From: a bacterium | GTDB lineage: Bacteria; Electryoneota; RPQS01 | Length of the DNA: 44,400 nt | Direction: 5' to 3' | Assembly: GCA_013360195.1 (NCBI GenBank) | Contig: JABWCQ010000021.1 | Location: forward strand, 1-44,400 | Part shown: positions 1-44,400 of the stretch, in pieces | How positions within the stretch are numbered: position 1 is the stretch's first letter | How the letters are laid out: each line of letters starts with the position of its first letter | Made by a program: the position numbers and the translations under genes | Notes under the pieces: generated by a model | Told to the model about the DNA's origin: nothing | The model's database searches: none | What the model saw: only the letters and a program-made list of their open reading frames with translations

Positions 1-99
1 TGACCTAGGTTAAATCCCTGCTCGGCGAACGCCACCTCTTATCGTCAGGCCGGAGGCCTGACCTAGGTTAAATCCCTGCTCGGCGAACGCCACCTCTTA
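1..99. repeat. Tandem intergenic direct repeat, 58-bp period
   Basis: A 41-bp unit at 1-41 recurs exactly at 59-99. The 17 bases between copies are a spacer that forms, with the flanks, a perfect hairpin (TCAGGCC at 45-51 and GGCCTGA at 55-61). The array starts at the window edge, so it probably continues to the left. A 58-bp period is not a multiple of three and both strands carry stops, so it is unlikely to code. It is followed by a second short hairpin (CCCCGT 103-108, ACGGGG 111-116). Confidence 0.85.
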
Positions 100-196
100 G
101 TCCCCCGTGAACGGGGAGAGATATAGAATGTACCTTGAGCGCTTGAGGGAGTGCTCTGTTGGAGTTTGTGGGTGAATTACCAACGGGAGAAATCAG

Positions 197-637
197 ATGC
201 GTTTACTTGGGCTTGCTGCCATCCTTGGAATTCTGATATGTTCGTCAGCGCTGTTCGCGTTCGACCGTCCGGACGATGTTCCGGGCTCTGCGGCGGCACC
301 GAAGCGGCTGACGATTCAATTGTGCACTCCGACTGCTGAAGGCGGAGCCGGCTGTACTGCGGCCGGCCGAGTCGGCAAGAGCACGACGTTTGGAATGAGG
401 CACGGTGTGAATGCCTCCATCGCGACGATTCGCTACGGCATCAGCGAGCTGTCGGAAGCACCGAAGATGATCCGTGAAGCGATCGCGCAGACGGGAGCGC
501 AGATACGCGGAGCGGGTTCAGATTCCGCCTGTGCGACGGACTCGATGCTGGCTGTATTGTATTCTTTGACGACCGCAATCCTACGAACCGCCTCCTCTTT
601 TATCTCGGCTCTCGCTTCGGCCATCTGGCCGTTCTAA
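197..637 (+). CDS. Hypothetical exported protein
   Basis: A 146-residue protein of unknown function. The ATG at 197 is preceded by GGGAG at 185-189, a good ribosome binding site. The first 21 or so residues look like a Sec signal peptide (basic start, hydrophobic core, small residues before AFD). The rest is rich in Ala, Ser and Thr, with four cysteines in the mature part, and no family is recognised. Its codon use resembles its neighbours. The last 50 or so codons overlap, in another frame, a stretch that encodes what looks like the N-terminus of the downstream acyltransferase-like protein. The true end may therefore differ if there is an indel or a frameshift. The signal peptide is seen; everything else is inference. 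Confidence 0.45.
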   Translation: MRLLGLAAILGILICSSALFAFDRPDDVPGSAAAPKRLTIQLCTPTAEGGAGCTAAGRVGKSTTFGMRHGVNASIATIRYGISELSEAPKMIREAIAQTGAQIRGAGSDSACATDSMLAVLYSLTTAILRTASSFISALASAIWPF

Positions 638-663
638 TCCTTGGCGCCACGTGGCGGCTGCGT

Positions 664-1224
664 GTGACGGGCTTTGAGCAGCCTTTGTCGTATATGCGCG
701 CACGCAAACCGCTGGTGATGGTGACGTGGCACGGCAGACTGCTTGGCTCGACGTATCACTGCCGGAAGCGGAATGTGGTGGCAATGATTTCGCAGCACCG
801 TGACGGCGAGTTGGTGTCGCGGGTGGTTGAAAAGATCGGATATGAGACGGTGCGCGGCAGTTCGACACGGGGCGGGTCGGCGGCGGCACTGGCGATGATA
901 GACCGAGTTCGCAACGGACAGACGGCCGCGATGATCGGTGACGGGCCACGCGGCCCGATATACAAGCTTAAACCCGGCGCCGCATATATTGCCTTGGCGA
1001 GCGGCGCCGATGTGATTCCTGTTGTGTTTGCCGCCAATCGTTCTTGGGTGTTTCGCTCGTGGGACCGGTTTACAGTTCCGAAACCGTTCGCGCGAGTTTT
1101 TTTATATTACGGCCTACCGATAGCTCATCCGGGCGAGGGCGCGGACTTGCGCGAGTTCACGCGCAAGATTGAGGACGCGCTGGAAGCACTCCGAGAGCTG
1201 GCGGACGCTGCCGCCGCGGCCTAG
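664..1224 (+). CDS. DUF374-type lysophospholipid acyltransferase-like protein
   Basis: Resembles the DUF374 family, which is related to lysophospholipid and lipid A acyltransferases acting at the inner membrane. Visible family marks are VTWHGRLL (the usual H-containing acyltransferase motif), the segment around SQHRDGELVSRV, RGSSTRGG, and GDGPRGP followed by KPGAAYIALASGADVIPV. From the GTG at 664 the protein has 186 residues, short for the family (about 210-230). The same frame is open from 478, and 589-663 encodes a convincing family N-terminus (LLFYLGSRFG, then ATWRLRVTG), but that stretch holds no ATG, GTG or TTG. The true start is unclear: a rare start codon, a frameshift from the upstream gene or a sequence error. 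The family call is firm; the start is not. Confidence 0.75.
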   Translation: MTGFEQPLSYMRARKPLVMVTWHGRLLGSTYHCRKRNVVAMISQHRDGELVSRVVEKIGYETVRGSSTRGGSAAALAMIDRVRNGQTAAMIGDGPRGPIYKLKPGAAYIALASGADVIPVVFAANRSWVFRSWDRFTVPKPFARVFLYYGLPIAHPGEGADLREFTRKIEDALEALRELADAAAAA

Positions 1225-1371
1225 CGTTCACTTCAGATAATCATCCTGCAGCATTTCTCCTGACTCACCATAGTTTCGGCGCTGTCCCTCGGCAGAGAGC
1301 CGGAGCGGATTTTCACTCACGATACCGAAAGACCGGACTCAGCACATTGACGGATTGAAAGGAGCATGTGA

Positions 1372-2982
1372 ATGGCGTCACAGCCTGCGAAAAAAAGTTC
1401 GCACCCACAGCACGCGCCGCGCATTCGTGACAATTGGGGTTCACGCATCGGCTGTATCATGGCCGTTGCGGGCAGCGCTGTCGGATTAGGGAATTTCCTG
1501 CGCTTTCCGGTGCAGGCGGCGGAGAACGGCGGCGGCGCGTTCATGGTGCCGTACATTCTGGCGATGCTGCTGCTGGGCATTCCGCTGGCGTGGGTGGAAT
1601 GGACGATGGGCAGATACGGCGGGCAGCACGAGCACGGCGGCGGGCCGGGAGTGTTTCACCGTTTGACCGGCGGAAAGCCGTGGGCGAAGTATCTTGGTAT
1701 CATTACTATTTTCATACCGCTGTGCATCACGTTTTATTATGTTTATATCGAGACGTGGACACTGTCGTTCGCGTTCTTTTCCCTCACCGGTCAGTATCAG
1801 GATGCGGTTGCCGCGCACGAAATGGACAAGTTTCTGGCGGGCTTCACCGGTCAGGAGTCGAACAGGTATTTTAACGGGCCGTGGACGGCGCTGTCGATAT
1901 TCGCGGTGGTGTTCGCTCTGAACTACTGGGTGCTCTACAAGGGGATTTCGGGCGGAATTGAGAAGCTGTCGAAGATCGGGATGCCGATTTTGTTCGTGTG
2001 CGGTATAATTCTGGCGGTGCGGGTGCTGACTTTGGGTTCGCCGGTGGCGGAGCATCCGGACTGGAACGTGAACAACGCATTGGGGTTCATGTGGAATCCG
2101 GACTGGAGCCGGCTTGACGAGGCGAAGGTTTGGATTGCGGCGGCGGGACAGATATTCTTCACGCTGTCGGTGGGCATGGGGTGCATCATGACCTATGCGA
2201 GCTATTTGAAATCGAAGGATGACGTGGCACTGTCAGGCTTGACGGCAACTTCAGCGAACGAATTCGCGGAGGTTGTGCTGGGCGGCAGCATTGCGGTCGT
2301 GGCGGCGGCAATTTTCTTTGGAGTGGCCGGAGCTCAGGAGATTGCCAAGCAGGGGTCATTCAATCTGGGGTTCGTGACGATGCCTTATATTTTCGCGCAA
2401 ATGGGCGGCGAGGGGTTCATCGGATTCATTTGGTTTATTCTGCTGTTTATCGCCGGTGTGACATCGTCGGTATCGCTGATACAGCCGTTGATTACCTTCC
2501 TGCGGGATGAGATGAACATGACGCGGGGTAAGGCTATTTTCTGGACAGGGTTCATCAACCTTGTCATCACGGGATTCATCATCGCGACGATTCAGCACGG
2601 GACGCTGGACGAGATGGATTTCTGGGCGGGTTCGGTGCTGCCGGTGGTGTCGGGACTTATCATGGTGCTGATATTCAATATCTATCTTGGCATTGACAAG
2701 GGCTGGGAGCAGATGCACCACGGCGCGTTGATCAAGATTCCGACGATATACAAGTATATCATCCGTTACGTAACGCCTGCCTACCTGATTCTTCTTTTGC
2801 TGTTCTGGGGGATTCAAGAGTGGTGGCCGATAGCGACCATGCAAGGCGTGGAAGCGGACAAGGCGTCCTGGATAAGTATCACGCGACTGGTGATGAGCGC
2901 ATTCTTCGCGTTGCTGGTGTATTGGGTGTGGCAGGCTGACAAACGGGGCAAGTTCCCCAAACTGCACAAGGAGGCAAAATGA
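1372..2982 (+). CDS. LeuT-like neurotransmitter:sodium symporter family amino-acid transporter
   Basis: A 536-residue inner-membrane sodium-coupled transporter of the NSS family, very like Aquifex LeuT along its whole length. The TM1 motif GLGNFLRFP followed by QAAENGGGAFM is nearly identical to LeuT. Sodium and substrate site residues are recognisable: FFTLS in TM6, TSANE in TM7 and AGVTSS in TM8. The LeuT Asn21 position reads Ser here (AGSAVGLGNF), which could alter substrate choice. About 40 polar N-terminal residues precede TM1, a little longer than LeuT. A ribosome binding site (GAAAGGAG) lies before the ATG at 1372. The stop overlaps the start of a tiny membrane protein (ATGA), as in transporters with a MetS-type subunit. 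The substrate is probably a neutral amino acid, by inference. Confidence 0.95.
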   Translation: MASQPAKKSSHPQHAPRIRDNWGSRIGCIMAVAGSAVGLGNFLRFPVQAAENGGGAFMVPYILAMLLLGIPLAWVEWTMGRYGGQHEHGGGPGVFHRLTGGKPWAKYLGIITIFIPLCITFYYVYIETWTLSFAFFSLTGQYQDAVAAHEMDKFLAGFTGQESNRYFNGPWTALSIFAVVFALNYWVLYKGISGGIEKLSKIGMPILFVCGIILAVRVLTLGSPVAEHPDWNVNNALGFMWNPDWSRLDEAKVWIAAAGQIFFTLSVGMGCIMTYASYLKSKDDVALSGLTATSANEFAEVVLGGSIAVVAAAIFFGVAGAQEIAKQGSFNLGFVTMPYIFAQMGGEGFIGFIWFILLFIAGVTSSVSLIQPLITFLRDEMNMTRGKAIFWTGFINLVITGFIIATIQHGTLDEMDFWAGSVLPVVSGLIMVLIFNIYLGIDKGWEQMHHGALIKIPTIYKYIIRYVTPAYLILLLLFWGIQEWWPIATMQGVEADKASWISITRLVMSAFFALLVYWVWQADKRGKFPKLHKEAK

Positions 2983-3086
2983 CAGCGGCCGGATGGGTGT
3001 TGATGCTGCTTTCGTGGGCAACGATTATCAGTCTGTTTGTGTTTTGCCTGACGAAGGTGTTCACGTCCGAGCGCAAGACGGACTGA
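2979..3086 (+). CDS. MetS-like small subunit of the NSS transporter
   Basis: A 35-residue single-span membrane protein encoded at the 3' end of the LeuT-like gene. Its ATG overlaps the transporter stop (ATGA at 2979-2982), which implies translational coupling, and GGAG at 2970-2973 can serve as ribosome binding site. The product starts MTAAGWVLMLLSW, continues as one hydrophobic helix and ends in a charged tail (SERKTD). This size, topology and position match the methionine/alanine importer small subunit family described beside bacterial NSS transporters (MetS of Corynebacterium MetPS). Identification rests on context and topology, since so short a protein carries little sequence signal. Confidence 0.72.
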   Translation: MTAAGWVLMLLSWATIISLFVFCLTKVFTSERKTD

Positions 3087-3096
3087 CGCGCACTTC

Positions 3097-4572
3097 ATGA
3101 GCGAGGCAAAGGTTTCGGTGCGCGGACAGCTCCGGCTGCTTGACGCGACGATGCTGGTTGTGGGCTCGATGATCGGGTCGGGCATTTTCATTGTTTCGGC
3201 AGACATCGCGCGCAATGTGGGTTCTTCCGGCTGGCTGCTTTTGGTGTGGCTCGTGAGCGGAGTAATGACACTGATTCCGGCGGTGAGTTACGGCGAGCTA
3301 TCGGGAATGTATCCGCAGGCGGGCGGGCAGTATGTTTATCTGAGGAACGCGTATAACCCTCTCATCGGGTTTTTATACGGATGGACGTTCTTCATGGTCA
3401 TTCAGTGCGGCACGATTGCGGCGGTGGCTGTGGCGTTTGCGAAATTCACGGCGGTGCTGATTCCGTGGTTTTCGGAGCAGCATGTGCTCTTTGAAGTATC
3501 GGGTTTGACATTCTCAGCGGCGCAGCTTCTGGCACTATTCAATATCACGGTGCTGACGTATTTGAACATGCAGGGGCTGCGGGAAGGGAAGTTTGTGCAG
3601 AATCTGTTCACGTTCAGCAAGATTGCGGTGCTGGTATTGCTGATTGTGCTTGGATTCTCGCTGGGGCTGAATCCGGACGTGGTGAAGCTGAATTTCGCCA
3701 ACGCGTGGGAGGCGATGCGGGCAACCGTGGGGGAGAACGGTCAAGTGATTCGAGAATCGCTGTCGGGCGCGGATTTACTCAGCGCGTGCGGATTGGGATG
3801 TGTGGGAGCAATATTCGCCCTTGATGCATGGAACAGCTCGACGTTTACGGCGGCGGAGACGCACAATCCGCGCAAGACCATCGCGCAGAGTCTGGCGTTG
3901 GGAACAGCGCTGGTGACCGGACTTTATGTGCTGACGAACGTGGCCTATTTGTTCATGCTGCCGGTCATTGGCGACCCGAATGGTGCGGATGTGATTGCAC
4001 GGGGATTTCAGTTTGCGGCGAGTGACCGGATTGCCACGGCGAGTGTGGAGACTTTGCTTGGGGGAGCGGCGGCGATTGTGGTTGCCATTTGTGTGATGAT
4101 TTCCACGTTCGGCTGCAACAACGGCATCGTTCTGACGGGAGCACGAGTTTACTACGCGATGTCGCAGCACGGATTGTTCTTTAAGGACGCACAGAAAATC
4201 AACAAGCACGGCGTGCCGGGAGTGGCGCTGGTGATGCAAGGATTGTGGAGCGGCGTGCTTTGTTTGTCGGGGAAGTATGGAGACTTGCTCGATTATGTTG
4301 TGTTCGCGACGGTGCTGTTTTATGTGCTGACGGTGTGGGGCATCATTCGCCTGCGGACGCTGCGGCCTGACGAAGAGCGGCCGTTCCGCGCACCGGGGTA
4401 TCCGTATTTACAGATTGCGTATTTGATATTCGCGGTGCTGTTTTCCGTCAATCTGCTTATCTACAAGCCGCAATACACCTGGCCGGGATTGTTTATCGTT
4501 CTGCTGGGGATTCCGGTGTATTATCTTTGGCGTAAGAATCCTGAACGCCATTCCCCGACCCTTTCCTCCTAG
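3097..4572 (+). CDS. APC superfamily amino-acid permease
   Basis: A 491-residue inner-membrane transporter of the amino acid-polyamine-organocation superfamily, closest in look to the LAT/APA-type exchangers and permeases. The TM1 hallmark GSMIGSGIFI lies at about residues 22-31. Further marks are SYGELSGMYPQAGGQYVYLR after TM2 and a short cytoplasmic tail ending after YYLWRKNPERH. Around twelve hydrophobic spans are visible. The gene starts 10 bases after the small NSS subunit, so it probably belongs to the same mRNA. No strong ribosome binding site is seen, in line with coupling. The substrate cannot be told; the neighbourhood suggests an amino-acid uptake operon. Confidence 0.92.
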   Translation: MSEAKVSVRGQLRLLDATMLVVGSMIGSGIFIVSADIARNVGSSGWLLLVWLVSGVMTLIPAVSYGELSGMYPQAGGQYVYLRNAYNPLIGFLYGWTFFMVIQCGTIAAVAVAFAKFTAVLIPWFSEQHVLFEVSGLTFSAAQLLALFNITVLTYLNMQGLREGKFVQNLFTFSKIAVLVLLIVLGFSLGLNPDVVKLNFANAWEAMRATVGENGQVIRESLSGADLLSACGLGCVGAIFALDAWNSSTFTAAETHNPRKTIAQSLALGTALVTGLYVLTNVAYLFMLPVIGDPNGADVIARGFQFAASDRIATASVETLLGGAAAIVVAICVMISTFGCNNGIVLTGARVYYAMSQHGLFFKDAQKINKHGVPGVALVMQGLWSGVLCLSGKYGDLLDYVVFATVLFYVLTVWGIIRLRTLRPDEERPFRAPGYPYLQIAYLIFAVLFSVNLLIYKPQYTWPGLFIVLLGIPVYYLWRKNPERHSPTLSS

Positions 4573-4589
4573 CCGGAGAAAGGTGATGC

Positions 4590-7046
4590 GTGTTCATGCC
4601 ACGAGCTGACTTACATATACATACCAAATTTTCGAACCGTCCGACGAATTTCTTTTTGAAGAAACTCAAGGTGTCGGAGTCGACAACGGAGCCGTTGGCG
4701 GCATATCATGTTGCCAAGCGGCGCGGGATGGACTATGTCGCGATAACGGACAGCGATTCGCTGGAGGGATACGCGCAGCTTGCGCACTTTGCCGACGTTA
4801 TACCGGCTTGTGAGACGGCGACATTTTTCCCCGAAGACGGGTGTCCGGTGCGGCTGCTCATCTACGGACTTAACGACGCACAGCTTGGACGGCTGTTGTC
4901 GCTGCGCGGGAATCTCTACAGCGTGCGTGACTACCTGCTGGCGGAGAATCTTTTTCATGTGGTGGCGCAGCCGCTGGAACCGCACGACGGAAAATTGTCG
5001 CCGGACCATGTTGAACGACTGCTTCTGCTATTTGACCATTTTGAAGCCCGCAGCGGCGGACGGCAGCAGAGGTCGAATGAGTTTACGACTGCGTATTTGG
5101 ACGCGTTGACGCCGGAATATCTGGATCTGCTGCAGCGGAAGTGGAAGATTACGCCGATTGCGGAGCGGCCGTGGCAGAAGGGGCATATCGGCAGTTCGAA
5201 CGATTACTGCGGTCAGTATATCGGATTGACGTGGACGGAAGTTCCGCAGGCAAACTCGGCTGATGAGTTTCTTGATCAGCTGCGATTGCGGCGGGGTGTT
5301 GCGGGAGGGAATCACGGCTCAACGATTGCTTCGGCGCACTCGATGTACAGAGTGGCGGCGCAGCTTTACGCGAGTAAAGTACTCCGGCGTGAAGGCGAAC
5401 TGCAGGGGATACTGGAATTGATATTGACGCGCCTGCTGTCCCCGGAAAAGCCGACCAAAAGGCAGGTGGCAGGGTCGCTGTGGCAGGGATTCAAGGGGCT
5501 GTTCAAGATTCGCAAGAAGCCGTCGGCGATTGAACGAAAGCTGATTGCGGAAATTATCCGGGCCTATCGTGAGCTTCCGAAAGAGGAGCGACTCGGAGGA
5601 ATTGAGCGCGATGATCTGCAGACGTTCGACGCGCGCCTGTATAGCATGGCAGACCGGGTGCTCAGCAAGGTGAGCTATCAGCTTCTGAGTGACGCGATGA
5701 AGGATTTCGAGCGCGGGCAAATCGGGAGCGGATTGCCGCTGGTGGCCGCACTGCTGCCGATTCAGAGCGTGATGGCTCCGTATCTTTATTCGTTCGACAA
5801 ACTGAATCGCGACCGCAAGCTCATCAGCGAGTTGAGTGCGCGGGTCGAGGGGACGCTGGAGCTGCCGAGGAAATCCGCGCGCAAGAAGGTGGCGTGGTTT
5901 TCAGACACGGTGACGGACGTGAACGGCGTTTCGATGACGCTGCACCGGATGTCGGACGTGGCGGAAAAGCTGGGTGAGGACCTGCAGATAATCTGTTCGG
6001 TCGCGGAATCACGCGCACCAACTGGAAGCAAGTTTTTGAATTTTCCTCCGGTGGGAGAGGTGGCCATTCCGGATTACGAGCTGCAAAAGCTGTCCGTGCC
6101 GCCGATTCTGCGCATCATTCAATATCTTGAGGCGCAGAACTTCGACGAGTATATCATTTCGACGCCGGGGCCGGTGGGATTGATTGCGATGTTCGCAGCG
6201 AAGCTGTTCAAGGTGCCGGTGCGGGCAATTTATCACAGTGACTTTCCACAGCATGTGAGACAGATTACAGGCGACGAGGGGCTTGAGCAGACGACGTGGA
6301 AGTTCATGCGTTGGTTTTACGGACTGGCGGACGCGGTGTATTCGCCGAGCGACCATTACCGCAAGCAACTTGTCGAACATGGATTCAATCCGCGGCGGCT
6401 GTTTATCTATACACGCGGAACGGATTTGGATTTTTACAATCCGCGTCATCGTGACGAGGAATTCTACAAGCCTTACGGCATAGCGGGGCGAGTCATCTTT
6501 GTCTATACCGGCCGCGTGTCGCGGGAGAAAAACCTTGACGTGGTGATAGACGCGTTTGCGGAAGATGAGTTGCTGAAGGAGAAGGCCGCGCTGGCGATTG
6601 TGGGGGACGGGCCATATCGCGAGGAGTTGATTGCGCGACAGCTGCCGCCGATGATTGTGTTTCCGGGTTTTGTGAAAGGGAAGCAGCTGGCAAAGGCTTA
6701 CTCTTCCGGCGACGTATTCGTGTTTCCCTCCACGACGGATACGTACGGCAACTCAGTGCTTGAAGCGCAAGCATCGGGACTGCCGAGCCTGGTGTCCAAT
6801 GAGGGCGGTCCGAAGGAAATCATCCTGCCGGACGAGAGCGGGTTTGTGCTGCCGGGCTATGACGTTCAGGCGTGGCGCGGGGCGATGCGGTCGCTGGTTG
6901 AGTCGGAAGACTTGCGGCACCGGATGGCGGCGGCGGCAAGAGCGCGGGCGGCGACGCGAGACTGGTCCACGGCATTCAAAGAGTTTTGGGATGAAGATCC
7001 GTATCCAAAGGCGGATGAAGAGGTGCGCGCCGTCGTGATTTCCTGA
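4590..7046 (+). CDS. PHP-domain / GT4 glycosyltransferase fusion protein
   Basis: An 818-residue two-domain protein. Residues 5 to about 250 form a PHP-type metal-dependent phosphoesterase domain: RADLHIHTKFS gives the HxH ligands (His9, His11), and DYVAITDSDS and a later SSNDY supply others. A helical linker follows. From about residue 430 a GT-B glycosyltransferase of family GT4 begins (VAWFSDTVTDVNGVSMTL). Its C-terminal half carries VYTGRVSREKNLD, GDGPYREEL and PSTTDTYGNSVLEAQASG, where the first acid of the usual E-x7-E is Asp. The GTG at 4590 (or ATG at 4596) follows GGAGAAAGG at 4575-4583. There is no signal peptide, so it is probably cytosolic and may make a glycolipid or surface glycan. 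The fusion is certain in sequence; the substrate is unknown. It lies 17 bases after the APC permease. Confidence 0.9.
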   Translation: MFMPRADLHIHTKFSNRPTNFFLKKLKVSESTTEPLAAYHVAKRRGMDYVAITDSDSLEGYAQLAHFADVIPACETATFFPEDGCPVRLLIYGLNDAQLGRLLSLRGNLYSVRDYLLAENLFHVVAQPLEPHDGKLSPDHVERLLLLFDHFEARSGGRQQRSNEFTTAYLDALTPEYLDLLQRKWKITPIAERPWQKGHIGSSNDYCGQYIGLTWTEVPQANSADEFLDQLRLRRGVAGGNHGSTIASAHSMYRVAAQLYASKVLRREGELQGILELILTRLLSPEKPTKRQVAGSLWQGFKGLFKIRKKPSAIERKLIAEIIRAYRELPKEERLGGIERDDLQTFDARLYSMADRVLSKVSYQLLSDAMKDFERGQIGSGLPLVAALLPIQSVMAPYLYSFDKLNRDRKLISELSARVEGTLELPRKSARKKVAWFSDTVTDVNGVSMTLHRMSDVAEKLGEDLQIICSVAESRAPTGSKFLNFPPVGEVAIPDYELQKLSVPPILRIIQYLEAQNFDEYIISTPGPVGLIAMFAAKLFKVPVRAIYHSDFPQHVRQITGDEGLEQTTWKFMRWFYGLADAVYSPSDHYRKQLVEHGFNPRRLFIYTRGTDLDFYNPRHRDEEFYKPYGIAGRVIFVYTGRVSREKNLDVVIDAFAEDELLKEKAALAIVGDGPYREELIARQLPPMIVFPGFVKGKQLAKAYSSGDVFVFPSTTDTYGNSVLEAQASGLPSLVSNEGGPKEIILPDESGFVLPGYDVQAWRGAMRSLVESEDLRHRMAAAARARAATRDWSTAFKEFWDEDPYPKADEEVRAVVIS

Positions 7047-7110
7047 CCAGCGTGAACGCTGGACTCATTGCGCGTGCGCGACGATTGTATTGTTGTTTAG
7101 TTTGAGAGTT

Positions 7111-7141
7111 TACCCCCCCTTGATCCTCCCGAAGGACCGGG
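7111..7141. other. Intergenic C-run/G-run hairpin
   Basis: The gap between the glycosyltransferase and the methyltransferase holds a C-run (from about 7111) that can pair with the G-run ending at about 7141, with an inner TCC/GGA pairing. There is no clear T-tract behind it. Similar C/G-rich hairpins occur at 101-117 and near 31350, hinting at a dispersed intergenic element. Confidence 0.35.
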
Positions 7142-7168
7142 GGAAAGCAGAATAGAGGAGAGTGTCCG

Positions 7169-7816
7169 TTGCCGGTAATTGAACACGCCCGCAAGGCGAG
7201 GCCAGAGGGTTATACATCAGACAACCACCGCAAGTGGGAGTTCAACAATAGTCTGTATCAGAAGCATCTTGAGCTCTATCTCGACCATATGTTCAAGCTG
7301 CTCGCATTTACAGGGGCAAAGAACGTTTTAGACGCGGGCTGCGGCGAAGGAATCGTATACAGAGCGATGCAGGAACGCGGGTACACCGGCAGGTGGACGG
7401 GATTTGATTTCAGTGACGAGGCCATCAGGTTCGCAAAGATAGCATCGCCGGAAGCGGATTGGCACGTGGGCAGCGCCTATGAAATACCGTTCAAGGACGA
7501 GCAGTTCGACGTTGTGTTTTGTTCGCAAGTCCTGGAGCATCTTCCGAATCCGGAGAAGCCGCTGGCGGAGCTCGACCGTGTCGCGGAGCACTGGCTGCTG
7601 ATTTCGGTGCCGTATGAGCCGATTTTCAGAACGCTGACGTGGTTTTCAATCAAGCTGGGTTTGGGACAGGATCCCGGTCACTGCAATCATTGGAAGCCCG
7701 CAGAATTCCGATCCTTTCTGCGCAAAGCGGGAAAACTGCACGCGTGGGAACGGACGACAATCTACCAGATTGGATTGGTGGACGTACGACCGAAGCATCA
7801 TTCGACTCCGGTGTAA
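7169..7816 (+). CDS. Class I SAM-dependent methyltransferase
   Basis: A 215-residue cytosolic methyltransferase of the UbiE/Methyltransf_11 type. The SAM-binding motif I is VLDAGCGEG at about residues 52-60, followed by GFDFSDEAI (motif II acidic position). FDVVFCSQVLEHLPNPEKPL is motif IV/post-IV. The start is a TTG at 7169 behind GAGGAG; no ATG fits better. The gene follows the PHP-GT4 fusion with a 122-base gap, so a role in glycan or lipid modification is possible, but the substrate is unknown. A terminator lies about 180 bases downstream. Confidence 0.88.
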   Translation: MPVIEHARKARPEGYTSDNHRKWEFNNSLYQKHLELYLDHMFKLLAFTGAKNVLDAGCGEGIVYRAMQERGYTGRWTGFDFSDEAIRFAKIASPEADWHVGSAYEIPFKDEQFDVVFCSQVLEHLPNPEKPLAELDRVAEHWLLISVPYEPIFRTLTWFSIKLGLGQDPGHCNHWKPAEFRSFLRKAGKLHAWERTTIYQIGLVDVRPKHHSTPV

Positions 7817-7998
7817 CGGCTGAGATTCGTGCGAAATGCGAAGAAAGCGCAATTTGCATTCTGCACGGACGAGATGCTATAGGTTGAATTCGCACAGCGA
7901 GTTGTTGGTAACGCGCGACTGTTGCTGAGTTGATTGAGCACAGTTGATCCGCAGGAGTGACACGGGTCAACAAACTAACTATTATTAGTCATAACGAG

Positions 7999-8036
7999 AT
8001 CGCCGTTCCGTTGACCCGGAGCGGCGATTCTTTTTT
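7999..8036 (+). terminator. Rho-independent terminator
   Basis: A strong stem with 5' arm at 7999-8010 and 3' arm at 8017-8028 (ATCGCCG paired with CGGCGAT, one bulge) is followed by a T-rich run at 8029-8036. It closes the methyltransferase mRNA and lies just before the receiver gene. The 180 bases before it hold no gene that can be supported. Confidence 0.75.
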
Positions 8037-8098
8037 GTTCAGGTCCGGCCTTTGCCAATAGGGAAATCGTGATACGACGATGTGAAAGCGAATTTACG

Positions 8099-8581
8099 AT
8101 GAACAGCAATGGGTGGAACGTGTCTGAACAGCGGGTACCGATAGACATACTGCTGATCGAAGATCGGGATGAAGCCATCGAGATGGTGGAAGGCGCGATT
8201 GCCGAGACAAGGCTCCGCAATCGCATGGTGGTCGCGAGATCACAATTGGAGGCCTTGCACTACTTGCGGCACACGGTGGCTTTCGGGCCACTGGACGCAG
8301 ACCATGGCATCACGAAACCGGGTTTGATCCTGCTCGACATTAATATGGACAGCCAGCAAGGGTTCGATGTGCTGCATGAGATTCGCACGGATCCGAAGCT
8401 GATGACGATTCCGGTGGTGGTTCTTACGGACAACTTGGCCGAGTCGGACTTAGCGTACACGATTTCGCACGGAGTCACGGGATATTTTCTGAAGCCGATG
8501 GACCCGGGGCAACTGAGAAAGGTCGTACGCGACGTGGAAGACCACTGGAACCTGCTGTGGAACGCTCCCTGCGCAAATTGA
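8099..8581 (+). CDS. Stand-alone response regulator receiver protein
   Basis: A single receiver domain of about 160 residues with no output domain, resembling the Rcp1/CheY-like proteins that pair with phytochrome-type or hybrid histidine kinases. Visible residues, counted from the ATG at 8099, are the acidic pair Glu21-Asp22 (LLIEDRDEA), the phospho-acceptor Asp80 in LLDINMD, Thr110 (VVLTDN) and Lys132 (FLKPMD). The insertion between beta-2 and the phosphorylation site (FGPLDADHGITKPG) is typical of the Rcp1 group. A GTG at 8069 would add ten residues and cannot be excluded. No kinase is adjacent, so the partner is unknown. It is convergent with the transhydrogenase gene. Confidence 0.88.
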   Translation: MNSNGWNVSEQRVPIDILLIEDRDEAIEMVEGAIAETRLRNRMVVARSQLEALHYLRHTVAFGPLDADHGITKPGLILLDINMDSQQGFDVLHEIRTDPKLMTIPVVVLTDNLAESDLAYTISHGVTGYFLKPMDPGQLRKVVRDVEDHWNLLWNAPCAN

Positions 8582-8628
8582 TGATTACCTGACTGGATGC
8601 GAAGAGACTCTGTCATACGATGAACAAG

Positions 8629-8655
8629 AACGCCCGCCGGAATCCGGCGGGCGTT
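8629..8655. terminator. Bidirectional hairpin between convergent genes
   Basis: Perfect 12-bp arms at 8629-8640 and 8644-8655 (AACGCCCGCCGG and its complement) with a 3-base loop sit between the receiver gene (+) and the transhydrogenase gene (-). T-runs are weak on both sides, so termination is inferred from position and stem strength. Confidence 0.65.
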
Positions 8656-8676
8656 GATGCTTTAACTCGTCACGGT

Positions 8677-10122
8677 TCAGGCGGGCTGCGGCCTGGGCGG
8701 AGATTTTTTTACAGATTGCAGAGCGGCGAGACGATTGTGCGCGTCAAGCGCGGCAGTCTTGTAGCACTCGGCGAGAGTCGGATAGTTGAAAACGGCATTG
8801 ATGAGATAGTCAATGGTGCCATTGTGCGCGATCACGGCCTGTCCGATGTGAATCAGTTCAGTTGCGCCGGTTCCGATGGCGTGCACGCCCAGCAGTCTGC
8901 GTGTCCGCTGGTCAACAATGAGTTTCACGACACCGGTTTCATCGCCGAGAATTTGCCCGCGGGCAATTTCCTTGTAACGCGCGACGCCGATTTCGTAGGG
9001 AATGGACTCTTGTGTCAGCAATTCCTCAGTGGCGCCGACCGTGGAGATTTCGGGAATCGTATAGATGCCGTAAGGATAGATGTCGGGGACTTGCTTTTCA
9101 TCTTCATAACCGAACGCATCCAACGCGGCAAGCCGTCCTTGCTCCATGGAGGTGCTGGCAAGCGCCGGAAAGCCGATAACGTCTCCCACTGCGAAGATGT
9201 GCGGCACGTTTGTCCGGTAGCGCGAGTTCACGGCGATTTTGCCGCGCTTGTCCACTTCGAGTCCCGCTTTTGCCGCATCAATCAAATCGGCATTCGCCTG
9301 TCTGCCGGCAGAATAGAGAGCGACGTCGGTGACGACGATTTTGCCGGACGCGAGTTTTGTCACGGCGTGAGGTGTGTCGCCGCTCTTGTCCACGGTGACC
9401 TGTTCAACTTTTTCGCCAAGGCGAAAGACGACATTGAGTTGACGAAGCTGATAGACGAGCGCGTCAACGATTTCAGTGTCCACAAAGCTCAGCAGCTCTT
9501 TGGCCTGGTCTATCACAGTGACACGGACGCCAAGAGCGGCGAAGATGCTGGCATATTCGAGACCGATAACGCCGCCGCCGATGCAGGTCATTGTGCGAGG
9601 AATTGTTTTGATATCAAGAATGGAGTCAGCGTTCAAGATGGTCACGCCGTCATGTTCGACACCGGGCGGCATGTAGGGCCGCGTGCCGACAGCGATAACC
9701 GCGAAATCCGTTTTGAGTTCGTGTTCGTCGTCACCATGCTCGACGATTATGGTGTGCGGGTCGCTGAACCTACCGGTTCCGACAAAGATGTCGACGTTGT
9801 TACGAGTCAATTGTGACCGCACGACTTCCCATTCGCGAGTCATTACTATCTGAGTGCGGATTCGGAGATCTTCGGCAGTGATGTTCTCCTTGTTGCGATA
9901 GGTCGCACCATAAAAGGCGCGCTGCTGCAGGCCGGAGAGATGCAGAGCGGCTTCGCGCATCGTTTTTGACGGAATGGTGCCGGTGGCCACGCAGACTCCG
10001 CCGAGTTCCCGCATGCGTTCCACGATGGCGACTCTTTTCCCTTTTTTCGCCGCAGAAATCGCAGCCCGGGTACCGCCGGGCCCGCTGCCAATAACGACCA
10101 AATCGTACTTTTCTTGGGGCAT
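8677..10122 (-). CDS. sthA: Soluble (Si-specific) NAD(P)+ transhydrogenase
   Basis: A 481-residue cytosolic FAD protein that passes hydride between NADPH and NAD+. The FAD site GSGPGGTRAA lies at about residues 12-21, the active-site region reads GGVCVATGTIPSKTMREA, and the NAD(P) Rossmann motif is GGGVIGLEYAS. The dimerisation domain contains GATELIHIGQAVI and FNYPTLAECYKTAALDA. Only the first cysteine of the CxxxxC disulphide of dihydrolipoamide dehydrogenases is present (the second position is Thr), and the GTIPSK motif matches SthA. This argues against a lipoamide dehydrogenase or glutathione reductase. Length matches the family (about 465). It is transcribed alone and leftward, divergent from the pseudopilin gene. 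Confidence 0.92.
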   Translation of the reverse strand: MPQEKYDLVVIGSGPGGTRAAISAAKKGKRVAIVERMRELGGVCVATGTIPSKTMREAALHLSGLQQRAFYGATYRNKENITAEDLRIRTQIVMTREWEVVRSQLTRNNVDIFVGTGRFSDPHTIIVEHGDDEHELKTDFAVIAVGTRPYMPPGVEHDGVTILNADSILDIKTIPRTMTCIGGGVIGLEYASIFAALGVRVTVIDQAKELLSFVDTEIVDALVYQLRQLNVVFRLGEKVEQVTVDKSGDTPHAVTKLASGKIVVTDVALYSAGRQANADLIDAAKAGLEVDKRGKIAVNSRYRTNVPHIFAVGDVIGFPALASTSMEQGRLAALDAFGYEDEKQVPDIYPYGIYTIPEISTVGATEELLTQESIPYEIGVARYKEIARGQILGDETGVVKLIVDQRTRRLLGVHAIGTGATELIHIGQAVIAHNGTIDYLINAVFNYPTLAECYKTAALDAHNRLAALQSVKKSPPRPQPA

Positions 10123-10354
10123 ATGCAGTTGTGCTAAACGAGTTTGAACTATTCCAGACCCGACAATATATGAAGTGAATTGCCAGCTTGCAACTATTAC
10201 TCCATGCGATGTTGCAATTCGCCGTCATTTGCTTGAAGTTTTGTCGCTGGCAATGTTATCCAACATCATGCAAAACAGCACATTCCAAACATCCGGCCTG
10301 TTGGCCTTGAGCTTGCAACCGAGAGACACGAACCTTTTTCCAAGCAGAGTTGAC

Positions 10355-10777
10355 ATGAATCAGCGTGGCGTTACTACCCTTGAACTCTTGATGGTCGTAG
10401 TCATCATCGGCATTTTGACGATGGTGACGATGACCGAGTTTTTCAAAGTGCATAACAGAGCTTATGTCGGTGCGGCGCTTTCTGATTTGCAAGTCATTCG
10501 CAAGGCGATGGCAATGCACGACGCGGAGTGGGGGTATTTTCCGCCGAATGACGCGAACTCAATGCCGGACTTGATTTCTCAACTGCTCGATCCGATGGGG
10601 CAGCCCTATCTGACTCCGCCGTCGGGCGACAACTGGAACACGTTCAGCTATGACGCTCCGGATCCTTCGGACCTGCAAGCCGACTATGACTTGACAGTGA
10701 TTTGCAACGATCACTTCAACACACAGATAACCGTACACTGGGATTCACGAATTGACTTCCTGCGATTAGGTCCGTGA
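10355..10777 (+). CDS. Type II secretion / type IV pilin-like pseudopilin
   Basis: A 140-residue prepilin. The ATG at 10355 gives a short leader MNQRG, then the prepilin cleavage site G|VTTLE with Glu at +5 and a hydrophobic helix (LLMVVVIIGILTMVTM). The C-terminal part has a GspG-like look, with DPMGQPYLTPPSGDNW and YDAPDPSDLQADYD, the latter possibly a calcium-binding acidic loop. A start further upstream at 10175 would bury the leader inside a longer N-terminus and is rejected. No other secretion or pilus gene is nearby, so it is an orphan minor pilin or pseudopilin. A terminator follows directly. Confidence 0.88.
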   Translation: MNQRGVTTLELLMVVVIIGILTMVTMTEFFKVHNRAYVGAALSDLQVIRKAMAMHDAEWGYFPPNDANSMPDLISQLLDPMGQPYLTPPSGDNWNTFSYDAPDPSDLQADYDLTVICNDHFNTQITVHWDSRIDFLRLGP

Positions 10778-10806
10778 GCCTAAGCAGGGTCAATTATTTT
10801 CAGACG

Positions 10807-10836
10807 ACGGCCGACTTTTTCAGAGTCGGCCGTTTT
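10807..10836 (+). terminator. Rho-independent terminator after pseudopilin
   Basis: ACGGCCGACT (10807-10816) pairs with AGTCGGCCGT (10824-10833), followed by a T-run. It ends the pseudopilin transcript. Confidence 0.8.
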
Positions 10837-11122
10837 GCATTTTGCGAACTGGAAAGAATGAGAGGAGTTGTCGATAAGTGTGTCGTGTTTTTTTTCGGGC
10901 AAGTGTGAAAATCTGTTCGCTCCTCTGCTTTTCCCTTTGAGGGTCTGGAATTTTCCAAATTTTTTTCAGTCAATATTTTACGGACAGGATGAAATCGCAA
11001 TCGTCATATTATTTGATGCGGCGAGTTGAAATTACACGTGGTCTTGCGCCGTCGTAGTTTCGCAACGTATATTTAGGGTGTTTAAGATAGAGTGCTTATT
11101 TGGCAAACTGAGGAGAAGCCTG
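10837..11122. other. Intergenic region, possible promoter at its end
   Basis: No gene can be supported here. The stretch is AT-rich between about 10950 and 11100. TATATT at 11068-11073 could be a -10 box for the exoprotein gene that starts at 11123, but the sequence 18 bases before it (TTGCGC) is a poor -35 box. Beyond that nothing is recognised. Confidence 0.35.
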
Positions 11123-12214
11123 ATGACAAAGATGAAGATTCTGCTTTTTGCCGCAGCAATGATTGTGGTCAGCAGTATTGGCGTAAAGCCTGCGCATGCG
11201 TGGTGTGATCCGGGTGAGGTGTTCTGCGGATTTGTGGTTGACACGACCGTGCGCTTCGGTCATGACGATGTGGAGCGCTACAAGGTTTCCAGCACGGGCC
11301 CGTACTGCACGCCGGGCGGTTCCGATGACCGTTGGCGCGGGAAGGCGCATGTTTATCGCATCGCGCCGCAAAACGCCGCCGTTCCCGATCCGCTGTGGAT
11401 TTCTTTGGACTGGAATGACGACCCAACGACTTCGCGCGACGACTTGATTCTGGTCGTACTTGAAGACTGTGACGCGAACAAGTGCCTCGGCGCTGATCCC
11501 CACTTCCTGGAGTTTTCCACTCAGAACGGGAATCGTCTGCCGAACAACGACTCGAACGGTTATTGGATTATCGTTGACAGCCGCCGTGACACAACGGTTG
11601 CCTACACGCTTAACATTTACTGCGGAGACTTTCCGTTCAGCGTCGAACTTTCGTCGTTTTCAGCAGTTCGCACGCAGGAAGGCGTCGCGGTCAACTGGAG
11701 CACCGCCTCTGAGACCGACAACGATCGCTTTGAAGTTTCGCGCCGCGAACTTGGCAGCGATGAATGGATGACGGTCGGAGTGGTCGCCGGCAACGGAACG
11801 AGCTCCGCTCAGCATGATTACAGCATCGTTGACCGCTCGGTGAGCAACGCGGGTTACTATTATCAGCTTGCGGGCTTTGACGCGAACGGCAACTCGCAGG
11901 TGTTCGGTTCTGTCATCGTCGAGTCCGTAACGGAAGTTGTACCGGCGGTGAATTCGTACGAGCTTACAGGCAACTACCCGAATCCGTTCAACCCGACGAC
12001 GAACATTCAGTTCTCGGTTGGCGAGACCGCCGAGATTACGCTGAATGTTTACGACGTGCAGGGCCGCATCGTGGCCGAACTTGTGAACGGCGTCGTTGAA
12101 GCGGGTGCGCATGAGATCGCTTTCGACGCGACCGGATTAACGTCCGGAGTGTATTTTGCGCAGATGCGCGGCACGTTCGGCAGCGACGTGATGAAGATGG
12201 TCCTGATGAAGTAA
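11123..12214 (+). CDS. Secreted protein with type IX-like C-terminal sorting domain
   Basis: A 363-residue exported protein of unknown role. It starts at the ATG at 11123 behind GAGGAGAAG. The signal peptide runs to about residue 25 (SSIGVKPAHA then WCDPGE). The central part is a Cys-containing domain with no recognised family. Residues from about 172 form an FN3-like beta domain (VELSSFSAV, VNWSTASETDNDRFEVSRR) shared with the two exoproteins at 23179-25562. From about residue 283 a Por-type sorting tail begins (GNYPNPFNPTTNIQFS, then VYDVQGRIV, GVYFAQM, ending MVLMK). Such tails direct export across the outer membrane by type IX secretion in FCB bacteria. It is transcribed alone and ends at a strong terminator. 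Confidence 0.85.
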   Translation: MTKMKILLFAAAMIVVSSIGVKPAHAWCDPGEVFCGFVVDTTVRFGHDDVERYKVSSTGPYCTPGGSDDRWRGKAHVYRIAPQNAAVPDPLWISLDWNDDPTTSRDDLILVVLEDCDANKCLGADPHFLEFSTQNGNRLPNNDSNGYWIIVDSRRDTTVAYTLNIYCGDFPFSVELSSFSAVRTQEGVAVNWSTASETDNDRFEVSRRELGSDEWMTVGVVAGNGTSSAQHDYSIVDRSVSNAGYYYQLAGFDANGNSQVFGSVIVESVTEVVPAVNSYELTGNYPNPFNPTTNIQFSVGETAEITLNVYDVQGRIVAELVNGVVEAGAHEIAFDATGLTSGVYFAQMRGTFGSDVMKMVLMK

Positions 12215-12234
12215 TCAGGTTTTGTATTGAGACG

Positions 12235-12262
12235 AAAGGCCGGTGTTTCCACACCGGCCTTT
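12235..12262. terminator. Bidirectional terminator
   Basis: AAAGGCCGGTGT (12235-12246) pairs with ACACCGGCCTTT (12251-12262) around a TTCC loop, with T-rich flanks on both strands. It serves the exoprotein gene (+) and addA (-). Confidence 0.88.
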
Positions 12263-12263
12263 T

Positions 12264-15200
12264 CTATTTCAGGTCAACAAGCACGTCCGGCCTCAGGAAG
12301 TAGAGATGTTTGCGAGCGGGCGAACGGCCAAACAGTTTCTCGAACAGCGCAGCGTATGTGTCAATTTGTTCGCGATGATACTCTGTTCTCACGCCGACGG
12401 CTTCAGCGGGAATGTCATCCGACTTGTAGTCAAGCAGCACCCACTCGCCCGAAGCGGTTTCAAAGATCAGGTCAACGAATTTCGAGACGGGAGTGCCATC
12501 GGCTACGGCGACAATCGGCAGCTCCGTAATAACCGTTTTGGCCTGCGGCAGGTCAACGGTGAAGAGACTGGAAGCGGTGACATTTTCAATAATTCTGTCG
12601 GCTTCATCAAGTTCAGATGGATTCAGTTTGGATCCGCGCTGAACGAGTGTCCGTGCATGGTCGAGTTTGCGTCCCTTTGCAATCTGTTCCAGGACGGCAT
12701 GCACGTAGATACCGATTTTGCGCGCGCGTACCTGCCGCCAATCAACGGCAGTATCCTCTTCTTCCGTCCGGACAAAGGCCGGCCTAAGAGAGTTGACACG
12801 GCTTTCCAGCGAGGCTTGCCACTCTGCGTACTCCGCAATTCCCCGGTCTGAGACATCGGCATTCCATTTGAGACGCGAGGCAAGTGGTCGATAGTCCCTT
12901 AGGAGCACTGCGTTTGACGATGTCCGTACGGCCAGCGTGTTGTCAACGCACGGCAGATTGTCCTTGTCCAACGGATAGCGCGCCAACAGCGGTTCGGGGA
13001 TTTTGGGCTTGGATGACTTGTGGCTCGTCCGCTGCCAAGCGAGAGGCAGAATCAGTTTCCTGCGAGCGCGTGTCATTCCGACATAAAGAAGGCGATTCAG
13101 CTCCGCAGTGTGCGCAAGCACTTCCTGACCGGAGATTGTCTCCCAATTCAACGTGCAGTACCCGCCGTTATTCGCAGAAATTCCGATTTCATGACCGGTA
13201 TCATTGATGTTTTTCAGGACAGTCCAATCGCCGTCATTTTGTTTCGATTCGTCGTAGCGGAAGATATAGACATGGTCAAACTCCAGACCTTTGGCCTTGT
13301 GCAGCGACATAATCTGAACTGCGCGCCGTTCATCGTCGTGGGCATCCAGTTCCGTATTCTGCACGAGTTTCGTCATGGAGGAGATCCGCTCGACGATTGA
13401 GGACAGCGACGGCGTGCCGATTTGCTCAAAGCGCCGTACGTATTCGACCAGCGTCTGGATGTTCTGCACGCGCTGTGTGCCTTCCGACTTCAGGCCGAAG
13501 ATCAATTCCGTGTGGGTGACCGCAAGCAGCTCTTCGATCAGTGCGCTTGGACTCATGTGCTTGCTTTTCCTGTGCCATGAGAGCAAGCTGTCCAGCGCGG
13601 CGCCCACCGGACCGGTGCGCGGGAGGTTATCCGTGTAAACGAAACTGCCGCCGGACAGTTTATGTTCGAAGAGTTGATCATCCGACAATGCAAACCAGAC
13701 CGAGCGCAGTGCGCCGATTACCGCGACAGTATGCTGGGGGTTGGAAATGGCAAGAAGCATGGTCAGCACGGATTCAATTTCGACGCGTCCGACGTAGGCC
13801 TCATTGATGAAGCTGATGAAGGGAATGTCCCGCGCGCCAAGCGCCTCCTGCAACCGAGATATGTGCGTGCCCGAACGCATGAGAATCGCCACTTGCGAAA
13901 AGCAGAAGCCGGGAGTATTTTGAGCTAACGTATTGATGTGTTCGGCGATGGCGGCGGCTTCCCATTTGGCAGCAAGCGCCGCGTTTTGCGACAGCCGGTC
14001 GTACGTGGCCGGCGGCACAAGCAGTTCCACTGCACGGTCATCGTCGCTCGCCTCATCGGAGGGAACAAGATCCACGTAGTCTGACTCGTACTCATTCCGC
14101 GCACTCATCAGCGGCCGCGTGATTTCGTTGACTTCGGAGAGAATGCCTTTGAAGCTTCGGAAGTTTTTCGTTATGGTAAGCTTGTTGCCTTCCTTTTCGA
14201 TTTCGGAGGCGACTTTGTTGTAAATGCGCACGTCAGCGCCGCGAAACCGGTAGATAGATTGCTTCGGGTCGCCGACCACGAACAGTTTGCCGGGTTCGAG
14301 CTCAATGTCCTGCCATCGCGTCACATGAGTTAGTTTTGATTCGCAGATGTAGAAAAGAATTTCGGCCTGAACTGGATCGGTGTCCTGAAACTCGTCAATG
14401 TGGACATGGTCAAATCTGCTCTTGAAGAAGTCCCGCGCAATTTTGGAATCCCGGAGCATGTTCCGGCAGAGCAGCAATTGGTCGTCAAAACCAATCATGC
14501 CCCGGCTGCGCAGGGATTCGCGGAATTGCAGCACAGCCGGGGCAAGCCAGCGTTTGCAATCGCTGCAGACGACAGACATGGCTGTGTTTCGCAGGTTCCG
14601 CACACTCTGTGTAAAATCGGCGTAACGGCTGCGTGCTTCATCCAGCGTTCCGACAGCCCAATTTGATTTGCTTCCTTTTTGTTTTGACGCAGCGTCACCT
14701 GCGCTGAGCCACAATACACCTTGATCAGACCAGATTTCCGCAGGCCGGGTGTTGTACCAGTTCAGCGCGCTTTCAATCTGTCTCAGAAGCTTGTCGTCCG
14801 GATTGCTGCAATGCTGAATCATGGGGGCGAGGTTTGCGACGGCATGTTCGAGCGGTGCGACTGCCTGCACGACTTCCTCGACCGAGTCGGCGCCCGTGGA
14901 AAGCTCATCGGGGTCCAGCATTGACAACACGAGACGGTCGAACAGACTACTCAGACTTTTTGTATCGTTGCCGAGCAAATTCAGACCAAGCAGATCGGCA
15001 AAAGCAAAGGACGCGGGCACATCAAGATCGAGAGCTCGTGTCAGCCAGCTCTCGCGAAAATCCTTCATGGCAACTTGCTGTTGCAGTTCATCCAGTGAAG
15101 TAAATTCGGGAGGCAGTTTAGCTTCAACGGGCAGCATCCGCAGGAATTCCGCGGCCATGCCGTGAATGGTGTTGATGGTCATGCGGTCGAGGTTTTCAAG

Positions 15201-15443
15201 GGCTTGACGCGCATGCTGTGATTCAGATTTGCGGAGTTGATTGCGGAGCCGCTGTTTCATCTCGCCCGCCGCTTTAACGGTAAATGTCACGGCGGCAATA
15301 CGCTCGGGATGAATTCCAGCTTCAATCATGCTGCAGATGCGATTGACGAGGAGCGTCGTTTTTCCGGTACCTGCACCTGCTTCGACCAGAATGGTTTTGC
15401 GGAAGTTTTGCTGCGCTTCAAGACGCGCTGCGCTGTCATTCAT
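12264..15443 (-). CDS. addA: AddA-type UvrD/Rep-family helicase-nuclease subunit
   Basis: About 1059 residues. This is a superfamily 1A helicase fused to a C-terminal RecB-like nuclease, the AddA partner of a double-strand-break end-processing enzyme. Walker A AGAGTGKTT has Lys28; further motifs are DEFQDTDPVQ (Walker B), GDPKQSIYRFRGAD, MSLHKAKGLEFDHVYIFR and LLYVGMTRARR. The nuclease core is near the C-terminus (FVDLIFETASGEWVLLDYKSDD, the PD-(D/E)XK signature). The start at 15443 overlaps the upstream gene's stop by 8 bases; an alternative at 15473 has its purine run too close to serve as a ribosome binding site. It forms an operon with the AddB-like gene. AddAB resects ends for RecA-dependent repair in many bacteria; that role is inferred here. 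Confidence 0.9.
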   Translation of the reverse strand: MNDSAARLEAQQNFRKTILVEAGAGTGKTTLLVNRICSMIEAGIHPERIAAVTFTVKAAGEMKQRLRNQLRKSESQHARQALENLDRMTINTIHGMAAEFLRMLPVEAKLPPEFTSLDELQQQVAMKDFRESWLTRALDLDVPASFAFADLLGLNLLGNDTKSLSSLFDRLVLSMLDPDELSTGADSVEEVVQAVAPLEHAVANLAPMIQHCSNPDDKLLRQIESALNWYNTRPAEIWSDQGVLWLSAGDAASKQKGSKSNWAVGTLDEARSRYADFTQSVRNLRNTAMSVVCSDCKRWLAPAVLQFRESLRSRGMIGFDDQLLLCRNMLRDSKIARDFFKSRFDHVHIDEFQDTDPVQAEILFYICESKLTHVTRWQDIELEPGKLFVVGDPKQSIYRFRGADVRIYNKVASEIEKEGNKLTITKNFRSFKGILSEVNEITRPLMSARNEYESDYVDLVPSDEASDDDRAVELLVPPATYDRLSQNAALAAKWEAAAIAEHINTLAQNTPGFCFSQVAILMRSGTHISRLQEALGARDIPFISFINEAYVGRVEIESVLTMLLAISNPQHTVAVIGALRSVWFALSDDQLFEHKLSGGSFVYTDNLPRTGPVGAALDSLLSWHRKSKHMSPSALIEELLAVTHTELIFGLKSEGTQRVQNIQTLVEYVRRFEQIGTPSLSSIVERISSMTKLVQNTELDAHDDERRAVQIMSLHKAKGLEFDHVYIFRYDESKQNDGDWTVLKNINDTGHEIGISANNGGYCTLNWETISGQEVLAHTAELNRLLYVGMTRARRKLILPLAWQRTSHKSSKPKIPEPLLARYPLDKDNLPCVDNTLAVRTSSNAVLLRDYRPLASRLKWNADVSDRGIAEYAEWQASLESRVNSLRPAFVRTEEEDTAVDWRQVRARKIGIYVHAVLEQIAKGRKLDHARTLVQRGSKLNPSELDEADRIIENVTASSLFTVDLPQAKTVITELPIVAVADGTPVSKFVDLIFETASGEWVLLDYKSDDIPAEAVGVRTEYHREQIDTYAALFEKLFGRSPARKHLYFLRPDVLVDLK

Positions 15444-18400
15444 TGTCGTCGGCTCCGGTTTCTTCCGTATCATCCTTTGCTGTGCGGTTTGTACGAAGGT
15501 TGGGAACGGCAGATGAATTAAACGCTTTTCCTGAGTGTCTTTGCGCTCCGCAGGCCAGTTTGACGGAGCAGTATTTACAGGCTGTAGAATCGTCTTCCGC
15601 CGGGTCCGGCGCGAAGATGCCGGTGCGTAAATCGGACAACAACGACGCGGCTACGGACAACGCTTCCGCGCGGGACTCGGCATCCGAGGCAACGTCTCGC
15701 AATGCGCCGGCGATGTAGTAGTATTGCGCGCTGACATTGGCAGCGGGGGCAGCAGACTCGGCCGCGAGCCGGTAGATTTCCCGCTGCAGCCTGCGCTCCA
15801 TCTTGCGGGAGTTCTTTTTGGGCGGAGACCCGCTCTTGTAATCAATGATGTTTATTTCCCGGCCAGCGGCATCGCTGTCCCACCGGTCAATGCGGCCCTT
15901 GAAGAGTATTTGCTCTTCGTCGGGGAATGTGTAAGGCACGGCCGCGGGCATTGGAGGTTTGCCGAATCCGAAGCTCAACTCCACGTGCCGGGTAAGCCAA
16001 ACCGTGTCACTGTTGAACAGATCGGCGTAGTATGATTGCAGCAAGAGCAGAATTTGCTGTCTGAGTTTTGCAGCGGCAAAGCGCGACCCAATTGGAAACT
16101 TGCGCGCGTAGGACGTAATCTCTTCCAGAGCTATGCTGCGGAGTTCGTCCCATGTGTAGTGTTCGCCGGTCACGGGAAGATTAAGCTTCCGGCCATGATA
16201 GCGTTGGAGAATATTGTGCAGAAGAGTTCCCTTTTCGCGTTCGGTAAGCGGAGACAGTTTGTTAACCGATTCGGGCGCGTAAGCCTCCCAGAGCCTTGTC
16301 ACGAGGAAGCGAAAGGGGCATTTCCAATAGTCTTCGAGCGTGGAAGCCGAAATCGCGATATCGCGCGAGAATGTCGTGTTGAGATGTGCGAGCGCAGTGC
16401 TGTTGGAAATGAGTCCGTCGGAATTTGTGTAGGCACGCGCGCTGAAGCGGGAGACTTCTGAATTGACGATTCGCTGAAATTCCGAATCCTGCGCGAGATG
16501 GGACAGTGCATGTGTGTTGCCGTCCTGCAGCGCATCGAAGAGTTTGCGGCGATTGTATTCACTGCGGCTCACAGGTGTTGCGCTGCGGCTGACACGCAAT
16601 GGATTGGACAGAGTTTGACGATTGGGCAAGGTTTTAAGCAAAGAGTCCAGCTCTTCGGCCGTCAGCGGAACACTGTTCTGGATTTCGCACAGTTCCGCGA
16701 TATAGGGAGATTTCAGCAAGGGGCGTCCGTCGGCATCGGATTGCGAATAGCAGATTGTCACGCTTTCCGTGGCCGAGCGGAGCTGCATTTCAAGCAGAAA
16801 GCGCTCGCGCACCAGAGAGTCTTTCGCTAACGGCAGTGACGCGGAGAGTGTGGTGTTCAGTTGATACCGGTCGGCATCAAGCAACAGCGGATCCTGCTTC
16901 TGCAGATGTGGAACGGTTCCTTCGTTGAAGCCGGGCAGGAAGACATGGGGGAATGTTGCGCCGAGCGCGACTTCGCGCGGGGCAACGATTGGGGTTCCGG
17001 CGTTAAATTTGCCGGTGCGGGTTCCCGGTGTTTCGAGAGCGGATAGAAGGAACTCGCGCAGTCCATGTGCAGTGCAGGGCACGCGTGCGGCGTCGAGCAG
17101 TGAAGCCTGTTCGAGCTGATGTGTCAAACCGGCAAACTCTTCATCAAGCTCGATGCTCTCCTTGTAATATTCCCAGACAGCAGCTACACCCGATTCCCAC
17201 GATGCCGCGCTTGCCGCCCGCTGAATCATCGCGTCAAGCTCTCGCATGAATGCAAGACAAGCGTTGGCGTTTTCAATTCGCCGCCGCACGTCAACGACGC
17301 TATCCTCCTCCTCATCCTGTCCGGCAAACTTGCTTGCGTGGTATTCGAGCTGTTCAGTTTTCCGGGAGATGCGGTACTCCCAGTCCTTTAGCCCGGCGAT
17401 GACATAGGATTCCTCGGCAAGACGAATCCACTCGCCTGTCAGGGAGGCAATGGACGAAATGAACGGTGCGGATGCGAGATAGTCTGCGACCCGTTCGCGT
17501 GACAATTCACCATCCAGCAGTTCGACCAGAGCAGAGAGTCCTCGTCCGGCAGCGGTCTGACCAACGGTCTTTGCCTCGTAAATGTAGGGATGCAGTCCGA
17601 TCATTTGACATCTGGTCTCAAGAACAGCGGCGAGCGCACCGCTTCCGGCGAGCAGAACGGCAGCACTGCCGGACTTGATCGACTCATTGTCAATAATGTC
17701 GCGGATTATTTCGGTGGCAGCCGCGGACTCGCGCGGGGTGCTAACAAAACGAATGTCCGTGTACTGTACGGCGGCGTTCTCCTCCCGGGACTCCGTAAAT
17801 CCGCTGCTCATGTACCATTGATAAGTGTCCTTATTGTATTCATAGGCGCGGCGGTCGGCAACCCATGGAAGAAACGCGGTCACGTCCAGGTTTGACATGA
17901 CTTTGCCAAGAATTGAACGGGTCAACGGCGGGAGTTCGAAGACACAGTAGAGGTTGAGTGGAGCACGAAGATTTATGTTTGTCCTGGCTGCACGATATGC
18001 GAGCTGCTGAAGCATGGCACTGTCGTGCAGTTTAAGTTTCTCCAGCGCCTGATTCACGGCAGAGTAAAGGAGTGCGAGATCGTGCAGCTTGTATTCACGC
18101 TCACGGTCGGCAAACAGCACGCGATTCAGGTCGGCCGGGGCGATTTCGTGCAGAATGAGATCACGGCGAGTTTTCAGCAAGGCCCGGCGGAAGCCGGCCG
18201 AATTCGCAACCGGTTTGAGATACTTCAGCTTTCCGTACTCTGCGCTCAGGACATTTTCCAGCAGCGGGTCAACCGCAGCCTCGCTGAGAGTACTCCAGCC
18301 TTCCTCAAGAACTACCGGTTCTGCCAGCGCGTGCATCAGGTCCGTCACAGTTTTGAACCGGATGTTTGCGGCAATTTGAAGCTTCCCAGCCAAGAACCGC

Positions 18401-18558
18401 TGCAGATGCAGCCGCGCGAGCTGATTAGGTACAATGACCCACACTTCGGCAAGCGGGTCACTTTTTTTGAGATCGCGCAATGACTTGGCAAGAGTCTCTT
18501 CGAGAAAACGAAGATGACCCGTAAAAAGCTGATGTGGCTTCATGATTGAACTGCTCAT
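15436..18558 (-). CDS. addB: AddB-like inactivated helicase with iron-sulfur nuclease domain
   Basis: About 1040 residues from the ATG at 18558; a GTG at 18603 or an ATG at 18543 are other choices. The N-terminal half resembles an SF1 helicase fold, but no Walker A (GxGKT) is visible, so ATPase activity is probably lost. The C-terminal domain is a PD-(D/E)XK nuclease (INIIDYKSG). It is flanked by the AddB iron-sulfur signature: one Cys in DYWKCPFRF and a C-x2-C-x5-C cluster (CKYCSVKLAC) near the end. This arrangement is typical of AddB/RexB subunits. It overlaps addA by 8 bases and is divergent from motA, with only about 120 bases between them. Confidence 0.87.
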   Translation of the reverse strand: MSSSIMKPHQLFTGHLRFLEETLAKSLRDLKKSDPLAEVWVIVPNQLARLHLQRFLAGKLQIAANIRFKTVTDLMHALAEPVVLEEGWSTLSEAAVDPLLENVLSAEYGKLKYLKPVANSAGFRRALLKTRRDLILHEIAPADLNRVLFADREREYKLHDLALLYSAVNQALEKLKLHDSAMLQQLAYRAARTNINLRAPLNLYCVFELPPLTRSILGKVMSNLDVTAFLPWVADRRAYEYNKDTYQWYMSSGFTESREENAAVQYTDIRFVSTPRESAAATEIIRDIIDNESIKSGSAAVLLAGSGALAAVLETRCQMIGLHPYIYEAKTVGQTAAGRGLSALVELLDGELSRERVADYLASAPFISSIASLTGEWIRLAEESYVIAGLKDWEYRISRKTEQLEYHASKFAGQDEEEDSVVDVRRRIENANACLAFMRELDAMIQRAASAASWESGVAAVWEYYKESIELDEEFAGLTHQLEQASLLDAARVPCTAHGLREFLLSALETPGTRTGKFNAGTPIVAPREVALGATFPHVFLPGFNEGTVPHLQKQDPLLLDADRYQLNTTLSASLPLAKDSLVRERFLLEMQLRSATESVTICYSQSDADGRPLLKSPYIAELCEIQNSVPLTAEELDSLLKTLPNRQTLSNPLRVSRSATPVSRSEYNRRKLFDALQDGNTHALSHLAQDSEFQRIVNSEVSRFSARAYTNSDGLISNSTALAHLNTTFSRDIAISASTLEDYWKCPFRFLVTRLWEAYAPESVNKLSPLTEREKGTLLHNILQRYHGRKLNLPVTGEHYTWDELRSIALEEITSYARKFPIGSRFAAAKLRQQILLLLQSYYADLFNSDTVWLTRHVELSFGFGKPPMPAAVPYTFPDEEQILFKGRIDRWDSDAAGREINIIDYKSGSPPKKNSRKMERRLQREIYRLAAESAAPAANVSAQYYYIAGALRDVASDAESRAEALSVAASLLSDLRTGIFAPDPAEDDSTACKYCSVKLACGAQRHSGKAFNSSAVPNLRTNRTAKDDTEETGADDNE

Positions 18559-18675
18559 TATCGATTCTTCACAATGCCTTTCGGGGCATTTACGCTGGGG
18601 CACACCGATTGCGATGGATGGGTGCGATGAATCGTGTAAAACCTCGAACTAACTGAAGCTAATCTCAAAGACGCT

Positions 18676-19545
18676 ATGGCAATAGTTGGTGTTTTGGTCG
18701 TTATCGGCGGCGTTATCGGCGGTTTCCTGATGGCAGGCGGCGCAATCGGAGTTCTGATTCAGCCGTCTGAAGTCGTGGTGATTTTCGGCGCAACGATTGG
18801 CGGACTGTTAATTTCGGTTCCAGTCGCAACGCTGAAGGCTCTTGTGACGGACATGATGGGAATCATGACCGGGAAATCGGGGCCGTCGAAAGATACCTAC
18901 ATTCAAACGCTGTTGTTACTCAACGAGCTGTTTCAAATGGCCCGCAAAGACGGAATCATCGCGCTTGAATCGCATGTTAACGACCCGCACACCAGCAAGG
19001 TCTTCGAGAAGTATCCTCAGATACTTCACGACCACGGCGCTTTGGCTTACATTTGCGACACCATCAAGCTCTTTCTCGCCGGGTCAGTACCACCGCACGA
19101 GATCGAAATGCTGATGGATCAGGAAATCGACTCGCATCATGAAGAAGCGGGCATCACGGCCGGCGTGATCGCCAAAATAGCCGACGCACTTCCGGGACTC
19201 GGAATTGTCGCCGCAGTTCTTGGTATTATCATTACGATGGGTCACATTGACGGCGATCCGGCAGTAGTCGGTCATCACGTCGCCGCAGCACTCGTGGGAA
19301 CGTTCATGGGTGTTCTCTTCGCGTACGGATTCTTTTCACCGATGGCAGCGAACCTTGAAGCGCGCAACCGCAACAACGCGAGGCTGCTGCACGTTATCAA
19401 GGCAGGAATCTCAGCCTTTGCCAAGGGCATGGCGCCCTCTGTCTCGATAGAGTTTGCCCGCCGCGCGATCTTCCATTCCGACAGACCGTCGTTTGAGGAG
19501 ACGGAGAAGCTTTTGAAGGAAGCCAAGAACAAGAGTCACGGTTAA
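18676..19545 (+). CDS. motA: Flagellar motor stator protein MotA
   Basis: A 289-residue inner-membrane protein, the proton (or sodium) channel subunit of the flagellar stator. The N-terminus VGVLVVIGGVIGGFLMAGG and VVIFGATIGGLLIS mark TM1 and TM2. A large cytoplasmic segment follows (residues 55-170) and carries the charged EIDSHHEEAG region. TM3/TM4 lie in LGIVAAVLGIIITMG and AALVGTFMGVLFAYGFFSP, followed by a cytoplasmic tail. Length and layout fit the E. coli-type MotA. It is the first gene of an operon with motB. No flagellar sigma-28 promoter is seen in the 117 bases to addB. Confidence 0.93.
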   Translation: MAIVGVLVVIGGVIGGFLMAGGAIGVLIQPSEVVVIFGATIGGLLISVPVATLKALVTDMMGIMTGKSGPSKDTYIQTLLLLNELFQMARKDGIIALESHVNDPHTSKVFEKYPQILHDHGALAYICDTIKLFLAGSVPPHEIEMLMDQEIDSHHEEAGITAGVIAKIADALPGLGIVAAVLGIIITMGHIDGDPAVVGHHVAAALVGTFMGVLFAYGFFSPMAANLEARNRNNARLLHVIKAGISAFAKGMAPSVSIEFARRAIFHSDRPSFEETEKLLKEAKNKSHG

Positions 19546-19548
19546 GCC

Positions 19549-20457
19549 ATGGCAGAGCTGCACAACGACCCGCCGATTATACGAATCGTCAAGAAGGGGC
19601 ACGCACATGGCCACCACGGCGGCGCATGGAAAGTGGCGTTCGCCGACTTCGTAACGGCGATGATGGCGCTGTTCATCGTGCTGTGGATTCTTGGACAGTC
19701 CGAAGACGTCAAGCGCGGAATCGGCGGTTACTTCCGCGATCCAACCGGCAAGGCTTTGCTGGGAGCGGGACCCGCGGAAGCGACCAGCAATGCGCAGGGT
19801 TTGTCGATCATTAAACTTCCTTCAGTCGCGCAAATGCACACGCTTCCCGACGCCGAACTGGAAAACGAAGCTGAGAAACTGAAACAGCTTATCGAAGAGA
19901 GCGACGTTTTTCAAGGGCTGAAGGATCAAATCACGATTGAAGTTTCGCACGAAGGGCTGCGGGTCGAAATCAACGAAGGCGAGAACGAGGTTCTCTTCGC
20001 ATCGGGCAGCGCGGAACTTTCACCGAAGCTGATTGCGGCACTCAAGGCGTTGGCGGCGGAGTACAGCAAAGTGAACAATAAACTGATTCTTGAAGGACAC
20101 ACCGACGCCGCGCAGTTTTCGAACAGCAGCAACATAACGAATTGGGAGCTTTCCACACAGCGCGCCAATGAAGCGCGGAGGGTGATGGAGCAGGCCGGTT
20201 TGTCGGGGGATCAAGTCTTAATGGTGCGCGGATACGCCGACCGCAGGCCGCGTTTTGATGATCCGCTGGACCCGCGCAACCGCAGAATCTCCATGCTGCT
20301 TGTATCCGATCAAGGTATGGATATCGCACTGGGAAAACTCAGCAGTCTTGAGACCGGCGGCAACTCAGATGCCGGCCAGTCAGGAACGTCACAGAACGAC
20401 AAGCCTAAGAAAAGCAAGAACAGAGTTTCCCTATTTGCCACCGGGGGGCGAAACTGA
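19549..20457 (+). CDS. motB: Flagellar motor stator protein MotB
   Basis: A 302-residue stator subunit. After a basic, His-rich N-terminus comes GGAWKVAFADFVTAMMALF, the single membrane span with the ion-carrying Asp33, followed by a plug-like segment. The OmpA-type peptidoglycan-binding domain occupies about residues 150-255 (LEGHTDAAQF, STQRANEARRVM, VRGYADRRPRFDDP). A Ser/Lys-rich tail ends the protein. It begins 3 bases after the motA stop, and its own stop overlaps the next start (TGATG), so all three genes are translationally linked. Confidence 0.93.
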   Translation: MAELHNDPPIIRIVKKGHAHGHHGGAWKVAFADFVTAMMALFIVLWILGQSEDVKRGIGGYFRDPTGKALLGAGPAEATSNAQGLSIIKLPSVAQMHTLPDAELENEAEKLKQLIEESDVFQGLKDQITIEVSHEGLRVEINEGENEVLFASGSAELSPKLIAALKALAAEYSKVNNKLILEGHTDAAQFSNSSNITNWELSTQRANEARRVMEQAGLSGDQVLMVRGYADRRPRFDDPLDPRNRRISMLLVSDQGMDIALGKLSSLETGGNSDAGQSGTSQNDKPKKSKNRVSLFATGGRN

Positions 20458-21599
20458 TGGGTTCGAATTTCAGATCACGCGTCTTGTATCTTTTGAATAC
20501 GGATGAGCGAAACGCACCAGAAGCTGTGCTGCAGGCCGCGGAGACTCGTTGCATCCGCCGCGGCTGTCAGCCTGATCTATCCATAAAGCAGTTTGATCCG
20601 GCGGTAATTGTCATCGGTGCGCCGATGGATCACGACGCTCATATCGCACTCGATCGAGTCTCGACATTGATGCTTCCTGTGCTCGGATTCGGCACGGGGC
20701 CGTGCGAACGATTGATGTGTGACGTGTCGGTCACAATTGCCATGACGGACTTGCGCTCGATGATTTCACTGCTCGCCAGTCCGGCGACGCTTTGCGCGCT
20801 TCCGCCGGGACAGGGAGTAAACGGCATCGGCACATGGCTGAAGCACTCGGCGGATGATTTCGCGCAGATGATGGAGCATCTGCTTGCGCTGCGTATGCCT
20901 GATTACCGTGACCGCGCCGAGCGCGTGGTACAGGCATGTTTGTGGATCGGCTCACATCTCGGTATGGGCGGAGAAGAGCTGAATACACTTCAGCTCGCGG
21001 CGAGAATGCGAGAAATCGGCAAGCTGGGTTTGCCCGACAAGATATTGTTCACTCCGCGTGAACAGCGCACACCCGATGAGCAGGCGATGTACGACCGTTA
21101 TCCGATGCTCGGTGCGCGGGTGTTGAGACAGTTTCCGGTTTTTTCGGCGGCGGCGAAGATTGTTGAATATTGTCTCGAAAATTTCGACGGTTCCGGTGCG
21201 ATGAATCTGGCCGCGCATCAGATTCCGCTCGGTTCGCGCATTCTTCGAGTTGCCAGCGCGTTTCAGATGATTACGGATACGGGCACCAAAGGCCGGGACG
21301 AAGTGGTTCATGTGCTCGGCCGGGGCAGAGGTTCCCTGTACGACCCGATGATTGTGGGACTCGTCGAGAACTATGCCACACTCGCCACGGCGCAACTGAA
21401 CAAGGGTGCCGCAACGCGGCGCGTCCGCCTGTCGGACCTGCATGAAGGGATGGTGCTGGCCGAAGACATCTGGAGCCGCACCGGAGTGAAGATTGTCGGT
21501 TCGGGAACGCGGCTTAATGAGCACATCATCCGGATACTGATGACGCTTCCCCTTAATATGGCAATAGAATCCGTGGAAGTCCAGAGGGACTTTCAATAA
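20457..21599 (+). CDS. Degenerate HD-GYP-like protein, stator operon copy 1
   Basis: A 380-residue protein. Residues 1-115 form an alpha/beta domain that may be a receiver relative without recognisable phosphorylation residues. Residues of about 145-275 align with HD-GYP c-di-GMP phosphodiesterases (IGKLGLPDKIL, PMLGARVLRQFP, FDGSG, IPLGSRILRVASAFQMI). The metal-binding HD pair is Arg185-Glu186, the HH pair before DGSG is Cys-Leu, and the first His (HxxRV) is Asp152. The C-terminal domain (LSDLHEGMVLAEDI, then IVGSGTRL) is also common beside HD-GYP domains. Catalysis is therefore unlikely; a binding or scaffold role is inferred. The start overlaps the motB stop, suggesting a role at the flagellar motor. 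Confidence 0.85.
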   Translation: MGSNFRSRVLYLLNTDERNAPEAVLQAAETRCIRRGCQPDLSIKQFDPAVIVIGAPMDHDAHIALDRVSTLMLPVLGFGTGPCERLMCDVSVTIAMTDLRSMISLLASPATLCALPPGQGVNGIGTWLKHSADDFAQMMEHLLALRMPDYRDRAERVVQACLWIGSHLGMGGEELNTLQLAARMREIGKLGLPDKILFTPREQRTPDEQAMYDRYPMLGARVLRQFPVFSAAAKIVEYCLENFDGSGAMNLAAHQIPLGSRILRVASAFQMITDTGTKGRDEVVHVLGRGRGSLYDPMIVGLVENYATLATAQLNKGAATRRVRLSDLHEGMVLAEDIWSRTGVKIVGSGTRLNEHIIRILMTLPLNMAIESVEVQRDFQ

Positions 21600-21609
21600 G
21601 GAGTGAATT

Positions 21610-21900
21610 TTGGAAGTATGGTATTTACTGGTTCTTGTGCCGCTGATTCAGCTGGTCAGGGCGCTGGTGGATGCCTGGAAACTGCTCCTCGAAGCTGCGG
21701 ACGATGACGAGCGTCAGGAGATTATCGCAAATGCGGGAGCGAAAGCACTCATCAATACGATTCTGGCGGTTGCTATCGCGGTCGCGCCTTGGCCGTATAA
21801 CTTATTGGGACTTGTTCCCATTGCAATCCCGCCGCTCATGAGCGGCATAGCTTCATTATTCGGTGTTACATTGTTTTGGAAATTTCACGGTAAATTTTGA
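21610..21900 (+). CDS. Small membrane protein of the stator operon
   Basis: A 96-residue protein of unknown function, starting with TTG at 21610 behind AAGGAG. A hydrophobic N-terminus (VWYLLVLVPLIQLVRAL) is followed by an acidic, amphipathic stretch (EAADDDERQEI) and then one or two further hydrophobic segments (TILAVAIAVAPWPYNLLGLVPIAI by parts, then MSGIASLFGVTLFW). It lies 10 bases after the first HD-GYP-like gene and 55 before the second, so it is probably co-transcribed. No family is recognised. Confidence 0.7.
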   Translation: MEVWYLLVLVPLIQLVRALVDAWKLLLEAADDDERQEIIANAGAKALINTILAVAIAVAPWPYNLLGLVPIAIPPLMSGIASLFGVTLFWKFHGKF

Positions 21901-21955
21901 TTTTTCGGACACACCACCACAATGGATACGTGAACTTTGACCTGGGGAAACTGTG

Positions 21956-23104
21956 ATGGTTAATCAGAAATTCAAGGTTTTATTCCTTACCACCCGCGCT
22001 CGCGAGCTGTTCCCGCAGAGCCTTGTGACGATTGCCAATGTGACCGCATTGGACGTGACAGACGTTGCGGCTGCTCCCATACTCCATAACATTGCCCCTG
22101 ACTGGATAATCTGCTGCAGCGTGCCCGTGGAGCATAGAATCGCGCCGATTCTTGCCATGCTGAAGGCCAAGGGGCTGCCAATTCTCGGTCTCGGTCCGAC
22201 ACACACGGATATGGTTGACGTTGTGCTCTCCAAGTTCACGCCGATACATTCGATGCGCAGCGCCTGTCATCTGCTAATCATGCTCTCGCAAACGAAGGCA
22301 GAGACAAAGGTAAAAGAGGAATTCCCTCCGTTGGATCTTAAGGACCTGATCGAGATTCTTGAGCGTGCGGTCAATCTCCGGGTTCCCGGCAGCCACGAGC
22401 GCGCCATTCGAATCGAAGCGCTGGCCGAACAGGTTGGACGGCATCTGCGTCTTTCCAAGCAGGAACTTGATGACTTGATGATTGCTGCAAGACTCCGTGA
22501 AATCGGTAAAATCGGCGTTCCGGACGAGTTGCTTTACACGGATCTGAGCGAAATGCCGCCGGAGCGGATTCGTATTTATGAGAATTACGCGGCGCTTGGG
22601 GCAGTGATTCTGCGCACGCTTCCGTCGCTGGAAGGTGTCGCCCTGTGTGTCGGATATCAGCTTGAGAATGTCGACGGAACCGGCCCATCCGGCGCGATGA
22701 TGAACAAGATTCCGATTGGCGCGAGAATTCTGCGTGCTTGCATCGCGTTTGAGCGGCTGGATGCCGCTGAAGGCACCGAGCGCGCCGCTGACAATCTGAC
22801 TCAGCTTTGGAGTAAGGCAAACACTCACTTCGATCCCAACGTTCTGGCGGCGCTCGATGCGACGGTCTCACAACGGGAATTCAAACCGGATGCAGACAGT
22901 TCTCTGATTCCTGTGGACGCATTAAGAGCCGGGATGCAGCTCGGACAGAGCCTGTATGACAGCAACGGATTCCGAATGCTTGCTTACGGGGCGGAAATCT
23001 CAGCTGCCAAAATCGACGCGATTGTCAGTTATCTTAAGCTCACGGGTCAGCGGGAGATTGCGGTCATCACCGAGTCCGTCGGCAAGCCGCACTCCATCGA
23101 ATAG
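21956..23104 (+). CDS. Degenerate HD-GYP-like protein, stator operon copy 2
   Basis: A 382-residue paralogue of the gene at 20457, with the same layout: an N-terminal alpha/beta domain (KFKVLFLTTRAREL), an HD-GYP-like core at about 145-270 and a C-terminal domain (VDALRAGMQLGQSLYDSNGF). The HD pair is again Arg-Glu (RLREIGKIGVPDEL) and the HH pair before the Glu is Gln-Leu (YQLENVDGTG). The first His is kept here (GSHERAIRI). The shared RE replacement implies duplication after the loss of catalysis, or strong selection for that form. A GTG at 21953 would add one Met. A terminator follows 22 bases later, closing the operon. Confidence 0.85.
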   Translation: MVNQKFKVLFLTTRARELFPQSLVTIANVTALDVTDVAAAPILHNIAPDWIICCSVPVEHRIAPILAMLKAKGLPILGLGPTHTDMVDVVLSKFTPIHSMRSACHLLIMLSQTKAETKVKEEFPPLDLKDLIEILERAVNLRVPGSHERAIRIEALAEQVGRHLRLSKQELDDLMIAARLREIGKIGVPDELLYTDLSEMPPERIRIYENYAALGAVILRTLPSLEGVALCVGYQLENVDGTGPSGAMMNKIPIGARILRACIAFERLDAAEGTERAADNLTQLWSKANTHFDPNVLAALDATVSQREFKPDADSSLIPVDALRAGMQLGQSLYDSNGFRMLAYGAEISAAKIDAIVSYLKLTGQREIAVITESVGKPHSIE

Positions 23105-23126
23105 CGTTCTCCAAGCATTTATACGA

Positions 23127-23156
23127 AAAGCCCCTCTGCCTTCGCAGAGGGGCTTT
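23127..23156. terminator. Bidirectional terminator
   Basis: AAAGCCCCTCTGC (23127-23139) pairs with GCAGAGGGGCTTT (23144-23156) around a CTTC tetraloop. It lies between the convergent stator operon and the exoprotein gene at 23179. Confidence 0.9.
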
Positions 23157-23178
23157 CTATTTCCAAGAGAGGTGGAAA

Positions 23179-24171
23179 TTACTTCATCAGAATCATCTTA
23201 CGGGTCGCGCTGAAGGCACCGGCCTCCAGACGGTAGATATACATACCGCTGGTGAGGCTCGACGCATCAAAGTTCACCGTGTGACGTCCGGCGGCTTGCG
23301 GGCCGCTAACGAGCGTGGCGACTTCCTGGCCAACCAGGTTGAAGATACGCAGGCTGACGTTCGAAGCTTCAGCCAATTCGAAGCTGATGTTGGTCTCCGG
23401 GTTGAACGGGTTGGGGAAGTTCTGATCGAGTGCGAACTTCGCAACCACACCATTCGGAGCATCCGGCGTAGCGCTGGTCGCAGCCAACACTTCGCTCGAA
23501 CCATTCACATCAACCGATTCCAGCGTATAGGTGTAGGTGACGCCGTTGGTCACGCCGTTATCCACCCACGAGTAGCTGTGGCCAGCCGTGCTGTTCGTCG
23601 CGGCAATCTCGGTCGCCTTCACGCCATCACGGAGGATGTTGAAGTGATCCAGATCGGTCTCGCTGACGGTGCTGAAGTTGACGGTCACTTGACGGTCACC
23701 TGCGACGGCATCAAACGACGCGACTTCGGCGGCCAACTGATCGTCAAAGCTCAAGCAGAAGCAGCCCGAGCAAAGGCTGAAGATTTCGATTTCCCAGTAG
23801 CCGTCATGATTCCAGCGATAGGCGATTTCCATACAATCGCTGAATCCGGACCAATCCGTGGGGCTGGGGAAGAAGATTCCGCCGCCCAAAGTGAAAATGG
23901 ACGGGGGAGTAATGGGCTGACATGCAACATCACAGTCGCTAGACGACGGGTTGCAACCCGCGACGGCGGTGATGACAGGGATACCGGCCTGATCAAGATC
24001 CGCTCCGACGAGGAAGAAGTTGATCAGTCCGAATTGGCAAACCTGAATACAAGCGGACTCACCGAGGTGAAGCTCCGCAGGATAGCTGGGCGTGCACTGC
24101 GCCTGCACCGAATTCGGAGCGGCGATAAACAGCGCTGCGGCCAGCATCATAATAGCAAATACCTTTTTCAT
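23179..24171 (-). CDS. Secreted protein with type IX-like C-terminal sorting domain
   Basis: A 330-residue exoprotein. The chosen ATG at 24171 starts a clean signal peptide (MKKVFAIMMLAAALF ... NSVQA then QC) behind CGGAG; a start at 24201 would put ten polar residues in front. The Cys-rich central domain (residues 25-140) has no recognised family. An FN3-like domain (VASFDAVAGDRQVTVNFS, VSETDLDHFNIL) leads into the sorting tail from about residue 250 (NFPNPFNPETNISFEL, FNLVGQEVATLV, GMYIYRL, ending MILMK). It lies 59 bases after the paralogous exoprotein gene, so the two are probably co-transcribed from the promoter at 25648-25676. Confidence 0.85.
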   Translation of the reverse strand: MKKVFAIMMLAAALFIAAPNSVQAQCTPSYPAELHLGESACIQVCQFGLINFFLVGADLDQAGIPVITAVAGCNPSSSDCDVACQPITPPSIFTLGGGIFFPSPTDWSGFSDCMEIAYRWNHDGYWEIEIFSLCSGCFCLSFDDQLAAEVASFDAVAGDRQVTVNFSTVSETDLDHFNILRDGVKATEIAATNSTAGHSYSWVDNGVTNGVTYTYTLESVDVNGSSEVLAATSATPDAPNGVVAKFALDQNFPNPFNPETNISFELAEASNVSLRIFNLVGQEVATLVSGPQAAGRHTVNFDASSLTSGMYIYRLEAGAFSATRKMILMK

Positions 24172-24230
24172 GCGGTCAATCTCCGTGGTTTTTGTGGTCA
24201 TCCTACGTGGTGCTTGGAAGTGCTGTAATC

Positions 24231-25562
24231 TTACTTCAGATAGAGCATCTTCTGCGACGCGGTGAATTCACCGGCCGTCAGCGTGTACATATACACGCCC
24301 GTAGCAAGGCCTTCAGCCGACCAGTTCACCGTGTGGACGCCAGCAGCCATCGTGCCGTTAACCACAGTGGCAACCTCACGACCCAGCATGTCATAGACCT
24401 TCAGGCTGACGTTGCCGGCAACCGGGAGGCTGAAATTGAAGCTGGTCTGAGCGTTGAACGGATTCGGGTAATTCTGGGCCAGTTCGTAGTTAAGTGCCAC
24501 AGCGCCGCTCTGCGGAGTCGCTTCGGCAACAACGGATTGACCGTCGATGTTGTAAACGCTGACGTTGCCGTTCACGTCTTCAACATGGAGTTTGTAGTAA
24601 TAGGTCTTGCCATTGGTGACATCGTTGTCAACAAAGGTGTAGTTGTTACCCGTGGCGTTATTGGTGGCTTCGATCGCGGCCAGACCATAATAGCCGAAGT
24701 CGCGATTTTCGCTGCGGGTAATACGGAACTCACGCAAATCAGATTCGCTCATCGTGCTCCAGTTCAACGTCACCTCGCCGTCACCGGCAACAGCGTCAAA
24801 GCCATTGATTTCGACGGGCAGGATGAAGTCCGAACGCCAGATGCAGACGCAACCGGGGTCAACGCCGCAATAGGACATCGTCAAGAAGAGCAAGCAGTTC
24901 GGGAACACGCGAATGTTCCAGTTGAAGAGTGACCAGTCCACGCCGGCGCAATCCGGATTGTCGCAATGCGAACCTTCAGCCGGGTTGCAACGGTTGGTCA
25001 CCGTGATTTCAAGGGTACCCGGCGTATGGCCCGGATCTTCGCATTCAATCGGAATCACGAACGTGCCGTGGCAGATCGTGGCGCAGAACGCGGAATTGAT
25101 GGGAATCGACGCCGGCAGAACCGGGGTGCAGCCGTCCGTCACGTATTCAAGAGTCTGTCCGTCCAGAGTTTGAACGTTGTTCCAGTCAAAAATGTCAACC
25201 GTGTATTCAAGCTGGCTCCAGTCCAAGCTCCAAACCTGAACTTGTGCGCCGACCTGAACCGACTGACCAATCTCGAGGTCACCTACAAACATGTCCAACT
25301 CGCACCAGTGGAAGTCCGTGTTCTCGGCCACGATTCCATCCACATACTGACCTGTCGATTCATCCCAGCGCTGCGGCAGACCGCAGGCGGCCGGAAGATG
25401 AATGAACGACACGATTGCGTTAAACGGGGTCGCATCGCCGAAGATCAAGTGCATTTTCTGATTCTGTTCATCGAATGCCAACGTGGCATCATCCAAAGCG
25501 AGGGCGTTCCCACAAAACAGGGCAGCCAACGCAAGGACCAAAACAAGTCGCATTTTCTTCAT
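24231..25562 (-). CDS. Secreted protein with type IX-like C-terminal sorting domain
   Basis: A 443-residue exoprotein and tandem relative of its downstream neighbour. The signal peptide is MKKMRLVLVLALAALF ... NALA. A Cys-rich N-terminal domain without a recognised family runs to about residue 270. The FN3-like module (EINGFDAVAGDGEVTLNWS, MSESDLREFRITRS) then leads to a sorting tail from about 362 (NYPNPFNAQTSFNFSL, VYDMLGREVATVV, GVYMYTL, ending MLYLK). A near-consensus sigma70 promoter lies about 80 bases upstream, and GAGAGGTGTGGG precedes the ATG. The substrate or binding partner is unknown. Confidence 0.86.
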   Translation of the reverse strand: MKKMRLVLVLALAALFCGNALALDDATLAFDEQNQKMHLIFGDATPFNAIVSFIHLPAACGLPQRWDESTGQYVDGIVAENTDFHWCELDMFVGDLEIGQSVQVGAQVQVWSLDWSQLEYTVDIFDWNNVQTLDGQTLEYVTDGCTPVLPASIPINSAFCATICHGTFVIPIECEDPGHTPGTLEITVTNRCNPAEGSHCDNPDCAGVDWSLFNWNIRVFPNCLLFLTMSYCGVDPGCVCIWRSDFILPVEINGFDAVAGDGEVTLNWSTMSESDLREFRITRSENRDFGYYGLAAIEATNNATGNNYTFVDNDVTNGKTYYYKLHVEDVNGNVSVYNIDGQSVVAEATPQSGAVALNYELAQNYPNPFNAQTSFNFSLPVAGNVSLKVYDMLGREVATVVNGTMAAGVHTVNWSAEGLATGVYMYTLTAGEFTASQKMLYLK

Positions 25563-25647
25563 CCCACACCTCTCTAAATGGTCAAATGGCCGCGCCTAAG
25601 AGACATGCCTGCCTCTCGGCGCTCTTTCGCTTTTCGTAACTGTGATA

Positions 25648-25676
25648 AATATAGTTTCTGGGAGCAAACCTGTCAA
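25648..25676 (-). promoter_or_regulatory. Sigma70-like promoter of exoprotein pair
   Basis: Read on the minus strand: TTGACA (25676-25671), a 17-base spacer, then TATATT (25653-25648). This is near-consensus for a housekeeping promoter and predicts a start of transcription near 25641 with a leader of about 80 bases before the gene at 25562. Confidence 0.7.
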
Positions 25677-25874
25677 GCTTTCTGATGAGAAATATAAAAT
25701 TTTGAGGCACTTGACTAACATCAAGCGGGGATATTAGTTCTTTGTTTAATACTATGTGCATATTGAGTTTATCGATATGTCTGCAGCCCGTTTCAGAGTG
25801 ACATTGTCGCCTAGCTGTCCACCCTGTGGGTCTCTTGGATTGAGGTCTCCCGAGGGTGCCTCCTGCAAGCTAGT
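25677..25874. other. Intergenic stretch with short nested inverted repeats
   Basis: Together with the promoter this fills a 312-base gap without a gene. The right half contains ACCC-TG-TGGGT and a nested pairing GAGG/CCTC around CCC-GA-GGG at about 25842-25862. It could be the 3' end of the tatD transcript or a small structured RNA. No T-run follows, and no protein is convincing. Confidence 0.3.
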
Positions 25875-26645
25875 TTATTGGCCTATTCTGTGTCGAAAGA
25901 ACAGGTTTTCTGCACAAATAGTGGTTATCCTGTCAATTTCTGTGATGCTTATGCTATGTATTTCCGATAACTTAGCTGCTATCTCACGTGTGAAAAAAGG
26001 TTCACATCTTTTGCCCCGGTGAGGCACCGGTGCCATAAATGGAGCATCCGTTTCGAGCAAAATTCGGTCAAGCGGAAGCCGGGCGGCAAGTGCCGGAAGG
26101 GTCGAGTTCTTGTAGGTGATGTTCCCCGTAAATGAGATGTGAAATCCGGCATCAAGAACACGTTTGGCGTATTCATAGTCTTCCGAGAAGCAGTGGAACA
26201 CCCCTTTGCGATTGCCCGCAGACTCGATTATCTCAATCGTGCGCAGACCCGCCGCGCGGTGATGTATCACCACGGGCAGGTCCACACGGCGGGCGAGTTC
26301 GAGAAGTCTTTCAAAGAGTTTCTCCTGCTCTTTGATATTCGTTTCTCCGCGATAGATGTCCAGGCCGATCTCACCCACTGCCACCACCGCGGGGTCACCG
26401 ACTGCGGCTTCAATCCAATCGAGATCGTCCTCAGTTATCCTGGATGTCTCGCTCGGATGCACTCCTAATGCGCAGAAAACCTGACCGGGAAAACGGTTCA
26501 CCAATTCGAGGCATTGTTCACCGGTCTCCTTGTCAACGGCGATTGTAATCGCCCGGTCCACGCCGCCCGCTTTCGCGCGCGCCATAACTTCGTCAAGGTC
26601 GTCTGCAAAATGTTCGTAATAGAGATGGCAGTGGGTGTCAATCAT
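25875..26645 (-). CDS. TatD family metal-dependent hydrolase
   Basis: A 256-residue cytosolic TIM-barrel hydrolase of the TatD deoxyribonuclease family (YcfH/YjjV-like). Metal ligands are visible: DTHCHL (HxH, residues 3-8), GEIGLD (Glu), VIHHR (His), FHCFSE (His) and LLETDAPFMAP (Asp), followed by the family signature PHRGKRCEP. Length matches the family. The start overlaps the stop of the upstream exoprotein gene (TAATG), so the two are translationally coupled although their roles seem unrelated. TatD proteins are 3'-5' exonucleases in DNA or RNA quality control; the exact substrate here is unknown. Confidence 0.93.
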   Translation of the reverse strand: MIDTHCHLYYEHFADDLDEVMARAKAGGVDRAITIAVDKETGEQCLELVNRFPGQVFCALGVHPSETSRITEDDLDWIEAAVGDPAVVAVGEIGLDIYRGETNIKEQEKLFERLLELARRVDLPVVIHHRAAGLRTIEIIESAGNRKGVFHCFSEDYEYAKRVLDAGFHISFTGNITYKNSTLPALAARLPLDRILLETDAPFMAPVPHRGKRCEPFFTREIAAKLSEIHSISITEIDRITTICAENLFFRHRIGQ

Positions 26646-28420
26646 TACTTCAGGTATTGGAGTTTGGTCGTGTCGCGCAGTTTGCCCTGCAAATCCACCA
26701 GTGACACGAAATACGTGCCGCTTGAAAGTTGCTGCGGATTGAAGCGGATACTTCCCGAGCTTTGCAGGAGTTCCGCAAACTGTCTGACCAACCGGCCTGT
26801 GATGTCGAAAACTTCTATGCGAGCTGACTGATTATGAGGAAGTCTGTAGTGAATGGTCGTCTCGCCGTTAAACGGATTGGGAAAGGCAGTCACGGAATAA
26901 TCGCGAGGAAGGTGGGGAAATTCTTCCGCCCGCGCGGTTTCCCCTTCGGACACGTTCAGCGTAATATTGGAACCAACATTGACAAAATAGTCTCTTGCTC
27001 CCGAGGGCCAGCGAATCTCGACCGAATCGGCAGTCACCGCGTCTCCCAAGCCGAAATGCACCGACAGGCTGTTGTGTCCGCAGAAGCTGTTCTGCGTGTT
27101 CACTTCGCGAATCTGCCACATGGAGACGCCGCCAATTACGGCTTTCATCCTGACCACGGCTCCGACTCCCGACCGATTGCTTTCCGTGCCGGTCAGTTTC
27201 AACTTCAGCCAGTGATTTCCGTTTGTCGTCTCGTTGCGGTAGAAACCTTGTGCGGCTCCAACACCCGAGAAGAATAAGTCAAGGTCGCCGTCGTCGTCAT
27301 AGTCGCTCGCGGCAGGGCAGCGAAAAACACCCGCCACAGTGAACGGTGTCATCAGGCTCTCGAATTCGCCGTTTCCAAGATTACGGTAATACTTGTTTGT
27401 GCCTGTCTCGTTTGAGATAACGCAGTCGAGCCAGCCGTCGTTATCAAAGTCGCCCCAGCAATTTCCCAGTGACGTTTGCCGATCGGTGACAATCGCCCCT
27501 TCGATAATCTGCACATAGGCGCCATTATCGTTGCGATAGAAGTCGTTGCGTCTGCCGCCGTTGAATCCCGCTGTGTAGTTCGTGATGTAGCAATCGAGGT
27601 CGCCGTCATTGTCGAAATCAATCCAGTTAATGTTCTGGCCATCGCGCGCTGTCCCGGTCAAATTGTTGCCCGTCCAATGAGCTAACTCCGCCGTCCCGGT
27701 TTGTGCAAGCGTGTTGCGGTAGAAATAATCCACTCCGGGAGCGGATACCGGGCCGCTGCCGATATTGAAATCCAGATCTCCATCGAGATCAAAGTCCGCG
27801 AAGCTACCTATCGTGTATGCTGCCAGTCCGGTCACGACATCGCTGTCCGTTATCCGGGTAAAGGAGTAGTTCGGAGGCCCGTCGTTGCGAAACATGATGT
27901 TGGGTATGCTTGGATTCCCCAGAAAGCCCGCCGGATGCGTGACAATCATATCCACATTGCCGTCACTGTCATAATCCCCCCACGCGCAGGACCAGCCGCG
28001 GTAGTCGTGTCCGCTGAAACCGATGTCGCCTTCATCAATCGGAGTGAACAGGTCGTTGCCTTCATTGCGATAGAGAATCGAATTGGGCGAGCCGGACAAG
28101 TAGAGGTCGGGGTCTCCGTCGTTGTCGTAGTCCGCCCAACTTCCGCCTGAGCCAAGGCCGGTATTGGCGATGATTCCGATGCCGACATTGACGAATGCTC
28201 CGTTGCCGTCATTGCGGTACAGCAAGTTGCGGTTTACCCACAGGTCGTCGTCTCCGTCAAGATCATAGTCCACCCAAGCGCAGCCGCGATATCCGGATGT
28301 TCCGGGAGTGACGGCCGCTTCATTCTGCGGGTCGGTGATTCGAACAAACGTTTGCGACTGCGCGACCGTGCCGACCAAGCACATCATTCCTACCAGAGTT
28401 TTGCGAATCGTTGCAAGCAT
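26645..28420 (-). CDS. FG-GAP/VCBS repeat exoprotein with ASPIC/UnbV and sorting domains
   Basis: A 591-residue secreted protein. The signal peptide ends near residue 22 (GTVAQSQ). Seven or so FG-GAP/VCBS repeats fill residues 30-400, each with a calcium-binding DxDxDGDxD-like loop (DYDLDGDDDLW, DYDNDGDPDLY, DFDNDGDLDCY) and a YRN element, which predicts a beta-propeller. An ASPIC/UnbV domain follows (SGVGAVVRMK, HFGLGD, VEIRWPSG, about 420-490). The sorting tail starts at about 510 (AFPNPFNGETTIHYRL, VFDITGRLVRQF, ending KLQYLK). It is likely surface-attached or released. The gene overlaps tatD. Confidence 0.92.
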   Translation of the reverse strand: MLATIRKTLVGMMCLVGTVAQSQTFVRITDPQNEAAVTPGTSGYRGCAWVDYDLDGDDDLWVNRNLLYRNDGNGAFVNVGIGIIANTGLGSGGSWADYDNDGDPDLYLSGSPNSILYRNEGNDLFTPIDEGDIGFSGHDYRGWSCAWGDYDSDGNVDMIVTHPAGFLGNPSIPNIMFRNDGPPNYSFTRITDSDVVTGLAAYTIGSFADFDLDGDLDFNIGSGPVSAPGVDYFYRNTLAQTGTAELAHWTGNNLTGTARDGQNINWIDFDNDGDLDCYITNYTAGFNGGRRNDFYRNDNGAYVQIIEGAIVTDRQTSLGNCWGDFDNDGWLDCVISNETGTNKYYRNLGNGEFESLMTPFTVAGVFRCPAASDYDDDGDLDLFFSGVGAAQGFYRNETTNGNHWLKLKLTGTESNRSGVGAVVRMKAVIGGVSMWQIREVNTQNSFCGHNSLSVHFGLGDAVTADSVEIRWPSGARDYFVNVGSNITLNVSEGETARAEEFPHLPRDYSVTAFPNPFNGETTIHYRLPHNQSARIEVFDITGRLVRQFAELLQSSGSIRFNPQQLSSGTYFVSLVDLQGKLRDTTKLQYLK

Positions 28421-28539
28421 GTTAGCCTCCTGCGGGTTGTTGGTTTGCTTGCGAACCGGATACTCAGACCCACTCTTTATACCCCGATTGCGCCGATTCG
28501 TTGATTATTCGATGACGTATGTTTACTCCGAAGCAGTTG

Positions 28540-29781
28540 TTATGTTTGGGGTCGGATGTGCGATCGAAACGGCCAGTCCAGCAGTTTCCCAAAAGCTGTC
28601 TTTTCAACGAGAAGCACGAGCAGCGCGTTCATCAAAATGCTTGCCAACACAAACGAGTACACAACATTCTGAATCATCTCGCCGCCTTCCACTCCCGCTT
28701 GAAGGGGGATAGAGGCAAGCGTCGCAGCAGCCAGTCCGCGGGGAGCCATCGTGCTCACCAACGTCGCGTCCCGGGGGGGCATGCTCTTCGGCGATATCAG
28801 CCACACCACGGGATAGCGGACTACAAAAATCACTCCGGCGATGAGCGCGCCGATCGCAGTGTGCTCTAGATTGTCAAACCGGATAGACAGACCAATATAC
28901 ACAAAGAAGAATGTCTTAATTAGAAAAACTGCATCGGCGAAGAAGTTCTTTTCCTTGTCCACTAAACAAATCGGGTCGGAAGGAAGTTTTTTTGTTAGCC
29001 ACCCAAGTTTAAAAAGTTCAATGTTTCCCAGCGTAACACCAAAAGCAAGCGCCGCGATCGCCCCCGACATGGCCGCAAGTTCTGCCAAACCGTACACAAC
29101 GAACACAAATGCCGGTGTCATAAAAATTGAGTTGTGAATCTCGCGTGCCCAGCTGAGAAGATAAGACCAGGCAATGCCTGCGACAGTTCCGACGACGACC
29201 GACGGCAAAAACGCCAGCAGGATGCCTCCGATGACGGGTAGCGCATTCACCGTTCCGGACTCATAGGCATTTAGAATTCCCAGCATGACCACGATGCATA
29301 ACACGTCCGTCAGAGCCGACTCCAAAACCAGCATTGATTTCGTTTCCTTCTGGATATGCAGGTCGCGGGCCAAGGGAATGACGACTGCCGAAGCTGTGCC
29401 CGCAACGATTGAGCCAAACATGAGAGACTCTATGACCCCTAAGTGCATCCACTCGACCGCACAGATTGTTGCCGTTGCCATGCTCGCCAAGAATGCCGCT
29501 ACCGTCAGATTTGTCGCTCCGCGCAATGATCGCCGCAAATCATGCAAGTGTATGCCGATTCCGCCCTCAAAGAGCATCACAATCAATGCGACAGTCGTGA
29601 ACACGGGACCGACACGACCGAAGTCTTCACTCGACACAATCTTCAGACCCGGTCCGATGATTAAGCCGATAACCGTCAACAGCAGGACGTCCGGAACCCG
29701 TGTTCGTCGAAAGATACCCGTGAACAGGTGAGACATAAACACCAGTGCGCCGACGAACGCGATAACGAGTGCGACGTTCAT
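28540..29781 (-). CDS. Cation:proton antiporter, CPA family
   Basis: A 413-residue inner-membrane protein with about twelve spans that exchanges sodium or potassium for protons. FEGGIGIHLHDLR (a TM4-like unwound region) and the ion-binding helix VLESALTDVLCIVVML are visible. In NhaP-type CPA1 proteins the second motif reads ESxxND; here it is Thr-Asp. SPKSMPPRDATLVSTMAPRG corresponds to the conserved late cytoplasmic loop and helix. A basic C-terminal tail ends it, and there is no TrkA/RCK domain. It starts 3 bases after the SpoIID-like gene stop, so they share an mRNA. The ion is uncertain. Confidence 0.88.
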   Translation of the reverse strand: MNVALVIAFVGALVFMSHLFTGIFRRTRVPDVLLLTVIGLIIGPGLKIVSSEDFGRVGPVFTTVALIVMLFEGGIGIHLHDLRRSLRGATNLTVAAFLASMATATICAVEWMHLGVIESLMFGSIVAGTASAVVIPLARDLHIQKETKSMLVLESALTDVLCIVVMLGILNAYESGTVNALPVIGGILLAFLPSVVVGTVAGIAWSYLLSWAREIHNSIFMTPAFVFVVYGLAELAAMSGAIAALAFGVTLGNIELFKLGWLTKKLPSDPICLVDKEKNFFADAVFLIKTFFFVYIGLSIRFDNLEHTAIGALIAGVIFVVRYPVVWLISPKSMPPRDATLVSTMAPRGLAAATLASIPLQAGVEGGEMIQNVVYSFVLASILMNALLVLLVEKTAFGKLLDWPFRSHIRPQT

Positions 29782-29784
29782 TCG

Positions 29785-31299
29785 CTAAATGGTTTCCAGT
29801 TTCGTGTTTGGATAGTAGTGCGCGAGAATTTTCTTCATGCTCCATCCGTCTTTTGCCATCGCCACAGCGCCGAGTTGGCACAAGCCGACGCCGTGTCCCC
29901 AGCCGCCGCCGAGTAGAATGATATGAGTTTGTGTATGCGTGACGATGAAGTACGAGGAGGGGAGATGCGAGTCAGACAGCGCGCGGCGGATTTCCAGCTC
30001 ACCATACAGCACAGTCTTGCCCTTGTCACCCGTGAGGTGCAGCTCGGTGATTCGTCCGGACGGACTGCGGTGCTTGACATGGAGCACCTGTATCGCGCCG
30101 ATATCCACACCCGTCTTGCGCGTGAAGAGTTCGCCAAGCTTCTGTTTGTTGTAATCGCGAGTCCAGCGAAACAGTTTGTCTTCGTCCCACGGATGCGGAT
30201 AAGAATAGTCTGCGGGATTGCAGTAAGCATGAGGCGGATGTTTCAGAAACTGCTCCGCTTCCCGCTCTTTACTTAAGTCCGGCACCTTGAAATCACCGCA
30301 CGGCCGGACCGCGAAATAGCCCGGCTCCTCTTCTCCCCATACCTCTGCAAACAGGTCACTTGCTCCGCCACAGGATTTGGCGTAGCGCGCATCGGCGACT
30401 CTGTTTCTGTGGAGCAGGATGACTCCGCTTGTGGCGCGAATGGGTTCGATGACCGCATCGGCTTCGCGGGCTATGCCTTGATAGCATTGACAGTGGTCGT
30501 CGTGGCACAAATCAAAGCCGTCAGAGTAGTGGTGGCGATTTGCAGTTGCCAAAACTGTTGAGCGGGCCGCGACGGCTTGCGCTTGCGAAAACGCGGCGGG
30601 TAGATCGTGTCTCATCTCCGAGCCGACTGCGGTTTCCACATATTGCTCAAGCGGCAGATGATTTGCCGCGCTTAATCCTCCGTCTGGAGTTGCAAACAGC
30701 TCAAGGTCACCACGATAGGTCAGCGATTCACGGCGTTCCCAATGAAAGCCGCGGCCGATGGGGACGTTTTGCAATGTGAAGGTTGAATGGTCATCCAATG
30801 GAGTCAGTTTCACACGCACGACCGTTGCGGAGAAGTCCGCCTGCGAGAACTCAAATCGTGTCTTCATCTCTGGCCGCGTCAGGCGCACGAGCGTCAGTCC
30901 GATGGGCTGCGTGTCACGCAGAGCGTTCATCACCTGTGCAGCTTCGTCTCGTGACTCAAGTTTGATAACGGGCCACCAAACTCGGTTGTCGAGCGTGCCG
31001 AGTTTCGTCTCCCACTTCTTTCCGGCTTCGAGAACTTCTCCGCGCGCAAGCAGCTCAGCGGCAGCTACTTTGTTCAGCAGTCTCTGTGCGCTTTCCTCTG
31101 TGAGGCATTCACCGAGTCGAACCGCCCATTCGAGCTGAGGCTGAGAGGTGTTGTTTGCCCGTGCGAAAAGGTCGCCGCTGATATTCTGCCGGTCAAGCCA
31201 GCGATTGCAATCGGTAAAGCATTGCGCGCTGAAGCGGCCGTTTAGCGTGCCGCGAATTTCGGGCTCGTTCCAGAGCAGGCCGATGGAGATGTTTATCAA
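29785..31299 (-). CDS. SpoIID/LytB domain protein without signal peptide
   Basis: About 504 residues. Residues from about 190 to the end form a SpoIID/LytB (amidase enhancer) domain: YRGDLELF, LPLEQYVETAVGSEM, SQAQAVAARSTVLA, SCGGASDLFAEVWG and a C-terminal GGGWGHGVGLCQLGA. In sporulating bacteria SpoIID is a peptidoglycan lytic transglycosylase; in other phyla the role is unclear. The N-terminal 190 residues match nothing recognised. No signal peptide or membrane span is visible, odd for a wall enzyme. The proposed start is a TTG at 31299 without a clear ribosome binding site, just after a purine-repeat stretch (31300-31335), so the N-terminus is uncertain. It is adjacent to the antiporter gene. 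Confidence 0.83.
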   Translation of the reverse strand: MINISIGLLWNEPEIRGTLNGRFSAQCFTDCNRWLDRQNISGDLFARANNTSQPQLEWAVRLGECLTEESAQRLLNKVAAAELLARGEVLEAGKKWETKLGTLDNRVWWPVIKLESRDEAAQVMNALRDTQPIGLTLVRLTRPEMKTRFEFSQADFSATVVRVKLTPLDDHSTFTLQNVPIGRGFHWERRESLTYRGDLELFATPDGGLSAANHLPLEQYVETAVGSEMRHDLPAAFSQAQAVAARSTVLATANRHHYSDGFDLCHDDHCQCYQGIAREADAVIEPIRATSGVILLHRNRVADARYAKSCGGASDLFAEVWGEEEPGYFAVRPCGDFKVPDLSKEREAEQFLKHPPHAYCNPADYSYPHPWDEDKLFRWTRDYNKQKLGELFTRKTGVDIGAIQVLHVKHRSPSGRITELHLTGDKGKTVLYGELEIRRALSDSHLPSSYFIVTHTQTHIILLGGGWGHGVGLCQLGAVAMAKDGWSMKKILAHYYPNTKLETI

Positions 31300-31347
31300 T
31301 ATTGGAAATGGAAAATGGAAAATAGAAAAGTATGAATTCCCTCCGCT

Positions 31348-32115
31348 TCAGCGGGGGGACGGAACGGGGCTTAACGCATAACAAAACACCGCCGCCGCAG
31401 TGACGAGATTCAGGCTCTCGGCTTGGCCTTGTGGGGTTAGCGTGAGTTTGCGGGTGCAGCTTTCTTCTAACTCAGAAGTCAGGCCGCGGGTTTCATGGCC
31501 GAGGACGAGCAGTTTGGGAGATTTCAACTGCAATTTAGCAGATACCTCTTCTCCGCCGTGCGCAACCAACGCAATGGAATCGCCCTTCCATTTCTTGATC
31601 ACGACGGATACATCTTCCACTTCGCGGACGGGCTGATGAAAAATGGAGCCCATGGAGCCGCGCACGACTTTTTCATTCCAAACGTCGGCGGAGCCCGAAC
31701 CGAGAATCAATTCCGACACGCCAAAAAAGTCCGCCACGCGAATCAGCGCGCCGCAGTTGCCGGGGTCGCTGACCTGTTCACACAATAACGTGATGCCGCT
31801 TTTGCGCGCGGGAAGTTTGAATTGTTTGCCAATCGCCACGATGCCTTGCGTGGCTTCGACCTGCGAGATGCGCTGAAACACGTCCGAGTTGATTTTGTAG
31901 CTCAGAAGCTTGGGATGTTCGCGTGTCAGAAGCTCCCAGCGATCCGATTCGGTGCTCAACACCAACAGGCAATCCACCGCTTTCGCTTTCAACGCTTCGC
32001 GCACGCAGACTTCGCCTTCAATCAAAAACAGACCCGACTCGCGCCGGAACTTCTTCTGCGAGAGCCTGGCCCAATCGGCAACTTGTTTGCGTGTGGGGGT
32101 GAGGAGGTCGGTCAT
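31348..32115 (-). CDS. TrmH/SpoU family RNA 2'-O-methyltransferase
   Basis: A 255-residue cytosolic RNA methyltransferase with the SPOUT knot fold, methylating a ribose 2'-OH in rRNA or tRNA. The N-terminal substrate-binding domain includes KFRRESGLFLIEGE. The SpoU catalytic domain shows motif 1 (EQVSDPGNCGALIRVADFFG), motif 2 (LVLGHETRGL) and motif 3 (SLNLVTAAAVFCYAL). The last residues (SPVPSPR) are encoded by C/G-rich sequence like the intergenic hairpins elsewhere in the window, so the C-terminus may have been extended by such an element. The RNA target is unknown. Confidence 0.92.
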   Translation of the reverse strand: MTDLLTPTRKQVADWARLSQKKFRRESGLFLIEGEVCVREALKAKAVDCLLVLSTESDRWELLTREHPKLLSYKINSDVFQRISQVEATQGIVAIGKQFKLPARKSGITLLCEQVSDPGNCGALIRVADFFGVSELILGSGSADVWNEKVVRGSMGSIFHQPVREVEDVSVVIKKWKGDSIALVAHGGEEVSAKLQLKSPKLLVLGHETRGLTSELEESCTRKLTLTPQGQAESLNLVTAAAVFCYALSPVPSPR

Positions 32116-32239
32116 GGGCGTCCAATTGCTAGGGAGTGTACGCGGAAGCTTCCGCCGGATGATTCCGTGTTGTAGCTACGTTACGCTTGCCCAGTCACAG
32201 CAGATAAGAACGTGATAGAACAGCAACGTGTATTCGAGA

Positions 32240-33142
32240 TTAGTCGTTGTATCCCGCCCACATGCAAATTGCCGTGAATACGGATATACCGATTCCCACT
32301 AGGGGTCCAGCTATCCACTGTTGAAGCATCACGAGATCTGCAAATGTAAAAAGCAGTATTAGTGGTGGCCAGACGAGAATTTTGCCTATCGGGCTTTCAT
32401 TACCAAAGACATCGGACAAGAACTCTCCTCTCTCATTATAGCCTTGGATTCCCATGACCATCAACCCTCCCACGTAGACTAGTGAATTCTGAGGGGCAGG
32501 CAAGAAATTTTGAGCAATGCTTGCGAGTAAGAATAGTACTGGAAGTATCGCATGCGCACCGCCTTCGTGTAACAAGGATCCCGCAGCAAAGCCACCCACC
32601 AATGCGGCCGAAAGGCCTATTACAAGTGCCATTAAGATCAGACTTAGGATAATCATCTCGATGAACCAGACTCCACCTGTCAACACAACACCGACAAGCA
32701 TAGCGCCTGCTCCTAAATACAACATTCGTTCCTGATCTTCAGAAAGCCCTAATGGTTGAATTGCTATTGCCAACGCCCTAAAAATTACGAGTGCGAGATA
32801 TAGCAAGGCTGCTAGCAAGGAGATTGCGAACCAGTCCGGCATTTCGGACCAAACAGTTCGAAATTTCGGCAACATTGTCCATGTCCGATTTAGCGCGCGT
32901 TGCGTGTCCTCGTCTATTCGTCCCGAGGGATTCAGTCCATGATCCGTCTGAAATTTGATAACCGCTTGACGAGTTTTCTGACCAAGAATTCCATCCAGCG
33001 GACCGGGATCGTAGCCTAACGACTTCAGTTGCTTTTGAACTGATAGAATATCACTTTCGGAAAGGCTCTGAGAATACGAGTCTTGACCAACTAGACACAA
33101 GACAACGAGAATCGTAGCAAGCATCGACCGTAATGACTTCAT
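32240..33142 (-). CDS. Peptidoglycan-binding domain fused to a multi-span membrane protein
   Basis: A 300-residue protein. The ATG at 33142 gives a signal-like N-terminus (MLATILVVLCLVGQDSYSQS). Residues of about 30-85 are a PG_binding_1 domain (VQKQLKSLGYDPGPLDG, QKTRQAVIKFQTDHGL). After a linker, six or so hydrophobic spans fill residues 105-298 (WFAISLLAALLYLALVIF, MLVGVVLTGGVWFIEMII and others). This part is like no recognised family. Base composition is visibly more AT-rich than in the neighbours, which may mean transfer. The topology puts the wall-binding domain outside the inner membrane. It stands alone between the methyltransferase and the symporter. Confidence 0.8.
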   Translation of the reverse strand: MKSLRSMLATILVVLCLVGQDSYSQSLSESDILSVQKQLKSLGYDPGPLDGILGQKTRQAVIKFQTDHGLNPSGRIDEDTQRALNRTWTMLPKFRTVWSEMPDWFAISLLAALLYLALVIFRALAIAIQPLGLSEDQERMLYLGAGAMLVGVVLTGGVWFIEMIILSLILMALVIGLSAALVGGFAAGSLLHEGGAHAILPVLFLLASIAQNFLPAPQNSLVYVGGLMVMGIQGYNERGEFLSDVFGNESPIGKILVWPPLILLFTFADLVMLQQWIAGPLVGIGISVFTAICMWAGYND

Positions 33143-33181
33143 AGTCCGTTCTCTGAAATGTCTCCCTCCGGATGATTGCAT

Positions 33182-33349
33182 CGCAAGTGGATTGTAAACA
33201 AGGCTTGCTACTCACCGAAAGGTGTTTGCACTTGTCTGGCTGGAGGAGAATCTCTAATAATCCTGTCAGGTTGCGATAAGCATAACACGGATCAACAGAG
33301 CATTCCCAGCAGTGTTTTGAGATTAACTCTCTTCTAAGTCGGGATATTC
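33182..33349. other. Intergenic, nothing recognised
   Basis: 168 bases between the symporter gene and the peptidoglycan-binding gene. No T-tailed terminator hairpin, gene or repeat is evident. It presumably carries the promoter of the downstream (leftward) gene. Confidence 0.3.
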
Positions 33350-35086
33350 CTATTTCGTCCTCAAAAACCCGTCTTTCCAAAGACCGATGCCGCCCACGAC
33401 CATCACCGCAAGCCAAACGAGCGCGAGCGTTTTGTTGAGCAGCAAGAGATAGCCAAGCCCCAAAGTCATGCCAAACACAAGCGCCATGCCCCATGCGAAA
33501 CCGCGCAACGCACGCGCGCTGGACTCGGGTTTGGGGATGATCAAGCCGTTGGCGCGCGCATAGTCTTTGACGGGACCCCACGCACCGTATGGTTTCGTGC
33601 GGCGGAAGAACTCGGCGAGTTTATCCAACGGCGCGGGTTTGGTGAGCAGCGTGACGGCCATCCACACAACCGCCGAGCCGAATGTAATCACGAGCAATCT
33701 TGCACCGAAATGCAATCCGGACGCACTAAACAGATAGACGGTTATTACGCTGGACGCTATCATGGCGGAAATTTCGCTCCATGCATTCACGCGCCACCAG
33801 AACCATCTCAAAATATACACTGGGCCTGTTCCTGCACCGAACGCGATGACAAATTTGAACGCGTCGGTCACGCTTTGCGTATAGTAGGCCGCCAGCGCCG
33901 CCGCAACCAGCACGACTGTCGTCGCGACCATGCTCATGCGGATGTAGTGGCGGTCGTCGCGCTTGGGAGCAAAGAGCGGCTTATAGAAATCGGTCACGAG
34001 ATAGCTCGCGCCCCAATTCAACTGCGTCGAAATCGTGCTCATAAAAGCCGCAATCAACGACGCCACCAACAGACCCTTCAAACCAGACGGCAGCAGTTCC
34101 ATCATCAGGCGCGGATAGGCTTGCTCAGGATCTTCAATCACAGGATAGATTATCATCGAAGCCAGCGCGACCAATACCCACGGCCACGTGCGGAAGGCCA
34201 GATTGGTCAAACTGTACCACAACGTCGCTAGCAGCGCGTGCTGTTCATTTTTGCACGCGTTCTGCTTTTGAATGACCTTGCCGCCGCCGTCGCTATTCAC
34301 ATTTGCCCACCACGTGACAAAGCTGTAGGTCGCAAAGCCTAAAAACGCCGGTGTCCAAAATTCGGCCGAAAACATCGAACCCGCGCCCGGAGACGGTGTC
34401 AAATGCAAAATCTGCGGGTTTTCGGCCACCTTCATCACTCCGTCCTTCAACGCTTGCAGGCCGCCGACTTCGTTAACCGCGTACATCGCAAAAATGATCG
34501 CGCCGCCCTGCATGATGACATACTGCACCATATCCGTCAGAGCAACTCCCCATTGCCCGGAAAGCAGGGTGTAGAAATAAGCCAATCCCGTGAACAAAAT
34601 GATCGCGGTCGGTTTGTCCCAGCCGACAGCTTCGTTCATGATTTTGAACATGGCCAAAATCACCCAGCCCATGGCAATCACGTTGATGGGCAGGGCCAGC
34701 CACAGTGCACGAAATGTTCTGAGGCCGCGCGTCACCGGCGTGTCGCCGTAGCGAAGAATGGTAAGCTCAACATCTGTCAACACCTTCGCGCGCCGCCATA
34801 GCTGAGCCAGAAAGAACGTTGCGAACAGCGAGCCGATGCCAAAGCACCACCATTGCCAGTTCTCATAAACCCCCGCCGTGCGCACCAGTTTGGTCACGTA
34901 GAGCGGCGTGTCGCACGAGAAAGAGGTCGCCACCATCGTCGTGCCCGCAATCCACCACGGCAGCGCCCGACCGGCCAAGAAGTATTCTTCGGTCGAGGAG
35001 TGAGCGCGCTTCGTCATCACCAAACCGACAATGAGGCTCAGGACGTTGTAAGCAACGATAATTGTCCAGTCAAAGCTTGAAAGCAT
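33350..35086 (-). CDS. Sodium:solute symporter family transporter
   Basis: A 578-residue inner-membrane transporter of the SSS family, with about 13-14 spans. The N-terminus shows MLSSFDWTIIVAYNVLSLIV and STEEYFLAGRALPWWIAGTT, the classic SSS TM1/TM2 region. SCDTPLYVTKLV, LSGQWGVALTDMVQY (TM5/6) and FMSTISTQLNWGASYLVTDFY (TM8, including the Na2-site Ser/Thr) are further marks. An extended C-terminus ends in basic GLWKDGFLRTK. The substrate cannot be told. It is transcribed alone; a weak promoter candidate lies at 35116-35143. Confidence 0.93.
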   Translation of the reverse strand: MLSSFDWTIIVAYNVLSLIVGLVMTKRAHSSTEEYFLAGRALPWWIAGTTMVATSFSCDTPLYVTKLVRTAGVYENWQWWCFGIGSLFATFFLAQLWRRAKVLTDVELTILRYGDTPVTRGLRTFRALWLALPINVIAMGWVILAMFKIMNEAVGWDKPTAIILFTGLAYFYTLLSGQWGVALTDMVQYVIMQGGAIIFAMYAVNEVGGLQALKDGVMKVAENPQILHLTPSPGAGSMFSAEFWTPAFLGFATYSFVTWWANVNSDGGGKVIQKQNACKNEQHALLATLWYSLTNLAFRTWPWVLVALASMIIYPVIEDPEQAYPRLMMELLPSGLKGLLVASLIAAFMSTISTQLNWGASYLVTDFYKPLFAPKRDDRHYIRMSMVATTVVLVAAALAAYYTQSVTDAFKFVIAFGAGTGPVYILRWFWWRVNAWSEISAMIASSVITVYLFSASGLHFGARLLVITFGSAVVWMAVTLLTKPAPLDKLAEFFRRTKPYGAWGPVKDYARANGLIIPKPESSARALRGFAWGMALVFGMTLGLGYLLLLNKTLALVWLAVMVVGGIGLWKDGFLRTK

Positions 35087-35115
35087 ATGGATGTCTTTTT
35101 GAGACGGTACACTGT

Positions 35116-35143
35116 AAGATACATATTTTCAGCATAAAGGCAA
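35116..35143 (-). promoter_or_regulatory. Possible promoter of the SSS gene
   Basis: On the minus strand TTGCCT (35143-35138) and TATCTT (35121-35116) are separated by 16 bases. Each matches four of six consensus positions. Tentative. Confidence 0.3.
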
Positions 35144-35154
35144 TGAGTTGCAAG

Positions 35155-35186
35155 CAAAAAAATGCCCGAACTTTGCAGTCCGGGCA
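35155..35186 (-). terminator. Terminator of the arsenical operon
   Basis: On the minus strand TGCCCG pairs with CGGGCA around an imperfect stem (35163-35186), followed by a run of seven or more T (the A-run at 35155-35162). It closes the arsG-end of the operon. Confidence 0.8.
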
Positions 35187-35208
35187 ATGCGAAGGTGATT
35201 TTTTTAGG

Positions 35209-35904
35209 TCAGGTCAGCCAGCCAAGAGTATATTTCAGTGACATGTATATGCCCACACAAATGAACACAATCGCCGTGCCCAGACGTGCCCACTTCTCAA
35301 AGGAAGACAGTCGGTTAAACAGTCTGCCGGTGGCCTGCGCGCTAAACACAATCACTCCCGCAAAGATCAACACGGGCAGAGCTGTTCCAACACCGTAGAC
35401 AGAGGGGAAAATGGTTATTGACTCGTGCTGGACGGCCAGTGGAACAAGGCTGCCGAAAAACAGCGCCGCCGAAACCGGACAAAATGAGATCGCGAAGATT
35501 GCTCCCAGCAACAAAGCGCCCACACCGCCCCAAAGTTCCGCGCGTTTCGCCAGCCGTTCAATCCAGCCGCTTCCGCTCGCAATCGGCAGCTTTATCCAAC
35601 CGGCCAGAATCACTCCTATCACTATCAGGAATGGCCCCAACCACTGATGCATGTAGCGTTGGAGGCCAAAGGAGAGCTTTGACAACGACAGCACGCTCCA
35701 CACCACCAGTGCGCCGACAATCACATAGGCCAGCATTCTCCCCACGGTATAGAGCACTCCCACCCAAAGCGCGCTGCGCGGTGAATCCGCACGCCTGGCC
35801 ACAAATGAAACAGCCGCAATATTGGTCGCAAGCGGACACGGACTGATGGACGTCAGGATGCCCAGCCATAACGCCGTTCCCAAACCAAGGATGAAGTCGT
35901 TCAT
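35209..35904 (-). CDS. ArsG-like efflux permease (CcdA/DsbD-type fold)
   Basis: A 231-residue inner-membrane protein with six spans, built like the cytochrome c biogenesis/DsbD transmembrane family. LTSISPCPLATNIAAVSF (paired with FAISFCPVSAALFFGSL) puts one Cys-Pro in each half of an internal pseudo-repeat, the arrangement of ArsG-type aminobenzyl-arsenical efflux permeases. It starts right after the stop of the ArsF-like gene (TAA then ATG) and ends the operon. The order permease-thioredoxin-ArsF-ArsG supports an organoarsenical detoxification role; a thiol-reductant exporter is the alternative. Confidence 0.78.
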   Translation of the reverse strand: MNDFILGLGTALWLGILTSISPCPLATNIAAVSFVARRADSPRSALWVGVLYTVGRMLAYVIVGALVVWSVLSLSKLSFGLQRYMHQWLGPFLIVIGVILAGWIKLPIASGSGWIERLAKRAELWGGVGALLLGAIFAISFCPVSAALFFGSLVPLAVQHESITIFPSVYGVGTALPVLIFAGVIVFSAQATGRLFNRLSSFEKWARLGTAIVFICVGIYMSLKYTLGWLT

Positions 35905-36330
35905 TTAGCTGCCGACGAATGCCGTGACCTCAGTCTGGACATACTTTTTGAATGCCGCTTCGTCGTTCAGCAATTCCCAGATTTTGTCGCAATTCTTCCA
36001 CTTCGTCTGCCTGCCGTTTTCATACCGCACGAGCACAAGCGCCTTGGTGAATAGTTTGAAGTCGTCCACGAAGTGCGCGTTCTCTTCTTCGTCGAGATTT
36101 TTCACCATCCAAGCAAGTTCGCCGGTCGCAAGTTTGTCCGCAAATCCGTGCTGGATGGCTTCGTGTGAATACTTTTCGAGCGTCATGCAGTTTGAGCAAC
36201 GATAGGTGCTGCAAAAATAATAGGCCACGTTGGTGACTTGCGGTGACGTTGAATCAGCGACCGCCGGGTCTTCGGCAAATAACGGCACCGCTATCGCGAA
36301 TAGCATCGTAACTGCGAGAAGTCTAAGCAC
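35905..36330 (-). CDS. ArsF-like periplasmic/exported protein
   Basis: A 141-residue protein. The N-terminus is a signal peptide (MLRLLAVTMLFAIAVPLFA then EDP). The mature part opens with VAYYFCSTYRCSNCMTLEKY, a C-x4-C-x2-C set in a thioredoxin-like fold, and continues LVRYENGRQTKWKNCDKIWELL. This matches the ArsF family described as a nitroarsenical reductase subunit in the arsEFG cluster. The start overlaps the thioredoxin gene stop by 8 bases, so they are coupled. The family call is from memory of the motif and from neighbours; activity is inferred. Confidence 0.75.
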   Translation of the reverse strand: MLRLLAVTMLFAIAVPLFAEDPAVADSTSPQVTNVAYYFCSTYRCSNCMTLEKYSHEAIQHGFADKLATGELAWMVKNLDEEENAHFVDDFKLFTKALVLVRYENGRQTKWKNCDKIWELLNDEAAFKKYVQTEVTAFVGS

Positions 36331-36580
36331 TTTGCTTCCCTCCCGCTGCTTGCATTAGAAGATTCTGCAATTCTGATTCTGCCGGTATTCTGCCTGAAAC
36401 AAGCACCTGTCCGTCCACCACCAGCGCAGGGGTCATCATCACACCTGCGGCCAGAATTGCATTCAAGTCCGTTATCTTTTCAAATGTGTAATCAAGCTCT
36501 TGTTTCTTCGCAACCTGTTCCGTCAATTCGGCCAACTTGTTGCATTTCGGGCAGCCTGTGCCCATCACTTGTACTTTCAA
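36323..36580 (-). CDS. Small thioredoxin-like protein (ArsE-like, MTH895 type)
   Basis: An 85-residue cytosolic redox protein of the MTH895/TM0996 glutaredoxin-like family. The TTG at 36580 gives the usual start MKVQVMGTGCPKCNKLAEL with the CPKC active site at residues 10-13. AGVMMTPALVVDGQVLVSGRIP holds the conserved cis-Pro. AGGAG lies about 9 bases before the TTG; the longer GTG start at 36616 would add a non-homologous stretch overlapping the permease gene and is less likely. It lies between the permease and ArsF-like genes and probably supplies electrons to them. Confidence 0.85.
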   Translation of the reverse strand: MKVQVMGTGCPKCNKLAELTEQVAKKQELDYTFEKITDLNAILAAGVMMTPALVVDGQVLVSGRIPAESELQNLLMQAAGGKQSA

Positions 36581-36591
36581 TGCCTGGTCTC

Positions 36592-37860
36592 CTATACTGT
36601 CATTCCATAAATCCACCCGCTTAGAGTGGCCATAATGATAACTAATAAAACAAATGCTACTGTCTTGCGTGTACCCAAGATCGTCTGAATTACGAGCATG
36701 CTGGGCAGAGACAGTGCGGGACCTGCCAGCAGCAGCGCCAGTCCCGGCCCCTTCCCCATGCCACTGCCAATCAATCCTTGCAATATCGGCACTTCTGTCA
36801 ACGTTGCAAAATACATAAACGCACCCGCGACCGATGCAAAGAAGTTTGCGAAAAGCGAGTTGCCGCCGACGAGATTGCTTATCCAGACTGAAGGAATAAG
36901 TCCTTCATGCTCAGGTCTGCCCAACAGGAATCCGGCGGCAAGAATGCCAAGCAGAAGCAACGGCATAATCTGCTTCGCAAATCCCCAAGTCGCATCCAAC
37001 CACTCCCGGCCAGCGCCGTCCGAGAACCCGAGGATAACCGACAATACTGCAACTGCCAGCAGGAACGTCGCCTGCGGATACTGCGGCAGCAGATGGGCAC
37101 TCGCAAAAACAAGGACTGTTCCCGAGGCTGTCTGCCACAGCTTTATGCCCATCATTCGCGTCATCTGCAAACCCATAAGCACCGTAAGCACCCCCGTTAG
37201 CCACCACTTCCATGGGTAAAGACTTGTCGTTTCTCCGAGTGTCGCGGCAATCAATATCGATATCAGGGTCGCAAACCATAATACGGTCAGTCCGGTCGAT
37301 TGCGCTGCCGGCGTGTCCCGCGAAACGGCCTTGTTACGCTCCGTCTCTTCTTGATGAAACAGTTTCGCCATCAATAAACCGATGAATACCGAAAACGAAA
37401 CAGCGCCAATTGTACGTGCGATGCCCATTTCCATTCCGAGCACTCTTGCGGTCAGAACAATTGCCAGCACGTTGATTGCCGGACCTGCATACAGAAATGC
37501 AGTTGCCGGGCCAAGCCCTGCACCCATCTTGTATATTCCCCCGAACAAGGGCAATACCGTACATGAACAGACAGCCAACACGCTTCCGGATACAGATGCA
37601 ACTCCGTAAGCTACGATTTTGTTCGCACCCGCACCCAAATGTTTCAATACGGCTCCCGAACTGACAAAAGTCCCAATGGCACCTGCGATGAAGAGTGCAG
37701 GTATCAGGCACAAGATGACATGCTCGCGAGCATACCACTTTGTCAAGGCGAATGCTTCCCCTACTGCACCGTCAAAACGCGGATTCTCCAGAGGAAGAAA
37801 ATAGGCTGCCGCAAATAGCCCCGCAGTCCAGGTAAGCGGCTTCAGCTCACTCTTTAGCAT
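36592..37860 (-). CDS. ArsP-like permease (DUF318 family)
   Basis: A 422-residue inner-membrane permease with ten or so spans, from the ArsP/DUF318 family linked to efflux of trivalent organoarsenicals. Visible are GTFVSSGAVLKHLG, the Cys-rich loop SVLAVCSCTVLPLFGGIYKMG, LYAGPAINVLAIVLTARV and, in the second half, FMYFATLTEVPILQGLIGSGMG and LLLAGPALSLPSMLVI. The start is placed at the ATG at 37860: an ATG at 37911 is upstream of the predicted transcription start and inside the promoter. No ribosome binding site is seen, so the mRNA may be near-leaderless in effect. It is the first gene of the operon. Confidence 0.85.
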   Translation of the reverse strand: MLKSELKPLTWTAGLFAAAYFLPLENPRFDGAVGEAFALTKWYAREHVILCLIPALFIAGAIGTFVSSGAVLKHLGAGANKIVAYGVASVSGSVLAVCSCTVLPLFGGIYKMGAGLGPATAFLYAGPAINVLAIVLTARVLGMEMGIARTIGAVSFSVFIGLLMAKLFHQEETERNKAVSRDTPAAQSTGLTVLWFATLISILIAATLGETTSLYPWKWWLTGVLTVLMGLQMTRMMGIKLWQTASGTVLVFASAHLLPQYPQATFLLAVAVLSVILGFSDGAGREWLDATWGFAKQIMPLLLLGILAAGFLLGRPEHEGLIPSVWISNLVGGNSLFANFFASVAGAFMYFATLTEVPILQGLIGSGMGKGPGLALLLAGPALSLPSMLVIQTILGTRKTVAFVLLVIIMATLSGWIYGMTV

Positions 37861-37885
37861 CAGTAAAAATATAAATATAGCGTAT

Positions 37886-37903
37886 TTTCGTAATAATACG
37901 AAA
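37886..37903. promoter_or_regulatory. Perfect inverted repeat, candidate ArsR-type operator
   Basis: TTTCGTA (37886-37892), ATAA, TACGAAA (37897-37903) is a perfect 7-4-7 inverted repeat. It covers the -10 box of the arsenical operon promoter, the position expected for a repressor site. Dimeric ArsR/SmtB regulators bind short AT-flanked inverted repeats like this. No arsR gene is in the window. Confidence 0.6.
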
Positions 37904-37921
37904 TAGCGCAAGAAGAGTCAA
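37893..37921 (-). promoter_or_regulatory. Sigma70-like promoter of the arsenical operon
   Basis: On the minus strand TTGACT (37921-37916), a 17-base spacer and TATTAT (37898-37893). Both boxes match five of six consensus positions. Transcription would start near 37886, giving a leader of about 26 bases to the ATG at 37860. Confidence 0.7.
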
Positions 37922-38020
37922 TTGATTCGGCTTTAGAATCATCATTCCGTAAGCTTGTCACACAAGCATGCTTTTCCGCCGAATGGCTTACCATTCTGCA
38001 CAATGCTTCATTCTGTATCA

Positions 38021-38049
38021 TTGCCTCTCAGAGTGGATTTCATTACATT
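38021..38049 (+). promoter_or_regulatory. Possible promoter of aminotransferase gene
   Basis: TTGCCT (38021-38026), 17 bases, TACATT (38044-38049). A short inverted repeat GAGAAA-GACCA-TTTCTC lies just downstream at 38064-38080, around or after the predicted transcription start, and could be a regulatory site. Confidence 0.4.
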
Positions 38050-38133
38050 TTCATTGTTGTAGTGAGAAAGACCATTTCTCTCGTTAACTTAATATTTTCA
38101 ATAAACTACGTTTACAAACGGAGATTTATACCC

Positions 38134-39222
38134 ATGCACGACCGCCTCTTTATTCCCGGCCCCGTCGAAGTCCGACCCGAACTCCTGAAAGCCGTCGCCA
38201 GTCCGCAAGTCGGGCACCGCACTCAGGCTTACATGGACGTTCACTCGGCCACCATTCCTTTACTCAAGAAAATACTCTATACCGAACAGGAAGTTTTGCT
38301 CTTCACCTGCTCGGCCACCGGAGTCATGGAAGGCTCCCTGCGCAATCTCTGCCAGAAGAAAGCTCTACTTACGGTCAACGGCGCGTTTTCCAAACGCTGG
38401 TATCAGATTGCCGGTTTCAACGGCATCCCCGCCGACAAACTCGAAGTCCCGATGGGCAAAGCTGTTATGCCCGAAGATCTGGACAAGGCTCTGGCTACCG
38501 GACAGTATGACGTTTTCTGCGCGGTTTTCAATGAAACTTCGACCGGCGTGCGCGCACCGCTGGAGAAGTATTCCGAAGTCCTGAAGAAGTATCCCGATGT
38601 GATGTTCTGTGTGGACGCCGTCTCGGCCATGGCGGGAGACAAAATCGAAACCGATAAACTCGGCCTCGATGTGTGTCTCGCAGGCACGCAGAAGTGTTGG
38701 GGATTGCCGACCGGCATGTGCGTCACGATGATTTCGAATAAAGCCATGGCAAAAGCCGCGACCGCCAAGGCTCCGGGCTACTATGTCAATTTCGTGGATG
38801 CGAAAAAGTATAATGACAAGCATCAGACACCGCACACGCCCGCGATTCCGATTCTCTTCGGTTTGCACGCGCAGTGCAACCATATAGTGAACGTAGAAGG
38901 TCTCGACAATCGCTGGAAACGTCATCTCGACATGCAGAAGCTCACGCATCAGTGGGTGAAGGAAGCCGGTTTTGAACTCTTCCCCGAGAAGGGTTACGAG
39001 TCGGTCACGCTCTCGTGCATCAAGAAGCCCGATGGGTTTGATTTCAAAACTCTGAACGGTCAACTCTCGAAGAAGCATCATTGCGTTATCTCCAACGGTT
39101 ATGGAGATATCAAGGAGCAGACGTTCCGCATCGCGCACATGGCTGATACCACGGTGGACGAAATGAAGCAGCTCTTCAAGTGGATTGACGCGATTCTCGC
39201 CGAAACCCACGTTTCCGCATAA
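38134..39222 (+). CDS. Class V PLP-dependent aminotransferase (alanine/serine-glyoxylate type)
   Basis: A 362-residue cytosolic aminotransferase. The ATG at 38134 follows GGAG at 38120-38123 and gives the family start MHDRLFIPGPVEVRPELL. FTCSATGVMEGSLRNL contacts the cofactor phosphate, VDAVSAMAGD holds Asp161 that pairs with the PLP nitrogen, and AGTQKCWGLPTG holds the Schiff-base Lys187. Length and motifs fit alanine-glyoxylate / serine-pyruvate aminotransferases (also the 'soluble hydrogenase subunit' group). Use as a phosphoserine aminotransferase is possible. It is transcribed alone, with a strong terminator behind it. Confidence 0.93.
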   Translation: MHDRLFIPGPVEVRPELLKAVASPQVGHRTQAYMDVHSATIPLLKKILYTEQEVLLFTCSATGVMEGSLRNLCQKKALLTVNGAFSKRWYQIAGFNGIPADKLEVPMGKAVMPEDLDKALATGQYDVFCAVFNETSTGVRAPLEKYSEVLKKYPDVMFCVDAVSAMAGDKIETDKLGLDVCLAGTQKCWGLPTGMCVTMISNKAMAKAATAKAPGYYVNFVDAKKYNDKHQTPHTPAIPILFGLHAQCNHIVNVEGLDNRWKRHLDMQKLTHQWVKEAGFELFPEKGYESVTLSCIKKPDGFDFKTLNGQLSKKHHCVISNGYGDIKEQTFRIAHMADTTVDEMKQLFKWIDAILAETHVSA

Positions 39223-39233
39223 ATCAACAAACC

Positions 39234-39270
39234 GTCGCGGCGGCCTAAAGGCCGCCGCGACTCTCATTTT
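39234..39270 (+). terminator. Rho-independent terminator
   Basis: GTCGCGGCGGCCT (39234-39246) pairs with AGGCCGCCGCGAC (39249-39261), followed shortly by TTTTT. Ends the aminotransferase transcript. Confidence 0.85.
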
Positions 39271-39287
39271 TCGCAAGGGGAGGTTTG

Positions 39288-39818
39288 GTGAAAGGTTCGA
39301 AGTTCATTTTGCTGTGCGCCGCATTAGCCATCATCGGCTATTTCCTGTACGGCATGCTGTGGCAGGTTGCCCCGCCTGAGCCTGAGGTTCGAGACGGAAG
39401 TGGTTTGCTGCCCGGCGAAGTTAACGACCCGAATTGGCCTGTGCCGATTATCGCCTGGGCCCGTGACAGCACCTGCTCGGACTCCACAAAGTGTCCGCCA
39501 ACCGGAGAGGGCTGCGCGTTCAAGAACTTCACCGTCAAGAAGGATACAACCTACTATCTCACGGTCATGTATTTCAACGGTGATACACTGACTCCGACTT
39601 GCCGGACATGCGGAACCGTGTACGGTGACCGCAATGTCATTGCCAATTTGGTAACGGCTTGCCCGACCGGCGGGCCGTGGGTAACTACGATGAACCTCAA
39701 GCCGGGCATCACGTACACCGTCGAAGCCTGTTTGCAGACCTGTCCCAATGTCCCCGGCTGTAAATGCGGTGAAAATCCGCTGTCTGACGCCGTTGTGTCT
39801 ATGCGACGGCTGTTTTAG
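39288..39818 (+). CDS. Cys-rich exported or membrane-anchored hypothetical protein
   Basis: About 176 residues, starting with GTG at 39288 behind AAGGGGAGG. Residues 5-26 are hydrophobic (FILLCAALAIIGYFLYGMLW), a signal anchor or uncleaved signal. The rest carries ten cysteines in CxxC-like and paired patterns (STCSDSTKCPPTGEGC, TCRTCG, CLQTCPNVPGCKC), which suggests disulphides in a periplasmic or surface domain. The fold may be beta-rich (KKDTTYYLTVMYFNGD). No family is recognised. It lies between the aminotransferase terminator and a sorted exoprotein. Confidence 0.72.
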   Translation: MKGSKFILLCAALAIIGYFLYGMLWQVAPPEPEVRDGSGLLPGEVNDPNWPVPIIAWARDSTCSDSTKCPPTGEGCAFKNFTVKKDTTYYLTVMYFNGDTLTPTCRTCGTVYGDRNVIANLVTACPTGGPWVTTMNLKPGITYTVEACLQTCPNVPGCKCGENPLSDAVVSMRRLF

Positions 39819-39917
39819 CTCGGTCCAAGTTCGCTTTTCCTGCGGTGGGTCCCGCAAATACGTCTGCGCCGAGCGTGGGCATCCTTGCCCCGCCGGAATC
39901 AGAAAAAGGTGAGTCTT

Positions 39918-41291
39918 ATGTGGTATTTTATTTTGTTTCTTATCGCAACGAGCGCTATCGCTCAGCCAGTCTGGGGGCCGTATGTGGTCCACAATGCAGA
40001 CTCAACTATCCAAGACGTTGAACTTTGTGTGCGTGGAGATACGGCGGATATAGTTTTAGTCACTGACGAAAGCGTTTCCGTCCACATTTCGCACAACATG
40101 GATTCTCAACAGAATTCTGAACCCGTTTCTCTTGTGTTAAACGAGACGCTCCGCTTCAGATATCTTGCAGATATGACCGCAGTGTCGTCTCAACAATGGG
40201 TCTGTTTGTTGCACCAAAATTCCAGAGCACACTGGGGTTACGGAACTTTTCACTTTTCAACAGAGATTCTTTATGGCAATTCTGTTGAGTTTTCTTTGCT
40301 GAATGTTGAAACCAGTAGCTACATTGATGCTCCGGTCTTCCATTCCGGAAGTTGGACTGAAAGCCATTCTTTGTCTTGGAACAACAACAGAATTGGAATA
40401 GCCTATGTAGTTGCAGATATCGGCCCATTTGACGTGGGTTATGGCTGGGTCTATCATGAATTCGATGACTCACTGAATTCATTGTTCAATGAGTTCAATC
40501 TACTTGGTTCCACTTACAACGATCCGTACAATCGAGCAATCGGAATTCCACTGCCCGGTGACAGTTTGCTATACTTTTCTGAGTTTGGATTTGCTGGCGG
40601 TGACAATTTCTTCCTCGGCCTGATTTCAGATCTTTGGGAAAATTCACACTACTCGTTTGTTCGCTGTGGAGACTCAGAGTTGCTACGCGCGATGTATGTT
40701 ACGCCGCACGGTCGAATCATCGCGACATTTATAGACAACAGCCTGAAACAACTTATTCCCGGCAATGAACACGAAGTTGAGTGTAGTACGTTTGCATCTC
40801 TTCCCACGGATTGGTCGCCGAGTTGGGCCTTCCATCCCTCTTTCGGCTTCGCGGCTTTGCAAGTTACTCCCGGCGCGCTGCTGCTTGCTCGCATCGACAC
40901 TGCGGGCCAAGAAGTCCAACCCGTCGGCGTGCTCTACGAAACGGATGGGCCGCCGTTTATCGTGGACGCAGATGTAACCATCACGGATGATGGTAAAGTC
41001 GTTGCCGTCTGGAGCGAGTACACCGATTGGAATGAAGGTCCGCACTCGCTCAAGATCGCATGGACGGAGTGGACAACCTTCCTCGACACTGAAGATCAAT
41101 CTTCACCCGTCATCCCAACCGACCTTTCCTTATCCTCCTACCCGAACCCGTTTAACAGCACCGTAACCATCAAATATGACTTACCTGTAAGCGCGGATGT
41201 CCGATTGGATGTGTTCGACATACAAGGCCGCCTTGCGGCGACATTGTTTAATAACTTCGGGCGTGTATTTTGCGCGGCTCACGTCTTCTGA
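39918..41291 (+). CDS. Secreted protein with frame-disrupted sorting tail
   Basis: A 457-residue exoprotein as read. The ATG at 39918 behind AAGGTGAG gives the signal peptide MWYFILFLIATSAIA then QPVWGPYVV. The body (20-400) is related to the next gene's product and may be a beta-propeller-like surface protein. The sorting tail begins at about residue 407 (SYPNPFNSTVTIKYDL, VFDIQGRLAATLFNNF) and then breaks. The frame in use ends after eight unrelated residues, while the next frame reads GVYFARLTSSDVQ and ends HKLLYMK at 41328. Compared with the neighbour, about 17 codons of the tail are missing and the frame is shifted at about 41260. Export by the type IX route is probably lost unless this is a sequence error. 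Confidence 0.8.
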   Translation: MWYFILFLIATSAIAQPVWGPYVVHNADSTIQDVELCVRGDTADIVLVTDESVSVHISHNMDSQQNSEPVSLVLNETLRFRYLADMTAVSSQQWVCLLHQNSRAHWGYGTFHFSTEILYGNSVEFSLLNVETSSYIDAPVFHSGSWTESHSLSWNNNRIGIAYVVADIGPFDVGYGWVYHEFDDSLNSLFNEFNLLGSTYNDPYNRAIGIPLPGDSLLYFSEFGFAGGDNFFLGLISDLWENSHYSFVRCGDSELLRAMYVTPHGRIIATFIDNSLKQLIPGNEHEVECSTFASLPTDWSPSWAFHPSFGFAALQVTPGALLLARIDTAGQEVQPVGVLYETDGPPFIVDADVTITDDGKVVAVWSEYTDWNEGPHSLKIAWTEWTTFLDTEDQSSPVIPTDLSLSSYPNPFNSTVTIKYDLPVSADVRLDVFDIQGRLAATLFNNFGRVFCAAHVF

Positions 41292-41347
41292 CGTTCAGGT
41301 GACACACAAGCTTCTGTACATGAAATAGTCTCCGGTCAGGAACCAAG

Positions 41348-41374
41348 CAATAGCATTCCTTGAGAATGCTATTG
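41348..41374 (+). terminator. Hairpin between the two exoprotein genes
   Basis: CAATAGCATTC (41348-41358) pairs perfectly with GAATGCTATTG (41364-41374) around CTTGA, followed by a T-rich stretch. A likely terminator or attenuator. Confidence 0.65.
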
Positions 41375-41405
41375 TTCAGTTTCACCATCACCCTTGGAGG
41401 GGACT

Positions 41406-42809
41406 ATGCATCGCTTCATCTTCGCACTGCTGCTGGTCACACACACTTCGATCGCGCAAGAGGTCAGAGGACCGTATGATCTGCTCGTTCCTGCTACCAC
41501 GTATTCTGAAGTCCGTATAGCCTCGGCAAGTCCGGATACCGTGGAGTTTGTTTCATTGAGTTCGGTGAATGGTCTCGCATTTTGGGCGTTTTCTCAATCC
41601 GGCGACTCGCTGCTGAACACTCCCGTATATGTCGTCCCGTCGCCCGAAGGCTGGTACTCGTCGTACCACGGTCCAATTCCGTTGTCAGACGGTTGGGCAC
41701 TGCTAACTTATCAGGTGTTGGGCCATACGGATTTCGACTATGGGTACAACAGGCTGATCCTCGTCAGGTCGCATGACGGCATTATTTCAACGTCCGTTTT
41801 GGATTCAGGACGTACGCATCCCTTTTGGCGAGACAGTCTCTACAGAGAATCGACGAATTTCCACATTGCGCCGCGCCATGACGGCGGGTTCTTCGTTGGG
41901 AGGTCGATAAGTTACGCGGCTCAAGACTCCACGGGCCAGTGGAGCCTGCGTTATTTAAGAGAGCTTCGGGAATACACTTATCCGGATTCCGCTCCCGTTT
42001 TTCGTGAATACCCTTGTCATGGCTCTATACTCTCGCTTGGAGCGGACACCATCTTGTTTGCGAATTTCTACTTGCCCGATGAGAACTCAATCGAAGCCTG
42101 CCTGGCAACCAGAAACGAGCACTGGATACTCCCAGTGTGGCATGATTGCGTAATTCGGAGTTACGGCATGTTGTACAACGCATATCATGGGCTGCGCCTG
42201 CTGACAGGGTATTCACCGATTCTCCAGCTTAAGCAGCTCACCTTTGACGGAAACTGCAACCTCATTTCCGAAGTCAACGCGGTCGCCGAACGTGTCATTT
42301 CACACAGCAGTTTTGGGTACGCCTTGGTCACATCCGGCGAACCGGCTTTGTTTGGCCAAATAGACGCCGATGGAGCATTGATCCGAGAACCTGCACCCTT
42401 CAACAGTTCGATTCACCGCTTTAAAGACCTGTATTTGGATGACAGCGGTGACACATATGTTCTGTGGGAATACTGGAGCGGGTGGGGATACATCTACCGC
42501 TTCATGGCCATCCCTTGGTATGCCGTGCTTGACTCGCCTGAAGACAACTTGCCGACCGTCCCGGGTGATCTGTCCCTATCGAGCTTCCCCAACCCGTTTA
42601 ACAGCGCCGTAACCATGACCGCAGGTGAGATGAGTCTGAAAGTGTTCGATATACAGGGCCGGATTGTGACGACGCTCTGCGATGAGTTTGCCCGCGCCGG
42701 AACGCACGAACTGAATTGGTCGCCCGAATCACAAGCAAGCGGCGTCTATTTGTTTAATCTACGATCGCCTGCGGGTCACACCACACAAAAAGCCCTGTAC
42801 CTCAAATGA
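41406..42809 (+). CDS. Secreted protein with type IX-like C-terminal sorting domain
   Basis: A 467-residue exoprotein. The ATG at 41406 follows GGAGGGGACT; the signal peptide is MHRFIFALLLVTHTSIA then QEVRGPYDLL. The body resembles the preceding protein (xxGPYxL start, repeated WxxxxW/aromatic beta strands) but has no recognised family. The sorting tail is complete from about residue 392: SFPNPFNSAVTMTAGEMSLK, VFDIQGRIVTTL, ELNWSPESQASGVYLFNL, ending KALYLK. It lies 17 bases before the TonB-dependent receptor gene and is probably co-transcribed with it. Confidence 0.85.
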   Translation: MHRFIFALLLVTHTSIAQEVRGPYDLLVPATTYSEVRIASASPDTVEFVSLSSVNGLAFWAFSQSGDSLLNTPVYVVPSPEGWYSSYHGPIPLSDGWALLTYQVLGHTDFDYGYNRLILVRSHDGIISTSVLDSGRTHPFWRDSLYRESTNFHIAPRHDGGFFVGRSISYAAQDSTGQWSLRYLRELREYTYPDSAPVFREYPCHGSILSLGADTILFANFYLPDENSIEACLATRNEHWILPVWHDCVIRSYGMLYNAYHGLRLLTGYSPILQLKQLTFDGNCNLISEVNAVAERVISHSSFGYALVTSGEPALFGQIDADGALIREPAPFNSSIHRFKDLYLDDSGDTYVLWEYWSGWGYIYRFMAIPWYAVLDSPEDNLPTVPGDLSLSSFPNPFNSAVTMTAGEMSLKVFDIQGRIVTTLCDEFARAGTHELNWSPESQASGVYLFNLRSPAGHTTQKALYLK

Positions 42810-42826
42810 ACTGGGGAGTTCACTGA

Positions 42827-44400
42827 ATGCTTCGTCTCCTTCTCACACTCGTCTGCCTTGCTCATCTGACCTTTGCGCAGACCAAACCCGTTACTGTCGT
42901 CGAATCCGGAAGCAAGATTCCTATCGCCGGTGTGTGGGTACATGATGAAGCGCAGCTGATCGTTGAGCAAACCGACGAGTCGGGCGCATTTGACATCGGT
43001 CGATTCTCCAGTCAGCAGCAATTGATCTTCTTCCATCCTGAAGAGGTCATTGTCGAAGGTCACCGCTTTGGAAACGACCGCGCGCAAATCGCGCAGGCAA
43101 CATCGGAAGTGAGTGAAAAGCAGATTGAATTTCAGCAGCCCCGCACGACCGCAGAGGTGCTCGAAAGCGGCGGCGTGTTCGTACAGCGCAGTCAGTATGG
43201 CGGAGGCTCGCCGATGATTCGCGGATTTACCGCAAATCAGGTTCTGCTCGTTCTCGACGGAGTTCGCATGAACAATGCCATTTATCGCGCCGGTAATCTG
43301 CAGAACTCCATTCAGGTGGACGCGAACTCCCTCGGAACCGCGGACATCTTGTTCGGCCCTAATTCGGTGCAATACGGCAGTGATGCCATGGGCGGCGTCA
43401 TGGTCTTCAACACCTTGAATCCCCTTCCTTCTCTCTTGAAGACCGCCCGCGTGGATGCGAAGGCTTTCACCCGCTATGCCACTGCCAACAAAGAGCAATC
43501 CGTTGGCGCGACGATGAGTGTCGGGTTGAAGAAGTGGGCATTTCTCGGCAATTTCACATACAGCGACTTCGATGACCTTCGCGCTGGTGGCGTCTTGTCC
43601 GATGCCTATCCCGACTATGGTCGCCGTCGCGAGTATGTTGAGCGGCAAAACGGTGAAGATGTCATTGTTCGGAATGACAACTCAAGCATTCAGCGCTTCA
43701 CCGGATACACACAAGCAAATATGCTCGGGAAGATTCGTTACTGGCACACTCCGCAGCTCAACGCCACGTATGCGCTCATCTACACCACCAGCTCCAATAT
43801 TCCGCGCTATGACCGTCTCGAACAGTATCGGAACGGCGCGCTTCGTTACGCGGAGTGGTATTACGGTCCCCAGGAATTGCTGATGAATCGCTTGACTTTG
43901 AATTCCTCCTCCGGCGGAAGTCTCTATGATGAAGCTGAATTCACCGTTGCGCATCAGGATTATCAGGAGAGCAGGCATGACCGCACACGTGAAAATGACA
44001 GCCGTAACGACCGCACCGAGGACGTCTCAATTATCTCGCTGAATGCGGACATGAGCCGCACAGCAGGTGCGGGCAAACTCTTCTACGGAGTGGAAGCCGT
44101 CTTCAATGACGTCACTTCCACAGCTCACAGAACAAACATTGTCACAGGTGAAACTTCGCCGCTGTCCACGCGCTATCCCGACGGCGGCAGCAACACCTCC
44201 ACACTTGCTGCCTACGGCGGTTGGCGGGCGCCCGTTCATCCCAATGTGGTCATGACTGCCGGACTTCGTTATACGCAAAACACGCTGAAGTCGAAGTTTG
44301 TGGACAAAAGCTTCTATAACTTCCCGTTTGACGAAATCGAATACAACAGCGGTGCGCCCACCGCAAGCCTTGGCGCGGTATGTTCTGTATCGTCGTGGCA
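42827..44400 (+). CDS. TonB-dependent outer-membrane receptor, 5' part
   Basis: The gene is open to the right edge of the window (524 codons seen, no stop). The ATG at 42827 follows GGGGAG at 42813-42818 with 8 bases between. The signal peptide is MLRLLLTLVCLAHLTFA then QTK. Residues of about 20-75 form a short carboxypeptidase-like regulatory domain (IPIAGVWVHDEAQLIVEQ, TDESGAFDIGRFS). The plug domain follows (RTTAEVLESGGVFVQRSQ, GGGSPMIRGFTANQVLLVLD, GVRMNNAIYRAGNLQN, FGPNSVQYGSDAMGGVMVFN). Then outer-membrane beta-barrel strands begin. It imports a ligand such as a siderophore, cobalamin or glycan by TonB energy; the ligand is unknown. Confidence 0.93.
   Translation, partial: MLRLLLTLVCLAHLTFAQTKPVTVVESGSKIPIAGVWVHDEAQLIVEQTDESGAFDIGRFSSQQQLIFFHPEEVIVEGHRFGNDRAQIAQATSEVSEKQIEFQQPRTTAEVLESGGVFVQRSQYGGGSPMIRGFTANQVLLVLDGVRMNNAIYRAGNLQNSIQVDANSLGTADILFGPNSVQYGSDAMGGVMVFNTLNPLPSLLKTARVDAKAFTRYATANKEQSVGATMSVGLKKWAFLGNFTYSDFDDLRAGGVLSDAYPDYGRRREYVERQNGEDVIVRNDNSSIQRFTGYTQANMLGKIRYWHTPQLNATYALIYTTSSNIPRYDRLEQYRNGALRYAEWYYGPQELLMNRLTLNSSSGGSLYDEAEFTVAHQDYQESRHDRTRENDSRNDRTEDVSIISLNADMSRTAGAGKLFYGVEAVFNDVTSTAHRTNIVTGETSPLSTRYPDGGSNTSTLAAYGGWRAPVHPNVVMTAGLRYTQNTLKSKFVDKSFYNFPFDEIEYNSGAPTASLGAVCSVSSW

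Follow-up and report, generated by a model that had tools for sequence, protein, structure and literature searches.

What do two relatives of the HD-GYP phosphodiesterases do in an operon with the genes of the flagellar stator? Known regulators of the flagellar motor mainly act on the rotor (CheY, Cle proteins and EpsE) or are PilZ receptors of c-di-GMP. The window analyzed here, a stretch of 44,400 nucleotides of bacterial DNA, contains five genes on the forward strand between positions 18676 and 23104, in the order motA, motB, hd1, smp and hd2, with a hairpin at the end.

The stator operon and its HD-GYP relatives

The features of the locus are as follows.

18676–19545, + strand: motA, flagellar stator protein of the TIGR03818 type (3.2e-102, 341 bits against a curated cut-off of 304; also MotA_N and MotA_ExbB)
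19549–20457, + strand: motB, stator protein with a plug and an OmpA-like peptidoglycan-binding domain (MotB_plug 1.6e-15, OmpA 2.2e-14)
20457–21599, + strand: hd1, receiver-like N terminus, dead HD-GYP domain and C-terminal GMxLAxD domain (HD_5 8.6e-27)
20457–20801, + strand: hd1 N-terminal domain (residues 1–115), receiver-like, without the phospho-acceptor Asp (topology of the predicted model, weak Foldseek matches)
20868–21350, + strand: hd1 HD-GYP domain (residues 138–298), every metal ligand replaced (HD_5 match, ligand table, Foldseek)
21408–21584, + strand: hd1 C-terminal domain (residues 318–376), LxEGMVLAEDxxSxTGxKIxxxGT (family alignment, match to the NosR model)
21610–21900, + strand: smp, hydrophobic protein of 96 residues with two to three membrane-spanning stretches and a PYN motif (hydropathy, alignment of three sequences)
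21953–23104, + strand: hd2, second dead HD-GYP protein, a lineage-specific paralogue (HD_5 5.8e-29, 29% identity to hd1)
22355–22843, + strand: hd2 HD-GYP domain (residues 135–297; HD_5 match, ligand table)
23130–23153, + strand: terminator-like hairpin GCCCCTCTGC-CTTC-GCAGAGGGGC, followed by TTTCTATTT (sequence; flagged by a hairpin scan)

The original prediction, which read the locus as motAB with two HD-GYP relatives, a small membrane protein and a terminator, was correct for all five genes as placed and ordered. The stop codon of motB and the start codon of hd1 share one base (TGATG), smp starts with TTG preceded by AAGGAG, and hd2 starts either at 21953 or at the ATG at 21956. The hairpin has a perfect stem of 10 bp about 25 nt past the end of hd2; it was flagged by a scan that overall returned little above shuffled sequence. 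The motA gene is the sole MotA-like match in the genome (E<=1e-10).

Both hd1 and hd2 match the Pfam profile HD_5 far above its curated cut-off of 27.2 bits (94 and 101 bits, respectively), and the two proteins align with each other at E = 1e-37. A Foldseek search with the predicted model of hd1 retrieved the HD-GYP domain of PA4781 (4r8z_B, TM 0.76 on the target) as well as 4mcw and DvhD (9rbz). The same fold is found in the solved HD-GYP proteins PmGH, which differs in being an active trinuclear-metal enzyme, and Bd1817, an unconventional HDG'Y'P protein. To our knowledge, neither is a stator gene.

In PmGH numbering, the ligand positions are E185/H189/H221/D222/H250/H276/H277/D305. When aligned to PmGH, these positions read D/R/R/E/Y/C/L/S in hd1 and G/R/R/E/Y/Q/L/I in hd2, and the tyrosine of the GYP motif faces a gap in both proteins and in the remaining members of the taxonomic family. 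The metal site loss that had been predicted from an Arg-Glu pair in place of HD and a missing HH pair is thus real and wider than claimed, as all eight ligands and the GYP tyrosine are gone; by profile search and ligand alignment, both proteins are HD_5 relatives without a metal site. Two HD-GYP proteins with intact sites are encoded elsewhere in the same genome, so the loss in hd1 and hd2 is specific.

Linkage of hd1 to motAB

Every genome of the taxonomic family that yielded a motA match (9/9) has the order motA-motB-hd1, and the overlap of 1–4 nt between motB and hd1 in all nine indicates that the adjacency is not due to chance. A family member without motA (G029) is also without an hd1 orthologue. 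Together with members in several phyla, this gene neighborhood makes the linkage to motAB far wider than the original prediction knew, and the comparison with related genomes, in which genes unlinked to motAB would have spoken against that prediction, did not refute it. As only hd1 is conserved, two paralogues side by side are not typical of these operons. Across 38 further genomes from the phylum, no hd2 orthologue was present, for which reason hd2 was rejected as a conserved second component. In the tree, hd2 is placed on a long branch as sister to the hd1 clade (support 95/87).

Among the sequences collected are 33 motAB-adjacent members, mostly receiver plus HD-GYP response regulators, from Ignavibacteriota, Acidobacteriota, Myxococcota/Deltaproteobacteria and the lineage of the window. 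The contig scan for relatives looked for peptide patterns that characterize degenerate members and is therefore biased; to escape this bias, loci were also surveyed starting from MotB, with no HD gene presupposed. In the Ignavibacteriota-type phylum, a receiver plus dead HD-GYP gene lies downstream at 10/30 loci, and at 19/30 there are receiver proteins only. The corresponding downstream gene occurs at 2/30 loci in Acidobacteriota and 9/30 in Myxococcota. Most motAB loci of Acidobacteriota and many of Myxococcota are without such a gene, as are the stators of other families in the phylum of the window, and the gene is therefore dispensable for stator function in general. The linkage is not confined to genes downstream of motB, because in some Myxococcota and Acidobacteriota the HD-GYP gene is situated upstream of motA; at two such loci (L231 and L232), it retains most of the catalytic residues. 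In the tree, the motAB-linked proteins form one group separate from the unlinked ones, with weak clade support (39/26). A linkage of HD-GYP proteins to motAB was not described in the literature searched, many subscription papers lying outside its reach.

Loss of metal ligands and of the c-di-GMP clamp

The HD_5 profile matched 25/25 scanned members of the motAB-adjacent family, and the catalytic ligand set is absent in 33/33 members. The replacements are largely the same, with Arg at H189, Glu at D222 and Gln at H276 each in 28 of the 33 members, and an Asn after the Glu that is E241 in hd1 (E241-N242) in 32/33. The ligand loss is therefore probably ancestral to the family, whose specific residues in hd1 are R153, E186, E241-N242 and R264. 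From the same Arg-Glu change in both copies, the original prediction had concluded that this form was selected. Since the altered residues are common to the family, they are probably selected, and this part of the claim stands. Two independent origins of Arg-Glu, and with them separate selection in hd1 and hd2, were rejected: the pair is a state inherited within the lineage, and the change from Asp to Glu is found across phyla. That these domains might be true catalytic HD-GYPs with unusual metal ligands appears extremely improbable. The fold is plainly HD-GYP, and the ExxDGxG loop retains its E, D and G, but the replacing residues are Arg, Tyr, Leu, Gln and Ser, and no alternative conserved cluster of His or Asp is present in the family.

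A dead HD-GYP domain might instead bind c-di-GMP without hydrolysis and brake or retarget the stator in place of YcgR and other PilZ brakes. There is a precedent in DvhD, a dead HD-GYP protein with SQ in place of HD that binds c-di-GMP (PMC13090378). The genome encodes a GGDEF protein and the two intact HD-GYPs, and thus has a c-di-GMP system, yet there is no PilZ domain in hd1 or hd2 by Pfam profiles and none in 11/11 genomes of the taxonomic family; FliG is present in 11/11. To locate the pocket, the contacts of DvhD (PDB code 9RBZ) were mapped with M646/R650/Y652/R653 as anchors, which reproduced 10/10 published residues checked. At the canonical site, hd1 and hd2 have lost the GYP tyrosine as well as R650, Y652 and R653, and L577, K582 and E668 are unconserved. 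Among the 33 family members, R653 is deleted in all, and neither a Tyr at 652 nor an Arg at 650 occurs in any. In contrast, this Arg-x-Tyr-Arg clamp is present in PmGH, in DvhD and in both intact HD-GYPs of the same genome. DvhD resembles hd1 and hd2 in sequence and in having an HD-GYP fold without metal ligands, but it keeps the clamp and the GYP tyrosine, contains dCache and PAS domains, and has another target. The usual pocket of hd1 and hd2 is very probably nonfunctional for binding, and canonical c-di-GMP binding, as in the module originally predicted, is not supported; the proteins may have a non-canonical site. A c-di-GMP receptor at the stator is accordingly an improbable reading.

YcgR and FlgZ are PilZ motor brakes that act on or beside the stator (PMC5677366, PMC13432727). 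Any likeness of hd1 to them would be in working only, as they have a PilZ fold and bind c-di-GMP. The Cle proteins of Caulobacter are CheY-like and bind c-di-GMP and FliM (PMC5677366); like the motAB-adjacent family they are receiver proteins at the flagellar motor, but they are without an HD-GYP domain or a stator operon.

Receiver domains and possible roles at the stator

The Pfam profile Response_reg matches 14/25 scanned motAB-adjacent members, and in the receivers of 12 motAB-linked relatives D12, D56, T86 and K108 are invariant. The N terminus of hd1 has no Response_reg match, and the alignment shows no phospho-Asp or receiver residue pattern. Its predicted model has an alternating strand/helix topology (mean pLDDT 84), and Foldseek gave weak matches to the atypical receivers GlnR and AmiR. 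As hhalign gave a probability of 1.5% against the receivers of the relatives, which is no support, the receiver-like reading draws on the predicted topology, these fold matches and the position of the domain. In the C-terminal domain, which lies within the match to the NosR model, L328, G331, M332, D337, G343 and K345 are conserved across the family alignment.

The NosR model (NF053512) matches 25/25 scanned members and is the top NCBIfam model for the protein (4e-41), with 141 bits for hd1 and 133 for hd2, below its cut-off of 400. NosR and HnoD, from NO-sensing systems, share the arrangement of a receiver, an HD-GYP domain without catalytic residues and a C-terminal extension. NosR is a response regulator whose HD-GYP domain is degenerate and whose presumed targets are true c-di-GMP enzymes (PMC12570481). 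By analogy, hd1 might regulate other c-di-GMP enzymes allosterically and be merely co-operonic with motAB, and a relative in Pleionea (L127) adjoins an H-NOX-looking gene instead of motAB. We consider this unlikely. NosR is altered to HG-GTP and located with NosP/NosK, not motAB (PMC12570481), and the operon studied here encodes no enzyme partner. The gene is linked to a single type of stator across several phyla, and receiver genes fill the slot where the HD-GYP gene is absent, which points towards the motor as the target.

The 'non-catalytic stator partner' reading of hd1 and hd2 is supported by these data, and we lean towards hd1, together with its paralogue hd2, being a non-enzymatic regulatory partner of MotA/MotB derived from a motAB-adjacent response regulator. 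The ancestor of hd1 would have been a receiver plus HD-GYP response regulator encoded beside motAB, and the HD-GYP fold, unable to chelate catalytic metals, would have been retained as a protein-interaction module. Because the receiver is intact in relatives from several phyla, its phosphorylation probably gates the stator interaction there (engagement, torque or leak control). In the lineage of the window the receiver-like domain has no phospho-site, which suggests another ligand, a partner protein or the expression level as input. Physical binding of hd1 to MotA/MotB and an effect on rotation are inferred from sequence and gene order, and the proposed role as a motor brake or assembly factor is a reasonable guess. 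Membership of the operon may instead reflect co-expression for chemotaxis-like signaling.

A role of hd1 in the assembly or chaperoning of MotA/MotB, through membrane insertion, plug control or stator turnover and with no part in signaling, would fit the translational overlap with motB, the loss of signaling residues in this lineage and the small membrane protein that adjoins in some genomes. The complete phosphorylatable receiver in other phyla argues for a signal input, and such a role seems rather improbable.

A gene next to motAB whose product has lost its active site, and apparently its signal pocket as well, suggests that the flagellar motor is controlled in an undescribed way based on protein contacts. 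In its broadest form, which we put forward tentatively and with some doubt, the family would comprise c-di-GMP-independent stator regulators of several phyla, in which the dead HD-GYP domain binds MotA/MotB directly, with phosphorylation of the receiver as the gate in most lineages and something else in that of the window. If so, a two-component switch would act on the power-generating stator and not on the rotor, as CheY does through FliM, and many bacteria, most of them uncultured, would tune the stator by phosphorelay or direct protein contact. The family would also show clearly how an enzyme fold can become a binding module, with the catalytic site and the ligand clamp both gone, and it cautions against naming its members c-di-GMP phosphodiesterases, as the closest automatic name (the NosR family 'c-di-GMP phosphodiesterase') would.

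The small membrane protein smp has no Pfam match. Relatives of smp follow hd1 in two genomes, one clear (G030; 51%, 1.6e-18) and one weak (G032; 23%, E 0.06).

The stator operon and its conservation

The operon is present as predicted, with all five genes on one strand and a single terminator-like hairpin at its end. The features in and around it are:

18676-23104, + strand: motA, motB, hd1, smp and hd2, in that order (hd1 and hd2, HD-GYP relatives; smp, 96-residue hydrophobic protein)
23130-23153: hairpin with a perfect 10-bp stem, followed by a T-rich tail and closing the operon 3' of hd2
12264-18603, - strand: UvrD-type helicase that includes a PD-(D/E)XK nuclease domain, next to another large protein; both divergent from motA
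23179-25562: product with a C-terminal sorting-type tail
11078-12214 and 26645-28420: products with sorting-type tails (Por_Secre_tail in both)

In profile searches, MotA matched TIGR03818 (341 bits against a cut-off of 304), and MotB contains plug and OmpA domains. The motB stop and hd1 start overlap as TGATG. The smp gene starts with TTG, preceded by AAGGAG, and a gap of 52 bases separates it from hd2. Beyond the hairpin is a convergent gene whose product has a C-terminal sorting-type tail. No strong sigma-70-type promoter stood out.

The several sorting-type tails in the window suggest type IX-like secretion, and in several related genomes a gene of this type follows hd1. The divergent pair resembles AddAB; its other large protein also adjoins motA in the congener (L095).

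The predicted linkage to motAB extends to relatives. The phylum sample comprised 39 genomes, ten of which, besides the window's, belong to the same taxonomic family. An hd1 orthologue is found in 9 of these ten, and the order motA-motB-hd1 occurs in the window and in eight of the nine, those in which motA was found. In every such locus the motB and hd1 reading frames share 1-4 nt; in a single draft contig (L101) motB is broken. The contig end of one genome (G036) falls within hd1; another (G029) has neither motA nor an hd1 orthologue, yet FliG is present. Other families of the phylum carry the same type of motAB (MotA 44-47% identical) without an hd1-like gene.

No hd2 orthologue was found outside the window genome among the 39 genomes, the congener included. 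On the tree, hd2 is sister to the hd1 clade (support 95/87) on a long branch, which is consistent with a fast-evolving duplicate. For the smp protein, one relative is clear (51%) and another weak (23%); both are encoded directly 3' of hd1, and all three share a PYN motif.

Loss of catalytic and c-di-GMP-binding residues

Both HD-GYP relatives strongly match HD_5 in a profile search (8.6e-27 for hd1, 5.8e-29 for hd2) and, as predicted, are homologous to each other (29% identity, 1e-37). At the positions of the metal ligands of the active HD-GYP PmGH (E185/H189/H221/D222/H250/H276/H277/D305), the alignment gives D/R/R/E/Y/C/L/S for hd1 and G/R/R/E/Y/Q/L/I for hd2. The HD pair (H221/D222) is indeed Arg-Glu in both and the HH pair (H276/H277) is lost (C/L in hd1, Q/L in hd2); the GYP motif is also broken. 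The other two HD_5 proteins of the window genome retain HD, HP, HH and D as ligands together with R-x-Y, and the genome also encodes a single GGDEF protein. Its c-di-GMP machinery is therefore apparently intact, and it is specifically hd1 and hd2 that are predicted to be dead.

Among 33 motAB-adjacent family members from several phyla, H189 to Arg, D222 to Glu and H276 to Gln are each found in 28, the residue after the Glu of HHE(R) is Asn in 32, and E241, G245, G247 and D296 are invariant. L167/L168 and L216/L217 have diverged further (SH, SQ, AD). The shared RE change had been taken as a sign of selection. Maintenance of the state across the family agrees with this, but since the replacements are common to most of the 33 members, the simplest account is that a dead ancestor passed the state on and that it was kept from then on. 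In a tree of the HD and C-terminal regions, a branch separates the motAB-linked proteins from stator-unlinked receiver HD-GYPs. None of 500 label shuffles was as low as the observed grouping; the exact motAB-linked clade has weak support (39/26).

To examine the pocket, ten residues of DvhD, a dead HD-GYP with published c-di-GMP contacts (PMC13090378), were mapped onto the 33 members. R653 is a gap in all 33, Arg at 650 and Tyr at 652 are each absent throughout, and neither L577 nor K582 is conserved. In the window's lineage, each of the ten proteins, hd1 and hd2 included, has a gap in place of the GYP Tyr. R-x-Y-[RK] is kept by PmGH, DvhD and both intact HD-GYPs of the window genome. Loss of the Arg-x-Tyr-Arg clamp, and in the window's lineage of the GYP Tyr, makes canonical c-di-GMP binding by the family unlikely; a site unrelated to the canonical pocket is conceivable. 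Of the proposed non-catalytic c-di-GMP or protein-binding module, the loss of catalytic ligands stands, but the canonical c-di-GMP contacts are lost too.

The nearest described proteins are HnoD and NosR. HnoD is reportedly a dead REC-HD-GYP regulator, from work on Shewanella. NosR is another such regulator (PMC12570481); its model is matched by all 25 family members scanned, but hd1 and hd2 score far below its cut-off and so are not assigned to it. Dead HD-GYP regulators are already known; the literature searched held no description of a motAB-linked HD-GYP or of a stator-linked family of such regulators.

Distribution and the N-terminal receiver

A scan of named genomes, biased to degenerate motifs, found relatives in Acidobacteria, Ignavibacteriae/Ignavibacteriales, Bacteroidetes and Deltaproteobacteria (by record titles), directly 3' of a motA-motB pair except in Pleionea and an Omnitrophota record. 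The Pleionea relative (L127:5458-6699) has an HQLENFDGSG signature and is flanked by an H-NOX-looking gene and other response regulators, not motAB, resembling NO-sensing HnoD-type arrangements.

Because of this bias, motB was used as bait in a second survey of three phyla. A downstream receiver+HD-GYP gene was found at 10 of 30 motB loci in the Ignavibacteriota-type phylum, 2 of 30 in Acidobacteriota and 9 of 30 in Myxococcota, fractions that are not phylum-wide frequencies since the loci are the best 30 per search. None of the downstream HD-GYP genes in these motB-led surveys encodes a catalytically intact protein. The relatives are mostly metagenome-assembled, with taxonomy from record titles and genome grouping. 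In the Ignavibacteriota-type phylum, the slot holds one or two receiver-only genes at 19 of the 30 loci and none at one. Stand-alone receivers of ~130 residues lie downstream of motA-motB in L147, L149-L163, L165 and L166, most of which also encode a ~220-residue receiver ending in a helical, kinase-like tail that bears the motif IGHKINNPLSSL. This is a second receiver-gene arrangement in the stator operon.

The receiver of the relatives is complete (D12, D56, T86 and K108 invariant), and 14 of 25 members scanned match Response_reg; the profile scan gave no match in the window's lineage. The receivers of L205, L216 and L217 are seemingly altered as well. The predicted structure of hd1 (mean pLDDT 84, pTM 0.66) has strand/helix alternation at its N terminus. 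In Foldseek, this region weakly matches the receivers of GlnR and AmiR, which are not known to undergo classical phosphorylation; the HD-GYP domain has matches in PA4781, PmGH and DvhD. Since hhalign against the relatives' receivers did not support homology, it is from fold and position that the N terminus would be a degenerate receiver.

Proposed role at the motor

Genes of the family are linked to motAB and conserved, overlap motB in the window's taxonomic family, and have lost the catalytic and nucleotide-binding residues. The family protein may bind the stator or the stator-rotor interface; binding would change engagement, torque or leakage, and in most relatives phosphorylation would gate that effect. 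FliG is present in all 11 genomes of the window's taxonomic family, yet none of the 11 has a PilZ-domain protein, so these genomes lack a brake of the known YcgR type. This leaves room for another regulator and proves nothing.

Other HD-GYP genes lie upstream of the stator genes. In L231:821-2131 and L232:3456-4772, a receiver+HD-GYP gene directly upstream of motA keeps HD, HP and HH, but Leu stands in place of the HDxGK Lys, Ser replaces the D305 ligand and RPY is missing; it is possibly an active cousin beside the stator. In an Acidobacteriota-phylum genome (L234:2361-3023), a 220-residue HD-GYP-like protein without a receiver abuts motA upstream, its second motif altered to SRECLDG.
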